64,000 nt of DNA from assembly GCF_039655875.1 (NCBI RefSeq), contig NZ_JBBYXK010000007.1:62001-126000 (forward strand), given 5' to 3'. Below, one piece after another: positions 1-64,000 of the stretch. Every line of letters starts with the position of its first letter. Positions within the stretch are counted from its first letter, which is position 1. Below the pieces are notes generated by a model, which was given only the letters and a program-made list of their open reading frames with translations, had not been told where the DNA came from and searched no databases. The position numbers and the translations under genes are program-made. This DNA is from Emcibacter sp. SYSU 3D8. Lineage in GTDB: Bacteria > Pseudomonadota > Alphaproteobacteria > SMXS01.

Positions 1-107
1 ATCCCGATTACTACACCTACCGCGAGGAGCTGCTGAACTTCCTGGAGGAGTACGAAGGCGGCGCCCGCCCCGGCAACGGACAACCGGTCAAGGAGCAGGC
101 CGCATGA
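1..107 (+). CDS. C-terminus of probable nitrate ABC transporter ATP-binding protein (partial)
   Basis: Only the last 34 codons are present, read from base 3 to the TGA at 105-107. The visible tail (PDYYTYREELLNFLEEYE, then a Gly/Pro-rich end) resembles the C-terminal segment of NrtD-type nitrate/nitrite ABC transporter ATPases. The stop overlaps the nirB start (ATGA), so the two are translationally coupled. The place immediately upstream of nirBD-nasA fits a nitrate importer feeding assimilation. No ATPase motif is visible because the gene body is outside the window, so the family call rests on the tail and on context. Confidence 0.5.
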   Translation, partial: PDYYTYREELLNFLEEYEGGARPGNGQPVKEQAA

Positions 108-2557
108 ACATGATCAAGCAGAACCTGGTCGTCATCGGTAACGGCATGGCGGGCATGCGCGCGGTCGAGGAGTTGCTCAAGCACGAGTCCGGCACCCGGT
201 ACAACATCACGGTGTTCGGCGCCGAGCCGCATGTGAACTACAACCGCATCATGCTCTCGAGCGTGCTGGCCGGAGACAAGACCGTCGACGAGATCGTCAT
301 CAATTCCCGGGAATGGTATGACGCCAACGGCATCAACCTGTTTACCGGCGATGCGGTCACCGCCATCGACCGCGAGGCCAGGATGGTCACGACGGCCAGC
401 GGGCGCGCCATGCCGTATGACAAGCTGCTGATCGCCACCGGCTCGCGCCCCCTAGCCCCACCGATCCCGGGCCTGGACCTTCCGGGGGTCTGCGCCTTCC
501 GCGACATCGCCGACGTGGACAAGATGCTGGAGGCCGCCCGCACCCACCAGCGCGCCGTGGTCATCGGCGGCGGCCTGCTGGGCCTCGAAGCGGCGTGGGG
601 CCTGAAGCAGCGCGGCATGTCCGTGGCGCTGGTGCACCTGATGCCGACCCTGATGGAACGCCAGCTCGACGTAGCTGCCGGCCAGCTGCTGCAGCGTGAC
701 CTGGACCGGCGCGGCATCGCCTTCTTCACCGATGGCCAGACCGAGGAGATTACAGGCGCCGAGCGCGCCGAGGGCGTGCAACTGGCCGATGGCCGCTATA
801 TCCCGGCCGATCTTGTGGTGCTCGCCATCGGTATCCGGCCGAATATCGACCTGGCCAGGGCCGCCGGACTCGAGGTCAATCGGGGCATTGTCGTCACCGA
901 CGACATGCGTACCAGCGATCCGGACATCTTCGCCGTGGGCGAGTGCGTCGAACATCGCGGTCAGGTGTTCGGTCTGGTCGCACCGATCTGGGACCAGGCC
1001 AAGGTTTGCGGCGCGCGGCTTTCCGGCGACGAAACGCCGGAATTCGCGGCGCAGGCGCTTTCCACCAGCCTGAAGATTACCGGAGTCGATGTGTTCTCGG
1101 CCGGCGCCCTGATGGCGGCGGATGAGGCCGACGACGAGATCACTCTGCGCGACGACGCCAAGGGCCTCTACAAGAAGATCGTGCTGCGCGATGGCAAGCT
1201 GGTCGGCGCGGTGCTGTATGGCGAGGTCGCCGACGGCCAATGGTACCTGCAACTGATGCGCGACCAGCAGGATGTCAGCGCCCTGCGTGAGCGTCTGGTG
1301 TTTGGTCGCGCCTTCGCCGAAGCCGGATCGGGCCAGACGGCCGGCCCCGATTTCGCCGCCATGCCCGACGATACCCAGATCTGTGGTTGCAACGGCGTCG
1401 CCAAGGGCGCGATCACCTGTGCCATCCGGGACAAGGGCCTGACCTCGCTGTCCGAGGTACGCGCCCATACCAAGGCGTCGGCTTCCTGCGGCCAATGCAC
1501 GGGGCTGGTGGAAGGCCTGCTTGCGTTCACCGCCGGCGCCGATGCCAAGCCGGCCAGGAAGACCATCTGCGACTGCACCGAGGCAGGCCATGACGAGGTC
1601 CGCCAGGCCATCATCGCGCAGGGCTTCAAGACCATGGACGCGATCCGGGCCGCATTCGGCTGGAAGAAGTCCGAAGGCTGCCACAAATGCCGGCCGGCGC
1701 TGAATTATTATCTGCTCTGCGCCTGGCCGGGCGAATATGTGGACGACAGTAGATCGCGCTTCGTCAATGAACGGGTCCACGCCAACATCCAGAGGGACGG
1801 CACCTATTCGGTGGTGCCGCGCATGTGGGGCGGCCTGACGACACCGGCCGAACTGCACGCCATCGCCTCGGTGGCCGAGAAGTTCAATATTCCCACGGTG
1901 AAGGTGACCGGCGGTCAGCGCATCGACCTGCTGGGGGTGAAGAAGGACGATCTGCCCGCCGTCTGGGGCGACCTGAACAAGGCCGGCCTCGTCTCGGGCC
2001 ACGCCTACGCCAAGGGCCTGCGCACAGTGAAGACCTGTGTCGGCACGGAATGGTGCCGGTTCGGCACCCAGGATTCCACCGGCCTGGGCGTGAAGCTGGA
2101 AAAGATGTGCTGGGGATCGTGGACGCCGCACAAGGTCAAGTTCGCCGTCTCCGGCTGCCCGCGGAACTGCGCCGAGGCCACCATCAAGGACATGGGCATC
2201 GTCTGCGTCGACGCGGGCTACGACATCCTGGTCGGCGGCAATGGCGGCATCGAGGTTCGGGTCACCGATCCGCTGGTGCGGGTCGCAACCGAGGACGAGG
2301 TGCTGGAATATGCCGGCGCCTTCATGCAGCTCTACCGCGAGGAAGCACACTACCTGGAGCGCACCGCACCCTGGATAACCCGGGTCGGCGTCGACTACCT
2401 CAAGGCGAAGCTGGTCGAGGATGATGTGGGCCGCCGAATGCTCTGCGAGCGGTTCCTCTATTCGCAGAGCTTCGCCCAGAACGATCCGTGGGCCGAGCGG
2501 GCGGCGGGCCTGGATGCCCATGAATTCGCCCGCCTGCCCGAACTCGTGGGAGCCTGA
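104..2557 (+). CDS. nirB: Assimilatory nitrite reductase [NAD(P)H] large subunit NirB
   Basis: Cytoplasmic enzyme reducing nitrite to ammonium with six electrons from NAD(P)H. The 817 aa are full length for NirB. An N-terminal pyridine nucleotide-disulfide oxidoreductase part begins VVIGNGMAGMRAVEE (FAD), with a second nucleotide-binding Gly motif VVIGGGLLGLEAA. Two BFD-like [2Fe-2S] segments follow: CGCNG...CGQC around residues 427-470 and CDC...CHKC around 490-530. The C-terminal sulfite/nitrite reductase domain has siroheme-[4Fe-4S] cysteines C645, C651, C685 and C689 (TCVGTEWCRFG, SGCPRNC). The start overlaps the upstream stop and nirD follows after one base, so nirB, nirD, nasA and the HemD-like gene form one operon. 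Confidence 0.97.
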   Translation: MNMIKQNLVVIGNGMAGMRAVEELLKHESGTRYNITVFGAEPHVNYNRIMLSSVLAGDKTVDEIVINSREWYDANGINLFTGDAVTAIDREARMVTTASGRAMPYDKLLIATGSRPLAPPIPGLDLPGVCAFRDIADVDKMLEAARTHQRAVVIGGGLLGLEAAWGLKQRGMSVALVHLMPTLMERQLDVAAGQLLQRDLDRRGIAFFTDGQTEEITGAERAEGVQLADGRYIPADLVVLAIGIRPNIDLARAAGLEVNRGIVVTDDMRTSDPDIFAVGECVEHRGQVFGLVAPIWDQAKVCGARLSGDETPEFAAQALSTSLKITGVDVFSAGALMAADEADDEITLRDDAKGLYKKIVLRDGKLVGAVLYGEVADGQWYLQLMRDQQDVSALRERLVFGRAFAEAGSGQTAGPDFAAMPDDTQICGCNGVAKGAITCAIRDKGLTSLSEVRAHTKASASCGQCTGLVEGLLAFTAGADAKPARKTICDCTEAGHDEVRQAIIAQGFKTMDAIRAAFGWKKSEGCHKCRPALNYYLLCAWPGEYVDDSRSRFVNERVHANIQRDGTYSVVPRMWGGLTTPAELHAIASVAEKFNIPTVKVTGGQRIDLLGVKKDDLPAVWGDLNKAGLVSGHAYAKGLRTVKTCVGTEWCRFGTQDSTGLGVKLEKMCWGSWTPHKVKFAVSGCPRNCAEATIKDMGIVCVDAGYDILVGGNGGIEVRVTDPLVRVATEDEVLEYAGAFMQLYREEAHYLERTAPWITRVGVDYLKAKLVEDDVGRRMLCERFLYSQSFAQNDPWAERAAGLDAHEFARLPELVGA

Positions 2558-2558
2558 C

Positions 2559-2903
2559 ATGGAACTGCATTGGAAGAACATCGGTCCGCTCGAAAACATT
2601 CCGGTCCAGGGCGCGCGGCGGCTGTGCTTCGGCCATGACGGCCGGCCCATCGCCGTGTTCCGTACCAGCGAGGATACGGTGTTCGTCGTGGTCGATGAAT
2701 GTCCGCACCGCCATGGGCCTTTGTCGGAAGGCATCATCGCCGGCAATACGGTTACCTGCCCGTTGCACAATTGGGTGATCGATCTGACCGCCGGCGAGGC
2801 GCTGGCGCCCGACGAGGGCCGCACGCCGTCGCTGCCCGTGCGCATTGTCGCCGGCCAGGTGCATGTTGGCCTCCCGCTTGCGGTTGCCGGGACGGTTGCG
2901 TGA
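2559..2903 (+). CDS. nirD: Nitrite reductase small subunit NirD (Rieske-type)
   Basis: Small partner of NirB; 114 aa. The first ATG after the nirB stop is at 2559, giving MELHWKNIG. It carries a complete Rieske-like motif, CPHRHGPLSEG and, about 20 residues on, CPLHNWVIDL, so both Cys-His pairs that bind [2Fe-2S] are present (many NirD proteins lack them). The protein is cytoplasmic with no signal peptide. Its TGA at 2901-2903 overlaps the GTG start of nasA by four bases, which implies translational coupling. Confidence 0.94.
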   Translation: MELHWKNIGPLENIPVQGARRLCFGHDGRPIAVFRTSEDTVFVVVDECPHRHGPLSEGIIAGNTVTCPLHNWVIDLTAGEALAPDEGRTPSLPVRIVAGQVHVGLPLAVAGTVA

Positions 2904-5557
2904 GCGGCCTACGTACAACATGTCCCTATTGCGGCGTCGGCTGCGGCCTGTCCGTTGCAGACGGCGTGCCGAGCGCCGACAGCGCCCACCCGGCCAATTA
3001 CGGCCGGCTGTGTTCCAAGGGCGCAGCGCTCAAGGATACGCTTGAACTGCCTGACCGGCTGACAACGCCGATGATAGAAGGTCGCGAGACCGGCTGGGAC
3101 GAGGCACTGGACTTCATCGCCGGTGAGTTCACCCGCATCCGCCGCGAATACGGACCGGACGCCATCGCCTTCTACGTCTCGGGCCAGTTGCTGACCGAGG
3201 ATTATTACGTCGCCAACAAGCTGATGAAAGGCTTCATCGGCTCGGGCAACATCGACACCAATTCCCGGCTGTGCATGTCGTCGTCGGTGGCGGGCCATGT
3301 GCGCGCCTTCGGTGAGGACGTGGTCCCCGGCTGCTATGACGACCTGGAGGAAGCCGATCTGGTGATCCAGGTCGGCAGCAACATGGCCTGGTGCCATCCG
3401 GTGCTGTATCAGCGCCTGGTCGCGGCGCGCGACAAGCGCGGCACCAGGATCGTCAATATTGACCCGAGGCGCACCGCCACCGCCGAGACCGCGGACCTGC
3501 ACCTGCCCATCGCGCCGGGTGCAGATGTGCTGCTGTTCAATGGCTTGCTGGTGCACCTGGCCGATACCAACGCCATCGACCGGCATTGGATCGCGGCCCA
3601 TGTCTCCGGCTTTGACGCGGCGCTGGAGGCAGCGCGTCTGTCAGCACCCACGATCGAACATGTCGCGGCCGGCACCGGCATGTCCGCTGAGGATATCGGT
3701 CAATTCTATGGCCTCTTCGCCCGTACCGAACGGGTAGTGACGCTCTATTCCCAGGGCGTGAACCAGTCGAAAACCGGTGCCGACAAGGTCAACGCCATCC
3801 TCAACTGCCATCTCGCGACCGGCCGTATCGGCCGCGCCGGCATGGGACCGTTCTCGCTGACCGGCCAGCCCAATGCCATGGGAGGTCGCGAGGTCGGCGG
3901 CCTGGCCAACCAGCTTGCCGCCCACATGGCATTCGAGCCGGACGATGTCGGTCGGGTAGGCCGGTTCTGGAACGCACCAGGCGTTGCGACCCGGCCCGGA
4001 TACAAGGCCGTCGACCTGTTCGACGCGGTCGCCGACGGACGGGTGAAAGCGGTCTGGATTGCCGCGACCAATCCGGCCGACAGCATGCCGCGTGCCGACC
4101 GCGTACGCGAGGCGCTGGCGCACTGTCCGTTGGTTATTGTCTCCGACGCCTGGCCTACCGACACGACGGCGCTGGCCAATGTGGTGCTGCCAGCGGCAAG
4201 CTGGGCCGAGAAGGACGGCACCGTGACCAATTCCGAACGCTGCATCTCGCGCCAGCGCGCGTTTCGCAGCCCTCCAGGCCAGGCTCGCGCCGACTGGTGG
4301 ATGTTCGTCCAGGTTGCCCGGCGAATGGGATGGGAGACCGAGTTCTCCTATGCCGCGCCCGCTGACATCTTTCGCGAGCACGCCGCCCTGTCGGCGTTCG
4401 AGAACGACGGCAACCGGGTTTTCGATATCGGCGCATTGGCCGCGCTGGACGATGCGGGCTATGACGTTCTGGCGCCGGTGCAATGGCCCTGCCCGAAAGC
4501 GGGGCGCGGCAGCTCATCCGCCCGGCTGTTTGCCCGCGGCATGTTCCCGACTCGGGACGGCCGCGCCCACATGCTGCCGCTTGCCACCATCGCAGACGAC
4601 GCAATAGCCGGATATCCCCTCACGCTGAACACCGGGCGGGTGCGCGACCAGTGGCACACCATGACCCGCACCGGCCGCGTGCCGCACCTGATGACTCATT
4701 GCAGCGGGCCTCACCTGGCATTACATCCCCGAGACGGGGCGCTGAGGGGCATCGTGGACGGCGGTTTGGCGTGCATCGAAAGTCCGCATGGTCGCGCGGT
4801 GCTGCGCGTAGTCTTCGATCCGGGCATGCGTGCCGGCAATGTATTCGCGCCGATGCACTGGACCGACCAGTTCGCGTCATCAGGCCCCGTTGACCGGATT
4901 GTTCACGCGATCACCGATCCGGTATCGGGCCAACCCGATCTCAAGGGCACCAGGGTGCAGGTATCCGCCGTTACAGAATCCTGGCGCGGCGTGCTGCTGG
5001 TACGGGCGGCCGGCAAGCCGAAATTGCGGGCTACCGAGCATTGGTCCAAGGCGCCGGTTACGGCGGGGTTTGCCTACCAGCTTTCCGGCACCACGCCGCT
5101 GACCGAGTTCATCGGCTCGGAAGCGTCGCTCCGCCAGTTGCTGGAGGCACCCGAGGCAGCGGAACTGGTCTCCTATTCCGATCCCAAAAAATCCGTGTTC
5201 CGGTACGCCACCTTCGTCGGCGGTTTGCTCGATGCCTGCGTTTTTTTCGCCGCGCCAGGCGCATCGATTGCCGAAGCCGAACACGCGACGACGCTTCTGG
5301 GCAGCGAAGTGGGATCGTGGAATCGCATCGCCTTGCTCGCGGGAATCGATCAGAGCGTGGCGCCAACCGGCAAGATCGTCTGCGCCTGTTTCTCGGTGGG
5401 AGAACGCGCCATCCGGGACGCAATTCTGGACGGCAACCTCACAACAACGGTGGAGATCGGCGCCCGACTGCGCGCGGGCAGCAATTGCGGCTCATGTATT
5501 CCCGAACTGAAGAGCATGCTGGCCGCAAACGCTGCTTCACTCCCTTTGACGGTCTGA
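2900..5557 (+). CDS. nasA: Assimilatory nitrate reductase catalytic subunit NasA
   Basis: Molybdopterin enzyme reducing nitrate to nitrite; 885 aa from a GTG at 2900 that overlaps the nirD stop. A longer frame continues upstream but lies inside nirD, and the family N-terminus begins right at this GTG. The N-terminal [4Fe-4S] cysteines are C8, C11, C15 and C38 (TCPYCGVGCG, LCSKG). The bis-MGD catalytic and C-terminal molydopterin dinucleotide-binding regions follow. The last ~50 residues are a BFD-like [2Fe-2S] domain (CACFS ... SNCGSCIPELK), as in NasA proteins that take electrons from a separate reductase or ferredoxin. No twin-arginine signal is seen, consistent with a cytoplasmic enzyme. 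No nasC-like partner is adjacent. Confidence 0.95.
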   Translation: MSGLRTTCPYCGVGCGLSVADGVPSADSAHPANYGRLCSKGAALKDTLELPDRLTTPMIEGRETGWDEALDFIAGEFTRIRREYGPDAIAFYVSGQLLTEDYYVANKLMKGFIGSGNIDTNSRLCMSSSVAGHVRAFGEDVVPGCYDDLEEADLVIQVGSNMAWCHPVLYQRLVAARDKRGTRIVNIDPRRTATAETADLHLPIAPGADVLLFNGLLVHLADTNAIDRHWIAAHVSGFDAALEAARLSAPTIEHVAAGTGMSAEDIGQFYGLFARTERVVTLYSQGVNQSKTGADKVNAILNCHLATGRIGRAGMGPFSLTGQPNAMGGREVGGLANQLAAHMAFEPDDVGRVGRFWNAPGVATRPGYKAVDLFDAVADGRVKAVWIAATNPADSMPRADRVREALAHCPLVIVSDAWPTDTTALANVVLPAASWAEKDGTVTNSERCISRQRAFRSPPGQARADWWMFVQVARRMGWETEFSYAAPADIFREHAALSAFENDGNRVFDIGALAALDDAGYDVLAPVQWPCPKAGRGSSSARLFARGMFPTRDGRAHMLPLATIADDAIAGYPLTLNTGRVRDQWHTMTRTGRVPHLMTHCSGPHLALHPRDGALRGIVDGGLACIESPHGRAVLRVVFDPGMRAGNVFAPMHWTDQFASSGPVDRIVHAITDPVSGQPDLKGTRVQVSAVTESWRGVLLVRAAGKPKLRATEHWSKAPVTAGFAYQLSGTTPLTEFIGSEASLRQLLEAPEAAELVSYSDPKKSVFRYATFVGGLLDACVFFAAPGASIAEAEHATTLLGSEVGSWNRIALLAGIDQSVAPTGKIVCACFSVGERAIRDAILDGNLTTTVEIGARLRAGSNCGSCIPELKSMLAANAASLPLTV

Positions 5558-5558
5558 C

Positions 5559-6392
5559 ATGCGACATCCGCTCGTCGGCCTCGACATCCTTGTTCCGGAA
5601 AGCCGGGAACTTGACCTGTTCGCCGGCATGCTCGAGGCCGCCGGTGCCGCCGTGCGCCGCTGTCCATTGGTGACGATTCTGGATCTCGATGAAACCAGCG
5701 TGGCGGAAGACTGGATCGAACAGCTTGTGTCGGGTGGATTCGATGATGTCATATGGCTTACCGGCGAGGGATTGCGGCGCCTGCTTGCGGTGTGTGACGG
5801 CAATGGGCGTCGGCAGGCTTTCATTGACGCTCTGGGGCAGGTCCGGTCGATCCCACGAGGCCCGAAACCGGCCCGGGTGCTACGCGAGATCGGCCTGTCA
5901 TCCGGCCTGGATGTAGTCACGCCGACCTCACAGGGCGTCCTCGATGCGCTGCGCATCGAGGACATATCCAACCGGCGCATCGGCGTACAACTCTATCCCG
6001 GCGAGGGGGGGCTTCCGCTTGTAAAGGCGCTTGAGGATCGGGGTGCCTTGGTCTCGAGCGTGACCCCGTACCGCTACGCGTCCCAGGCGCATAGAAGCCG
6101 GGTCGAGGACGCCATTCATGCTTTGGCGTCGGGTAGCATCGGCATGGTCGCCTTTACCAGTTCCCCTCAGATCGACAGGCTGTTCGAGGTCGCGCGTGCC
6201 GCTGACATGGAAGAATCCCTGCGCCGCGGCTTCACCCTGACCCTGATTGCCGCTGTCGGGCCGATCGTCGAGGAGACGCTCCACCGATATGGTCTCGCGG
6301 CTGACATCCGGCCGGACCGCAGCTTCCACATGAAACCGCTGGTGCGCGCAATAACCGCCGTTTGGCATCAGCGATCAGGCAGCGCCAACTAA
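5559..6392 (+). CDS. Uroporphyrinogen-III synthase (HemD/HEM4) family protein
   Basis: A 277-aa protein with the two-lobed HEM4 layout, including an N-terminal lobe motif DDVIWLTGEGLRRLL and a C-terminal lobe with VAFTSSPQIDRLFEVA. Uroporphyrinogen-III is the precursor of siroheme, the cofactor of NirB. It begins one base after the nasA stop and is last in the nitrate/nitrite operon. Such HemD-like genes in nas operons may be specialised for siroheme supply or may have a regulatory role. Which applies here cannot be decided from sequence. A separate housekeeping hemD is expected elsewhere. Confidence 0.8.
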   Translation: MRHPLVGLDILVPESRELDLFAGMLEAAGAAVRRCPLVTILDLDETSVAEDWIEQLVSGGFDDVIWLTGEGLRRLLAVCDGNGRRQAFIDALGQVRSIPRGPKPARVLREIGLSSGLDVVTPTSQGVLDALRIEDISNRRIGVQLYPGEGGLPLVKALEDRGALVSSVTPYRYASQAHRSRVEDAIHALASGSIGMVAFTSSPQIDRLFEVARAADMEESLRRGFTLTLIAAVGPIVEETLHRYGLAADIRPDRSFHMKPLVRAITAVWHQRSGSAN

Positions 6393-6553
6393 AAATTGCA
6401 GAAATGCTCGGCTTGGCGCCGCGCCTGAAACGGCCGTTGCGCTTCTGCCGCTTCCCGACGACCGGCTCGTCGTCTTCGCCGTGCAAGAGGATGACAATCC
6501 TCCAGATTGGCTTTCAACTGGGTACCGCGAGTGCGAATTGGCAACCGCTGAGG

Positions 6554-7078
6554 TTAGCGCAGCGCCTTCAGTTCGAACTTCAAGGAGGCTATTGTAGCGA
6601 TGATCGCCACCGCCATTGTCGCGGAGGTCAGACCCGCCATGAACGCAGGCGAATTTCCGGACCCTGACGCAGCCATGCCGTGAATAAAACCCTGGAGCGA
6701 TGCGGCGGTCAGCACAAGCGCCATCAGCAGCCGGTCTCCGCCTTTAAGCATAAAGCCAATCATGACAGCGATGCCCGCGCAGACCAGAAGGATGTCGAGC
6801 ATGGTGAACTCGCCACCGAGCCCAAGCTGGCCGGGAAGCACCATGCTGACAGCGTAAAGGCCCAGGGCCAGGCCTGAAGACTTCACCGGCCGCCAGGCGG
6901 CCCACAGCCCCACCAGCACGGCGACGAAGACATGATCGAGTCCGGTTATGGCATGGACTAAGCCGTCTCCGAACGTGTGATAATGCAGGTCGCCGGCCGC
7001 CACATGGGCGATGGCCACGCCCGGCAGGGCCAGTATGGTGAGGCAGGAGAACACGAGGATTTGGCGAACTTGAAACAT
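6554..7078 (-). CDS. hupE: HupE/UreJ family nickel permease-like membrane protein
   Basis: A 174-aa integral membrane protein with an N-terminal signal-like helix, then the family's histidine-rich region (HVAAGDLHYHTFGDGLVHAITGLDHV in two pieces, with H-x-x-x-G-x-D-H) and about six transmembrane helices. HupE/UreJ proteins import nickel for hydrogenase or urease maturation. Here it is the last gene of the urease operon, 13 bases after ureG, so a role in nickel supply to urease is the natural inference. The start has a good ribosome-binding site (GAAGGGGAAGCAACC before ATG). Confidence 0.88.
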   Translation of the reverse strand: MFQVRQILVFSCLTILALPGVAIAHVAAGDLHYHTFGDGLVHAITGLDHVFVAVLVGLWAAWRPVKSSGLALGLYAVSMVLPGQLGLGGEFTMLDILLVCAGIAVMIGFMLKGGDRLLMALVLTAASLQGFIHGMAASGSGNSPAFMAGLTSATMAVAIIATIASLKFELKALR

Positions 7079-7091
7079 GGTTGCTTCCCCT

Positions 7092-7730
7092 TCAGGCGAT
7101 GGCGACCGGCGCAGGCGTCAGCCCGCCTATCCGGACAATGAAGTCGATGATGGCCTGCACGCCCTGGCCGGTTCGCAGATTGGTGAACACGTAGGGCCGC
7201 TCGCCGCGCATGCGCTTCGTGTCGGCTTCCATAATGTCCAGGTTAGCGCCCACATGAGGCGCCAGATCCGTTTTGTTGACGATCAGCAGGTCCGAGCGGG
7301 TGATGCCGGGGCCGCCCTTGCGCGGCACCTTCTCCCCGCCAGCCACATCGATGACGTAGAGCGTCAGGTCTGCCAACTCAGGGCTGAAGGTGGCGGCCAG
7401 GTTGTCGCCCCCGGATTCGATGAAACACAACTCGGCCCGGGGAAAGCGCGCCAACATTTGGTCGATGGCCACTAGGTTGATGGAGGCGTCCTCGCGGATC
7501 GCGGTATGTGGACAACCGCCGGTCTCCACGCCCATGATCCGGTCCTCCGGCAACGCCTGGGCGCGGTTGAGGATCAGCTGGTCCTCGCGGGTGTAGATGT
7601 CGTTGGTGATGACGAACAGGTCCCAGTGAGCGCGCATGCGTTTGCACAGATTCTCGACCAGCGTCGTCTTGCCGGCACCGACCGGTCCGCCGATGCCGAC
7701 ACGCAGGGGACCTCGATAGGAATGTGCCAT
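7092..7730 (-). CDS. ureG: Urease accessory GTPase UreG
   Basis: SIMIBI-class GTPase that drives nickel insertion into urease with UreDFH/UreE; 212 aa. The start is [15 protein letters not shown] at 7730; a longer frame to 7826 would run into ureF. It has P-loop [11 protein letters not shown], a metal-binding CPH motif in [15 protein letters not shown], the conserved [17 protein letters not shown] stretch and guanine-specificity NKTDL. It begins ten bases after the ureF stop in the same operon. Confidence 0.97.
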
Positions 7731-7740
7731 TGGGTGTCTC

Positions 7741-8577
7741 CTAGGACCGGAAAATGCGGCTGTACTGGGTTTCGTGGCGCATGGACGCGATATCAACCGA
7801 CAGGCTCGCCGAGCCGATTTCGTCAAGGCTTGCAGATAGCGCTTCGGCAGCGGTCTCCATCACTGCGTCCTCAAGCGCCGCGATGGCGTGCTGCCCGTCA
7901 GTCTGGCCCAGCTTCATCAGACGCAGCGCGGCGCCGATGTAGTTGGCGATGATCGCGTGCAGCGTGAACTGGAGGGCGAGCGGCAGCGGGATGCCGTGAG
8001 CGGCGCAGGTTGCGCCGAGGACGATGGGGAATGTCGGGGTGATGCCGTGCTCGGCCAGTAGTCGGTGCAGGTCATGGAGCGTCCGGTGCGGCCACACCTT
8101 GCGCACCGTGGTCAGGAACGAAATGCCCTGCGTGGTGGATTCGAGCGCGAGTTCAGAGGTGCCGCGCAGAGCAGATGCCAACTCGGCCACCTCAAAGATA
8201 TCGTCATCCCCGCGCACGCGGGGACCCAGCTCTTCGTAGGGCTCAGTCGCCGTGCTTTCCCCACCACTCAAATTTTTTCGTGGCGGAGCGGTGGATATCG
8301 CGAGCCCTCGCCCCGCCTGGGTCCCCGCGTGCGCGGGGATGACGACTGAGGGGATGGCGAGGACGGCCCGATACGCCCCCGCCATCAGGATCGCATCTGA
8401 CCGCCCCGCGCCGTGGCGCAGGTCCGCGTCGAGCCAGTCCACCAGCGATTCCCGGTCATGGACCCAGCCGCGCTGGACCGCCTGTTCCAGCCCATGGGAA
8501 TACGAGAAGCCGCCGATCGGGAAGGACGGCGACAGCCAGGCCTGCAGGCGTAGCAGATGCAGCCTGTCAGTGGTCAT
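7741..8577 (-). CDS. ureF: Urease accessory protein UreF carrying an in-frame repeat insertion
   Basis: UreF is a GTPase-activating/scaffold partner of UreG in urease maturation. It begins [20 protein letters not shown] at 8577, overlapping the end of ureE by 11 bases; the longer upstream frame is antisense-like low complexity inside ureE. Family landmarks are [16 protein letters not shown] near the N-terminus and a helical C-terminal half ending near QYSRIFRS. At 278 aa it is about 50 residues longer than usual. The surplus, residues about 78-126 ([10 protein letters not shown] ... GPRVRGDDD), corresponds to a 145-bp palindromic repeat at 8201-8345 inserted without breaking the frame. Without it the protein would be about 229 aa, the normal size. 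Whether the altered protein still works is unknown. Confidence 0.93.
8201..8345. repeat. Palindromic interspersed repeat inserted inside ureF
   Basis: Perfect 29-bp inverted repeats at 8201-8229 and 8317-8345 (TCGTCATCCCCGCGCACGCG in the first 20 bases) flank an 87-bp centre. The arms translate to [10 protein letters not shown] and GPRVRGDDD, a peptide signature produced by a small repeat found in many alphaproteobacterial genomes. It encodes no transposase, so it is MITE-like or REP-like. No clear target duplication is visible at the edges. It lies wholly within the ureF coding sequence and keeps the frame open. Confidence 0.85.
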
Positions 8578-9103
8578 GGTGCGCGCGGTCGTGGTGGTGA
8601 TGGTTGCCATGACCATGCTCGTGCTCGTGCTCGTGATCATGGTCATGGTCATGGTGATGCGCGTGGGCGCGCTGGCCCGCATAGGCGCCGCTTTCCGGCT
8701 GGAACGGCCGGTCAGCGAAGCGGGTCTCGGCGCCCAGGTCGCGGACCATGCGCTCCAGCACCGCGTCGGGCCGGATGCTCAGCACACCATCGCAGAGCTG
8801 GGTCGGGACGTGGCGGTTGCCCAGATGCCAGGCGACGCGCACCAGTTCGGCCGGCGAGGCGCAGGCGATTTCGACCACCCGCTCCAGCGCGGCGATCACC
8901 CTGATCCAGCTGCCGTCGTCAAGCTGCAGCCCGTCGCCATCGCCCATGGCAACCGCCCTCTCCAGGTCCAGCAGCAGGTCTTCGCCCGCATCGGTATGCA
9001 ACAGGGTGCGGCGGCGGTGCCGGGCGTCGAAATCGAGCGTGACCGTGCCGGCGGCAGGCGCCGTCCAGTGACCGGCGGGAAAATGGGATACGGCGCGGCG
9101 CAT
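8567..9103 (-). CDS. ureE: Urease accessory nickel chaperone UreE
   Basis: Metallochaperone delivering nickel to the urease apoprotein complex; 178 aa from the ATG at 9103, chosen because GAGG lies 6 bases upstream. A TTG at 9115 overlapping the ureC stop would add four residues. It contains an N-terminal UreE fold and a C-terminal domain with LGNRHVPTQL. The last ~30 residues are an exceptionally His/Asp/Glu-rich nickel-binding tail (HDHDHDHEHEHEHGHG). The tail is encoded by hexanucleotide repeats around 8600-8665 and runs into the ureF start. Confidence 0.95.
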   Translation of the reverse strand: MRRAVSHFPAGHWTAPAAGTVTLDFDARHRRRTLLHTDAGEDLLLDLERAVAMGDGDGLQLDDGSWIRVIAALERVVEIACASPAELVRVAWHLGNRHVPTQLCDGVLSIRPDAVLERMVRDLGAETRFADRPFQPESGAYAGQRAHAHHHDHDHDHEHEHEHGHGNHHHHDRAHHDH

Positions 9104-9111
9104 GGCGGGCC

Positions 9112-10824
<1,713 letters not shown>

Positions 10825-10827
10825 TCG

Positions 10828-11139
10828 TCAGCCCTCCAGCTTGCCCATAACGGCCTGGTTGAAACCATAGACAGCCCTGTCTCCCTGAAACGGGACCAGC
10901 CTGACCGAACGGCTCTGGCCAGGCTCGAAACGCAGGGCCGTGCCGGCCGCGATATCGAGCCGCATGCCGCGCGCCGCCTCGCGGTCAAACTGCAGCTGCT
11001 CGTTGGTCTCGTGGAAATGATAGTGGCTGCCGACCTGGACAGGCCGGTCTCCGCCATTGGCGACCACGAGGGTCACGGACTTCAAACCGGCGTTGAGTTC
11101 GATCTCACCGGGCGCGGCGATGACTTCACCTGGGATCAT
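10828..11139 (-). CDS. ureB: Urease beta subunit UreB
   Basis: Structural urease subunit of 103 aa, beginning [18 protein letters not shown] and containing the conserved [12 protein letters not shown] and [17 protein letters not shown] segments. It is a separate gene from ureA, as in the three-subunit proteobacterial ureases (not the ureAB fusion). It lies seven bases after ureA and three before ureC. Confidence 0.98.
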
Positions 11140-11146
11140 GGCAACC

Positions 11147-11449
11147 TCAGCGGATCGGATGATGGACGGTCACCAGCTTGGTGCCGTCCGGGAACGTGGC
11201 TTCCACCTGCACGTCGTGGACCATCTCGGGGATGCCCTCCATGACCTGGTCGCGGGTCAGGATATGCGCGCCGCTCGCCATCAGGTCGGCGACGCTGCGG
11301 CCGTCGCGGGCGCCTTCCATCACCGCGTTGGTGATGATGGCGATGCTTTCCGGATAGTTCAGCTTCACGCCGCGCGCCAGCCGGTCGCGGGCGACCATGG
11401 CGGCGAGCGCGATCATCAGCTTGTCCTTCTCTCGCGGCGTCAGGTTCAC
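11147..11449 (-). CDS. ureA: Urease gamma subunit UreA
   Basis: Structural subunit of exactly 100 aa, the standard length, from a GTG start at 11449 ([20 protein letters not shown]). Conserved features include [16 protein letters not shown] and the C-terminal [14 protein letters not shown]. The open frame continues upstream to 11596 but that portion lies within ureD and has no family similarity. It follows ureD by 13 bases. Confidence 0.97.
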
Positions 11450-11462
11450 GGCGTCTTCCCTC

Positions 11463-12317
11463 TCAGCATGTCCACAGCCTGGGCGGCCAGGGCGCGAAGC
11501 CACCAAGACCCGCCCGGAATCCTTCCAGAAAAAATCCCACATGGGCGGCGAGCGCCATGCCGTCGAAAGCAAGAAAGCGTCCGACGAGCAGCCCATTGAC
11601 CAGGGTCACGCCCGACTCGCCGCAGTCCTCGACCAGCGCGCGCGCCAGTTCCAGCCGGTCGGTGGCATCGGGCGCCGCATAGACCAGGGTCGCGAAGGCG
11701 CGGTTGCTCCCCAGCGACGCGCGCCGTCTGGCCAGCGCGCCGAGGTCGCCGGTCAGCCGCAGCGCGTCGGCCCAGACGAGCCGTCCGTCGCGGCGCACCC
11801 GCCATTCGTCGCGCAGCGCGCCGCGGATCATGGTCTCGCCGCTCGCCTGCCTTCCCATCACCAGCCAGTCGAGGGCGAGCACCCTGCCCGAGCCTTCGAC
11901 GTCGATGTCGGTGCGGCGGCGCAGCCGGGCGCCGTCGAAGGCGATGGTCTGCTGCGGCAGCCACTCCAGGGTCGCGCCATCATCCACCGCGATCGACATG
12001 TGCAGCCGCGCATCCCGGTCGATGGCGCCATAGACCTTTTCCGACGCCTGGGTGGTCACCGTCGTCACCGCCGCGCCGGCGACGCGCACGGCATAGTCCA
12101 GTTCGTCGCCGCCGGCGATGCCGCCCGAGCTGTTGATGAACACGATCTCGGCCTGGTCGCGGCCATCGACCCGGGGCATCAGCACCTTGCACGGGCTCTT
12201 CTGGTAGAGGTCGGCGACACGCGCGCCCGACAATGCGACCCGCGCGGCACCGCGTGCCCGCTGCATGCCGGCGTCGCTGGAGACGGCGGGCTTAGACGGT
12301 GAGGTGTCGACGAACAT
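11463..12317 (-). CDS. ureD: Urease accessory protein UreD
   Basis: UreD/UreH binds the urease apoprotein and the UreFG complex during nickel activation; 284 aa. Family landmarks are [41 protein letters not shown] and [14 protein letters not shown]. The ATG at 12317 overlaps the end of urtE by 26 bases; an internal ATG at 12266 ([14 protein letters not shown]) begins closer to the usual N-terminus, so the exact start is uncertain. It is the first urease gene after the urea transporter in the same operon. Confidence 0.94.
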
Positions 12318-12987
12318 CTGCTTCCGCGAATTGGGAGGGTGGCCCGGCCAGCACAACCTCGCCCCGGTCCATCACCACGAACTGGTCGGCGAGTTCGCGG
12401 GCGAATTCGAAATATTGCTCGACCAGCACAATCGCCATGGTGCCGGTATCGCGCAGCATGGCAATGACACCGCCGATATCCTTGATGATCGATGGCTGGA
12501 TGCCTTCGGTCGGTTCGTCGAGTACCAGCAGCTTGGGTCGCATCACCAGCGCCCGCGCGATAGCGAGTTGCTGCTGCTGCCCGCCCGATAGGTCGCCGCC
12601 ACGGCGGCCCAACATGGACTTCAACACCGGAAACAGGTCGTAGATTTCTGGCGGGATGGTCCGCTCGGTCTTCGGCACCGCCGCGAAGCCCGACTTCAGG
12701 TTCTCCTCGACGGTAAGCAGCGGAAATATCTCGCGGCCCTGCGGCACCAGCGCGATACCGGAGGCCGCCCGCGCATAGGCGGCCATGCCAGTGATTTCCT
12801 TGCCGTCCCAGGCAATCGAGCCGCTGCGCGGGTTGACCTGCCCTGCAATGGCGCGGATCAGACTGGTCTTGCCAACGCCATTGCGGCCCAGCACGCAAGT
12901 GACCTTGCCGATCTCGGCAGTCATCGACACGCCGCGCAGCGCCTGGCTGGAGCCGTAAAAGAGGTTGATGTCCCTGCAATCGAGCAT
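12292..12987 (-). CDS. urtE: Urea ABC transporter ATP-binding protein UrtE
   Basis: LivF-like ATPase of the urea importer; 231 aa. Walker A is LGRNGVGKTSL (residues about 33-41), the signature is LSGGQQQQLAIARAL and Walker B is LLVLDEPTEGIQPSII, with the Gln-rich signature typical of UrtE. It starts three bases after the urtD stop. With UrtD it energises the UrtBC permease pair for high-affinity urea uptake, directly upstream of the urease genes. Confidence 0.95.
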   Translation of the reverse strand: MLDCRDINLFYGSSQALRGVSMTAEIGKVTCVLGRNGVGKTSLIRAIAGQVNPRSGSIAWDGKEITGMAAYARAASGIALVPQGREIFPLLTVEENLKSGFAAVPKTERTIPPEIYDLFPVLKSMLGRRGGDLSGGQQQQLAIARALVMRPKLLVLDEPTEGIQPSIIKDIGGVIAMLRDTGTMAIVLVEQYFEFARELADQFVVMDRGEVVLAGPPSQFAEADVRRHLTV

Positions 12988-12990
12988 GGC

Positions 12991-13770
12991 CTAGCGTCCC
13001 AGATACACGTCGATGACCTGCTGGTCGTTGCGGACGAAGTCGAGTGAGCCCTCCGCCAGCACCGACCCCTCGTGCAGCACGGTGACCTTGACGCCGAGTG
13101 CCTCGACAAAGGTCATGTCATGCTCGACCACCATCAGCGACCTGGTCTTGTTGATTTCGCGCAGCAGATGCACGGTCTGCTCGGTCTCGGCATCGGTCAT
13201 GCCAGCCACCGGTTCGTCGACCAGCAGCAGGCTCGGCTCCTGCATCAGCAACATGCCAATTTCCAGCCATTGCTTCTGGCCGTGCGATAATGCGCCCGCC
13301 AATTCGGTACGCCGGTCCGACACCCCGACAAGCTTGAGCATGGCGTCGATCCTGTCCTCCTCCTCCGCCGAAGTCCTGGCTAACAGGGTGGCGAAGGGAC
13401 TGCGCCTGGCCTTCATGGCCAGTTCGAGGTTGTTCCAGACCGTGTGGCTTTCGAAGACCGACGGCTTCTGAAACTTGCGGCCGATCCCAAGATTGGCGAT
13501 CTGCGCTTCGTCCAGTCTGGTCAGGTCGGTATCGCCGTGGAATGCCACCTGTCCGGCATCCGGGCGGGTTTTACCGGTGATCACGTCCATCATGGTGGTC
13601 TTGCCTGCGCCGTTGGGGCCGATCACGGCGCGCATCTCGCCAAGGTCGATTACCAGCGACAGGTTGTTGAGCGCCTTGAAGCCGTCGAAGCTGACCGAAA
13701 CGGCATCCAGATAGAGCGCCGGCTTGCTTTCCTCGATGGCCTCAATCACGTCGCTTTCCGTTTCGGTCAT
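12991..13770 (-). CDS. urtD: Urea ABC transporter ATP-binding protein UrtD
   Basis: LivG-like ATPase; 259 aa from the ATG at 13770, which overlaps the urtC stop (ATGA). Walker A is IGPNGAGKTTMMDVI, the family-typical SHGQKQWLEIGMLL replaces the canonical ABC signature, and Walker B is LLLVDEPVAGM. A short acidic N-terminal extension (MTETESDVIEAIEESKP) precedes the ATPase fold. The upstream open frame to 13932 belongs to urtC territory and is not used. Confidence 0.95.
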   Translation of the reverse strand: MTETESDVIEAIEESKPALYLDAVSVSFDGFKALNNLSLVIDLGEMRAVIGPNGAGKTTMMDVITGKTRPDAGQVAFHGDTDLTRLDEAQIANLGIGRKFQKPSVFESHTVWNNLELAMKARRSPFATLLARTSAEEEDRIDAMLKLVGVSDRRTELAGALSHGQKQWLEIGMLLMQEPSLLLVDEPVAGMTDAETEQTVHLLREINKTRSLMVVEHDMTFVEALGVKVTVLHEGSVLAEGSLDFVRNDQQVIDVYLGR

Positions 13771-14933
13771 GGCTGAGCCTCCGTTTTTGGCTCGGCGAGC
13801 GACTGCGGTTCGGGCGCTTCGGGGGATGGTGTCGACCTCTTCAACAGTCCCAGCTTGCTTAGGCCGCCAACCACGCCTTTGGGCAGGAACAGGGTGGTCA
13901 GCACGAACAGGGCGCCAAGGGCATAGAGCCAAGCATCGGGGATAGCGCCGGTGAAGTAGGTCTTGGCGAAATTCACCAGTACCGCGCCCAGCGCCGCACC
14001 ATAGAGCGTGCCCCGGCCGCCAAGCGCCACCCAGATGACGATCTCGATGGAATTGGCGGGTGAGAACTCGCTGGGATTGATGATCCCAACCTGCGGCACA
14101 TAGAGTGCACCGGCGATACCTGCCATCACCGCCGAGAACGTGAACACGAACAGCTTGTAGTGCTCCACCCGGTAGCCCAGGAATCGCACCCGGCTCTCGG
14201 CGTCACGCACCCCTACCAGCACGCGTCCCAGTTTCGACATGACAATGAACCGGCAGGCCAGGAACGCCAGCATCAGAGCAATGCCGGTCGCAACGAACAA
14301 CGCCGCGCGGGTGCCGTCAGCCTGCAGGCTGAACCCGAGGATGTCCTTGAAGTCGGTGAGGCCATTGTTGCCGCCAAAGCCCATATCGTTGCGGAAGAAC
14401 GCAAGCAGCAGGGCGAAAGTCATGGCCTGGCTGATGATCGACAGATAGACGCCGGTGACGCGCGAGCGGAACGCAAGCCAGCCGAATACGAAGCCCAGGA
14501 TGCCCGGCGCCAAGACCACCATCAGCAGGGCGAAGGGGAAACTGTCGAAACCAAGCCAGTACCAAGGCAATTCCTGCCAATTCAGGAACACCATGAAGTC
14601 CGGGAGAACAGGATTAGCATAAACGCCGCGATCGCCGATCTGGCGCATCAGGTACATGCCCATGGCATAGCCGCCGAGCGCGAAAAACGCCCCGTGGCCA
14701 AGACTGAGGATGCCGCAGAATCCCCAGATCAGGTCGACGGACAGGGCCAGGATGGCGAAAGACAGATACTTGCCCAACAGGCTGACCACATAGGTCGGCA
14801 CATGCATAAACGAGTCCGGCGGCGTCAGCAGGTTGAGCAACGGGACCACAAGAGTGGTGGCGAGCACGATGACGAGGAATATCCGGCTGGGCTTGTCGAG
14901 CAGCAGCAGGCGGGAGGTGATCGGTCCGGTCAT
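13767..14933 (-). CDS. urtC: Urea ABC transporter permease UrtC
   Basis: LivM-like membrane permease of 388 aa with about ten hydrophobic segments. It has the family motif VDLIWGFCGILSLGHGAFFA and the cytoplasmic loop VRDAESRVRFLGY that docks with the ATPases. The start at 14933 gives MTGPITSRLLLLDKPSR. The C-terminal ~25 residues are a Pro/Glu-rich cytoplasmic tail. It starts ten bases after the urtB stop and its own stop overlaps urtD. Confidence 0.95.
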   Translation of the reverse strand: MTGPITSRLLLLDKPSRIFLVIVLATTLVVPLLNLLTPPDSFMHVPTYVVSLLGKYLSFAILALSVDLIWGFCGILSLGHGAFFALGGYAMGMYLMRQIGDRGVYANPVLPDFMVFLNWQELPWYWLGFDSFPFALLMVVLAPGILGFVFGWLAFRSRVTGVYLSIISQAMTFALLLAFFRNDMGFGGNNGLTDFKDILGFSLQADGTRAALFVATGIALMLAFLACRFIVMSKLGRVLVGVRDAESRVRFLGYRVEHYKLFVFTFSAVMAGIAGALYVPQVGIINPSEFSPANSIEIVIWVALGGRGTLYGAALGAVLVNFAKTYFTGAIPDAWLYALGALFVLTTLFLPKGVVGGLSKLGLLKRSTPSPEAPEPQSLAEPKTEAQP

Positions 14934-14943
14934 GCTCCGCCCC

Positions 14944-16566
14944 CTACTCGACCGCTCGGCCACGTTGGGCGAACAGCCCTCGCGGCTTGCGCTGGATGAA
15001 AAGGATCACCGCGATCAGGATGAAGATCTTGGCAAGTACCGCGCCCGCCAGCGGCTCGAGGAACTTGTTGGCAACGCCAAGGGTCAGTGCGCCGACCAGA
15101 GTGCCCCAGAGGTTGCCGACACCACCGAATACCACCACGAGGAACGAGTCGATGATGTAGGACTGGCCCAGGTTAGGGCTGACATTGCTGATCTGGCTGA
15201 GCGCCACGCCGGCGATTCCGGCGACGCCCGAACCTAGGCCGAATGTCATGGCATCAACCCAGTTGGAGCGGATGCCAACCGAGTTCGCCATGCGCCGGTT
15301 CTGGGTGACGGCCCGCATCTGCAGGCCAAAGGTGCTGCGCTTGATCACTAGGGTCAGAACGGCAAATACAGCAAGGGCGAACACGACGATCCAGACACGG
15401 TTGAGGGTGAACGGCAGGCCGGCGGTGACCTCGATCGTGCCACTCATCCAGGACGGCGCGCCCACCTCCACGTTTGACGGTCCGAAGATGGTGCGGATGG
15501 CCTGCTGGAGGATCAGGCTGATTCCCCAGGTGGCGAGCAGGGTTTCAAGCGGCCGCCCGTAGAGAAAACGGATTACGCCGCGTTCGATGGCGATGCCCAC
15601 GGCGCCCGCGACCAGGAAGGCGGCAGGCAGTGCCACGAAAAGTGAATAATCGAATGCCTCCGGAAAGCTGGAGCGGAACACCTGCTGGACCATGAAGGTG
15701 GTATAGGCGCCCAGCATGACCAGTTCGCCATGGGCCATGTTGATGACCCCCATGACACCGAAGGTGATGGCGAGGCCGATGGCGGCAAGCAGCAGGACCG
15801 ATCCGAGCGAGATGCCGTACCAGACATTCTGCACCCAGCCGAGAATTTCAAGCCGCCCCTCCAGCGCGGCAACTCCCTCGGCTGCGACCTGCTTCAGGGC
15901 ACCTTCCGAACTGGATTCGATCTGCGTAAGCAGGGTGAGCGCGTCGCGGTTCCCCCGCTGCCTGACCAACTCGATAGCCTTGATTTTCTCGGCTTCCGGT
16001 CCGTCGCCGGCCAAGGCGATGGCGGCCTGAGCCTGGAGCATGGCCTGCTTCACACCGGCATCCCGTTCGTTGGAGATGGCTTCGGCGAGCAACTCCGACA
16101 TCTCCGGATCGCGGCTCTTGAAAACGGTGTCGGCGGCCTCGGTGCGGATCGTTGCGGTCTTGCCGAACAGAGTCAGCGTGCCGATGGCAGATCGCAACGC
16201 GCGGCGCACCCGGTTGTTCAGCCGGACTTTCTCCAGCATGCCTGCGGCGACCATGCCCGCATTGGCGCCGGACGCGGCGTCTTCCACCTTGAACTGCTCG
16301 TCCGTCGCGGACGTTGCAATCACGATGGCGCCGCTCCCGGAGACGACGTAGAGACTGCCGGCCTCCAGGGCACGGAGAATGATTCTGGCGCGGTCGGTGC
16401 GGGTTGCCGAGACAGCATTGATGGCGTCGATGGTCTCGTCAAATCCGCCGGCGGCGAAGCCCGAGACCGCAATGGGAAGATCGCTTTCCTGGGCACTCGC
16501 CGAAAAGGTATTCCCGGCAGTAACGGCCAGTAAGGCGGCGGCGATCAGGCACATCAGAAATCGCAT
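14944..16566 (-). CDS. urtB: Urea ABC transporter permease UrtB
   Basis: LivH-like permease; 540 aa. The first ~20 residues are a signal peptide (CLIAAALLAVTAGNTFSASA), followed by a soluble extension of about 220 residues with HEAT-like helices (residues ~25-245). The permease proper then begins near NVWYGISLGSVLLLAAIGLAI and includes FGVMGVINMAHGELVMLGAY. This extended form is typical of true urea UrtB proteins, and the second transporter in this window lacks it. An intercistronic hairpin separates it from urtA. Confidence 0.95.
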   Translation of the reverse strand: MRFLMCLIAAALLAVTAGNTFSASAQESDLPIAVSGFAAGGFDETIDAINAVSATRTDRARIILRALEAGSLYVVSGSGAIVIATSATDEQFKVEDAASGANAGMVAAGMLEKVRLNNRVRRALRSAIGTLTLFGKTATIRTEAADTVFKSRDPEMSELLAEAISNERDAGVKQAMLQAQAAIALAGDGPEAEKIKAIELVRQRGNRDALTLLTQIESSSEGALKQVAAEGVAALEGRLEILGWVQNVWYGISLGSVLLLAAIGLAITFGVMGVINMAHGELVMLGAYTTFMVQQVFRSSFPEAFDYSLFVALPAAFLVAGAVGIAIERGVIRFLYGRPLETLLATWGISLILQQAIRTIFGPSNVEVGAPSWMSGTIEVTAGLPFTLNRVWIVVFALAVFAVLTLVIKRSTFGLQMRAVTQNRRMANSVGIRSNWVDAMTFGLGSGVAGIAGVALSQISNVSPNLGQSYIIDSFLVVVFGGVGNLWGTLVGALTLGVANKFLEPLAGAVLAKIFILIAVILFIQRKPRGLFAQRGRAVE

Positions 16567-16661
16567 GACGACGACTCCCCCTCTTGTCTTCCGAGTGTAA
16601 CGCGGGTTATTCGCATTGCAGCATTATTCTTGTTGCGTTGCACAATTTTACGCGAGGAGGA

Positions 16662-16694
16662 GCAGGCGGCTGTTCCAGCGAACACGCCGCCTGC
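16662..16694 (-). other. Intercistronic hairpin between urtA and urtB
   Basis: GCAGGCGGC (16662-16670) pairs perfectly with GCCGCCTGC (16686-16694). Inside, TGTTC (71-75) can pair with GAACA (80-84), giving a 14-bp stem with one bulge. No T-tract follows on the minus strand, so full termination is unlikely. A stem placed just after a binding-protein gene usually stabilises its mRNA or attenuates readthrough, so that more UrtA than permease is made. Confidence 0.6.
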
Positions 16695-16734
16695 CAGCCC
16701 CCCTGGCAAAGGACTTACGGGTAGGAGAGCAAGA

Positions 16735-18063
16735 CTATTTGGACTTGCCGCCGCACTTGCCGGTCTTGACGTTGTAGTTGCCGCAGGACAGCGGCGCGCG
16801 CCAATCGGAGATCAGGTCCTTCGAGTCCGGCAGATAATCGGACCATTCGTCGCCCACGATCAGGCCGGGCGTCTTCTGCACGGTCTGGATCTGGCCGTTG
16901 CCCTGGATCTCGCCGATCAGCACGGGCTTGGTGATGTGGTGGTTCGGCAGCATGGCAGAGTACCCACCTGTCAGGTTGGGCACCGAGATACCGACCATCG
17001 CATCGATCACCTTGTCGGGATTAATGCTGTTGGCCTTCTTCACGGCCTGGACCCACATGTTGAAGCCGATGTAGTGGGCTTCCATGGGATCGTTGGTCAC
17101 CCGCTTGGGATTCTTGATGAAGGCCTGCCACTTCTTGATGAACTCGGTGTTCGCCGGGTTCTTTTCGGACATGAAATAGTTCCAGGCGGCCAGATGGCCG
17201 ACAAGCGGCTTGGTATCGAGGCCGGCCAACTCTTCCTCACCGACCGAGAACGCGACGACCGGAATGTCCTCGGCCTTGATACCCTGGTTGCCCAGTTCCT
17301 TGTAGAAGGGCACATTGGCGTCGCCGTTGATGGTCGACACCACCGCGGTCTTCTTGCCGCCCGAACCGAATTTCTTGATGTCGGCGACGATGTTCTGCCA
17401 GTCGGAGTGTCCAAACGGCGTGTAGTTGATCATGATGTCGGCGGCAGCGACGCCCTTCGACTTCAGGTAGGCTTCGAGAATCTTGTTGGTCGTGCGCGGA
17501 TAGACATAATCGGTGCCTGCCAGCACCCAGCGCTTAACGCCTTCTTCCTTCATCAGGTAGTCGACCGCGGGAATCGCCTGCTGGTTCGGCGCGGCGCCGG
17601 TATAGAACACGTTACGCGAGGATTCCTCGCCTTCGTACTGCACCGGATAGAACAAGACACCATTCAGTTCCTCGAACACCGGCAGCACGGACTTGCGCGA
17701 AACCGACGTCCAGCAGCCGAACACCGCCGCCACTTTCTGCTTGGCGAGCAGCTCGCGCGCTTTCTCGGCGAACAGCGGCCAGTCGGAAGCCGGATCGACG
17801 ACGACAGCCTCGAGCTTCTTGCCGAGCAGGCCACCCTTCTTGTTCTGCTCTTCGATCAGCATGAGCATGACGTCCTTCAACGTTGTCTCGCTGATCGCCA
17901 TGGTGCCCGAAAGCGAGTGCAGAATACCGACCTTGATCGTGTCGGCGGCCTGGGCGGCCGTCGCGCCAAAGGCCGTGGCGGCTATGACGCCCGCCGCGAT
18001 CAGCGATCTGGCTGGCTTTACGGCCGATTTCAATCCCTGCGTGAAAACCTGGTTCATGTGCAT
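16735..18063 (-). CDS. urtA: Urea ABC transporter substrate-binding protein UrtA
   Basis: Periplasmic binding protein, about 442 aa. The ATG at 18063 is preceded by AGGGAGGT seven bases upstream, preferred over an in-frame TTG at 18084. A signal peptide with a run of Ala ends near ATAAQAAD. The mature part opens IKVGILHSLSGTMAISETT, the UrtA/FmdD signature, followed by FGCWTSVSRKSVLPVFEE and GTDYVYPRTTNKILE. It lies 168 bases upstream of urtB and 75 bases downstream of the porin gene. Confidence 0.96.
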   Translation of the reverse strand: MHMNQVFTQGLKSAVKPARSLIAAGVIAATAFGATAAQAADTIKVGILHSLSGTMAISETTLKDVMLMLIEEQNKKGGLLGKKLEAVVVDPASDWPLFAEKARELLAKQKVAAVFGCWTSVSRKSVLPVFEELNGVLFYPVQYEGEESSRNVFYTGAAPNQQAIPAVDYLMKEEGVKRWVLAGTDYVYPRTTNKILEAYLKSKGVAAADIMINYTPFGHSDWQNIVADIKKFGSGGKKTAVVSTINGDANVPFYKELGNQGIKAEDIPVVAFSVGEEELAGLDTKPLVGHLAAWNYFMSEKNPANTEFIKKWQAFIKNPKRVTNDPMEAHYIGFNMWVQAVKKANSINPDKVIDAMVGISVPNLTGGYSAMLPNHHITKPVLIGEIQGNGQIQTVQKTPGLIVGDEWSDYLPDSKDLISDWRAPLSCGNYNVKTGKCGGKSK

Positions 18064-18100
18064 TGCTAAGACCTCCCTTGCCAATGCGAGTTGCTCGAAT

Positions 18101-18129
18101 GGCGGGGCCCGGCGGCGCCGGCCCCCGCC
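18101..18129 (-). other. GC-rich hairpin between porin and urtA genes
   Basis: GGCGGGG at 18101-18107 is complementary to CCCCGCC at 18123-18129, with a GC-rich loop that can itself fold. It lies between the porin stop (18139) and the urtA ribosome-binding site. No T-run follows. It may moderate readthrough from the porin gene, but structure has not been computed. Confidence 0.4.
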
Positions 18130-18138
18130 GCTGGGTTG

Positions 18139-19269
18139 CTAGATCTGGACCTGAATGCCGACGATGAACGAGTCGATGGACGGACCGAAATCGAAGTCCT
18201 CGTGGCCATAGGTGAACGACGCCCGGGCGTTGTGACCGTCGATGATATAGTTGAAGCCGCCATCCCACTTCTTGCTGCTGGCGAAGCCGTCGTCACGGTC
18301 CATGTCCTGGTACCGAATGACTGGCTGGAACTGGCCAAAGCCCACCTTCCCGGGAATCAGGAAGCTGGCCTGGGTGTAGAACCCTTCGCCTTCCATCAGT
18401 GTCGAAATGAGGCCGTCGGTATCGTAATTGTAGTAGGCGCCTTCCAGAGTGATCGCGCCGCCGTTGGCCACCGGCCACTCGAACAACACGTCGATGCTCC
18501 AGCCGGTGAAGTCGCCCCAGATGACATCATCGCCGGTCGCCTTTGCCTGATGCATGAAGGTCGCGCCGACGGCGAGGATCTTCTTGGTGCCGTAATAGGT
18601 GCTGGAGTTGTAATAGCCGGGCTCCGGATCGAAGAAATTGTAGACAAGGCGGCCGGCGAACAGCGGGGTATCGTGGTTATAGGCGCGGGTCGGAAACGGC
18701 GTATCGGCGAGGCTGCACGAATTCTTGCCACTGGAGCAGCCCTCGAACACGCCGAACTGGTACTTGAACTTGCCGCCGCCTATCTGGCCCCAGACGGCGA
18801 CGCCGTTGTCGCGGCCAGCGAAAATGGCCGGATAGCCCTGGACGTTCGGAAAGTTCCAGATGTTGGCGTAATAAGGGCCAGACAGGTTGGCGCGGTCGGA
18901 GGGCGGCAAGAAGCGCCCCATCCAAATATTGAAATATTCGCTGAACTGCAGCTTCACGACGGCATCAAGGATATGGATGTCGTCGTCGCCGTCGATTTCG
19001 GTGTTGAACTCGACGCCAACCCACTTGGTAACCTCGCCATTCACATAGAGGCGGGCGCTGTCGAGATTGAACTTGCTTGACCAGCTGCCGTCCGGCGCGG
19101 CGTCTTCGATGGCGTTGTACGACACGCGTGCGCCGGCGCCGACGCTGATCCACTTGTCTTCGTCGATTTCCATCTTGTACCCGGCATGGGCCGGCGCCGT
19201 GCTTGCCAGAACCGCGGCGGCGCCGACGATCGAGAGCAAACCAGTTTTCATGGTCTTGGTGAATTGCAT
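18139..19269 (-). CDS. Outer-membrane porin, probable urea/short-chain amide channel (FmdC-like)
   Basis: A 376-aa exported beta-barrel protein. The start at 19269 (MQFTKTMKTGLLSIVGAAAV) has GGGAG eight bases upstream; a signal peptide ends at STAPAHAG. The rest shows alternating aromatic/polar strands (for example FNLDSARLYVNGEVTKWVG and KLQFSEYFNIWMGRFLPP) as in phosphate-selective/OprP-type porins, ending with the short strand FIVGIQVQI. A porin is known next to Urt/Fmd transporters in other bacteria (FmdC of Methylophilus). Position as first gene before urtA suggests it admits urea or amides through the outer membrane; substrate is inferred. Confidence 0.75.
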   Translation of the reverse strand: MQFTKTMKTGLLSIVGAAAVLASTAPAHAGYKMEIDEDKWISVGAGARVSYNAIEDAAPDGSWSSKFNLDSARLYVNGEVTKWVGVEFNTEIDGDDDIHILDAVVKLQFSEYFNIWMGRFLPPSDRANLSGPYYANIWNFPNVQGYPAIFAGRDNGVAVWGQIGGGKFKYQFGVFEGCSSGKNSCSLADTPFPTRAYNHDTPLFAGRLVYNFFDPEPGYYNSSTYYGTKKILAVGATFMHQAKATGDDVIWGDFTGWSIDVLFEWPVANGGAITLEGAYYNYDTDGLISTLMEGEGFYTQASFLIPGKVGFGQFQPVIRYQDMDRDDGFASSKKWDGGFNYIIDGHNARASFTYGHEDFDFGPSIDSFIVGIQVQI

Positions 19270-19393
19270 CCGGGGACTCCCTTTGTCGTTGAGGCATGAT
19301 CGAGCCATGCTGGTATTGGCGGTTCCGCAGCTGGATTGGTGGTCTGGGGATAAGCGTGACCCGCTGCGGCGCGCCCGTAACAATCCGGTCATA

Positions 19394-19413
19394 TTGTGCG
19401 TCGCACCAATACG
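19394..19413 (-). promoter_or_regulatory. Candidate operator shared by the urea and amide operons, site 1
   Basis: TTGTGCGTCGCACCAATACG on the plus strand, about 125 bases upstream of the porin start. It contains the inverted repeat GTGCG-T-CGCAC and matches 19 of 20 bases at 26627-26646, upstream of the other minus-strand operon. Weaker similarity continues on both sides. No other gene function explains the match, so a common regulator site is likely. The regulator is not proven. Confidence 0.6.
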
Positions 19414-19663
19414 CAGAATGACGTAGGCACCCATCGCAGATGCGGTGTTTTCGCCGGGGCCGATTGGCCTGTGTGCGGCAAGGCCACGACTGCATTCAGA
19501 TTTTAATATTTATATTTCAATTGGTTAGGTGTTTTTATCAATTTTGTTCCAATGCCGTGATATTGCCCCTGCAAACAACTTGCCGCCAGTTACCGCGTTA
19601 CTGACGAGTCGCCATGCGTTACTGGAAGGTTGAGGAAAGCACGCATCCCGCATCGCACAACGA

Positions 19664-19697
19664 CCATTGCAGCCCAGCATCTGCGGGGCTGCAATGG
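19664..19697. other. 12-bp perfect inverted repeat downstream of fmdB
   Basis: CCATTGCAGCCC (19664-19675) and GGGCTGCAATGG (19686-19697) form a perfect 12-bp stem with a 10-base loop. No T-tract follows on either side, so it could be a factor-dependent terminator, an mRNA 3' barrier for the fmd operon, or a protein site. Confidence 0.5.
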
Positions 19698-19724
19698 TTG
19701 GTCCAAAGTGAGGCGAAGGGGTCA

Positions 19725-19746
19725 GGCGCGGGCCACGGCCCGCGCC
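19725..19746 (-). terminator. Possible terminator hairpin of the amide operon
   Basis: GGCGCGGGCC (19725-19734) and GGCCCGCGCC (19737-19746) are perfectly complementary around an AC centre, a very stable GC stem 110 bases beyond the fmdB stop. No U-run follows on the minus strand, so termination would have to be weak or Rho-assisted. Confidence 0.4.
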
Positions 19747-19856
19747 TTCCCGTCACGAGCAGCGGCGCCGGATGACGCCACCAACCGGTTCCGGACCGGG
19801 AGGTCTGGCCCGGAGTTGGCTTCTCGTGCAGCCCGGCGCCCAGGCCGGATGAGATG

Positions 19857-20207
19857 CTAGTGCGAGATCATCCAGGGCCTGGCCGAAGGGAAGGTCTTGC
19901 TGCCATCGGCAGTATAGACGGCGCGGCTGGGCTTCTTGTTGCTGGCGCAGCAAGAACAACCCGGTCCGTGCCCGCCCGCGTTTCGCGATGCCTTGGTCGA
20001 GAAATCAGGGCTGTGGGCGGCCTTTTCGTTGGTGGCGTGGGCCGTTCGGGCACCCGCGTCCATCATGGCCATACGCGGTGCCGTCAGGATCACACGGGGC
20101 GCGGTCGTGCCACAGCCGGGGCAATCGGACGGCTCGGCGCTTTCGGCCATGGGCCGGAAGCGCTCGAAGGGGCCGCAGTCAGGACAGATATAGCCGTAGG
20201 TTGGCAT
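19857..20207 (-). CDS. fmdB: FmdB family zinc-ribbon protein
   Basis: A 116-aa protein starting MPTYGYICPDCG. The N-terminal zinc ribbon has two CxxC knuckles (CPDCGPFERF and CPGCGTTAP), the hallmark of FmdB proteins, which were first found with formamidase and are thought to be regulatory. A C-terminal stretch contains a second Cys cluster (CSCCASN). It starts ten bases after fmdA and is last in the operon. The upstream part of its open frame lies in fmdA and is not used. Confidence 0.85.
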   Translation of the reverse strand: MPTYGYICPDCGPFERFRPMAESAEPSDCPGCGTTAPRVILTAPRMAMMDAGARTAHATNEKAAHSPDFSTKASRNAGGHGPGCSCCASNKKPSRAVYTADGSKTFPSARPWMISH

Positions 20208-20217
20208 CGGTGTCTCC

Positions 20218-21447
20218 TCACAGGTCCTTGGCCAGCGGCACGTCGATGCCCTTGGTGTCGAAGATCGTCGGTCCGTCGGCGCCCGGCTGGATGCTGAACT
20301 CGAATATCTCCGTGGGCAGCCAAAGGGTGGCACAGGCATTCGGGATGTCGACGACGCCCGATATGTGTCCCTGGACCGGCGCCGTGCCGAGAATGGCGTA
20401 GGCCTGAGCGCCCGAATAGCCGAACTTCTTCAGATACTCGATGGCATTCAGGCATGCCTGGCGATAGGCGATGTGCACATCCAGATAGTGCTGCTTGCCA
20501 CCCTCATCGACCGAAATGCCTTCGAAGATCAGATAGTCGTTGTAGGTCGGCGTAATCGGGCTGGGTTTGAAGATCGGGTTCTTAACGCCGTACTTGGCCA
20601 TGCCCCCCTTGATCAGGCTGACCTTCAGATGGATCCAGCCTGCCATCTCGATGGCGCCGCAGAAGGTGATCTCGCCATCACCCTGGCTGAAGTGCAGGTC
20701 GCCCATGGAAAGCCCGCCACCATCCACATAGACAGGAAAGAACACCTTCGCGCCGCGCGACAGGTCCTTGATGTCGCAATTGCCGCCATGCTCGCGGGGG
20801 GGCACAGTCCGGGCGCCCTCGGCCGCGGCGGATTTGGCTGCGTCACCCTGCATGCGGCCCATATGGGCGGTCGGCCCATAGGGCAGCGTGGCCAGCGCCG
20901 GCACCCGGTCGGGATCGGTATTGTAGAGTTCGGCCTCGCGCGTATTCCAGGTGTTCAGCATTTCCTTCGACGGCAGGCAGCCGATCAGGCCAGGATGGAT
21001 CAGCCCGGCGAAGTTCACGCCCGGAATGTGCCGCGAGCTGGTGAACATGCCCTTGATATCCCAGATCGACTTCTGCGCCTCGGGGAAATGCTCGGTGAGG
21101 AACCCGCCGCCGTTCTTCTTCGAGAAGAATCCGTTGAAGCCCCACAGGCTATCCGAGAACGCGCCGATATCCAGGAAGTCGACGACCAGCAGATCACCCG
21201 GCTCGGCTCCCTTCACCCCAATGGGACCTGACAGGAAATGCACCTGCGACAGGTCGACGTCGCGCACGTCGGACGCGTCGTCGTCGTTCTTGATCTGTCC
21301 GCCGGTCCAATCGACGCATTCCACGATGAAGTCATCCCCAGGCCTCACCCACGCGACCATGGGAATGTCGGGATGCCAGCGATTGTGAATCATGTCGTTG
21401 TCGTAGGCGGACTGGCTCAGGTCCACTTTGATGAGTGTGTCGGTCAT
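20218..21447 (-). CDS. fmdA: Formamidase/acetamidase FmdA
   Basis: Amidohydrolase of the FmdA/AmdA family converting formamide or other short amides to ammonia and the acid; 409 aa, full length. It has the family start TLIKVDLSQSAYDNDMIHNRWHPDIP and the conserved blocks GPIGVKGAEPGDLLVVD, PREHGGNCDIKDLSRG and GGLSMGDLHFSQGDGE. It is a cytoplasmic protein without a signal peptide. It is encoded after a dedicated ABC importer, so it probably acts on imported amide. Confidence 0.95.
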   Translation of the reverse strand: MTDTLIKVDLSQSAYDNDMIHNRWHPDIPMVAWVRPGDDFIVECVDWTGGQIKNDDDASDVRDVDLSQVHFLSGPIGVKGAEPGDLLVVDFLDIGAFSDSLWGFNGFFSKKNGGGFLTEHFPEAQKSIWDIKGMFTSSRHIPGVNFAGLIHPGLIGCLPSKEMLNTWNTREAELYNTDPDRVPALATLPYGPTAHMGRMQGDAAKSAAAEGARTVPPREHGGNCDIKDLSRGAKVFFPVYVDGGGLSMGDLHFSQGDGEITFCGAIEMAGWIHLKVSLIKGGMAKYGVKNPIFKPSPITPTYNDYLIFEGISVDEGGKQHYLDVHIAYRQACLNAIEYLKKFGYSGAQAYAILGTAPVQGHISGVVDIPNACATLWLPTEIFEFSIQPGADGPTIFDTKGIDVPLAKDL

Positions 21448-21501
21448 TTTCGGTGACTCCTTGACTGGTTATTTCGGCGTTGCTTGGCTTGTTTCTTGAC
21501 G

Positions 21502-22191
21502 TCAGACAGACAGGAAGCTGGCGACCTTGGCTTCGTCGACCTCGCTGCGCAGGTTTTCGTGGACGATCTCGCCGTTCTCCATCACCAGCACCCGGTCGGC
21601 GATGTCGAGTGCGAAGCTGAGCACCTGTTCGGAGACGACGATGGACAGCCCCCGTTCATCGCGGATTCGCTTCAGGGTGCGGCCCATCTCGCGGATGATC
21701 GACGGCTGGATGCCTTCGGTGGGCTCGTCGAGCAGCAGCACCTTGGGCTTGGAGGCGAGCGCCCGCGCGATGGCGAGTTGCTGCTGTTGGCCGCCGGACA
21801 GATTGCCGCCGCGGCGCTTCTTCATCTCAAGCAGCACAGGGAACAGTTCGTAGATGTCGCCCGGCACCTTGCTCTCGCCGGTGACTGTCAGGCCCACCTC
21901 CACGTTCTCTTGTACTGTCATCGTGGAGAAAATCATCCGGCCCTGCGGCACGTAGGCGATGCCGTTGGCAACCCGCTGGTGGCTCTTCATACCGGTGATA
22001 TTGGTGTCATCGATGGTGACCATGCCGCTCTTGGTCGGGACAATTCCCATCAGGGATTTCATCAGCGTGGTCTTGCCCATGCCGTTGCGGCCCATGATGG
22101 CGATGATCTCGTTGGGCTTGACCGCAAAGTCGAGGCCGTGAAGCACCTCGCTCTCGCCATAGGCCACGTGGAGTTCGGATACGTTGAGCAT
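21502..22191 (-). CDS. urtE: Urt-type ABC transporter ATP-binding protein UrtE (second system)
   Basis: LivF-like ATPase, 229 aa, with Walker A MGRNGMGKTTLMKSL, signature LSGGQQQQLAIARAL and Walker B LLLDEPTEGIQPSII. Highly similar in plan to the UrtE at 12.3-13.0 kb but clearly a paralogue. It lies between a second UrtD and fmdA, 54 bases upstream of fmdA. The context with formamidase suggests the substrate is a short-chain amide rather than (or as well as) urea. Confidence 0.92.
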   Translation of the reverse strand: MLNVSELHVAYGESEVLHGLDFAVKPNEIIAIMGRNGMGKTTLMKSLMGIVPTKSGMVTIDDTNITGMKSHQRVANGIAYVPQGRMIFSTMTVQENVEVGLTVTGESKVPGDIYELFPVLLEMKKRRGGNLSGGQQQQLAIARALASKPKVLLLDEPTEGIQPSIIREMGRTLKRIRDERGLSIVVSEQVLSFALDIADRVLVMENGEIVHENLRSEVDEAKVASFLSV

Positions 22192-22200
22192 GATTGCCTC

Positions 22201-22956
22201 CTAGTGGCCCAGATAGACGTCGACGACCTTGGGGTCGGCCTGCACCTTTTCCATGGTGCCCTGGGACAAGATCTTGCCCTGGTGCAAGACGATGACCTTG
22301 TCGGCGATGTCCTCGACGAACTTCATGTCGTGCTCGATGACGATCACTGATCGGTCCTTGATGATCCGGTTGAGCAGTTCCGCGGTCTTCTTGCGCTCGC
22401 TGACGCTCATGCCGGCGACCGGCTCGTCGAGCATCAGCAGATCAGGGTCCTGGATCAGCAGCATGCCGATCTCAAGCCACTGCTTCTGGCCGTGGCTGAG
22501 ATAGGCGGCCTTCAGGCCAAGGTGCTCGGACAGGAAGATTGTCTCGGCGATCTCGTCGACCCGCTCAATCACCTGCTGGTCCCGCTTGAACGCCAGCGCA
22601 CCCCAGACCGAGCGACCACGCGGGTACGAGATTTCCAGGTTTTCGAACACGGTCAAATCCTCGTAGATCGACGGCGTCTGGAACTTCCGGCCGACACCCG
22701 CATGAACGATGCGGTCCTCGCGCATGCTGGTCAGTTCCTTGCCCCGGAACCTGATGGATCCGGACGTGGCCTTGGTGCGGCCGCAGATCAGGTCGAGCAC
22801 CGTGGTCTTGCCAGCGCCGTTGGGGCCAATGATGACCCTGATCTCGTTCTCGTCGATGTAGAAGGACAGGTCATCGACTGCCTTGAACCCGTCGAACGAA
22901 ACGGTGAGGCCCTCGACGGCGAGAAGGAAGTCCTGTTGCGTGTGGGTTGCGTTCAT
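22201..22956 (-). CDS. urtD: Urt-type ABC transporter ATP-binding protein UrtD (second system)
   Basis: LivG-like ATPase, 251 aa, with Walker A IGPNGAGKTTVLDLI, LSHGQKQWLEIGMLL in the signature position and Walker B LLMLDEPVAGMSVSE. It begins 13 bases after the stop of the second permease gene and ends nine bases before the second urtE. It powers the amide/urea importer of the fmd operon. Confidence 0.92.
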   Translation of the reverse strand: MNATHTQQDFLLAVEGLTVSFDGFKAVDDLSFYIDENEIRVIIGPNGAGKTTVLDLICGRTKATSGSIRFRGKELTSMREDRIVHAGVGRKFQTPSIYEDLTVFENLEISYPRGRSVWGALAFKRDQQVIERVDEIAETIFLSEHLGLKAAYLSHGQKQWLEIGMLLIQDPDLLMLDEPVAGMSVSERKKTAELLNRIIKDRSVIVIEHDMKFVEDIADKVIVLHQGKILSQGTMEKVQADPKVVDVYLGH

Positions 22957-22969
22957 GGATGTTTTCCTC

Positions 22970-24214
22970 TCAGGACGCTGGCTTTTCGCTGAGCCCGGAC
23001 GGACCCAGGAAGGCTTCGCTCCGCACCGGCCGCTCGGTTGGAGCTGGAACGGCGGGCGACAGGACAGGCGGCGCGGACAGGACCGGCGGCACCGCGCCGT
23101 CAGGCGGATTGACTTTGGCGCGGGCTGCGAGCCTGCGCTGCTTCAGCTTTTCCGAGACGCTCTGAACGATACCGGCGAGACCGTTCGGGAAAGCCAGCAC
23201 GACGGCAATGAACAGACCGCCCATGGCGAGAAGCCAGAGTTCGGGAAAACTTTCCGACAGGGTGGTCTTGGCCCAGTTGACCAGCAGCGCACCGTAAACC
23301 GCACCCAGCAGCGACAGCCGCCCGCCGACGGCACAGAAGATCACCATTTCAATCGACGCAACGATGCCAACAAATGACGGCGACATGAAACCCACCTGCA
23401 GGGTGAACATGGCGCCGCCGATGGCGCACATGGCCGCACCGAAGCAGAAGATGAATATCTTGAAATTGGCGACGTCATAGCCCGAGAAGCGCACCCGGTC
23501 CTCCTTGTCGCGCATGGCAACCAGCAGACGTCCGAGCTTGGATTTGAGCACGAACTGGGAGACCACCAGGCAGGCAATGAGCAGGCCCGCGTTGACGAAG
23601 TACAGAATGACTTTGGCGCTGTCGGTACGGATGTCCCAGCCCAGCAGGGTGCGCAAATCGGTCATGCCGTTGACCCCGCCGGTATAGCCCTGCTGCCCGA
23701 TGATCAGCACGGTGAGGATGGCGGCAAATGCCTGCGTGATGATGGCGAAGTACACTCCGCCCACCCGCCGCTTGAACATGGCGACGCCGATGATGTAGGC
23801 GAACGCGGTGGGTACCAGGATGATCAGGAGCAGGGTCAGCGGGAACGAGTGGAAGGGCTCCCAGAAGCTGGGTAGCGCGGTGATCTGGTTCCAATCCATG
23901 AAGTCCGGGATACCGGGCGTGGACTGAATCTTGGTGTTCTCGACGCTCGAGGCCTCAAGCTTCAGGAACATGGCCATGCAATAGCCGCCAAGGCCGAAGA
24001 ACACGCCCTGGCCGAGACTGAGAATGCCGCCATAGCCCCAGCATAGAACCAGACCGACGGCGACGAAGGCGTAGGTCAGGTATTTGCCGACCAGGTTGAG
24101 GCGAAACACGTCGAGCGCCAGCGGAAACACCACCAGCAGGAGCGCTGCCAGGATGAGGAGCGAGAACAGCTCGTTGCGGGAATAGAGGGCAAAGCGTGAC
24201 TTGATCATCTGCAT
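22970..24214 (-). CDS. urtC: Urt-type ABC transporter permease UrtC (second system)
   Basis: LivM-like permease of 414 aa. It has WGYGGILSLGQGVFFGLGGY and the coupling loop MRDKEDRVRFSGYDVANFK. After the last helix it has an unusually long (~60 residue) Pro/Ala-rich cytoplasmic tail (VPPVLSAPPVLSPAVPAP), longer than that of the first UrtC. It begins four bases after the second urtB. Function as part of an amide importer is inferred from the adjacent formamidase gene. Confidence 0.92.
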   Translation of the reverse strand: MQMIKSRFALYSRNELFSLLILAALLLVVFPLALDVFRLNLVGKYLTYAFVAVGLVLCWGYGGILSLGQGVFFGLGGYCMAMFLKLEASSVENTKIQSTPGIPDFMDWNQITALPSFWEPFHSFPLTLLLIILVPTAFAYIIGVAMFKRRVGGVYFAIITQAFAAILTVLIIGQQGYTGGVNGMTDLRTLLGWDIRTDSAKVILYFVNAGLLIACLVVSQFVLKSKLGRLLVAMRDKEDRVRFSGYDVANFKIFIFCFGAAMCAIGGAMFTLQVGFMSPSFVGIVASIEMVIFCAVGGRLSLLGAVYGALLVNWAKTTLSESFPELWLLAMGGLFIAVVLAFPNGLAGIVQSVSEKLKQRRLAARAKVNPPDGAVPPVLSAPPVLSPAVPAPTERPVRSEAFLGPSGLSEKPAS

Positions 24215-24218
24215 GCCC

Positions 24219-25145
24219 CTACTTCCGCACTTTGAGCGAGAACAGACCCTGGGGACGCAGCATCAGGATGCCGACGATGGTCAACAGGGTAAACACCTTG
24301 GCCATGGAGCCCGACATGAAGAACTCCAGCGTCGACTGGGCCTGGCTGATGGTGAAAGCCGACGCGATAGTGCCCAGCAGGCTAGCCGCGCCGCCGAACA
24401 CCACGACGAGGAACGTGTCGACGATGTAGAGCTGGCCGGCGGTTGGCCCGGTGGAGCCGATCATGGTGAAGGCGCTGCCGGCGATGCCGGCGATGCCGCA
24501 GCCGATGCCGAAAGTCAGACGGTCGGTTCGCTCGGTGTTGATGCCGACGGCGCCGGCCATCACCCGGTTCTGCATTACCGCGCGCACCTGCTTGCCCCAC
24601 GAAGACCTGTACATCAGCAGGTAGACAACGAAGGTGATGGTGAGAGTCAGAACCATCACGAACACGCCGTTGATCGGCACTTCGATGGTCTCGCTGATGG
24701 GAAACGAGCCCATCAGGTAATCGGGCAGGCTCACGCCCACCTCGCGTGCGCCGAAAATGGAGCGGTAAAGCTGCTGGAGGATAAGGCTGAGGCCCCAGGT
24801 GGCGAGCAATGTATCGAGAGGTCGCTTGTAGAGATGGCGGATGATCGCCCACTCGACCAGCATGCCTAGGCCTCCGGACACCAGGAATGCCAGTATCATG
24901 GCCACAAAAAAGTATATCCCGAACAGGGCGGGTGCGTAGTTCTCGACCAGTTGCGAGCAGAGATAGGTGACGTAGGCGCCCAGGATCATGAACTCGCCAT
25001 GGGCCATGTTGATGACCCCCATCTGTCCGAAGATGATCGCGAGACCGAGGGCCATCAGAACGAACACCGAGAACAGGAGCAGGCCGGCGAAGCCTTGCAT
25101 GGCGAAGATCGAACCGAGTTCGCTCGCCGTGTAACCGTCAAACAT
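24219..25145 (-). CDS. urtB: Urt-type ABC transporter permease UrtB (second system, short form)
   Basis: LivH-like permease of 308 aa. The start MFDGYTASELGSIFAMQ at 25145 has GGAGGG seven bases upstream; the open frame extends to 25391 but that part is antisense to urtA and intergenic DNA. It contains FGQMGVINMAHGEFMILGAY. Unlike the UrtB at 14.9-16.6 kb it has no signal peptide or 220-residue HEAT-like extension, matching FmdE-type amide permeases more than urea UrtB. Confidence 0.92.
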   Translation of the reverse strand: MFDGYTASELGSIFAMQGFAGLLLFSVFVLMALGLAIIFGQMGVINMAHGEFMILGAYVTYLCSQLVENYAPALFGIYFFVAMILAFLVSGGLGMLVEWAIIRHLYKRPLDTLLATWGLSLILQQLYRSIFGAREVGVSLPDYLMGSFPISETIEVPINGVFVMVLTLTITFVVYLLMYRSSWGKQVRAVMQNRVMAGAVGINTERTDRLTFGIGCGIAGIAGSAFTMIGSTGPTAGQLYIVDTFLVVVFGGAASLLGTIASAFTISQAQSTLEFFMSGSMAKVFTLLTIVGILMLRPQGLFSLKVRK

Positions 25146-25252
25146 CGAGATACCCTCCGAGGGGGAAACCCGTCGCGCTGAACATGGCGAAGACCGGGCG
25201 GAAGCGGGATGGCGTGGACATGGTCCGGGATCTTTCGGAAACCTGAAGGGCT

Positions 25253-25284
25253 GCTGCCGGAGCTTCGGGGGAAGCCCCGGCAGC
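25253..25284 (-). other. Intercistronic hairpin between second urtA and urtB
   Basis: GCTGCCGG (25253-25260) pairs with CCGGCAGC (25277-25284), and the stem continues inward for five more pairs past one mismatch around a GGGG loop. It sits just after the binding-protein stop, as in the first urt operon, and lacks a clear T-run on the minus strand. It probably protects the 3' end of the binding-protein message. Confidence 0.6.
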
Positions 25285-25296
25285 GCAGCCCAGCGC

Positions 25297-26547
25297 CTAC
25301 TGGTAGCCCTTGGGGAACGGATCAGGCTCAACCAGGTCCTTGGTCTCGTAGACCAGCTTGTATTGGCCATCGAGTTGGGCCAGACCGACACGGGTCTTCG
25401 ACCAGAGGTGATGGTTGGGGTGAACCTTCACGTAGCCTTCCGGCGCGGTCTTCAGCTCGATGCCGGGCAACGACTTCTTGGTGGCGTCGACGTCGAAGCT
25501 GCCTGCCTTCTCGACCGCGGCTTTCCACAGCCACGGGCCCAGATAGGCCGCCTGGGTGACGTCGCCGATGACGATGTCCTTGCCCCACATTGCCTTGAAA
25601 GCCTTCACGAAGGCCTTGTTGTTGGGGTTATCCAGGCTCTGGAAGTACTTCATGACCGCATAGGCGCCGACGATGTTCTCACCGCCGATTCCCTGGATTT
25701 CGTCCTCGGTGACCGAGATGGTCAGGAGCAGCGGCTTTTCTTTGGTCATATCGATGCCGGCCGCCTTCAGCTGCTTGTAGAAGGCAACGTTGGAGCCGCC
25801 GACGACGATCGCGTAGATCACGTCGGGCTTTTTCAGCTTGATCTTGTTGATGACCGAGTTGAACTGGGTATGGCCAAGCGGATAGTAGTCTTCGCCCACC
25901 ACCTTCAAACCCAGCTTCTCGATGTGCTTGCGGGCGATCTTGTTGGAAGTCCGCGGCCAGATGTAGTCGGAGCCGAGCAGGTAGAAAGTCTTGGCCCCCT
26001 TGGTCTTGGCGACCCAGTCGATGCCGGCGATGATCTGCTGGGTAGCTTCCTGGCCGGTGTAAATGACATTCGGCGACTGCTCGAGACCTTCATAGAAGGT
26101 CGGGTAGTACAGCATGCCGTTGTATTGCTCGAATACCGGCAACACCGCCTTGCGCGAGGCCGAGGTCCAGCAGCCGAACACAGCGGCAACCTTGTCATTG
26201 ACCAGCAGTTTCTTGGCCTTTTCAGCAAAGGTCGGCCAGTCGGAGGCGCCGTCTTCCTGGATGAACTCGATCTTGCGGCCCAGCACCCCGCCCATGTCGT
26301 TGATCTGCTTGATCGCCAACTTTTCGGCCTGCACCGAACCGGTTTCCGAGATTGCCATGGTCCCGGTCACAGAGTGAAGAATGCCGACCTTCACGGTTGT
26401 GTCAGTGACCGCGAGTCCGGTGGTATTGGCCTTGTCCGCGGCATGGGCGGCTAGCGGCGCCAGCGCCACCGCCGCCAGCATGGCCGCTTTTGCGGTTCTG
26501 CGAAGCGCCGCGCCCAGGCTGCGGGGACTTCCTCTTTCCAATGTCAT
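25297..26547 (-). CDS. urtA: Urt-type ABC transporter substrate-binding protein (second system, FmdD-like)
   Basis: Periplasmic binding protein of 416 aa from the ATG at 26547 (MTLERGSPRSLGAALRRT), with GAGAGG just upstream; the frame runs open to 26928 without family similarity. A signal peptide ends near LAAHAADK. The mature part has VKVGILHSVTGTMAISETG, FGCWTSASRKAVLPVFEQ and LGSDYIWPRTSNKIARK, clearly the UrtA/FmdD family. It is first in the amide operon. Divergence from the first UrtA in the binding region suggests a different ligand, most simply formamide or acetamide. Confidence 0.93.
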   Translation of the reverse strand: MTLERGSPRSLGAALRRTAKAAMLAAVALAPLAAHAADKANTTGLAVTDTTVKVGILHSVTGTMAISETGSVQAEKLAIKQINDMGGVLGRKIEFIQEDGASDWPTFAEKAKKLLVNDKVAAVFGCWTSASRKAVLPVFEQYNGMLYYPTFYEGLEQSPNVIYTGQEATQQIIAGIDWVAKTKGAKTFYLLGSDYIWPRTSNKIARKHIEKLGLKVVGEDYYPLGHTQFNSVINKIKLKKPDVIYAIVVGGSNVAFYKQLKAAGIDMTKEKPLLLTISVTEDEIQGIGGENIVGAYAVMKYFQSLDNPNNKAFVKAFKAMWGKDIVIGDVTQAAYLGPWLWKAAVEKAGSFDVDATKKSLPGIELKTAPEGYVKVHPNHHLWSKTRVGLAQLDGQYKLVYETKDLVEPDPFPKGYQ

Positions 26548-26957
26548 GATGCCTCTCTTTATGAATCGTTGTTGGTGGTGCAAAGCCGGAATTCGGCCGG
26601 GGACACACCACAACGATCCCGACTTTTTGTGCGTCGCAGCAATACGTCGATATGCGTATGGCGATACGCGGTTCGGCTGGGTAGCGTCCGGATCAAGACA
26701 CGCCCTCACGGCCACATGGCCGCGGACTCCTTCGGGTCCGGGCATCTGACGTAAGCAACACAGCAGGCTAAGAAGGATCAGAACACGGCAGGCATGAATA
26801 AAGTCCGTATCCGGGGGCAGAGTTCGGAAAATTGGCCCCGAATTCGCCAACGGCCCGCAATGCGTTATTGCCGCTTGGAAAGCGCTTGCAAATGCGGTCC
26901 ATTTTGCAATGCACAAGACCTTCGACACTCATAAGTACCAGGAGCACGACCGAAGGC
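26548..26957. other. Divergent regulatory region between the amide operon and the sensor kinase
   Basis: This 410-bp region separates the second urtA (minus) from the hybrid kinase (plus) and must hold both promoters. It contains the 20-bp shared element (26627-26646) and, just beside it, an inverted repeat GCGTAT-GGCG-ATACGC (26654-26669). No convincing sigma-54 -24/-12 element was recognised on either strand. No gene is supported here. Confidence 0.6.
26627..26646 (-). promoter_or_regulatory. Candidate operator shared by the urea and amide operons, site 2
   Basis: TTGTGCGTCGCAGCAATACG on the plus strand, about 80 bases upstream of the second urtA start. It is identical to site 1 (19394-19413) in 19 of 20 positions. 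It lies in the divergent region, so the bound regulator could also control the kinase/regulator pair. Confidence 0.6.
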
Positions 26958-29900
26958 ATGACACCGCACCAGAAGGTGATCCGCGAGCGGCGACAGTACA
27001 ATCAATGGGTCGCCAACCAGACCCTTGAAGACTACGCGTTACGGTTCACCGCCAACAATGCGCGCAAGTGGTCGTCGTTCCGCGTCGCCAACACGGCACT
27101 GGGCGCAGTGTCGTTCCTCGCACTCGAGGCTATCGGCGGCGCCATCACCCTGAGCTACGGGTTCTCCAATGCTGCCGCCGCCATTCTGGTCGTGGGCACA
27201 ATTATCTTTCTGGTCGGCCTACCGATCTGCTTCTATGCCGCCAAATACGGCGTCGACATCGACTTGCTGACCCGCGGCGCCGGGTTCGGCTATATCGGCT
27301 CGACGATCACCTCGCTGATCTATGCCTCGTTCACATTCATCTTTTTCGCACTCGAGGCGGCGATCATGGCGCTGGCCCTGCAGATGTGCTTCGACCTGCC
27401 GCTTTGGCTGGGCTATCTGATCAGCGCCCTGATCGTCATTCCACTGGTCACCCACGGCATTACCACCATCAGCCGCTTCCAGATGATCACCCAGCCGGCC
27501 TGGGTCATCCTGCAGCTGCTGCCCTTCATCTTCATCGGCGCCAAGGGGATGTTCGAGCTGGATACGTGGACCGCCTATCGGGGCACCCACGGCGCCGCCG
27601 ACGGTTCCATCGACCTGCTGCACTTCGGCGCGGCCTCGGCCGTCGTGTTCTCGCTAATCGCCCAGATTGGTGAGCAGGTCGACTATCTGCGATTCCTGCC
27701 GCGCGACCGCAGGGGCAGCCGGAAGAGATGGTGGGCGGCCATGGTGTGCGCCGGCCCGGGTTGGGTCATCCCGGGCATGGTCAAACTTCTGGCCGGCTCA
27801 TTCCTGGCCGTACTGGCGCTGAATTCGGGGGTTCCCTTCGCCAGCGCCGCCGAGCCGACCCAGATGTACCTGCTCGCCTTCACCCAGGTGATCGCCCAGC
27901 CCGACATCGCCATCGCGCTGACCGGTGCGTTCGTCGTCATCTCCCAGCTCAAGATCAACGTCACCAATGCCTATGCCGGGTCGATCGCCTGGTCGAACTT
28001 CTTTTCCCGGCTCACTCACAGTCATCCGGGACGCGTGGTCTGGCTGGTGTTCAACGTGACTATCGCCATCATCCTGATGGAGCTCGGAATCTACAAGGCA
28101 CTGGAGCACACTCTGGGGCTCTACGCCAATATCGCCGTGGCCTGGGTCGGCTGCATCGTCGCCGATCTGGTGATCAACAAACCGCTGGGGCTGTCGCCGC
28201 GTCATATCGAATTCAAGCGGGCCCATCTCTACGACATCAATCCTGTAGGCGTGGGCGCCATGCTGGTCGCCTCGGTCCTGTCGATCGCCGCCTATGCGGA
28301 CGTGCTGGGCGAAACGGCCCGCGCGCTTGCCCCGTTCATCGCGCTGGGCACGGCGCTGGTCGTATCGCCGCTGATCGCCCTTGCCACGGGCGGGCGCTTC
28401 TATATAGCCCGCGAGCCAACGACGCCGCTGGCCGACAGCAGGCCCGAGCGCTGCTGTATATGCGAACATACGTTCGAACCCGAGGATATGGCCACCTGCC
28501 CGGTCTATGCCGGACCGATCTGCTCGCTGTGCTGTTCGCTCGACGCCCGCTGCCGCGACGCCTGCAAGGTATCGGCGCGGTTTTCCGACCAGGTGCTGCA
28601 GTTCATGGCCTGGGTCTTTCCCCGGCGGCTGGTGGTCCACCTCAACACGCGGCTGGGCCAGTATCTGGGACTGCTGCTGCTGTTCACCCTGACCATCGCG
28701 GCCATTCTGGCACTGGGATATGTGCAGATGAGCCTAACACCCGACGCGCCAACAGCGATCATCGCCGACACGCTGTGGAAGGTGTTCTTCATCCTGATCA
28801 TCGTCGCCGGCATCGTCGCCTGGCCATTCGTGCTGGCCCACGAGACCAGCCGCGCCGCCCAGCAGGAAACCCAGCGCCAGACTATGATGCTGATGCGCGA
28901 GATCGACGCCCACCAGAAGACTGACAAGGCACTGCAGAAGGCCAAGGAGGCCGCCGAGGCCGCCAGCATGGCCAAGAGCAAATACGTCGTCGGCATCAGC
29001 CACGAACTGCGCACGCCGCTCAACGCCATACTTGGGTATGCCCAGCTGCTCGAGGCCGATCCGGCCATGCCCGGCCATCGGAAGCACGCACTGAGCGTCA
29101 TCCGCAGAAGCGGCGATCATCTGTCCGGCCTGATCGACGGGCTGCTCGACATCTCCATGATCGAAGCAGGCCGCCTGCAACTCTACCGCGACGAGGTGCC
29201 GATCAATGATTTTCTGGGCCAGCTCGTGGACATGTTCAGCATGCAAGCCAAGGCCAAGGGTCTCGACTTCTCGTTCGACCCGCCCGAAAGCCTGCCCGAC
29301 CTGGTCTATACCGACGAGAAACGGCTGCGGCAGATCCTGATCAACCTGTTGTCGAATGCCATCCGCTGCACCGAACAGGGCGGCGTGACCCTGAGCGTGC
29401 AATACCGCAACCAGATCGCCACCTTCGAAGTAGAGGACACCGGCATTGGCATCGCCAGGGAGAACCTCGAACGGGTGTTCCGCGCTTTCGAACGGATCGA
29501 GACGCCGGGCACCGTCAAGCGCCCCGGCACCGGCCTTGGCCTGACAATCACCAAGCTGCTGACCGAGTCCATGGGCGGCGAAATCACCGTGCGCAGCACG
29601 CCGGGAAGTGGCAGCGTGTTCCGGATCAAGCTGATGCTGGGTAGCGTTCCGCGCCCTGCCCGCTCGGTCGTCCCGACGCGGCGCATCACCGGTTACGAGG
29701 GAGACCGGATTAGCGTGCTGGCGGCCGACGACGACCAGAATCATCTGGACCTGGTGCGCGACCTGCTGTCGCCGCTAGGCTTCATCGTCATCGCCGCCGT
29801 TGACGGTCCGTCCTGCATCGAGGCCGCCACCCATTCAATGCCGGACATCGTGCTGCTTGACATCTCCATGCCCGGAATGACGGGCTGGGATGTGGCGCGC

Positions 29901-30335
29901 ACCCTGCGCGAGGATGGCATCTGCCGCGCACCGATCGTGATGATCTCGGCTAACGCCCGCGAGGAGCGCCAGCGAGAGGTCTCGGCAGCCTTCCACGACG
30001 CCTATCTGATGAAACCCATACAACTCGGCACCATGCTGGATACCGTCAAGGCCCTGCTCAATCTGCGCTGGATCCACGATCAGCCGGCCGAGCCCGCCAG
30101 TGCCGGGATGCCGCAGTCGCTGCGCCGGAACGAAATCCCGCCACGCCCGCAGATCGGCACGCTGATCCAACTCGGCCGCATCGGCCATGTGCGCGGCATC
30201 CTGTCCAAACTCGACGAGATCGAGGACGTTCAGCCCGACACCAGGCGGGTGGTCGCGCATCTGCGCGGCCTGGTACGCGAATTCGAACTGGTCCAGTACG
30301 ACACCGTCCTGAAGGCATTGCAGCATCATGAATGA
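26958..30335 (+). CDS. Hybrid sensor histidine kinase with NCS1-type permease sensor domain
   Basis: A 1125-aa membrane protein; the start MTPHQKVIRERRQYNQW at 26958 matches the usual N-terminus of NCS1 permeases. Residues ~1-490 are a complete NCS1 (purine/cytosine/allantoin permease-like) domain with many helices. A Cys-rich cluster at ~497-535 (CCICEH ... CSLCCSLDARCRDAC) follows, then two more transmembrane helices and a short coiled coil. The kinase core is HisKA (ISHELRTPLNAILGYA, phospho-His H682) plus HATPase (NLLSNAIR, DTGIGIA, GTGLGL). Then comes a receiver domain with phospho-acceptor D968 (IVLLDISMPG) and an unassigned tail of ~100 residues. Its stop overlaps the response-regulator start. 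Location divergent to the amide operon suggests it senses a nitrogenous solute. Confidence 0.9.
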   Translation: MTPHQKVIRERRQYNQWVANQTLEDYALRFTANNARKWSSFRVANTALGAVSFLALEAIGGAITLSYGFSNAAAAILVVGTIIFLVGLPICFYAAKYGVDIDLLTRGAGFGYIGSTITSLIYASFTFIFFALEAAIMALALQMCFDLPLWLGYLISALIVIPLVTHGITTISRFQMITQPAWVILQLLPFIFIGAKGMFELDTWTAYRGTHGAADGSIDLLHFGAASAVVFSLIAQIGEQVDYLRFLPRDRRGSRKRWWAAMVCAGPGWVIPGMVKLLAGSFLAVLALNSGVPFASAAEPTQMYLLAFTQVIAQPDIAIALTGAFVVISQLKINVTNAYAGSIAWSNFFSRLTHSHPGRVVWLVFNVTIAIILMELGIYKALEHTLGLYANIAVAWVGCIVADLVINKPLGLSPRHIEFKRAHLYDINPVGVGAMLVASVLSIAAYADVLGETARALAPFIALGTALVVSPLIALATGGRFYIAREPTTPLADSRPERCCICEHTFEPEDMATCPVYAGPICSLCCSLDARCRDACKVSARFSDQVLQFMAWVFPRRLVVHLNTRLGQYLGLLLLFTLTIAAILALGYVQMSLTPDAPTAIIADTLWKVFFILIIVAGIVAWPFVLAHETSRAAQQETQRQTMMLMREIDAHQKTDKALQKAKEAAEAASMAKSKYVVGISHELRTPLNAILGYAQLLEADPAMPGHRKHALSVIRRSGDHLSGLIDGLLDISMIEAGRLQLYRDEVPINDFLGQLVDMFSMQAKAKGLDFSFDPPESLPDLVYTDEKRLRQILINLLSNAIRCTEQGGVTLSVQYRNQIATFEVEDTGIGIARENLERVFRAFERIETPGTVKRPGTGLGLTITKLLTESMGGEITVRSTPGSGSVFRIKLMLGSVPRPARSVVPTRRITGYEGDRISVLAADDDQNHLDLVRDLLSPLGFIVIAAVDGPSCIEAATHSMPDIVLLDISMPGMTGWDVARTLREDGICRAPIVMISANAREERQREVSAAFHDAYLMKPIQLGTMLDTVKALLNLRWIHDQPAEPASAGMPQSLRRNEIPPRPQIGTLIQLGRIGHVRGILSKLDEIEDVQPDTRRVVAHLRGLVREFELVQYDTVLKALQHHE

Positions 30336-31242
30336 CAATGGCGGCTCCTATATCGTCCTGGTGGTGGACGACTCGCCGGAAACCCTTAGCCTGCTGACCG
30401 ACACTCTGGAGGATGCAGGCATCACCGCGCTGGTCGCCCGCAGCGGCGGCGCCGCGCTGTCGCTGATTGATCGGGTGATGCCCGACGTGATCCTGATGGA
30501 CGCGGTCATGCCCGAGATGGACGGTTTCGAGACCTGCCGCCGGATCAGGCAGAACAAGGACACTGCTCATGTACCAGTTATCTTCATGACCGGCCTGACC
30601 GACACCGAGCACGTCGTCATGGGGCTGGAGGCCGGCGGCGTGGATTACGTGACCAAACCGGTCCCGCCCTTCGAGATACTGGCGCGCATCCGCGTACACC
30701 TGGCCAATTCCCGTATGGCCCAGAGCGCGCGTATCGCTCTCGATGTGGCCGGACGCACCCTATTGGCGGTCAACCGCAAGGGCGAGGTATTGTGGAGCAC
30801 GCCGCAGGCGGCGGGCCTGCTGAAGCGAGTGCTGGGCGTGTTCGATACCGACGCGCCAGCGTGGAACAACTCCGTGAAGCCGCGCCTCGCCGACCTGGTC
30901 GCCCAGCGCGCCAGTGACCCGACGATCGTCGCGGCGGGCAACGCCAGAGTTCTCGCCGCTTTGCTGGGCGAGGCCGGTCCCGGCGAGTTCCTGCTGCATC
31001 TGAGCGACGGCACTGCCGCCAACGACCAAACTCTGTTGAAGCAGAAGCTGGGCCTGACCGCCCGCGAGGCCGAAGTGCTGTTGTGGACCGCCCAGGGCAA
31101 GTCAAACCGCGATATCGCCGAAATCCTCCAGTGCAGCCCCCGGACGGTGAACAAGCACTTGGAACAGATCTATGCCAAGCTGGGCGTGGAAAACCGCACC
31201 GCTGCGGCAGCTATCGCGGTTCGATTGCTGATCGATAAATAG
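30328..31242 (+). CDS. LuxR-family two-component response regulator
   Basis: A 304-aa regulator. The N-terminal receiver has the acidic pair DD at 14-15, phospho-acceptor D58 (VILMDAVMPEMDG) and Lys in VDYVTKPV. A middle region of ~100 residues has no clear family. A C-terminal LuxR/NarL-type helix-turn-helix spans about residues 235-300 (LTAREAEVLLWTAQGKSNRD, then SPRTVNKHLEQIYAKLGV). It overlaps the kinase gene by eight bases, so it is very likely the kinase's output. It is the best candidate to bind the 20-bp element upstream of the urea and amide operons. Confidence 0.9.
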   Translation: MNDNGGSYIVLVVDDSPETLSLLTDTLEDAGITALVARSGGAALSLIDRVMPDVILMDAVMPEMDGFETCRRIRQNKDTAHVPVIFMTGLTDTEHVVMGLEAGGVDYVTKPVPPFEILARIRVHLANSRMAQSARIALDVAGRTLLAVNRKGEVLWSTPQAAGLLKRVLGVFDTDAPAWNNSVKPRLADLVAQRASDPTIVAAGNARVLAALLGEAGPGEFLLHLSDGTAANDQTLLKQKLGLTAREAEVLLWTAQGKSNRDIAEILQCSPRTVNKHLEQIYAKLGVENRTAAAAIAVRLLIDK

Positions 31243-31502
31243 GTTATCCCCGGCGCGAAAAATCACTGCACCCGGGTCTCGCGCATCTGAGCCGCGATGG
31301 CATTGCAGCAAAAGTGGCCTCTCGAGCTGACTTGCGGTCCGGCAGGGTGTTCCCCGAGCCTGATATCGGACAGCGAGGCAATGATTCGCAAGGTTTACGG
31401 GCACCATCACCCGGACTGGCTCAAGGGAGCTGCGAGCGCACTGGAACGCGCATAATGCGCCTAACGGAAAAACACAAAAAATGTCTAACTTATTGAATTT
31501 AA

Positions 31503-31577
<75 letters not shown>

Positions 31578-31679
31578 AGCGGGAGGGCTTATGCCAAGGA
31601 AACCACACAGGCGCAAGCCCTTTTGGGCGCTGACTGTTCGCAGCGCCCGCCAGCCGCAAAATCCCGCATCGTCCCGTGC

Positions 31680-32294
31680 TTACGGGTATTTTACCGAGCA
31701 GCCATAGGCCTTGGTCTGGGCAACCTGGACGGGCTTGCCGGCCGCTACCGCGTCATAGGCCGCGCGCACATAGTTCTGGGCCTTGGGAATGTCGTCCTGC
31801 TTTGCCGACGGAATGCTGTCGATGGCGCCGTTATAGGCGACGATCTGCTGCGGCGTGATCACCACCATCTGCGGCGTCGCCGTCGCGCCATAGGCCATGC
31901 CGATCGTGCCGTCCTCGTCCAGGATCACGTCCGACGGCGCCGCGTTGCGCGATTGCGTCAAATCGTTCGCTTTTGCGGGCGATACATGTCCCTGCTTGCC
32001 CGGGGCCGACGAGATCACGGTGAGCCACACGGCGCCCTTGCCGGTCAACTCCTTCTGCAGCGACTGCATGTTGCCGCTGTCATAGTGTTTCTTCACGAAG
32101 GGACAATCGTGATTGGTCCATTCCAGCACCACGGTCTTGCCCGCCAGATCGCCGAGACTGACACTCTGCCCCGCTGCGCTCGTGCCCGTGAAGGGCGGCG
32201 CCGGCTTGCCGATTTCCACCGCCGCCTGTGCCGCTGCCGATACCAGGCAAAGCGCCAACCCGCTCGCCATTACCGTAAAAAGCCGTCCGATCAT
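31680..32294 (-). CDS. Exported thioredoxin-like (redoxin) family protein
   Basis: A 204-aa protein beginning MIGRLFTVMASGLALCLVSA with a signal peptide cleaved near AAQAAV. A thioredoxin fold of the AhpC/TSA-like type follows (IGKPAPPFTGTSAAGQSVSL). The redox site is DCPFVKKHY, with one Cys instead of CxxC, and a second conserved Cys lies near the C-terminus (YGCSVKYP). It is encoded 23 bases after the DsbD/ScsB-like gene, so it is probably a periplasmic protein reduced by that partner. A much longer open frame upstream (to 33308) only overlaps the dsbD gene out of frame. Confidence 0.88.
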   Translation of the reverse strand: MIGRLFTVMASGLALCLVSAAAQAAVEIGKPAPPFTGTSAAGQSVSLGDLAGKTVVLEWTNHDCPFVKKHYDSGNMQSLQKELTGKGAVWLTVISSAPGKQGHVSPAKANDLTQSRNAAPSDVILDEDGTIGMAYGATATPQMVVITPQQIVAYNGAIDSIPSAKQDDIPKAQNYVRAAYDAVAAGKPVQVAQTKAYGCSVKYP

Positions 32295-32317
32295 CGTACG
32301 CTCCCCATTTGAAAGTC

Positions 32318-34429
32318 CTACCCCTCGGCCTGACCGATAACGTCCAGTACGATTCCCGGCGTGAGCAATTGCGGCAGCACGACGGCCTGGGCGCGACCAG
32401 GCGCAAAATAGAGATAGAGCGGCACGCCGTTCCGGCCATAATTTGCCAATATTTCGGTAATCTTCGGGTCGCGGCGCGTCCAGTCGCCCTTCAGGTACCG
32501 AATCCCCCGGCTGTGGAATTCGGCGGCGACCGCGTCCGTGGACAGTGCGACCCGTTCGTTGGCAAGGCAGGTAATGCACCATGCCGCCGTGAGATTGACG
32601 AAGACCGGCTCGCCGGCCTCCCGGTAGGCATCCAGCCGGGCCTGATCGAACGGCTCGGCGGCGAGCACGCCGCCATCGGCGGTCACGGAAGGCGCGTTCT
32701 GCTCGCCCGCATACCAGACCAGCCAGACGCAGGCCGCCAGCGCAGCGGCGGCCAATCCGTGGCTGATCACCTTGCCGAGGCCGTGCGCGCCGCTTGCGAT
32801 CCGCCACAGCCAGATGGCGAATACCACAAGCATCAGGATCCCGAGGAGAGCCGCAACCGCGGTGATTCCCGCCTGCTGGCCCAGCACGGTCACCAGCCAG
32901 ATCACCGTGGCATAGATCGGGAACGCCAGGAACTGGCGGAACCGGTCCATCCACGGACCCGGCCGCGGCAGCAGCCGGCCGATGGCCGGCACCTCGCTGA
33001 TCAGCAGCATGGGGAACGCCAGCCCCAGGCCCAGCGCGGCAAAGATCAGCAGCGAGATCATCGGCGGCAGCAGCAAGGCGGCACCCAGCGCCGAGGCCAT
33101 GAACGGCGCGGTGCACGGCGTCGCCACGATCGTGGCCAGCACGCCGGTCGCGAACGCACCCACGGCCCCGCCGCGGTCGACCAGTCCCTGTCCAAGACCG
33201 GTGAAGCTGCCCGCCAGTTCGAAATAACCCGACAGGGACAGACCGACCGCGAACAGGATCACCGCCAGGACCGCCACCACTTCCGGCGACTGGAGCTGGA
33301 AGCCCCATCCCACCGCCGCACCGCCGGCCCGGAACGCCAGCAGCGCGCCGGCCAGCGCCAGGAAGCTCACCATCACGCCCGCCGTATAGAGCAGGCCTTC
33401 GATCCGCTTCTCACGCAGCGACAGGCCGGACGCCTTCACCACCGCCAGCGCCTTCAACGACAGCACCGGAAACACGCAGGGCATCAGGTTGAGCAGCACG
33501 CCGCCGATAAATGCGAACAGCAGGGCCTGCCAGACAGGTGGCTGCACGGCCAGACCCGCGCCGCCGCCTGTGCCCGAGGCGCCGGCGGCGTCGGCCCGTG
33601 CCAGTCCCGGCGTGGAAAACGTTCCCGCCGCCGCGCTGATCGCATAGGCCTTGTCGCCCGCGCGCAGCACACCGTCGACGATCGTCTCGGGTTTGCCGCT
33701 GCCCATTGTAACGGCCAGGAGGCGCGCGCCGTCATTCGCGGACTCGCGCTGCGCCGCGCTGTTGTCGATCAGCGTGTCGGAAAACGGAAAAAACCGCAGC
33801 GCACCTGTGTCCGCGCCCACCAGGCGCAGCACCAGCGTCTTCCCGTCCACCTTGAATTGGGCAGCGCCGGGGAAGGGTACCGGCAGCGCGCCGCGGGCCT
33901 TGCTGAAGCCGGCCGTGCGCAGCGGGTCGCGCACGGCTTCCTGCGCCACCGGCAAGGTCAATTCCAGGTCGGCGCCTTCCGGAATGCAGATCTCCTCGCA
34001 GACCAGCCAGTCGGCGCGCGCCCTGAGCGTCACGTCGCCCATGGCTGCATCGGCGGGCGGCGTCACCGTCACCAGCAGCCAGTGCTCGGCATCGTAGCCA
34101 TAATTGGTCAGGGGGCCGAAAGGCAGCGCCTTGGGTGCCGGCCATTCGATGCCGCTGACGGCAAACCCGTCGGGCAGCGTCCATTCCAGGCTCGTCGCCA
34201 GCCCCGAATCCCCGGGATTGCGCCAATAGGTATGCCAGTGCTCACGCGGGATCAGTTTCAGCGCGACCTGGAAGGGCTGGCCCGGCGCCGCCGCGGCCAC
34301 CTCGGCGACCAGTTCGGCCTGGGCATTTTCGGTGCTGACCGGCGCCGCTGCTGCAGGCACTGTCAGCAGCAGCGAGGCAAGCACCGCCGCCATCCATTTC
34401 GTCGCCCACCGCCTGGGTAAAGACGTCAT
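32318..34429 (-). CDS. DsbD/ScsB-like protein-disulfide reductase
   Basis: A 703-aa membrane protein; the start MTSLPRRWATKWMAAVLASL at 34429 opens a signal peptide ending near PAAAAP. The periplasmic N-terminal domain contains WLVCEEICIPEG, typical of ScsB-type proteins. Eight helices follow with the transmembrane cysteines NLMPCVFPVLSLKAL and ATPCTAPFMASALG. The C-terminal thioredoxin domain has the site AAWCITCLANE. It carries electrons from cytoplasmic thioredoxin across the membrane to periplasmic thiol proteins. The downstream redoxin is the likely acceptor. Confidence 0.93.
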   Translation of the reverse strand: MTSLPRRWATKWMAAVLASLLLTVPAAAAPVSTENAQAELVAEVAAAAPGQPFQVALKLIPREHWHTYWRNPGDSGLATSLEWTLPDGFAVSGIEWPAPKALPFGPLTNYGYDAEHWLLVTVTPPADAAMGDVTLRARADWLVCEEICIPEGADLELTLPVAQEAVRDPLRTAGFSKARGALPVPFPGAAQFKVDGKTLVLRLVGADTGALRFFPFSDTLIDNSAAQRESANDGARLLAVTMGSGKPETIVDGVLRAGDKAYAISAAAGTFSTPGLARADAAGASGTGGGAGLAVQPPVWQALLFAFIGGVLLNLMPCVFPVLSLKALAVVKASGLSLREKRIEGLLYTAGVMVSFLALAGALLAFRAGGAAVGWGFQLQSPEVVAVLAVILFAVGLSLSGYFELAGSFTGLGQGLVDRGGAVGAFATGVLATIVATPCTAPFMASALGAALLLPPMISLLIFAALGLGLAFPMLLISEVPAIGRLLPRPGPWMDRFRQFLAFPIYATVIWLVTVLGQQAGITAVAALLGILMLVVFAIWLWRIASGAHGLGKVISHGLAAAALAACVWLVWYAGEQNAPSVTADGGVLAAEPFDQARLDAYREAGEPVFVNLTAAWCITCLANERVALSTDAVAAEFHSRGIRYLKGDWTRRDPKITEILANYGRNGVPLYLYFAPGRAQAVVLPQLLTPGIVLDVIGQAEG

Positions 34430-34535
34430 CTGCTTCTCCGTCCGCCGCGCAGTTCCGATGCGCGCCGTTCCATGCATAATATGGTACTGCGTTCCGGTCC
34501 ATGCGGACCATTTGCGCGGCCAGCCGGAAAAGGCC

Positions 34536-35345
34536 ATGAACCAGATTGATCACTACGCCATTCGCGGCGGCATCGAGGGGCGCGAAAGACTTGCGCTGCT
34601 GGCAGGCATCTTTGCCCGCGGCACGGCGCGGCTGCTCGACATGGCAGACATCCCCAGGGGCGCACATTGTCTCGATGCCGGTTGCGGCGGCGGCGACGTG
34701 GCGCTGGATCTGGCGCGCCGCGCCGGCCCGTCGGGTCGCATCGTCGGTATCGATCTGGACGAGACCAAGCTCGAGATCGCCCGGGCCGAGGCGGTGGCCG
34801 CCGGCGCCGCCATCGAGTACCGGGCCGCCGACATCGCCGCACCGCTCCCAGGCCCGTTCGACGTGGTCTATATGCGCTTCCTGCTGTCGCATCTGACGGC
34901 GCCCGCCGCGGCGCTGGCCAACGTGTTCGCCGCGCTGGTGCCGGGCGGCCTGATCATCGCCGAGGACGTGGATTTCCGCGGACACTTCAGCCACCCGGAA
35001 AGCGCGGCGCTCGATCGGTACGTGGACTTATATTGCCGGGTCGTCCGGCGGCGAGGCGGCGATGCCAATCTCGGCCCGCGCCTGCCCAGCCTGCTCGCTG
35101 CGGCCGGATTCGGCGCGGTCCAGGTCAGCGTGGCAAATCCGGCTGCCCTCGACGACAGGCTGAAGCTGCTTAATCCTGTAACCATGGAAGCCATCGCCGG
35201 CGCCGTCATCGCCGACGGCATCGCCCCCGAAACCGAAGTGAACCAGTTGATCGACACGCTCTATGACGAGGCCCGCGACACGTCGCGGCTTACCAGCCTG
35301 CCCCGCGTGGTCCAGTGCTGGGCGCGCAAGCCGGCGGCCGGCTAG
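34536..35345 (+). CDS. Class I SAM-dependent methyltransferase
   Basis: A 269-aa cytoplasmic protein from ATG 34536 (MNQIDHYAIRGGIEGRERLA). SAM-binding motif I is CLDAGCGGGDVALDLARR, with an acidic residue at the end of strand 2 (VGIDLDETKLE) and a post-motif FDVVYMRFLLSHLTAP. The substrate is not predictable. The divergent partner is the DsbD gene, and the gene is followed two bases on by a small conserved protein. Confidence 0.87.
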   Translation: MNQIDHYAIRGGIEGRERLALLAGIFARGTARLLDMADIPRGAHCLDAGCGGGDVALDLARRAGPSGRIVGIDLDETKLEIARAEAVAAGAAIEYRAADIAAPLPGPFDVVYMRFLLSHLTAPAAALANVFAALVPGGLIIAEDVDFRGHFSHPESAALDRYVDLYCRVVRRRGGDANLGPRLPSLLAAAGFGAVQVSVANPAALDDRLKLLNPVTMEAIAGAVIADGIAPETEVNQLIDTLYDEARDTSRLTSLPRVVQCWARKPAAG

Positions 35346-35347
35346 CC

Positions 35348-35518
35348 ATGCCGGATAAGGATGGAAAGCAGCCCCCCAACAAGGCCGCGCATCAGCGCCG
35401 CGCGGCCGAGGCGCTCAGGCAAAATCTGCGCCGGCGCAAGGACCAGCAGCGCAGACAGACGCCGGGGGCCCAGAGTCCCGATCCCCGGCAGCCCGCCGAC
35501 GACGAGACCGGCAATTAG
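35348..35518 (+). CDS. Small basic conserved hypothetical protein near murA
   Basis: A 56-aa protein, MPDKDGKQPPNKAAHQRRAA onward, with a central Arg/Lys-rich helix (EALRQNLRRRKDQQRRQ). Short proteins of this pattern commonly sit near murA in alphaproteobacteria; no function is known. It starts two bases after the methyltransferase stop and ends four bases inside the convergent membrane-protein gene. Confidence 0.6.
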   Translation: MPDKDGKQPPNKAAHQRRAAEALRQNLRRRKDQQRRQTPGAQSPDPRQPADDETGN

Positions 35519-35763
35519 CTCGAGAGGCTGAGATAGGCCAGCGAGAAGATTGCCGCGCCGCCGGCTGCAGTGGCCAGGCTCGCCGGCGTCAGATAGGGCC
35601 CGCCCAGCGCCACGATCCGATATGACAGGAAGGCGCCAAGCGCCGCGCCGACCAGTCCGAACGCCGCACTGGTTATGGGCCGGGCTCTGTTGTAGCGCGG
35701 GTACAGGAAGTAGACCAGCAAGCCGACGATAAGGCCCACGCACAATTTGGCGAAGTAGTCCAT
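35515..35763 (-). CDS. Small three-helix membrane protein of unknown function
   Basis: An 82-aa hydrophobic protein from ATG 35763 (MDYFAKLCVGLIVGLLVYFL); an upstream start at 35787 would add eight residues. It has three likely transmembrane segments (LCVGLIVGLLVYFL, AAFGLVGAALGAFLSYRIV and the C-terminal AAGGAAIFSLAYLSL) and Gly zipper-like spacing. Its stop codon overlaps that of the convergent small basic protein. The family is not recognised with certainty. Confidence 0.6.
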   Translation of the reverse strand: MDYFAKLCVGLIVGLLVYFLYPRYNRARPITSAAFGLVGAALGAFLSYRIVALGGPYLTPASLATAAGGAAIFSLAYLSLSS

Positions 35764-35934
35764 GACGACTCCCGAGGTCGTGATCATGTCAAATTAGCCC
35801 GCGGCAATACTGACATAGTCTGCAATCTGTGTCAGCGGCAGTGTCATATCGGCCGCAGGCATCCTGCCGCTGTTGAGATACGCGATCCGCTCCAGTAGAA
35901 GTGGTGTGCGCAGTCACACCCGAAGAGGTCCCCA

Positions 35935-36489
<555 letters not shown>

Positions 36490-36490
36490 C

Positions 36491-37783
36491 ATGGATCAGC
36501 TCGTCATCCGGGGCGGCAGGCCGCTGCGCGGCAAGATCTCGATCAGCGGCGCCAAGAACGCGGCGCTGCCGCTGATGGCCGCCAGCCTGCTGACCGAGGA
36601 GACCCTGACCCTCGACAACATTCCGGCGCTCGACGACATGACCACCATGTCCGACCTGCTGACCAGCCTGGGCGCGGCCGTCGAGGAAGTCGAAGGCTCC
36701 AACCGGGGCCGCACCCTGAAGCTGACGGCCAGGCCGCCGTTGTCCACCGTCGCGCCCTACGAGATCGTCAACCGCATCCGCGCCTCGGTGCTGGTGCTGG
36801 GCCCGCTGCTGGCACGCACCGGCCAGGCTACCGTGTCCATGCCGGGCGGCGATGCCATCGGCATCCGTCCCATTGACCAGCACCTGAAGGGGCTGGAGGC
36901 CATGGGCGCGAAGATCGAACTCAAGGGCGGCAACGTCATCGCCAGCGCGCCGGGCGGCCTGAAGGGCGCCACGATCCGCTTTCCCTTCGTTTCCGTGGGC
37001 GCCACGGAAAACCTCCTGATGGCCGCCACCCTCGCGAAGGGCACCACCATCATGGAAAATGCGGCACGCGAGCCCGAGGTCACCGACCTGGCCCAGTGCC
37101 TCGTCGCCATGGGCGCCAGCATCCACGGCATCGGCACCGAGTGCCTGGTCATCCAGGGCGTCGATGCGCTGCACGGCGCCAACCACACCGTGATGCCCGA
37201 CCGGATCGAGGCCGGCACCTATGCGGTCGCCGCCGCCATCACCGGCGGTGAACTGGTGCTCGACGGCGCCAATGTCGAGCATCTCGGCTCGGTCTTCGAA
37301 TCCCTGGCCAAGGCCGGCGTCAACATCTCCAACGGCCTGGGCAAGGTGCGCGTATCCCATCCCACCGGGCGCTGCCGCGGTTTCGACGTCATCACCCATC
37401 CATTCCCCGGCTTTCCCACCGACATGCAGGCCCAGTTCATGGCGCTGATGGCCGTGGCCGACGGCGCCTCGCTGATCACCGAAACCATCTTCGAGAACCG
37501 ATTCATGCACGCGCCCGAACTGGCGCGCATGGGCGCCGACATCACGGTCCATGGCAGCTCGGCCATGGTGCGCGGCAATCCACGCCTGCGGGGCGCGCCG
37601 GTGATGGCGACCGACCTGCGCGCCTCGGTCTGCCTGGTGCTGGCCGGCATGGCCGCCGAAGGCGAGACCGTGGTCAACGGCGTCTATCACCTGGATCGCG
37701 GCTACGAAAAACTCGAAGAAAAGCTGCGCGCCGTGGGCGCCGATATCAGCCGCACCCAGGACGACAGGGCCATCGTACCGTGA
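36491..37783 (+). CDS. murA: UDP-N-acetylglucosamine 1-carboxyvinyltransferase MurA with Asp in the active-site loop
   Basis: First committed enzyme of peptidoglycan synthesis, adding enolpyruvate from PEP to UDP-GlcNAc; 430 aa. The fold is complete, with substrate-binding [10 protein letters not shown] near residues 22-31 and the family block [15 protein letters not shown]. In the mobile loop, where most MurA proteins have PGGC, this one reads [13 protein letters not shown] with Asp at residue 121 (codon GAT at 36851-36853). Cys-to-Asp here is the known basis of fosfomycin insensitivity in mycobacterial and chlamydial MurA. It follows dcd and precedes DUF2948. Confidence 0.97.
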
Positions 37784-37796
37784 GGACAGACCGGCC

Positions 37797-38207
37797 ATGA
37801 AGCTGCGCGCCGAAAATGCCGAGGACATCGCCGTGATCGGCGGCTATCTGCAGGACGCCGCCCTCAAGGTTTCGGATATTGCCTGGCTGCCGGCGGGCAA
37901 CCGCTTCGCCCTGGTCTGCAACCGGTTCATGTGGGAGCGGCCCGGCCCACCCCATTACCGCACCCGCGCCGGCCTTCATTTCGAGACCGTCATTGCCGCC
38001 AAGGTGCGCGGCCTGCCGCAAGAATCGAAAGACCATGTGCTGGAGCTACTGACCGTCCACGCGGTCGAACAGCCGGGCCGCGCCCTGATTACCCTGACCT
38101 TCGCCGGCGGCGCCGATATCCGCCTGGAGGCCGAACTGGTCGAGGCCGGCATGGACGATCTCGGCCAGCCCTGGGAAACCCCGCATCGTCCGGTCCATTC
38201 GGACTGA
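37797..38207 (+). CDS. DUF2948 family protein
   Basis: A 136-aa protein starting [20 protein letters not shown], typical of DUF2948, a family of unknown function that regularly lies between murA and hisD/hisG in alphaproteobacteria. It has no signal peptide or helices. It starts 13 bases after murA. The expected hisG/hisD partners are found about 13 kb further on, so the conserved order is interrupted here. Confidence 0.85.
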
Positions 38208-38324
38208 ACGGCACGGCGGCAGCGAACGGCATCCTCTCGCAACCCCAGCATCAGGCCGGCAGTTGCCGCCTCGCCGCTGACCGTGATGTACCCACCTGCC
38301 ATGAATACGGGGCCGCCTGGAATT

Positions 38325-39473
38325 CTAGCTGACCGGCGCGGGCCCCGCATAGCGTGCCCGCGGCCGGATCAGCGTACCGGTCTCGGTCTGTTCGATGGCA
38401 TGCGCGATCCAGCCGGCGGTCCGGCCCAGTGCAAAGATCGCGAACGCCGCATCCTGCGACAGCCCAAGCGTGTGGGCCAGCGCCGCCAGCGCGCCATCGA
38501 CGTTGAGCGCCATGCCGCCGGCCGCCTCGGCGGCGTCGATCGTCCGGCGCAGCGCGCCCGAGGGCTCATGCGCGGCCCGCAATGCCCGCGCGCGAATGTC
38601 GCCGTCGGGATAGAGTTCGTGGTGCAGCCCCCAGATGAGTTCGCCCCGCTCGAGCCGGGCGACAAAGAAGGCGGCCGGATCGGGGGCCGCCAGCGCCTCG
38701 GCGAACATGGCGACGGTGCGCATGGTCATGCCGCCGTGCCGTGGACCGGTGAGCGCGGCGAGGCCCGCCATCAGCGCCGCCGGCAGGCTGGCCCCGGTCG
38801 AGCCCACCACGCGCACCGCGAATGTGGACGCATTGAGTTCGTGATCCGCCAGCAGCACCAGGGCGCGGCGGACCAGGTCCGTTCCCCTTGGCTTCAGCCT
38901 CCAGGCCGCGGCAGCCGCCTCGTGGACCGGGCCACTTGCCGCACGTCCCAATACCGCGCTTGCCACCCCGCGCAACAGGCCCGCACCCTCGATGACCATG
39001 GACTGCCGGCTGCGCCCGAACATGGGCGGCGCCTCGTTCGCGCTTCGCGCCAGATAGCTGAACGCGCCGGCGATTCCGGCTTCCCCCGCGGCAAGGGCTG
39101 GAGCCGGCGCATCGGACCAGGCCGCCACGCCGCACAGCAGGGCAGCCGTTTCCTCGAGCGTCGCCGTCTCCGACCAGGCGACCGCATCCTGCCCCCGATA
39201 GATCAGGCGGCCGCGCAGCACGGTTGAAATCTGGGTCTCCAGCACGGGATCGCCCCAATTGATCGCCTTCGCCGCGACCGCAGGCCGGCTGCGGCCGGCC
39301 TTCTTGCGCGCGGCGAGCGCCTCCACGTCGGCCTCGCGGTAGAGACTACGGCGGGAATCGGACATGTCCGCCACGGCATCCAGCATGCCCCGGCTTACAT
39401 AGGCGTAGAGCGTCTGCGGCCTGATACCCAGGCGCCGGCAAACCTCTTCCGCTGCGATCAGCGTGACTGTCAT
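38325..39473 (-). CDS. Citrate synthase family protein with N-terminal HTH domain
   Basis: A 382-aa protein from ATG 39473. Residues ~1-60 form a MerR/excisionase-like helix-turn-helix (LIAAEEVCRRLGIRPQTLYA, SRRSLYREADVEALAARK). The rest is a citrate synthase fold with the catalytic-site segments LADHELNASTFAVR and LHHELYPDGDIRARALRA, and ALGRTAGWIAHAIEQ near the end. HTH-bearing citrate synthase homologues are known in alphaproteobacteria, but whether they are enzymes, regulators or both is unclear. A perfect 12-bp palindrome just upstream could be its own operator. Confidence 0.88.
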   Translation of the reverse strand: MTVTLIAAEEVCRRLGIRPQTLYAYVSRGMLDAVADMSDSRRSLYREADVEALAARKKAGRSRPAVAAKAINWGDPVLETQISTVLRGRLIYRGQDAVAWSETATLEETAALLCGVAAWSDAPAPALAAGEAGIAGAFSYLARSANEAPPMFGRSRQSMVIEGAGLLRGVASAVLGRAASGPVHEAAAAAWRLKPRGTDLVRRALVLLADHELNASTFAVRVVGSTGASLPAALMAGLAALTGPRHGGMTMRTVAMFAEALAAPDPAAFFVARLERGELIWGLHHELYPDGDIRARALRAAHEPSGALRRTIDAAEAAGGMALNVDGALAALAHTLGLSQDAAFAIFALGRTAGWIAHAIEQTETGTLIRPRARYAGPAPVS

Positions 39474-39483
39474 ATATTGATTG

Positions 39484-39495
39484 TATTGATCAATA
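39484..39495. promoter_or_regulatory. Palindromic site upstream of the HTH-citrate synthase gene
   Basis: TATTGATCAATA is a perfect 12-bp palindrome 11 bases upstream of the ATG at 39473, in an AT-rich patch with further ATTGAT repeats (39474-39500). Its position over the ribosome-binding site or promoter suggests an operator for the encoded HTH protein or another repressor. The divergent cupin gene starts at 39554, so the site could serve both. Confidence 0.4.
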
Positions 39496-39553
39496 TTGAC
39501 GTACGCAATGAGCTGCGTCGAAATAGTGGCCGTCACACTCAAAGGAGGCAGCC

Positions 39554-40042
39554 ATGTCCGGACGGATCGACCCTGAAGCCCTGTTGCCAATCTGGGGCAC
39601 CCGCTATCCACCGCCCTACGACGAACCATGCCGCGCCCGCCTGCGCCGCCGGCTGGCAGATGCTGCCGGGCTGACCCAGTTCGGCGTCAACCTGACCCGC
39701 CTGCCGCCCGGCGCCTGGTCCAGCCAGCGCCACTGGCATACCAGGAACGACGAGTTCATCTGCGTGCTGGAAGGCCAGGTCACGCTGGTGACGAACGACG
39801 GCAGCGAGGTGCTGCGGGCGGGCGACTACGCCGGCTTCCCCGCCGGCGCCGAGAACGGCCACCACTTCCGCAACGACAGCGCCAGGGACGCGGTGCTGCT
39901 CGAGATCGGCTCGAACCATCCCGACGATGCGGCCTGGTACAGCGACATCGACATGGCCGCGCCGCCCCTGGAGCAGCCGGCCACCTACACCCGCCGGGAC
40001 GGCACGCCCTATCCCGACACGCCCCGCCGGGCGGGGCCGTGA
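39554..40042 (+). CDS. Cupin domain-containing protein
   Basis: A 162-aa protein with one conserved cupin barrel: motif 1 in HWHTRNDEFICVLEGQVTLV (His-x-His ... Glu) and motif 2 in GDYAGFPAGAENGHHFRN. These are the usual metal ligands. The start has AAAGGAGG nine bases upstream. Its TGA overlaps the GTG start of the DUF2332 gene (GTGA), linking the two translationally. The substrate is unknown. Confidence 0.85.
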   Translation: MSGRIDPEALLPIWGTRYPPPYDEPCRARLRRRLADAAGLTQFGVNLTRLPPGAWSSQRHWHTRNDEFICVLEGQVTLVTNDGSEVLRAGDYAGFPAGAENGHHFRNDSARDAVLLEIGSNHPDDAAWYSDIDMAAPPLEQPATYTRRDGTPYPDTPRRAGP

Positions 40043-41115
40043 CACAGGCGGCGCCGGCATATGATCGCGTCGGCATCGTCCGCGCCTTCGATGTCCAGGC
40101 GCGGGCCTGCGATGCCCTCGGCTCGCCGCTGACCGCGTTTCTGCTGCGCGGTGTCATCGCCGATTATCAGGCCGGCGGCGCCAGCCGAGACCTGCTGGCG
40201 CCTCTGGAAAGCCGCCAACAATGGGAGGCCGTCACCAGCCTGCGCCTGGCCGGCGCACTGCATTTCCTGGTGTTGGCCGGCCGGACACCGGGTCTGGCCG
40301 CCTATTACCCCAGCGCGGGCGGTACGTTCCGCGAGGACGGGTTTCGTGCCGAGATGGAACGGGCAATGCGCGGCGAGGCCGGGTTCATCGAGGCTTTCAT
40401 CCGGCGCGCGCCGCAAACCAACGAGGTTCGCCGCACGGGCGCGCTGGTCGGCGGCTTCCTGATCATCGCCGCCAGGACCGGTCTGCCGCTGCGCTGCCTG
40501 GAAGTGGGCGCCAGCGCGGGCCTGAACCTGCACTGGGACAGGTTCCGTTATGACTTCGCCGGCGCGGCGTGGGGCGACCGGGCAAGCCCGGTGACGATCG
40601 GCACCGCCTGGACGGGCGACGCCCCGGAAACAGGGGTGTCCGCACGGGTGATCGAGCGCGCGGGCTGCGACATCAACCCCATCGACCTGTCGTCGGCAGA
40701 GGCTGTTCTACGGTTGAAATCCTATGTGTGGCCCGACCATCCCGGCCGCTTCCGCATCCTCGAGCGCGCCACGGATCTGGCCCGGCGGCATCCGGTCGCG
40801 CTGGAGACCGCCGACGCGGCCGACTGGACCGCCAGACACCTCGCCGAGCCACGCCCCGGCGTCGCCACCGTCGTCTTTCATTCCATCGCCGCCCAGTACT
40901 TCAGCGACGGCACCCGCGCGGCGTTCGAAGCCGCCATCCGCGATGCGGGTCACCGCGCCTCCGGTGCCGCGCCCGTCGCCTGGCTCCGCATGGAACAGGC
41001 CAGTCCGGTCCAGTTGCCCGAGATTCGCTTGACCATCTGGCCCGGCGGACATGATCTTCTGCTGGGCCATGCCCATCCGCATGGCCTGTTCGCCCACTGG
41101 ATGCCGCGATCATGA
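40039..41115 (+). CDS. DUF2332 family protein
   Basis: A 358-aa protein from a GTG at 40039 inside the cupin stop codon; the open frame to 39628 overlaps the cupin gene and is not used. DUF2332 features include LAPLESRQQWEAVTSLRLAG (a little before mid N-terminus), LEVGASAGLNLHWDRFRYD, resembling a methyltransferase SAM loop, and WLRMEQASPVQLPEIRLTIW. Its function is unknown. It overlaps both neighbours by four bases. Confidence 0.85.
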   Translation: MTQAAPAYDRVGIVRAFDVQARACDALGSPLTAFLLRGVIADYQAGGASRDLLAPLESRQQWEAVTSLRLAGALHFLVLAGRTPGLAAYYPSAGGTFREDGFRAEMERAMRGEAGFIEAFIRRAPQTNEVRRTGALVGGFLIIAARTGLPLRCLEVGASAGLNLHWDRFRYDFAGAAWGDRASPVTIGTAWTGDAPETGVSARVIERAGCDINPIDLSSAEAVLRLKSYVWPDHPGRFRILERATDLARRHPVALETADAADWTARHLAEPRPGVATVVFHSIAAQYFSDGTRAAFEAAIRDAGHRASGAAPVAWLRMEQASPVQLPEIRLTIWPGGHDLLLGHAHPHGLFAHWMPRS

Positions 41116-41408
41116 TCCTCGAAGCCGCACACCTTACCATCAAGCCAGGGCGTGAAGCCGCGTTCGAGGCCGCCATGCAGCAGGCCAGGCCATTGATCGA
41201 GGCCTCGGCCGGCTTTGGCGGCATCGAGGTGCGCCGCTGCATCGAGCGCCCGAGCGGCTATCTGCTCCTGGTCTGGTGGGAGGCGATGGAGGACCATACC
41301 GCCGGATTTCGCGGCTCCGGTCGCTACGAGCAATGGCGGACATTGCTGCACGATTTTTACGACCCCTTCCCCACCGTCGAGCATTTTGCGCCCTCATTTC
41401 TGGGCTGA
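41112..41408 (+). CDS. Antibiotic biosynthesis monooxygenase (ABM) family protein
   Basis: A 98-aa single-domain protein with the ABM dimeric alpha-beta barrel pattern: ILEAAHLTIKPGREAAFEAA at the start, GYLLLVWWEAMEDHTAGFRG in the middle and a C-terminal FYDPFPTVEHFAPSF. It starts inside the end of the DUF2332 gene (ATGA). ABM proteins range from quinone-forming monooxygenases to heme-degrading enzymes and stress proteins, so the exact role is open. Confidence 0.82.
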   Translation: MILEAAHLTIKPGREAAFEAAMQQARPLIEASAGFGGIEVRRCIERPSGYLLLVWWEAMEDHTAGFRGSGRYEQWRTLLHDFYDPFPTVEHFAPSFLG

Positions 41409-41486
41409 GAGTTGATTCTTGATGGCGCGGCCTTGCTCCGGTGTTAGTTCATAGGACCGAAGGCCAACACCCCCGGGGAGACGCCA

Positions 41487-42179
41487 TTGCCCGCCGTCAG
41501 ACTGCTTGCCGCCGCTCTTGTCCTCAGCCTGGCTGTCGCCGGCTGTTCATCGAAGCCGCAGCGCAGCCCGCTGCCCAAGGATCGCAACGCCGTCGACCGG
41601 ATCAGCAATGCCTATGTGCGTGCGGTCGAGTTGCAGGCCGCGGGCGACTGCGAAAAGGCAAGCCGGCTGCTGTTCCGGGTAGCCATGCAGGGAATCGGCT
41701 ACGAGGACGCCCAGCGCCGGCTCGGCGAGTGCACCATCGTCCTGGCGAAAGGCGAGCGGACCCGGTATCTCGACGGCATCGTCTGGCTACGCCGCGCCGC
41801 CGAGGCGGGCTGGCCGGAAGCGCAAGGTTCGCTGGCCTATGAATATGCCACCGGCCCCATGGCCGATGGCGTCGAGGCCGCGCGCTGGCTGACGCTCTAT
41901 GAGAACAACCCCCGGATGAAGCGCCTGGGCTTCACCCCCATGACGGCCGACAAGCTGGCCCGCATCCGCGCCATGATCACGCCCGAGCAGCTTGCCAAGG
42001 GGCAGGCCGCCGCCGCCGCCTTCGTCCCCGTCACCTGGACACCGCCCGCCGCCGCCAAACGCGACGCGGTCGAGGATCTGAAGGAATCCGAGGCCGGCAA
42101 CAAGCGCGGCCCCGGCCCGCGCCGCAGCGACGACGCCGACCGTCCCATCGGCGGCGAGTTCCCGCAGCCTGGCCAGTAA
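41487..42179 (+). CDS. Sel1-like repeat lipoprotein
   Basis: A 230-aa exported lipoprotein from a TTG start at 41487 with GGGGAG six bases upstream. The signal sequence ends in a lipobox (LSLAVAGC, Cys ~20). A central Sel1-type helical repeat is recognisable in DGIVWLRRAAEAGWPEAQGS, preceded by a weaker repeat with AYVRAVELQAAGDCEKASR. The C-terminal ~50 residues are Pro/Ala/Lys-rich and probably disordered. It may serve as an envelope scaffold; no partner is evident. Confidence 0.75.
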   Translation: MPAVRLLAAALVLSLAVAGCSSKPQRSPLPKDRNAVDRISNAYVRAVELQAAGDCEKASRLLFRVAMQGIGYEDAQRRLGECTIVLAKGERTRYLDGIVWLRRAAEAGWPEAQGSLAYEYATGPMADGVEAARWLTLYENNPRMKRLGFTPMTADKLARIRAMITPEQLAKGQAAAAAFVPVTWTPPAAAKRDAVEDLKESEAGNKRGPGPRRSDDADRPIGGEFPQPGQ

Positions 42180-42196
42180 ACCCTGGCGACGCCCGT

Positions 42197-42988
42197 CTAT
42201 CGGAACTTTGGCGTCCGCTTGTTGAGGAACGCGTCCACCGCTTCCTTGTGCTCGGCCGAGGCGTAGCATTCCTTCAGCAATGCGCCCTCGCGGCGCTGCA
42301 CGGCGTTCATGTCCGACGCCGGACCGTGGTCCCGGAGCAATCCCTTGATCAGCCGCAGCTGCCGGTCGGGATTAGCCGACATCTCGCGGCCCAGCGTCCT
42401 GGCCCGGTCGAGCAACTCGCCCGCCGGCACCACATGATCCGCCAGCCGGATGCGGCCCGCTTCCCGCGCGTCGATCAGCCGTGCGGTCAGGCACAGTTCG
42501 TTGGCCGTTCCGAAACCCACCCGGCGCTCGAGAAAGTGGGACGAGGCCAATTCCGGCACCAGTCCCATCTTGACGAAGAACATGCCGAATTTGGCGTCCT
42601 CCGAGGCGATGATCACGTCGAACGGCAGGATCATGGTGGCGCCGACGCCGACCGATGCACCGTTCACGGCCGCGATCAGCGGCTTGGAGCGGCGGCACAG
42701 ATCGGCCCAGTCGGTGCCGCCCGGCATCCCGGTTTCCTCTTCCTGCTTGTCGCCCGCGCCGTCGATGCGCGCCTTGAACGCCTGCTCGATATCCGCACCG
42801 GCGCAAAAGCCCTTGCCCGCGCCGGTCAGCACGATGGCGCCGATCGCCTTGTCGGCGTTGGCCGTCTCGAAGGCATCGACCAGTTCGCGCGACATCACCC
42901 GCGTCCAGGCGTTGCGCCGCTCGGGACGGTTCAGGGTGACGACCGCGACCGGGCCGTCGGTTTCATAGAGAATGGTTTCGTAGGACAT
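42197..42988 (-). CDS. Enoyl-CoA hydratase/isomerase family protein
   Basis: A 263-aa crotonase-fold protein. The ATG at 42988 (MSYETILYETDG) has AGGGG eight bases upstream and is preferred over an in-frame GTG nine bases earlier. It has VTLNRPERRNAW, the oxyanion-hole segments GAGKGFCAGADIEQAF and KPLIAAVNGASVGVGATM, and FFVKMGLVPELASSHFLERR, with a Glu in the usual catalytic position. It probably hydrates or isomerises acyl-CoA in a catabolic pathway shared with the thiolase nearby. Confidence 0.9.
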   Translation of the reverse strand: MSYETILYETDGPVAVVTLNRPERRNAWTRVMSRELVDAFETANADKAIGAIVLTGAGKGFCAGADIEQAFKARIDGAGDKQEEETGMPGGTDWADLCRRSKPLIAAVNGASVGVGATMILPFDVIIASEDAKFGMFFVKMGLVPELASSHFLERRVGFGTANELCLTARLIDAREAGRIRLADHVVPAGELLDRARTLGREMSANPDRQLRLIKGLLRDHGPASDMNAVQRREGALLKECYASAEHKEAVDAFLNKRTPKFR

Positions 42989-43126
42989 CGCGTTCACCCC
43001 TGCTGATTCAGGCCGCCGACATTAGGCGGCGGCTGACAGCGGCGCAATCGCGCAAAGCCATTCGACACGCGGCAAGACGCCGCTAAAGTGATGCCGCGCG
43101 AAGGCCAGAGCATCGGGGGAGAAAGC

Positions 43127-44527
43127 ATGTCATCAGACGCGGCGGCGCGGCAGCGCTCATCGGCCATTCTGGCCCGGCTGGACCGCCTGCCCGGCACCCG
43201 CCATGTCTGGCTGCTTATCGGCCTGTTGTCGCTGGGCGGCATGTTCGAGTTCTACGATCTGTTCATGACCGCCTACGTCATGCCCGGCCTGGTCAAGGCG
43301 GGTCTGTTCGCCGACGTCAAGGTGGGCATCTTCACCGGCCCTGCGTCCTTCGTGGCGGCGACTTTCGCGGGTCTGTTCATCGGCACCTTCCTGTTCAGCT
43401 ATGTCGCCGACCGCTATGGACGCCGGGCCATCTTCACCTGGTCCATGCTCTGGTACAGCGCGGCAACCCTGATCATGGCCTTCCAGGACACCGGATCGGG
43501 CATTTGCCTGTGGCGGCTGATCGCCGGCATCGGCATCGGCGTCGAGCTGGTGACCATCGACACCTACATCTCGGAACTGGCGCCGAAGAAGGTCCGGGGC
43601 CGCGCCTTTGCCTTCAACCACGTCGTGCAGTTCACGGTCGTGCCCATCGTGGCCTTCGTCTCCTGGCTGCTGGTACCGCTGTCGCCGCTGGGCCTCGACG
43701 GCTGGCGCTGGGTGGCGATCATCGGCTCGGGTGGCGCCCTTGTCGTCTGGTTCATCCGCCGCGCCGTGCCCGAGAGCCCCCGATGGCTGATCAACCAGGG
43801 CCGGCTTGATGAAGCGGAGGCCATCACGGCAGCCATCGAGGCCAAGGTCATCGCCGACCTGAAAGGCGCGCCGCTGCCCCAGCCCGCCGCCCACTCGGTC
43901 GAGAAGGTCGAGCCCAAGGGCAACCTGATGGAGATCTTTCAGCCGCGCTACCGCAGCCGAACCATCATGCTGATGGTGTTCCAGTTCTTCCAGACCATCG
44001 GCTTCTACGGCTTCTCGTCCTGGGTGCCGACGCTGATCTCGCAGCAGACCGGCATCAATATCGGAGACAGCCTGCGCTACGCCTTCATCATCGCCCTTGC
44101 CGCGCCGTTCGGTCCCCTGATCGCCATGGCATTCGCCGACCGGTTCGAACGCAAATGGCAACTCGTCGGCGCGGCCGGCGGCGTCGCCGTGTTCGGCCTG
44201 CTGTTCGCCATGCAGAGCGCCATGGCGCCGCTGATCCTGTGCGGGGTGCTGATCACCCTCTCGAAGAACATCATGTCCTACGCCTTTCACGGCTATCAGG
44301 CAGAGCTTTACCCGACGCGAATCCGCGCCCGGGCCGTCGGCTTCACCTATTCGCTCAGCCGGCTCAGCACCATCTTCGTCAGCTACATGATCGGCTACAT
44401 GCTGTATGTGGGCGGCACTGCAGCCGTTTTCGGGCTGATCGCCTTCGCCATGCTGATGGTGGTTCTGTCCATCGCCATCTGGGGCCCGCGCACCCGCAAG
44501 CTGGAGCTGGAGGAGATTTCCCAGTAG
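43127..44527 (+). CDS. MFS transporter (aromatic acid/sugar-type symporter)
   Basis: A 466-aa, 12-helix transporter from ATG 43127 with GGGGGAGAA upstream. The motif between helices 2 and 3 is GTFLFSYVADRYGRRAIF, after MFEFYDLFMTAYVMPGL in helix 1. The family-typical VPESPRWLINQGRLDEAE lies in the central loop. It resembles the metabolite:H+ symporters that take up aromatic acids or other carboxylates. The nearby enoyl-CoA hydratase, SnoaL-like and thiolase genes fit a catabolic substrate. Confidence 0.88.
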   Translation: MSSDAAARQRSSAILARLDRLPGTRHVWLLIGLLSLGGMFEFYDLFMTAYVMPGLVKAGLFADVKVGIFTGPASFVAATFAGLFIGTFLFSYVADRYGRRAIFTWSMLWYSAATLIMAFQDTGSGICLWRLIAGIGIGVELVTIDTYISELAPKKVRGRAFAFNHVVQFTVVPIVAFVSWLLVPLSPLGLDGWRWVAIIGSGGALVVWFIRRAVPESPRWLINQGRLDEAEAITAAIEAKVIADLKGAPLPQPAAHSVEKVEPKGNLMEIFQPRYRSRTIMLMVFQFFQTIGFYGFSSWVPTLISQQTGINIGDSLRYAFIIALAAPFGPLIAMAFADRFERKWQLVGAAGGVAVFGLLFAMQSAMAPLILCGVLITLSKNIMSYAFHGYQAELYPTRIRARAVGFTYSLSRLSTIFVSYMIGYMLYVGGTAAVFGLIAFAMLMVVLSIAIWGPRTRKLELEEISQ

Positions 44528-44530
44528 GGC

Positions 44531-45103
44531 CTATGCGCTCTCCAGCGCCTGCGCCTGTGTCAGCGGACGATAGTCAGGATGCGCCGGGCTGGTCATGCCG
44601 ATCTGGTTGAGCATGCCCATGTCGCCGTCCATGGCGATCTCGGCCAGCGGCGAGCCGCTGACCAGGATGTGCTTGCGGGCGATGATGCCCCACTTGCCGT
44701 TCCGCTTCAGCACCCGGTCCTTGTAGAAGCCGAAGAAAATGGCATAGGGCGCCTTGTCCGCCGGCGTCTCGTTCGGCAGCGACAGGCTGAGATTGTAGCT
44801 TTCCACGTCGGCGGTATCGCCGTGCAGGTCCATCTTCAGCTGGCTGGTGAAGTGCCAGCGCCGCCCGACGCTGTGCTCGACCTCCATCAAGCGCGGCTTG
44901 AAGTCCTTGCCGCTGCCCTTGAAGAAGCCGTAGTCGATCTCGGCGTCATCGTAGAACACCGTGTCGAGCATGGCGTCGTCGAGCCAGTCCAGCGCCCGCG
45001 AATACCGCGCCAGCAGGTCCTCGATGTCGCGCAGATCCTTCTGCCGCGCCAGTTCCCGCTCCACCGCCGCCAGCCGCGCCAGCATGTCGTTCATCTCGCT
45101 CAT
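44531..45103 (-). CDS. SnoaL-like/NTF2-family protein
   Basis: A 190-aa protein with GGGGAG upstream of ATG 45103. It begins with a helical stretch (MLARLAAVERELARQKDLRD) then the NTF2-like cone fold: IEDLLARYSRALDWLD, DAEIDYGFFKGSGKDF and a C-terminal beta sheet (KWGIIARKHILVSGSPLA). Such SnoaL-like proteins act as isomerases, dehydratases or small hydroxylase subunits. It converges on the MFS gene, three bases apart. Confidence 0.8.
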   Translation of the reverse strand: MSEMNDMLARLAAVERELARQKDLRDIEDLLARYSRALDWLDDAMLDTVFYDDAEIDYGFFKGSGKDFKPRLMEVEHSVGRRWHFTSQLKMDLHGDTADVESYNLSLSLPNETPADKAPYAIFFGFYKDRVLKRNGKWGIIARKHILVSGSPLAEIAMDGDMGMLNQIGMTSPAHPDYRPLTQAQALESA

Positions 45104-45286
45104 GTCGTTCTCCCCTGTTCAATCGAGAGCCTAAGGGCGACCAACGGAACGTGCAATGTGACGCAGTGCATGGTCCCCTGGCGGCGGCAAGGCAGGCGGC
45201 AAGGACGCCACATGGATCATGCCGTTAGTGGCCGCCCCCGCCAAGAAGGCATTATCCGCCCCTTGACGCCTCTGCCGCAGCGACGG

Positions 45287-47458
45287 TCATTCCGCCGCCC
45301 AGGACGCCTCCGCCCGGGTGATGTTGACGGGAATGGCGCTCATGCGCGGCATGCCGGTGCGGGCGTCGAAATCGCGCGTCACGTCCGTGAGTCGGCCGGT
45401 GTTCGAGCCGATGAAGAACAGCTGGTTGTCGAACTGCGGCGCGTCGCCAAACGAATGGGCCATGGAGATCACGCCCGGCCTCACATCCGCCGCCTCCTCG
45501 GCGACGCCGAGGATCGAGCCGTGGTCCGATGCGATGCGGATGACGTCGCCGGCGCGCAGGCCCAGCGCCGCCAGGTCGCCCGGATTCATGAAGGCCGGGT
45601 TATAATGGTGGTTGCGGGTCAGCGCCGGCAGGTCGCGGCCCGACGAATTGTAGACGTCGTTGAGCCGGCGGCTGACCAGCCGATGGCTGAAATCCGCCGT
45701 CAGATCATGCCCCGCATCCGCCTTCTCGGGCTCGGCGAGCACCTCGGACAGCTCCGTCATCATCTCGGGATGGCCGATATCCAGTTTTTCTTCCCAACCT
45801 TCGTCCTTTGGCAGGACCTTCATGTCGGGATCGTCGAAGATGTGGCCGTGCGGATACTTCTTCACCTCCGACAGCGGGATGCGCGAGCCCTTGCAGATCA
45901 TCTCGAACAGGTCGTCGGTGGTCGGCGTGTTGACCATGTCGACGTCCTGGCCGTTGATCCGCAGCTGCAGCCCGAGCCGCTGGCCGATGCCGTAGAAAAC
46001 TTCCCATTCCTCGAGCACATCCGAGCCGGCCGGCGGCTCGACCAGCTTGGGCTGGTACTGGGCATAGGGATCCGGATAACCGGTGGTCAAGCCGTAGAAC
46101 CAGGCGTTCTCGTTCGCGATGGTGATCGCCGGCGCCTCGAGGCCCAGCGTCGCCGGCAAGACGTAATGCGCCACCTTCGCGGTCGCCGACATCTTGATAT
46201 CGATGGTGGCCAGAAGCTCCAGCTTCTTCATCGCCTCGTAGGTGCGGAGCTGGTCGGGCCAGGCCGCCATGGGGTTGCCCCCGACGCACATCAGCGCCCG
46301 CACCTGCCCCTCGCCGTCGAGCAGGATCTCCTCGGCCAGCGCGGCCGGCGTCAGGCCGCTGGCGTTCTCGCCCAGGCCGCGCACGCGGAGCTGTTCGCCA
46401 TAGCCCCACGGTTTCGGCTTCACCTCGGCCTGCGCCTTGCCGTGACGCGTGGGAATCAGCACGAAGGGATTAGGCACCTTCTCGCCCTCGCGCAGCCAGC
46501 GGCCGGCGATCGTATTGATGGCGAGCACCAGATATTCACTGAGCGTGCCGTGCGGCGCCATGTTGGGACCGGTGCCCGCGGTGATCATGCCCCGCCGGGC
46601 CGAGCCGAAGATGCGCGCCGCCTCTATCACCTGGGCCGCAGGCACACCGGCGCGCCGCGCCACATAATCGGGCGTGAACGGCGCGACGGCCTGCTTGAAT
46701 GCCTCGAACCCGGCGACCTCGGCGGTCACGAAGGCGTCATCGATCATGCCCTCGCGGATCATGACGTTGGCGATGCCCGCCAGGATGGTCGGGTCCTCAC
46801 CCGGCTTGCACTGCAGGTGCAGGTGCGCCTTCGCAGCAGTCTCGGTAGCGCGCGGATCGATCACCACCAGCTTCTGGCCGTTCTTCAGCGCGTCATGCAG
46901 CCGCTTGGCCGGGTTGTACTGGGGAATACCGCCCCATTTGGAGATAACGGGATTGGCGCCAACCAGGATCCAGGCATCGGATTCCGCATAGGGTTGCGGC
47001 CCCGCATGCCAGCGGCCGTGCAGCGCCATCGACATGGGCTTGCCCGGCTGGTCGATCGTTGCGGAAGTGAACCGCATGGGCGACCCGATAGCGTCCATCA
47101 GCGCCATCGCCATGGCACGGCCGGCGGGATAGGGAAACGTATAGGTCGCCGCATACAGCGCCACCGAGCGCGGGCCGTACTCGGCGATCAGCCGGCCGAT
47201 AGTGGCGGCGATCTCGTCGAGTGCCGCATCGGACGCGATGCGCTCGTGCCCATTGCCCACCCTGCGCTGGGCATGCAGCAGGCGCTCCGGACTGGCGTGC
47301 TGCTGGGGAAGCTGGCGGCCCTTGACGCAGGTATAGCCGAAATACATCGGGTTATCCTTGTCACCCACCACCTTCACGGCCTTGCCGTTCTCGATCGACA
47401 CCTTGATGCCGCAGAAGGAATGACAGAAGCGGCAGATTGCCGTCTTGATCTCGGCCAC
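45287..47458 (-). CDS. Molybdopterin-dependent oxidoreductase (DMSO reductase superfamily)
   Basis: A 723-aa enzyme from a GTG at 47458 with AAGGA upstream. The N-terminal [4Fe-4S] motif is ICRFCHSFCGIKV with a fourth Cys in GYTCVKGRQLPQQ. The molybdopterin domains follow (ILVGANPVISKWGGIPQYNP, VIDPRATETAAKAHLHLQ) and the MGD-binding C-terminal domain has NHHYNPAFMNPGDLAALGLR. No twin-arginine signal is seen, so it is probably cytoplasmic. No electron-transfer subunit is adjacent. The substrate is unknown; placement beside thiolase, DUF35 and enoyl-CoA hydratase genes suggests acyl, aromatic or steroid metabolism. Confidence 0.9.
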   Translation of the reverse strand: MAEIKTAICRFCHSFCGIKVSIENGKAVKVVGDKDNPMYFGYTCVKGRQLPQQHASPERLLHAQRRVGNGHERIASDAALDEIAATIGRLIAEYGPRSVALYAATYTFPYPAGRAMAMALMDAIGSPMRFTSATIDQPGKPMSMALHGRWHAGPQPYAESDAWILVGANPVISKWGGIPQYNPAKRLHDALKNGQKLVVIDPRATETAAKAHLHLQCKPGEDPTILAGIANVMIREGMIDDAFVTAEVAGFEAFKQAVAPFTPDYVARRAGVPAAQVIEAARIFGSARRGMITAGTGPNMAPHGTLSEYLVLAINTIAGRWLREGEKVPNPFVLIPTRHGKAQAEVKPKPWGYGEQLRVRGLGENASGLTPAALAEEILLDGEGQVRALMCVGGNPMAAWPDQLRTYEAMKKLELLATIDIKMSATAKVAHYVLPATLGLEAPAITIANENAWFYGLTTGYPDPYAQYQPKLVEPPAGSDVLEEWEVFYGIGQRLGLQLRINGQDVDMVNTPTTDDLFEMICKGSRIPLSEVKKYPHGHIFDDPDMKVLPKDEGWEEKLDIGHPEMMTELSEVLAEPEKADAGHDLTADFSHRLVSRRLNDVYNSSGRDLPALTRNHHYNPAFMNPGDLAALGLRAGDVIRIASDHGSILGVAEEAADVRPGVISMAHSFGDAPQFDNQLFFIGSNTGRLTDVTRDFDARTGMPRMSAIPVNITRAEASWAAE

Positions 47459-47519
47459 GGGCTTGTCCTTTCACTCCGGCTTCGCCACCGGTACAGCAGG
47501 GCGGCGTATAAACGAGAAA

Positions 47520-47543
47520 GGCCCGGACGTTTCCGACCGGGCC
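47520..47543 (-). terminator. Rho-independent terminator of the thiolase operon
   Basis: On the minus strand GGCCCGG pairs with CCGGGCC across a 10-base loop (47520-47543), followed directly by TTTCTCGTTT. It lies just after the thiolase stop at 47567 and before the molybdopterin oxidoreductase start, so the two are separate units. Confidence 0.7.
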
Positions 47544-47566
47544 CCTCGATCCGTTGGCGCTGCGAA

Positions 47567-48712
47567 CTAGTTCTGCAGGACCGTGCAGGCCGACAAGCCC
47601 GGCGCACCGTAGACGTGGGTGTAGCCGGTCTTCGGATTGTTCTGCACCTGGCGGTCGCCCGCTTCGCCGCGAAGCTGGAGCACCACCTCGTAGACCTGAC
47701 GCAGGCCCGAGGCGCCGATCGGCTCGCCATTGGCAAGGCAGCCGCCATCCGTGTTCATCGGCATGCGGCCGGTGATCTCGGTCGCGCCCTCGCGCAGCAG
47801 CTTTTCCTGCTCGCCGTCCTTGCAGAAGCCGTTCTCGGCCATGTGCATGATCTCGGCGCCCGACTCGGTGTCCTGGATCTGGATCACATCCATGTCCTCG
47901 GGACCGACGCCGGCCATTTCGTAGGCGGCCTTCGACGCGAACACGGTCGGCGCCGGCGCGCGCTGCAGCGCCAGATACGGGCTGAACACCTCGAACGACC
48001 CGTAATGACGGGTCCGCATGGACACTGCACGCAGGAACACCGGACGGTTGGTGTAGCGGCGGGCCACCTTCTCGCTGGCCAGGATCAGCGCCACGCCGCC
48101 TTCGGCAGGCGAGCAGAACATGTACTTGGTCAGCGGATCGGACAGCATGTCCGAATTCATGATCGTGCCGAGGTCGACTTCCTCACGGCGCCACGCATTC
48201 GGATTGAGCTTGCCGTTGCGGAAAGCCTTCTGCGCCACCAGGCCCAGCACTTCCGGCGACATGTTGTGGTCATGCAGGTACTTCTGGATCTTCATGCCGA
48301 AGAACTGGGTCGTCAGCATCAGGCCGGTCTCGCCGTACCAGGTCTCGAGGCCCGACGACTTGGGGTCGGCGTTGAATGCGCCGCGCGGATGCTTGTCGAA
48401 GCCGACCGCGACGCCGACGTCGTACTGGCCCGCCTTGATGGCCGAATAGGCCGACAGCAGGGCCGAGCCGCCCGTGGCGCAACCGTTCGACACGTTCACG
48501 AACTGGATGCCCGTCAGGCCCAGCTCATTGACCAGTGAGTCGGCATTGCCGCCGGCAGCCGAGCCGCCGAAGGCGAATTGAATGTCCGGCCATTCCAGGC
48601 CGCAATCCTTCAGGGCCTCGCGCACGGCGAAAGCGCCCTGCTGGCGGCCGCTCATGCCGTCCGTGCGGCCGAACTTGTGGATGCCGATACCGATGATGCA
48701 GACGTCCGTCAT
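47567..48712 (-). CDS. Thiolase family protein (SCP2-like acetyl-CoA acetyltransferase)
   Basis: A 381-aa thiolase-fold protein. Motifs are the nucleophile-Cys region VNVSNGCATGGSALLSAYSA, the NTDGGCLANGEPIGASGLRQ block and the C-terminal Cys in YGAPGLSACTVLQN. This is the non-canonical SCP2/lipid-transfer-type thiolase subgroup that works with a DUF35 partner. The DUF35 gene starts the same operon, 24 bases upstream. It likely cleaves beta-ketoacyl-CoA of a branched, sterol-like or aromatic substrate. Confidence 0.9.
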   Translation of the reverse strand: MTDVCIIGIGIHKFGRTDGMSGRQQGAFAVREALKDCGLEWPDIQFAFGGSAAGGNADSLVNELGLTGIQFVNVSNGCATGGSALLSAYSAIKAGQYDVGVAVGFDKHPRGAFNADPKSSGLETWYGETGLMLTTQFFGMKIQKYLHDHNMSPEVLGLVAQKAFRNGKLNPNAWRREEVDLGTIMNSDMLSDPLTKYMFCSPAEGGVALILASEKVARRYTNRPVFLRAVSMRTRHYGSFEVFSPYLALQRAPAPTVFASKAAYEMAGVGPEDMDVIQIQDTESGAEIMHMAENGFCKDGEQEKLLREGATEITGRMPMNTDGGCLANGEPIGASGLRQVYEVVLQLRGEAGDRQVQNNPKTGYTHVYGAPGLSACTVLQN

Positions 48713-48736
48713 ATCCCGTCTCCTCTATATGTCCGC

Positions 48737-49165
48737 TCAGCCCTTGACCGGGGCGAACGCGAAAGTCACTACCTCGTTACCATTCTCGTCGTCACGGAAA
48801 GGAATGATGGTCATTTCCATCTCCATACCGATCTTCAGCTCGTTGGGATCGGCCGTGGTCAGGCGCGATTCCACGATCACTTCGCCCGGCAACTCAATGT
48901 AGCCGACGCCGTAGGGCTTGAAGGTCTCGAGCGTCTCCGGGCCCTTGTAGGGCGGATTCTTCGGCAGGAAGCCCTGGATGGTCCAGGTGTAGAGCTTGCC
49001 GCGAGTGCCCAGCAGCACTTCTTCGGAATCCTCGTCGGCGACGTAGTTGTGAATGGCCGGAAAGTACACGCGGCCCGTCTTCTTCTCCCGCCGCGCGATG
49101 AGCTGCGGATGATCGGACGGCCATGTGAACAGACCTTCCTGGACCGGAACTTGCTGCTTGGCCAT
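48737..49165 (-). CDS. OB-fold (DUF35/ChsH2-like) thiolase partner protein
   Basis: A 142-aa protein from ATG 49165 (MAKQQVPVQEGLFTWPSDHP). The C-terminal OB fold of DUF35 proteins is evident in KLYTWTIQGFLPKN, VGYIELPGEVIVESRL and MEMTIIPFRDDENGNEVVTF. DUF35 proteins normally have a four-Cys zinc ribbon before it, but here the aligned region (LIARREKKTGRVYFPA) has none and the whole protein lacks cysteine. It is first in the operon with the thiolase and likely forms a complex with it. Confidence 0.85.
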   Translation of the reverse strand: MAKQQVPVQEGLFTWPSDHPQLIARREKKTGRVYFPAIHNYVADEDSEEVLLGTRGKLYTWTIQGFLPKNPPYKGPETLETFKPYGVGYIELPGEVIVESRLTTADPNELKIGMEMEMTIIPFRDDENGNEVVTFAFAPVKG

Positions 49166-49299
49166 TGGATGGCTCTCCCCTGAAGCACGATAAAAGTCAC
49201 GCGCGATCCTAGAGAGGAAGGCGCGGAGCGGCAAGCCATGAAGCTCACCCGTTTCGACAGCGAGGATATCAGAGATTTCTGAAAGGGAAATGGGCGGAT

Positions 49300-49695
49300 T
49301 CAGAGTTTCAGTGCAGGCCGTATGTCGGTCTGGGAGAAGTCGTCGCCCTTGAACAGCAATACGTCGTCATTCGCCTTGGCCGTGGCATAGGCAATGCAGT
49401 CGCCGAAATTCAGCCGGGCAGGATGGTTCCCCTTGCCGAATTTCCGGTAGGCTTCCCGCGCTATCGCCACATGGAGACGGGTGACCGGCGCTATATCCAG
49501 ATCGAGTGCCGCGACGATGCTGTCCAGTGTTTCGCTGAGGTCGTCACGCTTGGCGCTGTCGATGACCATACACGCTTCGAAAAGGTTCGCACTGGCGATA
49601 ACCGGACGCGGACTATTCGCCAACGCGCCGAGAAAGGCATCCTCTTCGGGCTCCCTGCGGACCAGGGCCACGAGTACAGAAGTATCCACGATCAT
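49300..49695 (-). CDS. vapC: VapC-type PIN-domain toxin
   Basis: A 131-aa ribonuclease toxin with the PIN-domain acidic residues: D4 (MIVDTSVLVAL), a central Glu (ANLFEACMVID) and the C-terminal Asp in LNFGDCIAYATAKAN. Length and fold fit VapC. It starts four bases inside the end of the antitoxin gene (ATGA), giving coupled expression. Confidence 0.93.
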   Translation of the reverse strand: MIVDTSVLVALVRREPEEDAFLGALANSPRPVIASANLFEACMVIDSAKRDDLSETLDSIVAALDLDIAPVTRLHVAIAREAYRKFGKGNHPARLNFGDCIAYATAKANDDVLLFKGDDFSQTDIRPALKL

Positions 49696-49937
49696 TTCGG
49701 GATGCCCAGCTCGTCATAAAGAAGCGCGCCATGATCAGGAAGCGGACCGATCGGACCCAATTCATCAAGCAGCCGCTTCACATGCCGGATCTTGGCGTCG
49801 GCATCCTGCCGTCGTCTCAGCCTTTCCAAACGCTCTTGAAGTGCCACGGTGACGGCTTGCGTCAGTGTTTCACCGGCAAGCTCGGCAACCTCGGCGGCCA
49901 GGGCGTGCGTCTCTTCCTTTTTAATGTTCAGTCCCAT
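49692..49937 (-). CDS. vapB: VapB-type antitoxin
   Basis: An 81-aa protein starting MGLNIKKEETHALAAEVAEL at 49937, typical of the Rv0623-type VapB antitoxins: an N-terminal DNA-binding ribbon-helix-helix-like segment, a Lys/Arg-rich linker (LERLRRRQDADAKIRH) and a C-terminal toxin-binding tail (PDHGALLYDELGIPK). It overlaps vapC by four bases. A perfect palindrome sits 11 bases upstream as probable autoregulatory operator. Confidence 0.9.
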   Translation of the reverse strand: MGLNIKKEETHALAAEVAELAGETLTQAVTVALQERLERLRRRQDADAKIRHVKRLLDELGPIGPLPDHGALLYDELGIPK

Positions 49938-49948
49938 CGGACACCATA

Positions 49949-49975
49949 TGGTAGAATTTATCAGAGATTCTACCA
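49949..49975. promoter_or_regulatory. Palindromic operator of vapBC
   Basis: TGGTAGAAT (49949-49957) and ATTCTACCA (49967-49975) form a perfect 9-bp inverted repeat with 9-base spacer, directly upstream of the vapB start. Position and symmetry are as expected for binding of the VapBC complex to repress its own promoter. Confidence 0.7.
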
Positions 49976-50005
49976 CAGCCATCACTCATCCGAGCGGGAA
50001 ATGCG

Positions 50006-50821
50006 TCAGCATCCCTCTCTGACTGCCCGCAGCGTATACATCATCGGCATGTTGGGGCGACCGGCAGGCACGCGCCAATGCCCGTCCTCACCCTGCTCCA
50101 TGAACGGGAATGTCCGCATGTAACTCGCATCGGATTCACGCACTTCCCGGATCGCAAGGCCCGCCCGGATCAGCGCCGTGATCACAGCGCCCATATTGTG
50201 ATTCCACTGCAGGGTTCCGTTGTGCGCGGTCGGTGCGCCGGATTCCGCATACGACCCGGCAAGATCAACCGGCTCGCCATCGTGGCGCGTGAAATAGTCG
50301 TAGCGGATTTCCGGCGTTTCGCCCGCCGGGTTGAGGTCCAGCCCCCAATTGGCGGGATGAAATTCCACCAGATAGAGCTGTCCGCCCGGGCGCAGGAGTG
50401 CCGCGACGGCCTGCGCCCAGCGCGTTATGTCCGGCAACCAGCACAGCGCGCCGATGCCCGTATAGACGATGTCGAAGTCCCGCCCCAGCACCGCTGGCGC
50501 GTCGTAGACATCGGCTTGCACGAAGCGGGCCGCGATACCCGTCTCCCGCGCCAGCCCCCGCGCCGCGTCGATGGCAGGCCCGGAGAAATCCAGCCCGCTC
50601 ACCTCGGCGCCCAGACGGGCCCAGGATAAACTATCCAGCCCGAAATGGCATTGCAGATGCGCCAGCCTTTGGCCGCGCACGTCTCCCAGATCGCGAACCT
50701 CGTCCGCGCCCAATGACAGTCGTCCGTCCCTGAAGCCGTCGACGTCGTAGAATCGGGAGCGGACGTGGATGGCGACTCGCTCGTCCCAGTAGGCACGGTT
50801 CAGATCTGTGTGGCCGTCCAT
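50006..50821 (-). CDS. Class I SAM-dependent methyltransferase
   Basis: A 271-aa protein from ATG 50821 (MDGHTDLNRAYWDERVAIHV). Its SAM site is the variant LQCHFGLDSLSWARLGAEVS, with QCHFG replacing the usual GxGxG, followed by GLDFSGPAIDAARGLA and FDIVYTGIGALCWLPDI. This variant defines a recognised subgroup of small-molecule methyltransferases. The open frame to 50953 lacks similarity. It stands between vapBC and the his genes, and the substrate is unknown. Confidence 0.86.
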   Translation of the reverse strand: MDGHTDLNRAYWDERVAIHVRSRFYDVDGFRDGRLSLGADEVRDLGDVRGQRLAHLQCHFGLDSLSWARLGAEVSGLDFSGPAIDAARGLARETGIAARFVQADVYDAPAVLGRDFDIVYTGIGALCWLPDITRWAQAVAALLRPGGQLYLVEFHPANWGLDLNPAGETPEIRYDYFTRHDGEPVDLAGSYAESGAPTAHNGTLQWNHNMGAVITALIRAGLAIREVRESDASYMRTFPFMEQGEDGHWRVPAGRPNMPMMYTLRAVREGC

Positions 50822-51080
50822 GCGCTCACCTGACCGACGATGTGGATCACGAGGGGGAAGCCGGAAGGGTTTGGTCTGCGACCATATGAACGGTGCCCCC
50901 AACAGAATGAACCCAGCATATCCGAATGGCTGACTCGAGAGAACTGGCCGCAAGGGGAGTTGGTTACTGTCGTGGTCCGCCGGCGTTGATTTCTGCGGCT
51001 TTCGCCACTAAACCTTGCCCCGCGCGGAAGACGGCCCAATTACGCCACCCAATGGCACTCGAGAAACAATGGAAACGACC

Positions 51081-51749
51081 ATGAGCGCGACGGACCCGAT
51101 CGTCCTGGCCCTGCCCAAAGGCCGCATCCTGAAAGAGGTTCGGCCTCTCCTGCAGGCGGCCGGCATTGTGCCCGAACCCGATTTCGACGACGAGAAGTCC
51201 CGCAAGCTGCGTTTCGCCACCAACGATCCCGGGCTTGAGATCATCCGGGTGCGCAGCTTCGACGTGGCCACATTCGTCGCGTTCGGCGGCGCCCAGCTCG
51301 GCGTCTGCGGCAACGACGTGCTGATGGAGTTCGACTATGACGGCATTTACGCGCCGCTCGATCTCGGCATCGGCCACTGCCGCCTGTCCGTCGCCGAACC
51401 GGTGGAACTGAGCGAAAGCGACGATCCGCGCACCTGGAGCCACGTCCGCGTCGCCACCAAATATCCTAATATCACCCGCGCCCATTTCGCCGCCCGCGGC
51501 GTGCAGGCCGAATGCATCAAGCTGAATGGCGCCATGGAACTGGCCCCGGCCCTGGGCCTGTGTCGCCGCATCGTCGACCTGGTATCGACGGGTGTCACCC
51601 TGAAGGCCAACGGCCTGGTCGAGATCGAGCGCATCGCCGAGATCAGCTCGCGCCTGATCGTCAACCGCGCCGCGTTCAAGACGCGACCGGGAGAGATCGC
51701 CGCCCGCATCGAACGGTTCCGCGAGGTGGTCAATGCCGAAGCGGCTTGA
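51081..51749 (+). CDS. hisG: ATP phosphoribosyltransferase HisG (short form)
   Basis: First enzyme of histidine synthesis, joining ATP and PRPP. About 222 aa from ATG 51081 ([20 protein letters not shown]); an ATG twelve bases earlier is an alternative. It has the PRPP-binding loop [19 protein letters not shown] and [18 protein letters not shown]. The length shows the short form without the C-terminal regulatory domain, which normally needs HisZ, not present in this window. Its end overlaps hisD by 17 bases. Confidence 0.95.
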
Positions 51750-53022
51750 TGCGGCAGACCTCAATTTCGAGCGGGCATTCCAGGCCCTGCTCGGGCTGAA
51801 GCGCGAATCCGATCCGGATGTAGCCGAGGTCGTCGCCGGGATCATCGCCGATGTCCGCGCGCGCGGCGACGAGGCGCTGTTCGACTACACATCCCGTTTC
51901 GACCGGGTCGACATGGCCCCCGAAACCGTCCGCGTCCGGCCCCAGGAAATTCTCGAGGCCCGCGAGGCCGTCTCCAACGAGGCGCTCGGCGCGCTGAATA
52001 CCGCCGCCCAGCGCATCCGGTCCTTCCACGAAAAGCAGAAGCCCGAGGACCTGTGCTACACCGACGAGGCGGGTGTCGTGCTCGGTTACCGCTGGACGCC
52101 GATCGATGCGGCCGGCCTCTATGTACCCGGCGGCACGGCAGCCTATCCCAGCTCGGTCCTGATGAATGCCATCCCGGCCAAGGTGGCGGGTGTGCCGCGA
52201 ATCGCCATGGTGGTCCCCGCGCCCGACGGCATTCTCAATCCCATGGTGCTCGCTGCCGCAAGCACGGCCGGCGTGGGTGAAATCTACAAGGTGGGCGGCG
52301 CCCAGGCCGTGGCGGCGCTCGCCTTCGGCACCGCCAGCATCGCCCCGGTCGACAAGATCGTCGGCCCCGGCAACGCCTTCGTCGCCGCCGCCAAGCGGCA
52401 GGTTTTCGGCACCGTCGGCATCGACATGATCGCCGGCCCGTCGGAAATCCTGGTCGTGGCCGACAACCGGAACGATCCTGCCTGGATCGCCGCCGACCTG
52501 CTCAGCCAGGCCGAGCACGACACCGCCGCCCAGTCGATCCTGATCACCGACGACGCCGCCTTCGCCGATGCCGTCGAACGCGCGGTCGAAACCCACCTGC
52601 AGAGACTCAGCCGGACCGAGATCGCCCGCGCCTCGTGGAACGCCAACGGTGCCATCATCGTCGTGCGCAAACTGGACGACGCCGCGCCGCTGGTTGACCG
52701 GATCGCGCCCGAGCACCTCGAACTGGCGGTCGAGGACCCCAGGCGCCTCGCCGACATGGTCCGGCATGCCGGCGCCATCTTCCTTGGCCGGCACACGCCC
52801 GAAGCCGTCGGCGACTACATCGCCGGTCCCAATCATGTGCTGCCCACGTCGCGCACCGCGCGTTTTGCCTCGGGATTGTCGGTGCTGGACTTCATGAAAC
52901 GCACCACGCTGATCTCGTGCGACGCGACGAGCCTCGACGCCATCGCGCCGGCCGCCGAGGCGCTCGCGCACCTGGAAGGCCTCGACGCCCACGCGCTGTC
53001 CATGGAAATCCGGCGGCGTTAG
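51733..53022 (+). CDS. hisD: Histidinol dehydrogenase HisD
   Basis: Oxidises L-histidinol to histidine in two NAD-dependent steps; 429 aa, standard length. Conserved parts are [58 protein letters not shown], the zinc/base site [14 protein letters not shown] and [15 protein letters not shown]. It overlaps hisG and is followed by UPF0262, the common alphaproteobacterial order. Confidence 0.98.
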
Positions 53023-53070
53023 GCCGTATTCACGGTTCCGTTGCGGGGCGTTCCACATTAGCGTGCGCGC

Positions 53071-53535
53071 ATGCCAGGCGACATCATCAGGATCAGGCTC
53101 GACGAGAAATCGATTGTCCGCCGTAACGCGGACATCGAGCACGAGCGCAAGGTCGCCATCTTCGATCTGCTGGAGGACAATTGCTTCGGCCTGAAATCGG
53201 TGCCGGGCCCCTACGACCTGGTGCTGCGGCTCGAGGAAAGCCGGCTGATCGTGGAAGTCCGCGACGACGGCGCCAACCCGCTGGAGGAAATCCGGCTGCA
53301 GGTCTCGCCATTCCGCCGGATCATCAAGGACTACTTCATGGTCTGCGAGAGCTATTTCAGCGCCATCAAGACCTCGAGCCCGTCGCAGATCGAGGCAATC
53401 GACATGGGCCGGCGCGGGCTGCACAACGAGGGCTCGGAAATGCTGCGCGAACGGCTGGCCCAGCAGGTCGACATGGACCTGGCCACCGCGCGCCGGCTGT
53501 TCACGCTGATCTGTGTCCTGCATATCCGGGGCTGA
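53071..53535 (+). CDS. UPF0262 family protein
   Basis: A 154-aa cytoplasmic protein of the alphaproteobacterial UPF0262 family, recognised by RNADIEHERKVAIFDLLEDN and SPFRRIIKDYFMVCESYFSA. Its function is unknown, but it is a near-constant neighbour of hisD and the low-MW phosphatase gene, which follows after six bases. Confidence 0.9.
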   Translation: MPGDIIRIRLDEKSIVRRNADIEHERKVAIFDLLEDNCFGLKSVPGPYDLVLRLEESRLIVEVRDDGANPLEEIRLQVSPFRRIIKDYFMVCESYFSAIKTSSPSQIEAIDMGRRGLHNEGSEMLRERLAQQVDMDLATARRLFTLICVLHIRG

Positions 53536-53541
53536 CGCCGC

Positions 53542-54003
53542 ATGAGCGAAACTCGGCGCGACGAGGACCTGCCGGACAGCGTGCTGTTCGCCTGTAACCT
53601 CAACGCAGTGCGCTCGCCGATGGCGCTGGGCCTTGCGCGCTATCTGTTCGGCAAGAAGATCTTCTTCGATTCGGCCGGTGTCAGGGCGGGCGAGATGGAT
53701 CCCTTCGTCATCGCCGTGATGGACGAGATCGGTATCGACCTCGAGAAGCACAAGCCCAAGAGCTTCGACGACCTGGAAGACAGCTCGTTCGACCTTGTCA
53801 TCACCCTCACGCCCGAAGCCCAGCACAACGCCATGGAGCTGACCCGCACCATGGCCTGCGACGTGGAATACTGGCCGACCATGGATCCGACGCTGATGTC
53901 CGGCAGCCGCGAGCAGATCCTCGACGCCTACCGCGACGTCCGCGATACGCTGATGCAGCGGATCAAGGAACGGTTCTCGACCGGATACACCCCTTCGGGC
54001 TAA
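53542..54003 (+). CDS. Low molecular weight phosphatase family protein (arsenate reductase/PTP-like)
   Basis: A 153-aa protein with the LMW-PTP P-loop CNLNAVRSPMALG (C-x5-R-S), followed by GKKIFFDSAGVRAGEMDP and KPKSFDDLEDSSFDLVITLT. A C-terminal MDPTLMSGS offers the general-acid Asp. Proteins of this branch are annotated as phosphatase or ArsC-like; protein targets are unknown. It lies six bases after UPF0262 in the conserved his-infA string. Confidence 0.9.
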   Translation: MSETRRDEDLPDSVLFACNLNAVRSPMALGLARYLFGKKIFFDSAGVRAGEMDPFVIAVMDEIGIDLEKHKPKSFDDLEDSSFDLVITLTPEAQHNAMELTRTMACDVEYWPTMDPTLMSGSREQILDAYRDVRDTLMQRIKERFSTGYTPSG

Positions 54004-54034
54004 AAGGTGTGACGGTTATTCGGAGGAGACGCCC

Positions 54035-54364
54035 ATGCCGCGCGCCACACGCATTGGCCTTCACCTGCTGACGGTCCTGCTCGCGGCCTGCGGCAGCGCC
54101 GACGATGGCGTTCTGGTCGACGCCTGCGTCCGGGAAGGCGGCGACAAGGCCTATTGCAGCTGCCGCGCGGACTCGCTGGTCGCCGACACCAGTGACTCCG
54201 ACCGCAAGCTGCTGATCAAGATGACGCGGCTGCAGATGGACGAGAATATCAGCGCCGAAGAGGCCCAGGAAAAGCTGTTCAAGGAAGAAGGCCCCGCCCG
54301 CCTGATGGCATTCCAGTTCGCCATGATGGCGCCGCTGATGAAAGCCGAGGAAAAATGCCGCTGA
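54035..54364 (+). CDS. Small lipoprotein, paralogue of its downstream neighbour
   Basis: A 109-aa exported protein with CGGAGGAG upstream. The signal peptide HLLTVLLAACGSADD ends in a lipobox (LLAAC, Cys ~19). The mature part has three or four cysteines (DACVREGGDKAYCSCRADSL ... EEKC). The pattern AC-x6-8-YCSC and a C-terminal Cys recur in the next gene, so the two are diverged duplicates. No family name is known to me. Confidence 0.72.
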   Translation: MPRATRIGLHLLTVLLAACGSADDGVLVDACVREGGDKAYCSCRADSLVADTSDSDRKLLIKMTRLQMDENISAEEAQEKLFKEEGPARLMAFQFAMMAPLMKAEEKCR

Positions 54365-54687
54365 TCCGGCGCGCTGCGCTCCTCGCCCTGGTCCTGCTGG
54401 CGTCCTGCGGCCCCGATTACGAGGAAGCCGTTGTCGCCGAATGCATGAAGGACGGTGAAGGCCGCCGCTATTGCGAGTGCCAGGCCGATGGCATGAAACA
54501 GGCGCTTGGCGTGGTCCGCTATGCCGTGTTCACCGATTTCATCCTGCTGGGCGGCACCGGCGAGGCGTCACGCGAGGACATATTGCGGCTGATCGACAAG
54601 CACGAACTCACGCCCGAGGAACTGGCCGCCACCCAGACGGCGATCAGCGAGGCAATACCGCTGGTGCATACCCACTGCGCGCGATAA
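54355..54687 (+). CDS. Small lipoprotein, paralogue of its upstream neighbour
   Basis: A 110-aa protein whose ATG lies ten bases inside the preceding gene. The lipobox is LLASCGPDYEEA. The mature protein repeats the Cys pattern of its neighbour (AECMKDGEGRRYCECQADGM, final VHTHCAR), with a mostly helical middle. Probably a periplasm-facing lipoprotein of unknown role. It sits between the phosphatase and infA, where the conserved string usually has no such genes. Confidence 0.72.
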   Translation: MPLIRRAALLALVLLASCGPDYEEAVVAECMKDGEGRRYCECQADGMKQALGVVRYAVFTDFILLGGTGEASREDILRLIDKHELTPEELAATQTAISEAIPLVHTHCAR

Positions 54688-54789
54688 GCCGGCTTCAGCC
54701 CTGCCCGAACGCCAAAACCCTTGCATATCCGCGCCGGGTCGCTCATTTATACGCCACATTAATACCAGAAAAGGCTAGAACACCCGCCC

Positions 54790-55008
54790 ATGGCGAAAGA
54801 AGAACTGCTCGAGTTTCCCGGCACCGTGATCGAATTGCTTCCCAACGCGATGTTTCGCGTGAAGCTGGATAATGAACACGAATTGCTGGCGCACACCGCG
54901 GGCAAGATGCGCAAGCACCGCATCCGCGTGCTGCAGGGAGACAAGGTGCTGGTCGAAATGACCCCCTACGACCTGACCAAGGGTCGGATCACCTACCGCT
55001 ACAAGTAA
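54790..55008 (+). CDS. infA: Translation initiation factor IF-1
   Basis: A 72-aa OB-fold factor, full length: [40 protein letters not shown] and the C-terminal [16 protein letters not shown]. It binds the 30S A site during initiation. It is followed six bases later by maf, as in most alphaproteobacteria. Confidence 0.99.
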
Positions 55009-55013
55009 ACGCC

Positions 55014-55628
55014 GTGGCGACGCCCGGCGGCACCGAACCGAAGGCCCGCCTGGTCCTGGCCAGCGCGTCTCCCCGGCGTCGGCATCTGCTCGAGCAGGTG
55101 CTGCTGCCGCCCGATGCGGTCGCGCCCGCCGATGTGGACGAGTCCCCCCGCAGGGGCGAGCTGCCGCGACCTCACGCCCAGCGCCTTGCCGACGACAAGG
55201 CCGCCGCCATGGCGCCCGCTTATCCGGGCGATTTCGTGCTGGCCGCCGACACCGTCGTGGGCGTCGGACGCCGCATTCTGCCCAAGGCGGAGACCGAGGC
55301 CGACGCCCGCCGCTGCCTCGAGTTGCTGTCCGGCCGCCGCCACCACGTCTTCACCGGGGTCACCCTGATCGCTCCCGACGGCAAGGCGCGCCGACGCACG
55401 GTCGATACCGCCGTGATCTTCAAGCGTCTGGGCGAGACCGAGCTGGCCGCCTATCTGGCCTCGGGCGAATGGCACGGCAAGGCCGGCGGCTACGCCATCC
55501 AGGGACTGGCCGCCGCCTTTATCCGGGCGGTGAACGGCTCCTACACGAACGTGGTGGGACTGCCGGTATTCGAAATCGTCTCCCTGCTCGCAGGCGCCGG
55601 CTACGGCCCCGCCCGAAACCTTCGCTGA
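55014..55628 (+). CDS. maf: Maf-like nucleotide pyrophosphatase
   Basis: A 204-aa protein from a GTG at 55014. It has the Maf start LVLASASPRRRHLLEQ, the metal/substrate segment VLAADTVVGVGRRILPKAET, SGRRHHVFTGVTLIAPDG and GKAGGYAIQGLAAAFI. It hydrolyses non-canonical or modified nucleoside triphosphates to monophosphates. It lies between infA and the RNase E/G gene. Confidence 0.93.
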   Translation: MATPGGTEPKARLVLASASPRRRHLLEQVLLPPDAVAPADVDESPRRGELPRPHAQRLADDKAAAMAPAYPGDFVLAADTVVGVGRRILPKAETEADARRCLELLSGRRHHVFTGVTLIAPDGKARRRTVDTAVIFKRLGETELAAYLASGEWHGKAGGYAIQGLAAAFIRAVNGSYTNVVGLPVFEIVSLLAGAGYGPARNLR

Positions 55629-55641
55629 GGCGGCTGACGCC

Positions 55642-57090
55642 ATGAACACGAAGCTTCTGATCGACGCGGTTCCGGGCGAGGTCCGCGCCGTGCTGGTCGA
55701 GGATGGCGAGGTCGCCGAAATCCATATCGACCGGGACGGCCACGAGAGCCTGGTCGGCAACATCTATCTGGGCCGTGTCGAGGCCGTCGAGGCGTCGCTG
55801 CAGGCCGCCTTCGTCGCCCTGCCCGGCGTCGCCGCGCCCGGCTACCTGTCGGCCAAACACGCCGGCGCGCTGGTCCAGGCCGGCGGCCCGCGCCGCATCG
55901 AACGCATTCTCAATCAGGGTCAGCTGGTGCTGGTCGAGGTCACCCGCGACGCCGTGGGCGACAAGGGGCCGGGACTGACCACCCTGGTCGCCTTGCCCGG
56001 CCGCCTGCTGGTCTACCATCCGTACCGCAGCGGCAATGTGCTGTCCGGCGCCATCCGCGACGAGGTCCAGCGTGCCCGGCTGGAAGACGCGGCGTCCCGG
56101 GCCGTCGACGGTGTCGGCGAAGGCGGCTTCATTGTCCGGACTGCAGCCCAGTCGGCGGACGTGCCGGCCCTGCTGCGCGAGGCACGCGAGTTGCATTTTC
56201 GCTGGGAGACGCTGTGCAAGGCGGTTGACGCCGCGCGCGAGCCCGCGTGCCTGCAACGCGACCTGCCGCCACTGCAGCGAACCCTGCGGGACCTTGTCCG
56301 TCCGGGCATCTCGCGCATCGTCGTCGACGGTCACGCCCTGTTCGCCGACGCCAGGCACTATCTGAGCGACAGCAATCCGGATCTGCTGGAGCAGTTGGAG
56401 GTCCATGCCACGGCCACGCCGCTGTTCGAGGCGGCGGGCGCCGAAGCCGCCATCGATTCCATGCTGGAGACGCGGCTCGACCTGCGGGGCGGCGGCTGGG
56501 TAACCATCGAGCCGGTCGAGGCGCTGACCGCCATCGATGTCAATTCCGGCGATGCCACCGCCGAATCGAGTCGCGAGCAGACCAGCTTCACCACCAATCT
56601 GCGGGCGGTCGACACCATCGCCCGGCAATTGCGGCTGCGCGACGTGGGCGGCATGGTGCTGGTCGACTTCATTCACATGGAAAGCCCCAAGCACCGCGAC
56701 CGGGTGCTGGACGCCCTGCGCGGCGCCCTCGGCCGCGACCGCTCGCCCTGCGCCGTGCTGGGCTGGACGCGGATGGGACTGTGCGAGTTGACCCGCCGGC
56801 GCAGCCGCGCGGCCCTGCCCGACTTCCTCGCCGGACGCCCGGACGTGGGCCGCAAGCGCCGCCGCAAATCGGTGGAATCGGCGGGTTACGACGTGCTGCG
56901 CCGCGTGCGCGCCGAGGCCGCCGCTCGCCCAGGCGCCACGCTCGCCATCGCGGCCCATCCGGATGTGATAGACTGGTTGCGCGCCGCCGGCCGGCCGGCG
57001 GCACTGGCGGAGATCGCCGGCAAGCCGCCCGTGCTCGAGGGCGACAAGTCCCTCCCGGTCGATGAACCCCAGATCCAGGCCAGATCGTGA
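55642..57090 (+). CDS. rng: Ribonuclease E/G family protein (RNase G-like)
   Basis: A 482-aa endoribonuclease with an N-terminal S1-like RNA-binding part (GNIYLGRVEAVEASLQAAFV). The catalytic core has the magnesium-site motif EALTAIDVNSGDATAESSRE and VDFIHMESPKHRDRVLDALR. The zinc-link CPxC of large RNase E and a long C-terminal scaffold are absent, so this is the short RNase G-type form. It functions in rRNA maturation and mRNA decay. Its stop overlaps the yacG start. Confidence 0.93.
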   Translation: MNTKLLIDAVPGEVRAVLVEDGEVAEIHIDRDGHESLVGNIYLGRVEAVEASLQAAFVALPGVAAPGYLSAKHAGALVQAGGPRRIERILNQGQLVLVEVTRDAVGDKGPGLTTLVALPGRLLVYHPYRSGNVLSGAIRDEVQRARLEDAASRAVDGVGEGGFIVRTAAQSADVPALLREARELHFRWETLCKAVDAAREPACLQRDLPPLQRTLRDLVRPGISRIVVDGHALFADARHYLSDSNPDLLEQLEVHATATPLFEAAGAEAAIDSMLETRLDLRGGGWVTIEPVEALTAIDVNSGDATAESSREQTSFTTNLRAVDTIARQLRLRDVGGMVLVDFIHMESPKHRDRVLDALRGALGRDRSPCAVLGWTRMGLCELTRRRSRAALPDFLAGRPDVGRKRRRKSVESAGYDVLRRVRAEAAARPGATLAIAAHPDVIDWLRAAGRPAALAEIAGKPPVLEGDKSLPVDEPQIQARS

Positions 57091-57284
57091 GCCCGCCCAT
57101 GAACGAAATGTCCGACCCGCACAAGTTCATCCGCCCCTGCCCCATCTGCCGCAAGCCGGCGGTGGAGCGCTATATGCCCTTCTGTTCCAAGCGCTGCAGC
57201 GACCTGGATCTGGGCCGCTGGCTGGACGGCCGCTATGTCATCGAGACCGAGGACAGCCCGGGCGCGGAAGACGACGAAAATTGA
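57087..57284 (+). CDS. yacG: DNA gyrase inhibitor YacG (zinc-binding)
   Basis: A 65-aa protein from a GTG at 57087 overlapping the rng stop. It has the family's CPICRKPAV and FCSKRCSDLDLGRWLDGRY, giving four zinc cysteines, and an acidic C-terminal tail (ETEDSPGAEDDE). YacG binds GyrB and inhibits supercoiling. A tRNA-Phe gene follows 94 bases downstream. Confidence 0.94.
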   Translation: MSPPMNEMSDPHKFIRPCPICRKPAVERYMPFCSKRCSDLDLGRWLDGRYVIETEDSPGAEDDEN

Positions 57285-57378
57285 CCGCGGAAAAACCCGC
57301 CGAGGCATCTGGACAAGCCCGACCCGACGCCCTATAAACCGCCGTCCCGGGCCGTCACCAAGCGGCCCCGTTGTGTGG

Positions 57379-57454
57379 GCCCAGGTAGCTCAGTTGGTAG
57401 AGCACGTGACTGAAAATCACGGTGTCGGTGGTTCGATTCCGCCCCTGGGCACCA
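57379..57454 (+). tRNA. tRNA-Phe (GAA anticodon), likely integration site
   Basis: A 76-nt cloverleaf with acceptor GCCCAGG/CCTGGGC, D-arm GCTCAGTTGGTAGAGC, anticodon stem-loop CGTGA-CTGAAAA-TCACG with anticodon GAA, T-arm GGTGGTTCGATTCCGCC, discriminator A and encoded CCA. An integrase gene begins 164 bases downstream in the same direction, so the 3' half is a plausible attachment site. Confidence 0.96.
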
Positions 57455-57549
57455 TCACCCCCTCCCAAGACAGAACATAGAGGCTCAAAAATAGCGGATT
57501 CCTGCCATTTATCAGGGATGACGCTGCTCATTGGTGAACATGGATTACC

Positions 57550-57617
57550 CTTGCATCGCATCAAATCCGGGGTATCGTTTTGGGGTACGATGCAAGTACC
57601 CCAGAAGGCGATACCCC
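57550..57617. promoter_or_regulatory. Nested inverted repeats upstream of the integrase gene
   Basis: Three interlocking inverted repeats occupy the space before the integrase ATG: GGGGTATCG (57569-57577) with CGATACCCC (57609-57617), GGGGTAC (57582-57588) with GTACCCC (57596-57602), and CTTGCATCG (57550-57558) with CGATGCAAG (57588-57596). The last lies immediately at the integrase start codon. They could be arm-type integrase or excisionase sites, or an operator repressing the integrase. Confidence 0.55.
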
Positions 57618-57618
57618 A

Positions 57619-58803
57619 ATGGCTCTGACCGAATTCGCCGTCCGAAATGCCAAGCCTCGAGAAAAGCCCTACAAGCTGGCCGATACTGGCGGCCTCTACC
57701 TGCTCATTCAGCCGAACGGCTCAAAGCTCTGGCGGCACAAGTATCTGTTCATGGGGAAGGAAAAGCTCCTCGCCTACGGCTCCTACCCGCTCATCTCGAT
57801 CGCTGAGGCGCGCGCGAAGCGGGACACGTCCAAGAAGCTGCTTGCGGACGGTGCCGATCCTTCGGTCAAGAAGAAGCTCGACAAGATCGCCGCCGCCACG
57901 GCCGCCCGAAATACGTTCGGGCTGGTCGCTGACGAGTTCCTCGCCCAAATGGAGCAGGACGGCGCCGCAGAAACGACGGTTACCAAGAATCGATGGCTTC
58001 TCGAGGATCTCGCCGCACCGCTTCGCGGCCGACCGATCGTCGACCTGACCTCCGCGGAGCTTCTCGACCTTTTGCGGCGCATCGAACGTAGTGGTCGCCG
58101 GGAATCAGCGCGGCGTCTTCGCGGTGTCATGGGCAGTGTATTTCGGCTGGCCATCGTGACCTTGCGGGCCGAGAACGACCCTACGATCGCACTGCGCGGA
58201 GCGCTGCGGCCTCCCAAGGCATCGGGACGCGCGGCCATCGTCGACGAGCGTCGTTTGGGCGCTTTGCTCTGTGCCATCGACGAATACGACGGCTGGCCGA
58301 CTATCTCGGCGGCGCTCCGCTTCCTAGCGCTCACATGCGTGCGCCCTGGGGAGGTGCGCGGCGCCGTCCGGTCTGAGTTCGATCTCAAGGCAAAGACTTG
58401 GCACATTCCGGCGGGGCGCATGAAGATGCGCCAACCGCACGACGTGCCCTTGTCCAGGCAGGCGCTCGCGGTGTTGGAAGAGGTATGGCCATTTTCAGAC
58501 AAGGGGGACCTGGTGTTTCCCTCGGTACGCTCAGCCCAGCGCCCGCTCTCGGAGAATGCCATGAACTCGGCGCTCCGCCGGATGGGGTATACGAAGGACG
58601 AGGTAACAGCGCATGGCTTTCGCGTAACGGCGAGCACCATTCTTAACGCGCGGGGATTTGACCCGGATGCCATCGAAGCTGCCCTGTCCCACCAAGATCG
58701 AAATGCGATTCGGCGGACATATAATCGCGCCACGTATTGGGATCAGCGGGTCACGCTGATGCAGGAATGGGCGGACATGCTGGACGAGTTCCGCAAGTTC
58801 TGA
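57619..58803 (+). CDS. Tyrosine recombinase/integrase (P4-type, DUF4102 arm-binding domain)
   Basis: A 394-aa integrase from ATG 57619 (MALTEFAVRNAKPREKPYKL). The N-terminal DUF4102 arm-DNA-binding domain is clear (LADTGGLYLLIQPNGSKLWR, SYPLISIAEARAKRDTSKKL). The catalytic domain has the Arg of TCVRPGEVRGAV, the HGFRVTAST box (His-x-x-Arg) and LSHQDRNAIRRTYNRATY with the nucleophile Tyr. All catalytic residues are present, so it may be active. It is adjacent to tRNA-Phe, the standard arrangement for integrative islands and P4-like prophages. Confidence 0.93.
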   Translation: MALTEFAVRNAKPREKPYKLADTGGLYLLIQPNGSKLWRHKYLFMGKEKLLAYGSYPLISIAEARAKRDTSKKLLADGADPSVKKKLDKIAAATAARNTFGLVADEFLAQMEQDGAAETTVTKNRWLLEDLAAPLRGRPIVDLTSAELLDLLRRIERSGRRESARRLRGVMGSVFRLAIVTLRAENDPTIALRGALRPPKASGRAAIVDERRLGALLCAIDEYDGWPTISAALRFLALTCVRPGEVRGAVRSEFDLKAKTWHIPAGRMKMRQPHDVPLSRQALAVLEEVWPFSDKGDLVFPSVRSAQRPLSENAMNSALRRMGYTKDEVTAHGFRVTASTILNARGFDPDAIEAALSHQDRNAIRRTYNRATYWDQRVTLMQEWADMLDEFRKF

Positions 58804-59157
58804 CCGACGACAAACAGCCTAGCTGAGGGGATAGGCATGTTCCTCCTCTATCCTCATCACCTATCCCCGTGCATAGGCAAGCATGGCTGAACACTTCATC
58901 GCATTTTCAACGATCTCGAACCCGTGATCTCATGTGCTCCTGCCGGTTCCAGTTCCCCGCAGCGGCGGCATCCGGGATCCGCGTCATCGCCACGCTTCGC
59001 TAAGCCCCATGAAACGCTCAGATGGGATGATCTGACCGGCTCCATGCTGCGGACGGCGGCTTGTCGCCACGGCGAACGCCACCGACGTAAGCTTCATCAG
59101 CCTCGACGTGACCGCGCAGCAGATCGAAGCCTTCGGCCACAGCCTTTCATGGCAAGC
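58804..59157. other. Gap between integrase and TonB receptor with hairpin and transposase relic
   Basis: GGGGATAGG (58827-58835) and CCTATCCCC (58860-58868) form a 9-bp inverted repeat just past the integrase stop, possibly a terminator with a 24-base loop. The rest carries no intact gene. The part from about 59060 to 59146 encodes a transposase fragment on the minus strand. Confidence 0.5.
59060..59146 (-). pseudogene. Relic of an IS1595-like transposase
   Basis: On the minus strand an open stretch reads KAVAEGFDLLRGHVEADEAY followed by VGGVRRGDK. The HVEADEAYVGG core matches the first catalytic-Asp region of IS1595-family DDE transposases (VEVDEAYVGG). The similarity is cut off by a stop at 59147-59149 on one side and fades after RRGDK on the other, so only about 30 codons remain. 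It lies 11 bases beyond the end of the TonB receptor gene. Confidence 0.5.
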
Positions 59158-61686
59158 CTAGAATTCGCCGGTCACCTCAATGCCCCAGCTTCGGCCCGGA
59201 CCCACCGTGCCGGAGGCAAACAAGGGCTGGATAATAGCCGGAGTTTCGAACCTCTCGTTCGTCAGGTTCCGGCCAAACACGGACACCCGCACATTGTTCC
59301 ACGAGTAGCCTATAGAAGCGTTCAGGTCCTGCCGGGAAGCCACCCTGCCCGCTGCAAGATTGACCAGGTTGCCTTCGACCTTGCTGATGTAGCTCCACTT
59401 CACGCCGAGTTCCAGATCGCCAGGTCCTACCGGCACGGTATAGGTGCCGCCAAGGCCGGCTGTAAGTTTCGGAGCGTTGCGCGGCGTCAGGAAGGTCGCA
59501 TCGACAATGGTGCAACAGCCATCCTGGGGATTCACGTCGGTCATGAATTCCGAATACTTCGCATCGAGAAGGCCGATCGTCCCAAACAGCCTCAGCTCTT
59601 CGGTAACGACCGCCTGGACCTCGGCCTCGACGCCCTGATAGACCACGGAGCCGACGTTGCTGAAAACGGTCACCACCGTATTGGTGGTCCCGTCAAAGGC
59701 AACGACCGATTCCTGCTTGTTCTTGAAGTTATTGCGGAAAAGGGCAACGTTGGTTTGTATGCGGTTGTCGAAGAACTGCGCCTTGACGCCTACTTCGATT
59801 GACCGGGATGTTTCCGGATCGTACTGGTCGCGGATGAAATCCGAGACGTTCTGGTTCACGCCGAAAAAGCCGCCCGAGTGCCATCCCTTGGCGAAGGACG
59901 CATAGAAAAGAATATCCGGGGTCGCCTTCCAGGACAGGCCGAATTTCGGCGAGACGTTCGTCCAGGACTTCTTGAGGTCGGCGAACTCCGGAAAATTGTC
60001 GATGTATGCACGGTCAAGCGGCGTGATGTAGGCCTGCGCGCCGATGAAATGCTTTTTCTCCTGCGTCCAGCGGACGCCCGCCGTCACCGTCCAGTCCGGA
60101 AGGAATTCCCAGTCGGCGTTCACGAAAGCCGCTTCCGAGGTTGTCTTCTGGCTTTCGAACAGCTTGTTGGGACCCTTCGGGCCATAGGGCTGGTCGCCCC
60201 AGACCGGATCGCATCGCACCTGCCCGAACACGGTGAACAAGGGCGTTCCCGGAGCGCCCCGTGGCGCAAGGCACGCCGCCGCCGGCGTCGCGAACCCCGT
60301 AAAAGAAGCGAGGCTGGGATTGAGCCAGGAATTCGTGGCGAGAGAGTAGCCGCCGAGGGCGGCGACGAACTGCCAGAAATCGCCACCGGTCACCCACCTC
60401 TGGTCGAACTTGCTGCTGTAGAAATACGCACCCGCGACCGCCGTGATCTTGCCGATCGACGTATCCCAACTGCCTTCGAGGCGCAGTTCCTCGCTGAACT
60501 GTTTGAACCTGTTGTCGCGCTCGATGGTGATGAAGTCAGCCGTCGAACCGTCGAAGTCATATTTGCGGTATTCATGCTGGCGGCGCACGCCGGTCACTGA
60601 AACCAGCTTGAGTTCGTCACTCAGTCGCGCCGACATGTTGAGCGTATAGGCGTTGGTCATCACTCTCCCGGGATTGGGAAGATCCGTGGCAATGTTCTTC
60701 CTCGGGAAATCGAGTTCCGTCCGGCACGGCGTATTCTGCAGGCCGAACACGCCTGGCAGGAAGCAATCCAGGAACCCGCCGCTGAAATCATACTCGCGCG
60801 GATCGGTGGGTTTCGGGAAAACGCCTGCGGCATAGTTCCAGTTGGTCAGGTATGCGCCGCCCTGGCTGCGATCCTCGAAGCGCTCCACCGTCAGCAGGGC
60901 TTCGAACCAGTGGTTCGGCGTGGCCAGCAGAGTCAGGCCATAGTTCTTGTAATCCTTCTGCGGTTGGGTCGTGTTCAGATAGGTGTTCTTGAACCATCCG
61001 TCGCGCTTTTGGATGGTGAAGAACGCCTTGGCCGCCAGCTTATCCTGGACAATGGGTGCATTCAGTACGGTTCGGAACTCCTGCTGGTTCCACCGACCGA
61101 ACGTGTATTGCAGCTTGGCACCGTAGTCGCCCGTCGGCCTGCTCCTGACGACATTGAGCACGCCGCCGACGGTGTTGCGTCCGTAGAGCGTTCCCTGCGG
61201 GCCGCGCAGGATTTCGACGCGCTCGATGTCGAAGTTCTCAATCACCTGCCCCGACAAAGTGCCCAGGTAAATGCCGTCGATCATGACTGCGATCGGTGAA
61301 TCCAATGACGTGTCGTCGGTGCGGGTCGGGCTGATGCCGCGAATTGTAATCGCTGCGGCTCCCGCCCGCTCCGGATTGCTGTCGATCCTGACGTTGGCCG
61401 AATAGCCGTTCAGATCCTTCAGGTCGCGGACCGTTGCAAGCTTGAGCTCAGCCGTTACGGCCGTCATCGCGACCGGCACGTCCTGGGCGGATTCCTCCGT
61501 CTTGCGTGCCGTCACCAGGACGGAGTCGACGCGCGGACCTGACTTGGCTACCGGGTTTGGCGCCGTTGGCGCATTATCGGGCGGCGGTTCGGCCGACGCG
61601 GCGAAAGCAAGTAAACTCAATGGAATTGCTAGAACTGCGGATCTGGCGACAGATAAAAGTTGCCCATTCGCAAAAATTTGCGTCAT
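59158..61686 (-). CDS. TonB-dependent receptor
   Basis: An 842-aa outer-membrane receptor from ATG 61686 (MTQIFANGQLLSVARSAVLA) with a signal peptide ending near AFAASAEP. The TonB-box-like VDSVLVTARKTEESAQDVPV opens the plug domain, which continues with AAITIRGISPTRTDDTSLDS and RVEILRGPQGTLYGRNTVGG. A 22-strand barrel follows, with the conserved closing segment ending in SWGIEVTGEF. It resembles the large sphingomonad-type receptors for complex organic ligands; the ligand is unknown. No regulator or importer is adjacent, and both sides carry transposase remnants. Confidence 0.94.
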   Translation of the reverse strand: MTQIFANGQLLSVARSAVLAIPLSLLAFAASAEPPPDNAPTAPNPVAKSGPRVDSVLVTARKTEESAQDVPVAMTAVTAELKLATVRDLKDLNGYSANVRIDSNPERAGAAAITIRGISPTRTDDTSLDSPIAVMIDGIYLGTLSGQVIENFDIERVEILRGPQGTLYGRNTVGGVLNVVRSRPTGDYGAKLQYTFGRWNQQEFRTVLNAPIVQDKLAAKAFFTIQKRDGWFKNTYLNTTQPQKDYKNYGLTLLATPNHWFEALLTVERFEDRSQGGAYLTNWNYAAGVFPKPTDPREYDFSGGFLDCFLPGVFGLQNTPCRTELDFPRKNIATDLPNPGRVMTNAYTLNMSARLSDELKLVSVTGVRRQHEYRKYDFDGSTADFITIERDNRFKQFSEELRLEGSWDTSIGKITAVAGAYFYSSKFDQRWVTGGDFWQFVAALGGYSLATNSWLNPSLASFTGFATPAAACLAPRGAPGTPLFTVFGQVRCDPVWGDQPYGPKGPNKLFESQKTTSEAAFVNADWEFLPDWTVTAGVRWTQEKKHFIGAQAYITPLDRAYIDNFPEFADLKKSWTNVSPKFGLSWKATPDILFYASFAKGWHSGGFFGVNQNVSDFIRDQYDPETSRSIEVGVKAQFFDNRIQTNVALFRNNFKNKQESVVAFDGTTNTVVTVFSNVGSVVYQGVEAEVQAVVTEELRLFGTIGLLDAKYSEFMTDVNPQDGCCTIVDATFLTPRNAPKLTAGLGGTYTVPVGPGDLELGVKWSYISKVEGNLVNLAAGRVASRQDLNASIGYSWNNVRVSVFGRNLTNERFETPAIIQPLFASGTVGPGRSWGIEVTGEF

Positions 61687-61841
61687 CAGTTTCCCTCCCC
61701 GTGTCAGACCGCCCCAAACGGCAGAGAGAGACCGGATTTCGCATTCAGCGTCGAAATCTCGTACCCGACATGCCGCGCAATCTACAGCAAGGATAGGCCC
61801 CGCCAATCTCATTAAGCAATGAGTATTTTTTTACCGATACC

Positions 61842-62045
61842 TTAGATTTCTGCGGAAGAGATCGTCAGCTGGCCGGCCCCTGAAGGGTGGTCCGGTTTCA
61901 ATGTTAGTTCATGGTCGGCCTTTGCGCCAACGGTAGCGCCGATCTCCCAAAGGCGCTCAGAGACGCCGGCGGCTGTCGCTGGGCTCATGCGCAGCTTCGA
62001 GTGTGTCTTGACGAAGTCGTAATACGTCATGTGCAGCGCGCCCCC
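61842..62045 (-). pseudogene. C-terminal relic of an IS1-like transposase
   Basis: The minus strand reads GGALHMTYYDFVKTHSKLRM then SPATAAGVSERLWEIGATVG. This matches the end of IS1-like transposases (VALHY..YNFVK.H.TLR.TPAMAAGV...LW). A stop lies in frame just before it (near 62048) and no upstream transposase domains remain. The last ~20 codons before the TAA at 61842 no longer match, so the copy is both truncated and altered at its 3' end. Confidence 0.65.
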
Positions 62046-62233
62046 TTATAGCACTCCCGGATGTTGGGCGTTGAAAACCACACTGCAGTGGTTCCGAAAG
62101 CATCATTGAAAAGGCAACATGCTAGCACGCAGGCGTTGCCACCCAGTTGGTCGTGCGGACGATCGACACGGGAATTGGCTCGTGGGGACGGCGCGGCCGA
62201 CGAGTGGGTTCCCGAAATGACGAAGCGCAAGGA

Positions 62234-62266
62234 AAGGACCCGTCCGCGCGGGGCAGACGGGTCCTT
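62234..62266 (-). terminator. Probable terminator downstream of the secreted-repeat gene
   Basis: AAGGACCCGTC (62234-62244) and GACGGGTCCTT (62256-62266) form a perfect 11-bp stem. On the minus strand the stem is followed by T-rich TTTCCTT. It lies 45 bases beyond the stop at 62312. A second hairpin (62287-62306, CCGGCGGG/CCCGCCGG with CGCC loop) lies between. Confidence 0.6.
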
Positions 62267-62311
62267 GAGTGGAGACCATGCTCAAGCCGGCGGGCGCCCC
62301 CGCCGGGGCGG

Positions 62312-62698
62312 TCAGGGCTTGGCGATCTGCCATTTGCCCTTGTCCAGGCCGTCGCCGCTCGTGTCGCCGGGCGCGGCGTCCTTGGCGAAGCGGTAGAGCG
62401 CCTTGTCCTTGTAAGCCCACTGCTTCTTGCCGTCGTCGCGCGCAATGATCTTGTAATCACCGCTGGCCTTGTCCTTGTCGGCGGCCAGCAGCGGCGGCCA
62501 GGCAGTGGCGCAGGCGTCGTTGCAGTTGGAGTGGCCGGGCATGTCCCTTGTGTAGGTGTACAGGGTTCGCCCCTCGCTGTCGGTAAGCACGGCCCCCGCG
62601 TCGGTCTCGCCGACCTTCACCGGCGCCGCGGATTGTGCGTGGACGGGCGAGAGCCCTGCGGCAAACGCCACGACCGAGATGATCAACATGTTGCGCAT
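62312..62698 (-). CDS. Secreted repeat (COG4315-like) protein of unknown function
   Basis: A 128-aa exported protein with AAGGGG upstream of the ATG. The signal peptide ends near LSPVHAQS. Two copies of the secreted-repeat motif are visible: GAVLTDSEGRTLYTYTRDMP with GHSNCNDACATAWPPLLAAD, and KKQWAYKDKALYRFAKDAAP. This COG4315 family is widespread among periplasmic/lipoprotein-like proteins, with no known biochemical role. The two cysteines (CNDAC) may form a disulfide or bind a ligand. Confidence 0.85.
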   Translation of the reverse strand: MRNMLIISVVAFAAGLSPVHAQSAAPVKVGETDAGAVLTDSEGRTLYTYTRDMPGHSNCNDACATAWPPLLAADKDKASGDYKIIARDDGKKQWAYKDKALYRFAKDAAPGDTSGDGLDKGKWQIAKP

Positions 62699-62735
62699 GA
62701 TGTAATCCCCTTGCTGATGGCTGAATAGACTGCGG

Positions 62736-63662
62736 TCACTGGACGATGACCCAGGAGCCGTCGGGCTGCCGGCATGCCCGACCGTTGACCAGTTCGCCGC
62801 GGTCGTTCACGTAGACCTGCTGCGTGAACGTGGCGCAGCGGAAGCCATCGGGATCGTCGTAGTACTGGTTCACGCGGAAGTCGCCGTAGTTGTCTGTCTC
62901 CGGGTTCTCCCACTGCCAGTTGCTATTGGCCCGGCCCGAGTTCAGCGCCTGCGAATACGTCTTGTAGGCGTAGCTGCGATCCTCGCATTCCATGCGCCGG
63001 GTCAGCGCCGCGCCAGCCGTGCCGCCGACGATGACGCCGGCGATGGTGGCACCGGTGCCGCCGCGCCGGCCACTGGCCCCCTTGCCGATCAGGCCGCCGA
63101 TCAGGCCGCCGGCGATGATGCCGGCCGGATCGGACTTGCTGCGGCAATCGCGGTAGTAGACGTCGTCATTGTAGCTATAGCTGCGCGAGTAGCGCTGCCG
63201 CCAACGGCCGTCGCGGTCTCCCGGCCCCATGCCGCCGGAGATCGGACGCACGTCCTCGTCGTCCGGATCGAACCGCTCCCACCGGTTGCGCTGGCGATAG
63301 AACTCCTGGCCGCGGTAATTGCGGTCCCAATAGCTATCGAAGTCGAAGTCGGACTGTGGGACGCCCCACGGCGTACCCCAGTCGAGACGGCGGCCACCCC
63401 GGTCGACCTGGATGTCTCGGCCGTGCACCCAGCCGCGCGTCCGTGAGGTACTTACGTCGCACCATCTCCAGTTGCGCAGACAGCCGTTGATCTCCAGCCG
63501 CGTGTCGTAGCGGACGGTGGCGACCGTCGGATAGCCGTCGTCAGGGCCTGCCTTGATTTCAAGCCGTGGCGTGGCGTGGCCGGGCACAGCATGGGCGGGC
63601 ATCGCCGATGTGATCGCGGTCGCCGCGATGACGGCTGCGGCCGTCAAGGAACTCCTGAGCAT
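62736..63662 (-). CDS. SH3-like and glycine-zipper envelope protein (surface-antigen-like)
   Basis: A 308-aa exported protein with GAGGAG upstream of ATG 63662. After a signal peptide (ending PAHAVPG), residues ~30-90 form a bacterial SH3-like domain (LEIKAGPDDGYPTVATVRYD, WCDVSTSRTRGWVHGRDI). A Tyr/Arg/Asp-rich linker follows (~90-175). A glycine-zipper membrane segment spans ~180-230 (AGIIAGGLIGGLIGKGASG, GATIAGVIVGGTAGAAL). The C-terminal ~80 residues resemble the RT821/17-kDa surface antigen tail (WENPETDNYGDFRVNQYY, GRACRQPDGSWVIV). It is probably anchored in the outer membrane and binds peptidoglycan through SH3. The role is unknown. Confidence 0.82.
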   Translation of the reverse strand: MLRSSLTAAAVIAATAITSAMPAHAVPGHATPRLEIKAGPDDGYPTVATVRYDTRLEINGCLRNWRWCDVSTSRTRGWVHGRDIQVDRGGRRLDWGTPWGVPQSDFDFDSYWDRNYRGQEFYRQRNRWERFDPDDEDVRPISGGMGPGDRDGRWRQRYSRSYSYNDDVYYRDCRSKSDPAGIIAGGLIGGLIGKGASGRRGGTGATIAGVIVGGTAGAALTRRMECEDRSYAYKTYSQALNSGRANSNWQWENPETDNYGDFRVNQYYDDPDGFRCATFTQQVYVNDRGELVNGRACRQPDGSWVIVQ

Positions 63663-63928
63663 TCCAAACTCCTCTGATAAGCGGCCGGAACGGCCGGATT
63701 TTCCTGCCGGTCATTCCTCGCGAGAAACGAACAGTTGCTTTCGCCGAAAGTTCCCAAACAAATATTCCGTTGAAACAAGTTACCGTGATGCTTTTCGGGT
63801 GGCGATCGCGGCGTTCCTCACCGTGATGATGGCGGCCGTCATCATGATGGTGCGCGTGGGGAGATTCCGCCGCGCTGCCTCGCTCGCAGCCGCGCGCGGA
63901 GCCGGCAACAAAGCGCGGTATTCCTCCG

Positions 63929-64000
63929 GCGGAACTTCGAGTTGAAGCTCTCGCAGTAGCCGTTCTCCCACGGTGATCCAAGCTCGATATAAGCAGTCTT
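63929..64000 (-). pseudogene. IS3-type transposase (OrfB, integrase core) fragment at the window edge
   Basis: From 64000 leftward the minus strand encodes KTAYIELGSPWENGYCESFN then SKFR, the strongly conserved rve-domain block around the third catalytic Glu of IS3-family OrfB (PGSPWENGYCESFNSKFRDE). After SKFR the frame continues into unrelated Arg-rich sequence, so the copy is broken there. The upstream part lies outside the window. Confidence 0.7.

Follow-up and report, generated by a model that had tools for sequence, protein, structure and literature searches.

To our knowledge, characterised fusions of a transporter to a kinase are few and are based on SLC5. The SLC5/STAC histidine kinases CbrA, CrbS and RpuS, as the available parts of the reports describe them, feature a whole LeuT-fold transporter N-terminal to the histidine kinase. 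CbrA is reported there to transport histidine and also to signal (PMC13022988, PMC7096432); its Na2 site contains a lysine (K196), and its energy comes from the proton motive force (PMC13022988). In the NCS1 transporter CodB the substrate is sandwiched by two aromatic residues, Trp108 and Phe204 (PMC9379551). The substrates characterised for bacterial NCS1 proteins are, metformin apart, compounds with nitrogen heterocycles, according to the available part of the MetT report (PMC13390362).

The urt genes have been described together with formamidase on pKPN-307 of K. pneumoniae (PMC5506382, PMC13060141), in P. veronii (PMC13209695) and in Ectopseudomonas G3, where a hybrid kinase and a LuxR regulator also lie beside urt (PMC13296017). 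The available portions of these reports ascribe no permease domain to the kinase. A literature search, mostly of journals outside subscription, found no description of an NCS1-type kinase. Jahns et al. are said to have described energy-dependent urea uptake in Klebsiella in 1988, with no gene assigned to it.

A 64,000-nucleotide stretch of a contig of Emcibacter sp. SYSU 3D8 (the window) carries a hybrid sensor histidine kinase whose N-terminal domain is of the NCS1 permease type, in the midst of genes for urea and amide uptake and hydrolysis (Table 1).

Kinase architecture and gene neighbourhood

The kinase reading frame is open over 1,125 codons with no internal stop, and the matching ATG is the start in several relatives (e.g. 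L011, L012, L017 and L019). The protein has the features of a hybrid kinase: Pfam places HisKA at residues 673-738, HATPase_c at 785-894 and Response_reg at 920-1030, the HELR and ATPase motifs are present, and in each of the 110 loci surveyed a homologue of the LuxR-type regulator gene lies at most 10 kb from the kinase gene. On the strength of the sequence, two long predicted helices between the linker and HisKA are read as a transmembrane hairpin that continues into the DHp coiled coil.

The urtABCDE-fmdA-fmdB genes are divergent from the kinase, and the LuxR-type regulator gene is downstream of it. The initial annotation had placed the kinase between amide/urea import and a LuxR regulator, and this setting holds; further left of fmdB there are, besides, a porin gene, a second urtABCDE set and a urease gene set. 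A scan of positions 26500-27000 for sigma-70 promoters and terminators found none.

Table 1. Features of the locus, in positions of the window.
Feature	Position	Strand	Basis or remark
NCS1-type hybrid sensor histidine kinase	26958..30335	+	1,125 aa; Pfam, profile comparison, predicted fold
NCS1 permease-fold domain, residues 1-491	26958..28430	+	profile-profile comparison (hhalign); predicted fold against CodB and Mhp1
Cysteine-rich linker, residues 496-537	28443..28568	+	eight Cys, aligned hybrid sensors
Two long helices, residues 565-592 and 599-659	28650..28934	+	predicted structure
HisKA, putative phospho-acceptor His682 (HELR)	28974..29171	+	Pfam PF00512 and motif
HATPase_c	29310..29639	+	Pfam PF02518
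Receiver domain of kinase	29715..30047	+	Pfam PF00072
Response regulator, receiver and LuxR/GerE DNA-binding domain	30328..31242	+	Pfam
Palindrome 1, ATACGTCGATATGCGTAT	26642..26659		lies between urtA and the kinase, which diverge; urtA ATG 95 bp away
urtA, first set	25297..26547	-	TIGR03407 above cut-off; start assigned
urtB, first set (ORF; actual start probably internal)	24219..25391	-	TIGR03409
urtC, first set	22970..24214	-	TIGR03408
urtD, first set	22201..22956	-	TIGR03411
urtE, first set	21502..22191	-	TIGR03410
fmdA, formamidase	20218..21447	-	NF045496, 775 bits vs cut-off 500
fmdB, zinc ribbon	19857..20207	-	TIGR02605, PF09723; start assigned
Palindrome 2, ATACGCAGAATGACGTAG	19409..19426		140 bp before porin ATG; matrix score 23.4
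Porin, FmdC-like by position only	18139..19269	-	NF040900 below its cut-off; start assigned
urtA, second set	16735..18084	-	TIGR03407 above cut-off
urtB, urtC, urtD, urtE, second set	12292..16566	-	TIGR03408-03411
Urease genes ureD, A, B, C, E, F, G and hupE/ureJ	6554..12356	-	Pfam

The permease domain

Residues 1-491 match no Pfam permease model, PF02133 included, even at E ≤ 10; a phmmer search with them against the PDB gave zero matches, and the whole genome of the source strain contains no PF02133 match. The NCBIfam CodB model matches weakly (E 4.9e-7, residues 24-198), as does the single E. coli CodB sequence in hhalign (probability 23.7, E 8.5e-4). A profile of the permease domain matches the CodB structure 7qoa (E 4.3e-7), and profile-profile comparison (hhalign) with an alignment of nine NCS1 proteins gives a probability of 99.8 and an E-value of 2.2e-27 over 430 columns. 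The predicted fold (pLDDT 73.8) scores Z 32.3 with CodB and 28.1 with Mhp1, the best non-NCS1 structure reaching 24.0. Additionally, the unfused relative L131 passes PF02133 with 38.5 bits against a cut-off of 23.5. Judged by the 7qoa profile match, the profile-profile comparison and the predicted fold, the permease domain belongs to NCS1. It is not an SLC5 transporter domain; its sequence is that of NCS1, and SLC5-type folds score lower. These comparisons, together with Pfam, bear out the initial annotation, which had read the first ~490 residues as a whole NCS1 permease followed by HisKA, HATPase and receiver domains.

Because Pfam, phmmer against the PDB and the PF02133 search of the source genome came back blank and the match to E. 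coli CodB alone was weak, a false NCS1 call was weighed; it was overruled by the 7qoa profile, the fold and the nine-protein comparison.

Substrate pocket and sodium site

T126, E133, Q236, E239, Q240, K332, N334 and N337 are invariant in 151 of 151 aligned domains (unclustered), and CodB Arg216 and Tyr285 correspond to R245 and Y339 of the kinase in both alignments. CodB Trp108, whose partner in Mhp1 we take to be Trp117, is replaced by Phe129 in 130 of 140 hybrid sensors and by Leu in 10. CodB Phe204 is replaced by Leu233 in 139 of the 140, and this leucine is kept in 150/151 aligned domains; two alignments agree on the change, as they do on Ala207 to Gln236. The sensor domain lacks the two-aromatic sandwich of NCS1, and since the sandwich is a substrate-site trait, its loss is read as divergence inside NCS1 and not as exclusion from it. 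The alignments of TM8 conflict. In the ungapped one (hhalign) the Na2 hydroxyls Thr278 and Thr279 of CodB become Lys332 and Ile333 and the Na2 site is lost, whereas in the gapped one (MAFFT, 3-residue gap) it is partly kept. The invariant residues suggest a pocket in which one of the stacking aromatics of NCS1 and, according to one of the two alignments, the sodium site have been lost.

Purine breakdown yields urea as an end product. A ligand of the nucleobase, hydantoin or allantoin kind, with the urea/amide genes induced as the downstream pathway, would agree with this and with the heterocyclic substrates of characterised bacterial NCS1 proteins noted above, metformin excepted. The Phe204 and Ala207 replacements in two alignments argue against such a ligand, as does the finding that no purine/pyrimidine catabolism or allantoin genes recur in ten annotated neighbourhoods (L096, L098, L099 and L131-L137), and it is regarded as highly improbable. 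Among the ligands proposed initially, urea and formamide-like amides are favoured, whereas allantoin and pyrimidines have lost ground because of these neighbourhoods and the leucine in place of one stacking aromatic.

TM1 carries Glu57 in 139/140 hybrid sensors (one gap) and in both non-hybrid sensors, whereas all nine unfused relatives have Asp56. Outside TM1 the mapped site is nearly identical between sensors and unfused relatives. This near identity would suit a full urea/amide transporter whose turnover, and not binding alone, signals, as in one CbrA model; CbrA is reported, in the available parts of the sources, to do both (PMC13022988, PMC7096432). The TM1 difference speaks against this reading, and the adjoining ABC importer already provides uptake, so that it is held to be unlikely. 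Because TM1 sets the sensors apart from the unfused relatives while most of the remaining mapped site is common to both, there is a slight preference for a protein that acts mainly as a receptor and transports slowly or no longer. Since the unfused relatives are natural, the question of binding or transport is open to domain swapping. A comparison of urease-linked with formamidase-linked sensors, amounting to at most four independent pairs, gave no clean specificity residues.

The cysteine-rich linker

The eight cysteines of the linker are conserved as strongly as the pocket among hybrid sensors (140/140). This conservation would fit a permease domain that is a mere anchor, the signal being read elsewhere, for example in the linker or the cytoplasm. 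The transport-site residues, however, do not vary among sensors and unfused permeases, which is unexpected for an anchor, and four of the eight cysteines are also found in most unfused relatives (each position in 7 to 9 of 9), so that those four are not specific to signalling; an anchor is considered improbable.

A search with the linker alone, for the module under other input domains, matched 55 genomes, 52 of which are the kinase carriers; the other three are partial matches (G340 at E 1.7e-11 across the helical stretch, G091 and G358 at E above 1e-4). Foldseek with the linker fold found nothing significant (best E 0.22), and many of the top matches are zinc fingers (FYVE, RING, PHD); as these are all non-significant, a treble-clef zinc finger is only a guess. 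There is no STAC among the Pfam and NCBIfam matches of the kinase, from libraries that may hold no STAC model, and the linker in its place is Cys-rich. Neither the linker nor the palindromes described below featured in the initial annotation.

Distribution and co-occurrence

Relatives of the kinase are common: one scan matched 445 loci, 80 of which were inspected. Among 110 loci with 8 kb of flanking sequence on either side, from genome collections that overlap in species, 107 lie beside urt, fmd or ure genes, one beside an amidase only and two beside none; after clustering at 85% the count is 39 of 41. In these two, L190 and L191, the kinase and regulator stand alone, with no urt, fmd or ure genes beside them. 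Orthologues with unrelated pathways, which would have spoken against a sensor of nitrogen compounds, did not turn up in the survey.

The kinase is present in 52 of 398 sampled genomes and is patchy in its own genus (4/7). FmdA exceeds its cut-off in 40 of the 398, and 39 of these 40 also carry the kinase; G249, an FmdA genome, has the non-hybrid form only. Thirteen genomes have the kinase without FmdA, 12 with urease or urt adjoining and one on a contig that ends early. For these counts 61 genomes matched, 52 with strong matches and long open frames were kept, and nine weak or short ones were dropped (G093, G149, G227, G246, G274, G288, G348, G386 and G438). An alternative to the presumed activation is a repressor-type or general nitrogen-status sensor that shuts the genes off or senses ammonium instead of an amide; the close tie to FmdA, urt and urease genes, to which the survey was directed, argues against it and makes it quite improbable.

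Four genomes contain two paralogues each, one at a urease and one at a formamidase locus (L144/L154, L160/L141, L159/L152 and L180/L164). The reading frame is broken in some relatives (L010/L016, L018, L073), and current annotations include 'ATP-binding protein' and 'ArcB'. A plasmid collection gave 538 matching records, some of them ordinary NCS1 permeases. Unfused relatives mostly lie near urease (L099, L131, L137), fmdA (L132, L135) or an amidase (L134), and L136 lies near fmdA, an amidase and the kinase together. One follows ureG in a Klebsiella record, another precedes the urease genes of Acinetobacter plasmids, and one on a Streptomyces plasmid has no neighbours of the urea/amide type. 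A quick family tree of 150 domains clustered to 67 (L016, L073, L189 and L193 skipped), with SH-aLRT support only, very long outgroup branches and insecure rooting, gathers the unfused forms (7 rows) in a single starred group. Across the tree the linkage to urease switches five times, at least four of these on starred branches, gains and losses not being told apart.

Palindromes

The consensus of the palindromes is ATACG-N8-CGTAT, with half-sites given as ATACGTCA-NN-TGACGTAT. The exact pattern occurs once in the 4.07-Mb genome, as palindrome 1. A backwards control pattern also occurs once, so uniqueness alone proves little, and the argument for a regulon rests on palindromes across many loci. 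Palindrome 2 is an imperfect copy that heads the porin-urt-urease gene run and is the window's only other matrix match above 10.

The dyad is found in 22 of 58 upstream regions of kinases, the maximum in three shuffled sets being 5. A matrix, trained on the same regions that were later counted with it, matched 108 times upstream of a kinase and 19 times elsewhere in 2.41 Mb, compared with 3 matches in 2.67 Mb of reversed sequence. Sixteen of the 19 were inspected, three low scorers (L048, L064, L149) being left out, and they lie before fmdA (8), urtA (6) and porin (2) genes. In two records of the plasmid collection the palindrome is at an amidase gene and at an unfused permease. L136 has a third site, at 12200, with no gene assignment, and no site scoring 12 or more before its unfused permease. 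In 11 of the 58 upstream regions, including 4/11 urease-linked, no palindrome exceeds the shuffle threshold, and three Sinorhizobium-type regions are without one.

Proposed mechanism and significance

The main reading, given a probability of about 0.68, is a transceptor-type hybrid kinase that switches on uptake and hydrolysis genes and whose NCS1 input domain has been reshaped to accept a small acyclic amide, urea or formamide/acetamide being the likeliest. The ligand would enter the central site, where TM1/TM6 face TM3/TM8, and the resulting conformational change would reach the dimerisation helix by way of the Cys-rich linker and the TM hairpin. His682 would then be phosphorylated and the signal relayed to the LuxR-type regulator, which may bind the ATACGTCA-NN-TGACGTAT palindromes. 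Urt­ABCDE-fmdAB, presumably an operon, the kinase-regulator pair and, via the second site, the porin-urt-urease run would be switched on. The sensor could instead read another signal that tracks urea/amide supply.

A wider proposal is tentative and stands a little short of an even chance. An NCS1 branch would have exchanged heterocycles for urea and short-chain amides and been put to two uses: unfused permeases, and transceptor kinases that have ligand and pocket in common with them and that, throughout Pseudomonadota, keep import, formamidase and urease under one palindrome. If this is true, the unfused permeases, including those after ureG in Klebsiella and on Acinetobacter plasmids, are candidates for the energy-dependent urea carriers of bacteria to which no gene is assigned.

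If the main reading is true, NCS1 is a second transporter family that serves as a kinase antenna, spread over probably hundreds of species by the counts above. The urt, formamidase and urease clusters of many proteobacteria and Klebsiella plasmids would gain a regulator and a candidate ligand, and annotations such as those quoted above would be put right.

Comparison with known systems

The kinase resembles CbrA, CrbS and RpuS in having a whole transporter as its N-terminal part. The transporter domain is NCS1 here and SLC5 in theirs, a Cys-rich linker and a predicted TM hairpin stand at the position of STAC in those kinases, and the tie to urea/amide genes sets this kinase apart. Its partner is a LuxR-type regulator, whereas CbrB, the partner of CbrA, is a sigma54-dependent factor. 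SLC5-type structures match the kinase model at lower scores (e.g. 5nva, Z 21.5). The DUR3 urea transporters (9vim, 9x5u), which bind urea according to their entry titles, have the LeuT fold in common with it, and 9vim reaches Z 21.8 compared with 32.3 for CodB. DUR3 presumably belongs to the SLC5 family, unlike the NCS1 domain of the kinase. The metformin transporter MetT, likened here by its description, likewise belongs to NCS1 and has an acyclic nitrogen compound as substrate; it features an aromatic-lined pocket, and the available part of the report mentions no kinase (PMC13390362). The NCS1 transporters CodB and Mhp1 share the fold and profile of the N-terminal domain, which differs from them in being fused to a kinase.

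Architecture and fold of the sensor

The reading frame of the kinase is stop-free and encodes 1,125 residues, with the Pfam domains listed in the table. A motif check places His682 within a HELR motif, followed by the ATPase motifs and then the receiver. Following the permease fold is a cysteine-rich linker, in which eight Cys residues are kept in 140 of 140 aligned hybrid sensors, and then two long helices in the model, which are read as a transmembrane hairpin continuing into a coiled coil. Among the 398 sampled genomes the linker was found only alongside the kinase, save for three partial matches, the best of which covers the helical part. Two genomes (loci L157 and L167) carry a non-hybrid, shorter sensor adjoining fmdA/fmdB. 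The L157 kinase (8499-11156) adjoins a receiver-HATPase protein whose HisKA falls below the cut-off, perhaps a different phosphorelay. Kinase relatives with broken reading frames occur at L010/L016, L018 and L073, at least some from metagenome assemblies.

Features of the kinase and of the two matrix hits (score >10) in the window
Feature	Position	Distance	Source
Kinase ORF (+)	26958-30335		ORF
HisKA	residues 673-738		Pfam
HATPase_c	residues 785-894		Pfam
Receiver	residues 920-1030		Pfam
Palindrome 1	26642-26659	95 bp from urtA ATG	matrix
Palindrome 2	19409-19426	140 bp from porin ATG	matrix

For the first ~490 residues Pfam gave no permease hit at a threshold as loose as E ≤ 10, phmmer gave no PDB match, and NCBIfam returned one weak match, to the cytosine permease CodB (E 4.9e-7, residues 24-198). 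This poor visibility fits the labels 'ATP-binding protein' or 'ArcB' carried by relatives. A 26-sequence profile, which included two distant NCS1 proteins, found the CodB structure 7qoa (E 4.3e-7). A 24-member family profile that left both out matched nine varied NCS1 proteins in a profile-profile comparison with a probability of 99.8 and E 2.2e-27 over 430 columns; its match to the single E. coli CodB sequence was weaker (probability 23.7, E 8.5e-4). Residues 1-660 were modelled by AlphaFold from 34 sequences (pLDDT 73.8, pTM 0.74), and the model aligned to CodB with Z 32.3 (395 residues, 3.5 Å) and to Mhp1 with Z 28.1, and the next-best other chain scored 24.0. An NCS1 fold for the sensor domain is near certain, and the domain is an NCS1 member by homology and fold, although it lacks a substrate-site trait of the characterised members. 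The initial annotation, which had placed an NCS1 permease of ~490 residues in front of HisKA-HATPase-receiver, is borne out in both parts.

Unfused relatives and distribution

A quick tree places the unfused relatives in a single starred group. One of them, at L131 in a Klebsiella record, exceeds the Pfam NCS1 cut-off (38.5 vs 23.5 bits), and P0002 and three more fall below it. The L131 permease (8956-10563), annotated as a cytosine permease, lies directly 3' of ureG; the record is a 5.37-Mb 'plasmid' that is chromosome-like. On Acinetobacter plasmids (L099, L137) a 535-residue relative with 43% identity precedes ureEFGJDABC. Unfused relatives are close to fmdA in Moraxella and Tsukamurella, adjoin an aliphatic amidase in Arthrobacter, and sit between an amidase and the kinase-regulator pair in Methylovirgula (L136); on a Streptomyces plasmid the neighbours include no urease, fmdA or amidase-type genes. 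A Paracoccus NCS1 permease by hydantoinase genes (L100, 5923-7551) likewise carries a terminal CxxC...CxxC tail.

One scan of genome contigs located relatives at 445 loci, of which the best 80 were kept. In the plasmid collection 538 records match, including a few ordinary NCS1 permeases, and 342 are from Klebsiella. Of the 398 genomes sampled from the phylum, 61 match the unfused-relative query and 52 are counted as kinase carriers, nine having been dropped for weak or short matches. The kinase is patchy, being present in four of seven genomes of the window's own genus. On pJYC03A (L096, NZ_CP022920.1) insertion sequences flank the kinase, urtABCDE and formamidase, and heat-shock and drug-resistance genes are close. 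Locus L090, in a record named Frankia sp. RB7, closely resembles Bradyrhizobium loci, and the name is probably wrong. The NCS1-type sensor is real and common, and tells more than the earlier reading did.

Gene neighbourhood

The loci were searched with query proteins taken from the window and from five loci (L096, L099, L134, L136, L137), and the counts cover the 110 kinase loci that extend at least 8 kb to either side. A LuxR-type regulator homologue is present at all 110. At 90 loci urt and fmdA are found, with an aliphatic amidase too at 50 of these; the other 20 have urt and urease (7), urt alone (6), urease alone (4), amidase only (1) or none (2). A survey proposed earlier as a way to expose orthologues in unrelated pathways thus upheld the link to nitrogen genes, with 107 of 110 loci near urt, fmd or ure (39 of 41 after 85% clustering). 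At L190 and L191 the kinase and regulator have no urt, fmd or urease genes close, and L190 retains the palindrome. FmdA and UreC never both lie within 10 kb of a kinase at the 110 loci; in the window both enzymes are in the cluster, with urease more distant from the kinase. Four genomes have two paralogous kinases, one by urease and the other by formamidase (L144/L154, L160/L141, L159/L152, L180/L164). FmdA scores above its curated cut-off in 40 of 398 genomes, 39 of which have the kinase (the non-hybrid form only in genome G249), an association with a Fisher p of 1.4e-41, uncorrected for shared descent, that holds in 16 of 17 families. In the sole exception, G167, the fmdA stretch has no palindrome. 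Thirteen genomes have the kinase without FmdA; in 12 urease or urt adjoins it, and in the last it is on a short contig.

A palindrome upstream of the kinase

The dyad ATACG-N8-CGTAT occurs in 22 of 58 kinase upstream regions, and the best dyad of three Markov-resampled sets in at most five. With a 26-bp weight matrix trained on these regions, 47 of the 58 scored higher than the 99th percentile for resampled sequence, the training set being the test set. Over 117 loci (2.41 Mb) it placed 108 hits in the 700 bp preceding the kinase and 19 at other positions, and in the reversed loci three hits in 2.67 Mb. Sixteen of the 19 were examined and lie before fmdA (8), urtA (6) or the porin (2). L136 has three sites, in the fmdA/kinase gap, ahead of the amidase and at 12200. 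At L138, labelled A. baumannii, a site falls in the gap that separates the kinase from an unfused permease of opposite orientation; the divergent arrangement with the kinase-regulator pair spans 6335-11611, and farther out are, by eye, polar amino-acid ABC transporter-like genes. At seven loci where an unfused permease occurs without the kinase, no site reaches a score of 14; the one at L131 scores 13.7. Against the pattern, the palindrome is absent from 11 of 58 kinase regions, which include four of the 11 urease-linked ones, among them L159, with a site before urtA. In the Sinorhizobium-type L097, L181 and L185 the site is found ahead of urtA rather than the kinase; L059, L098, L164 and L191 are the remaining palindrome-free regions.

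The exact dyad occurs once in the 4.07-Mb genome, as palindrome 1; the backwards control pattern is likewise found once, which puts the chance expectation at about one match and makes uniqueness alone weak proof. Palindrome 1 is flanked by urtABCDE-fmdA-fmdB one way and kinase-regulator the other, and palindrome 2 heads a same-strand run of the porin, a second urtABCDE, ureDABCEFG and ureJ. On one strand, the ~20 kb at 6554-26547 contain two complete urtABCDE sets together with fmdAB, the porin and a set of urease genes. Control of the urt, fmd and urease genes by the kinase and regulator is likely, with a probability of roughly 0.85.

Substrate site and mode of action

The CodB contact residues, taken from excerpts of PMC9379551, correspond in two alignments to residues of the window kinase as Gln105 to T126, Trp108 to F129, Phe204 to L233 and Ala207 to Q236. 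E239 and Q240 come after Q236. Across 151 unclustered domains (140 hybrid and two non-hybrid sensors, nine unfused relatives) T126, E133, Q236, E239, Q240, K332, N334 and N337 are invariant and L233 is present in 150. E133 is one turn past F129, at the place of Mhp1 Gln121, which has a like spacing from Trp117. With one stacking aromatic lost and polar side chains around, the pocket, as judged from the aligned residues, would suit a small acyclic amide, and urea or a short-chain amide is the probable ligand. Urease- and formamidase-linked sensors both exist, and on the supported branches of the quick tree the linkage switched four times or more; comparing the two identified no residues marking specificity. 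Either the pocket takes several small amides, or specificity moves via other residues.

In TM8 an ungapped hhalign alignment sets K332/I333 opposite the Na2 ligands Thr278/Thr279, and a MAFFT alignment with a three-residue gap sets T336 opposite Thr279; the ungapped alignment is tentatively preferred. It would match CbrA, which has a lysine at its Na2 site according to excerpts of PMC13022988. In TM1 Glu57 is found in 139 of 140 hybrid sensors (one gap) and both non-hybrid ones, and Asp56 in all nine unfused relatives. That the sensor is a full transporter is a tentative reading; we lean towards a receptor in which transport is lost or slow.

Comparison with known systems

A limited search recognised no NCS1-type kinase in the published literature. 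Such gene clusters are described for pKPN-307 plasmids (PMC5506382, PMC13060141) and Ectopseudomonas G3 (PMC13296017), in excerpts that leave the permease domain of the kinase unmentioned. MetT is an NCS1 protein able to accept an acyclic nitrogen compound, according to excerpts of PMC13390362. The domain shares homology and fold with the characterised NCS1 members and differs from them in a substrate-site trait. The NCS1-type kinase is not an SLC5/STAC kinase, because its transporter domain comes from another family, but in its way of working it may be likened to CbrA, CrbS and RpuS.
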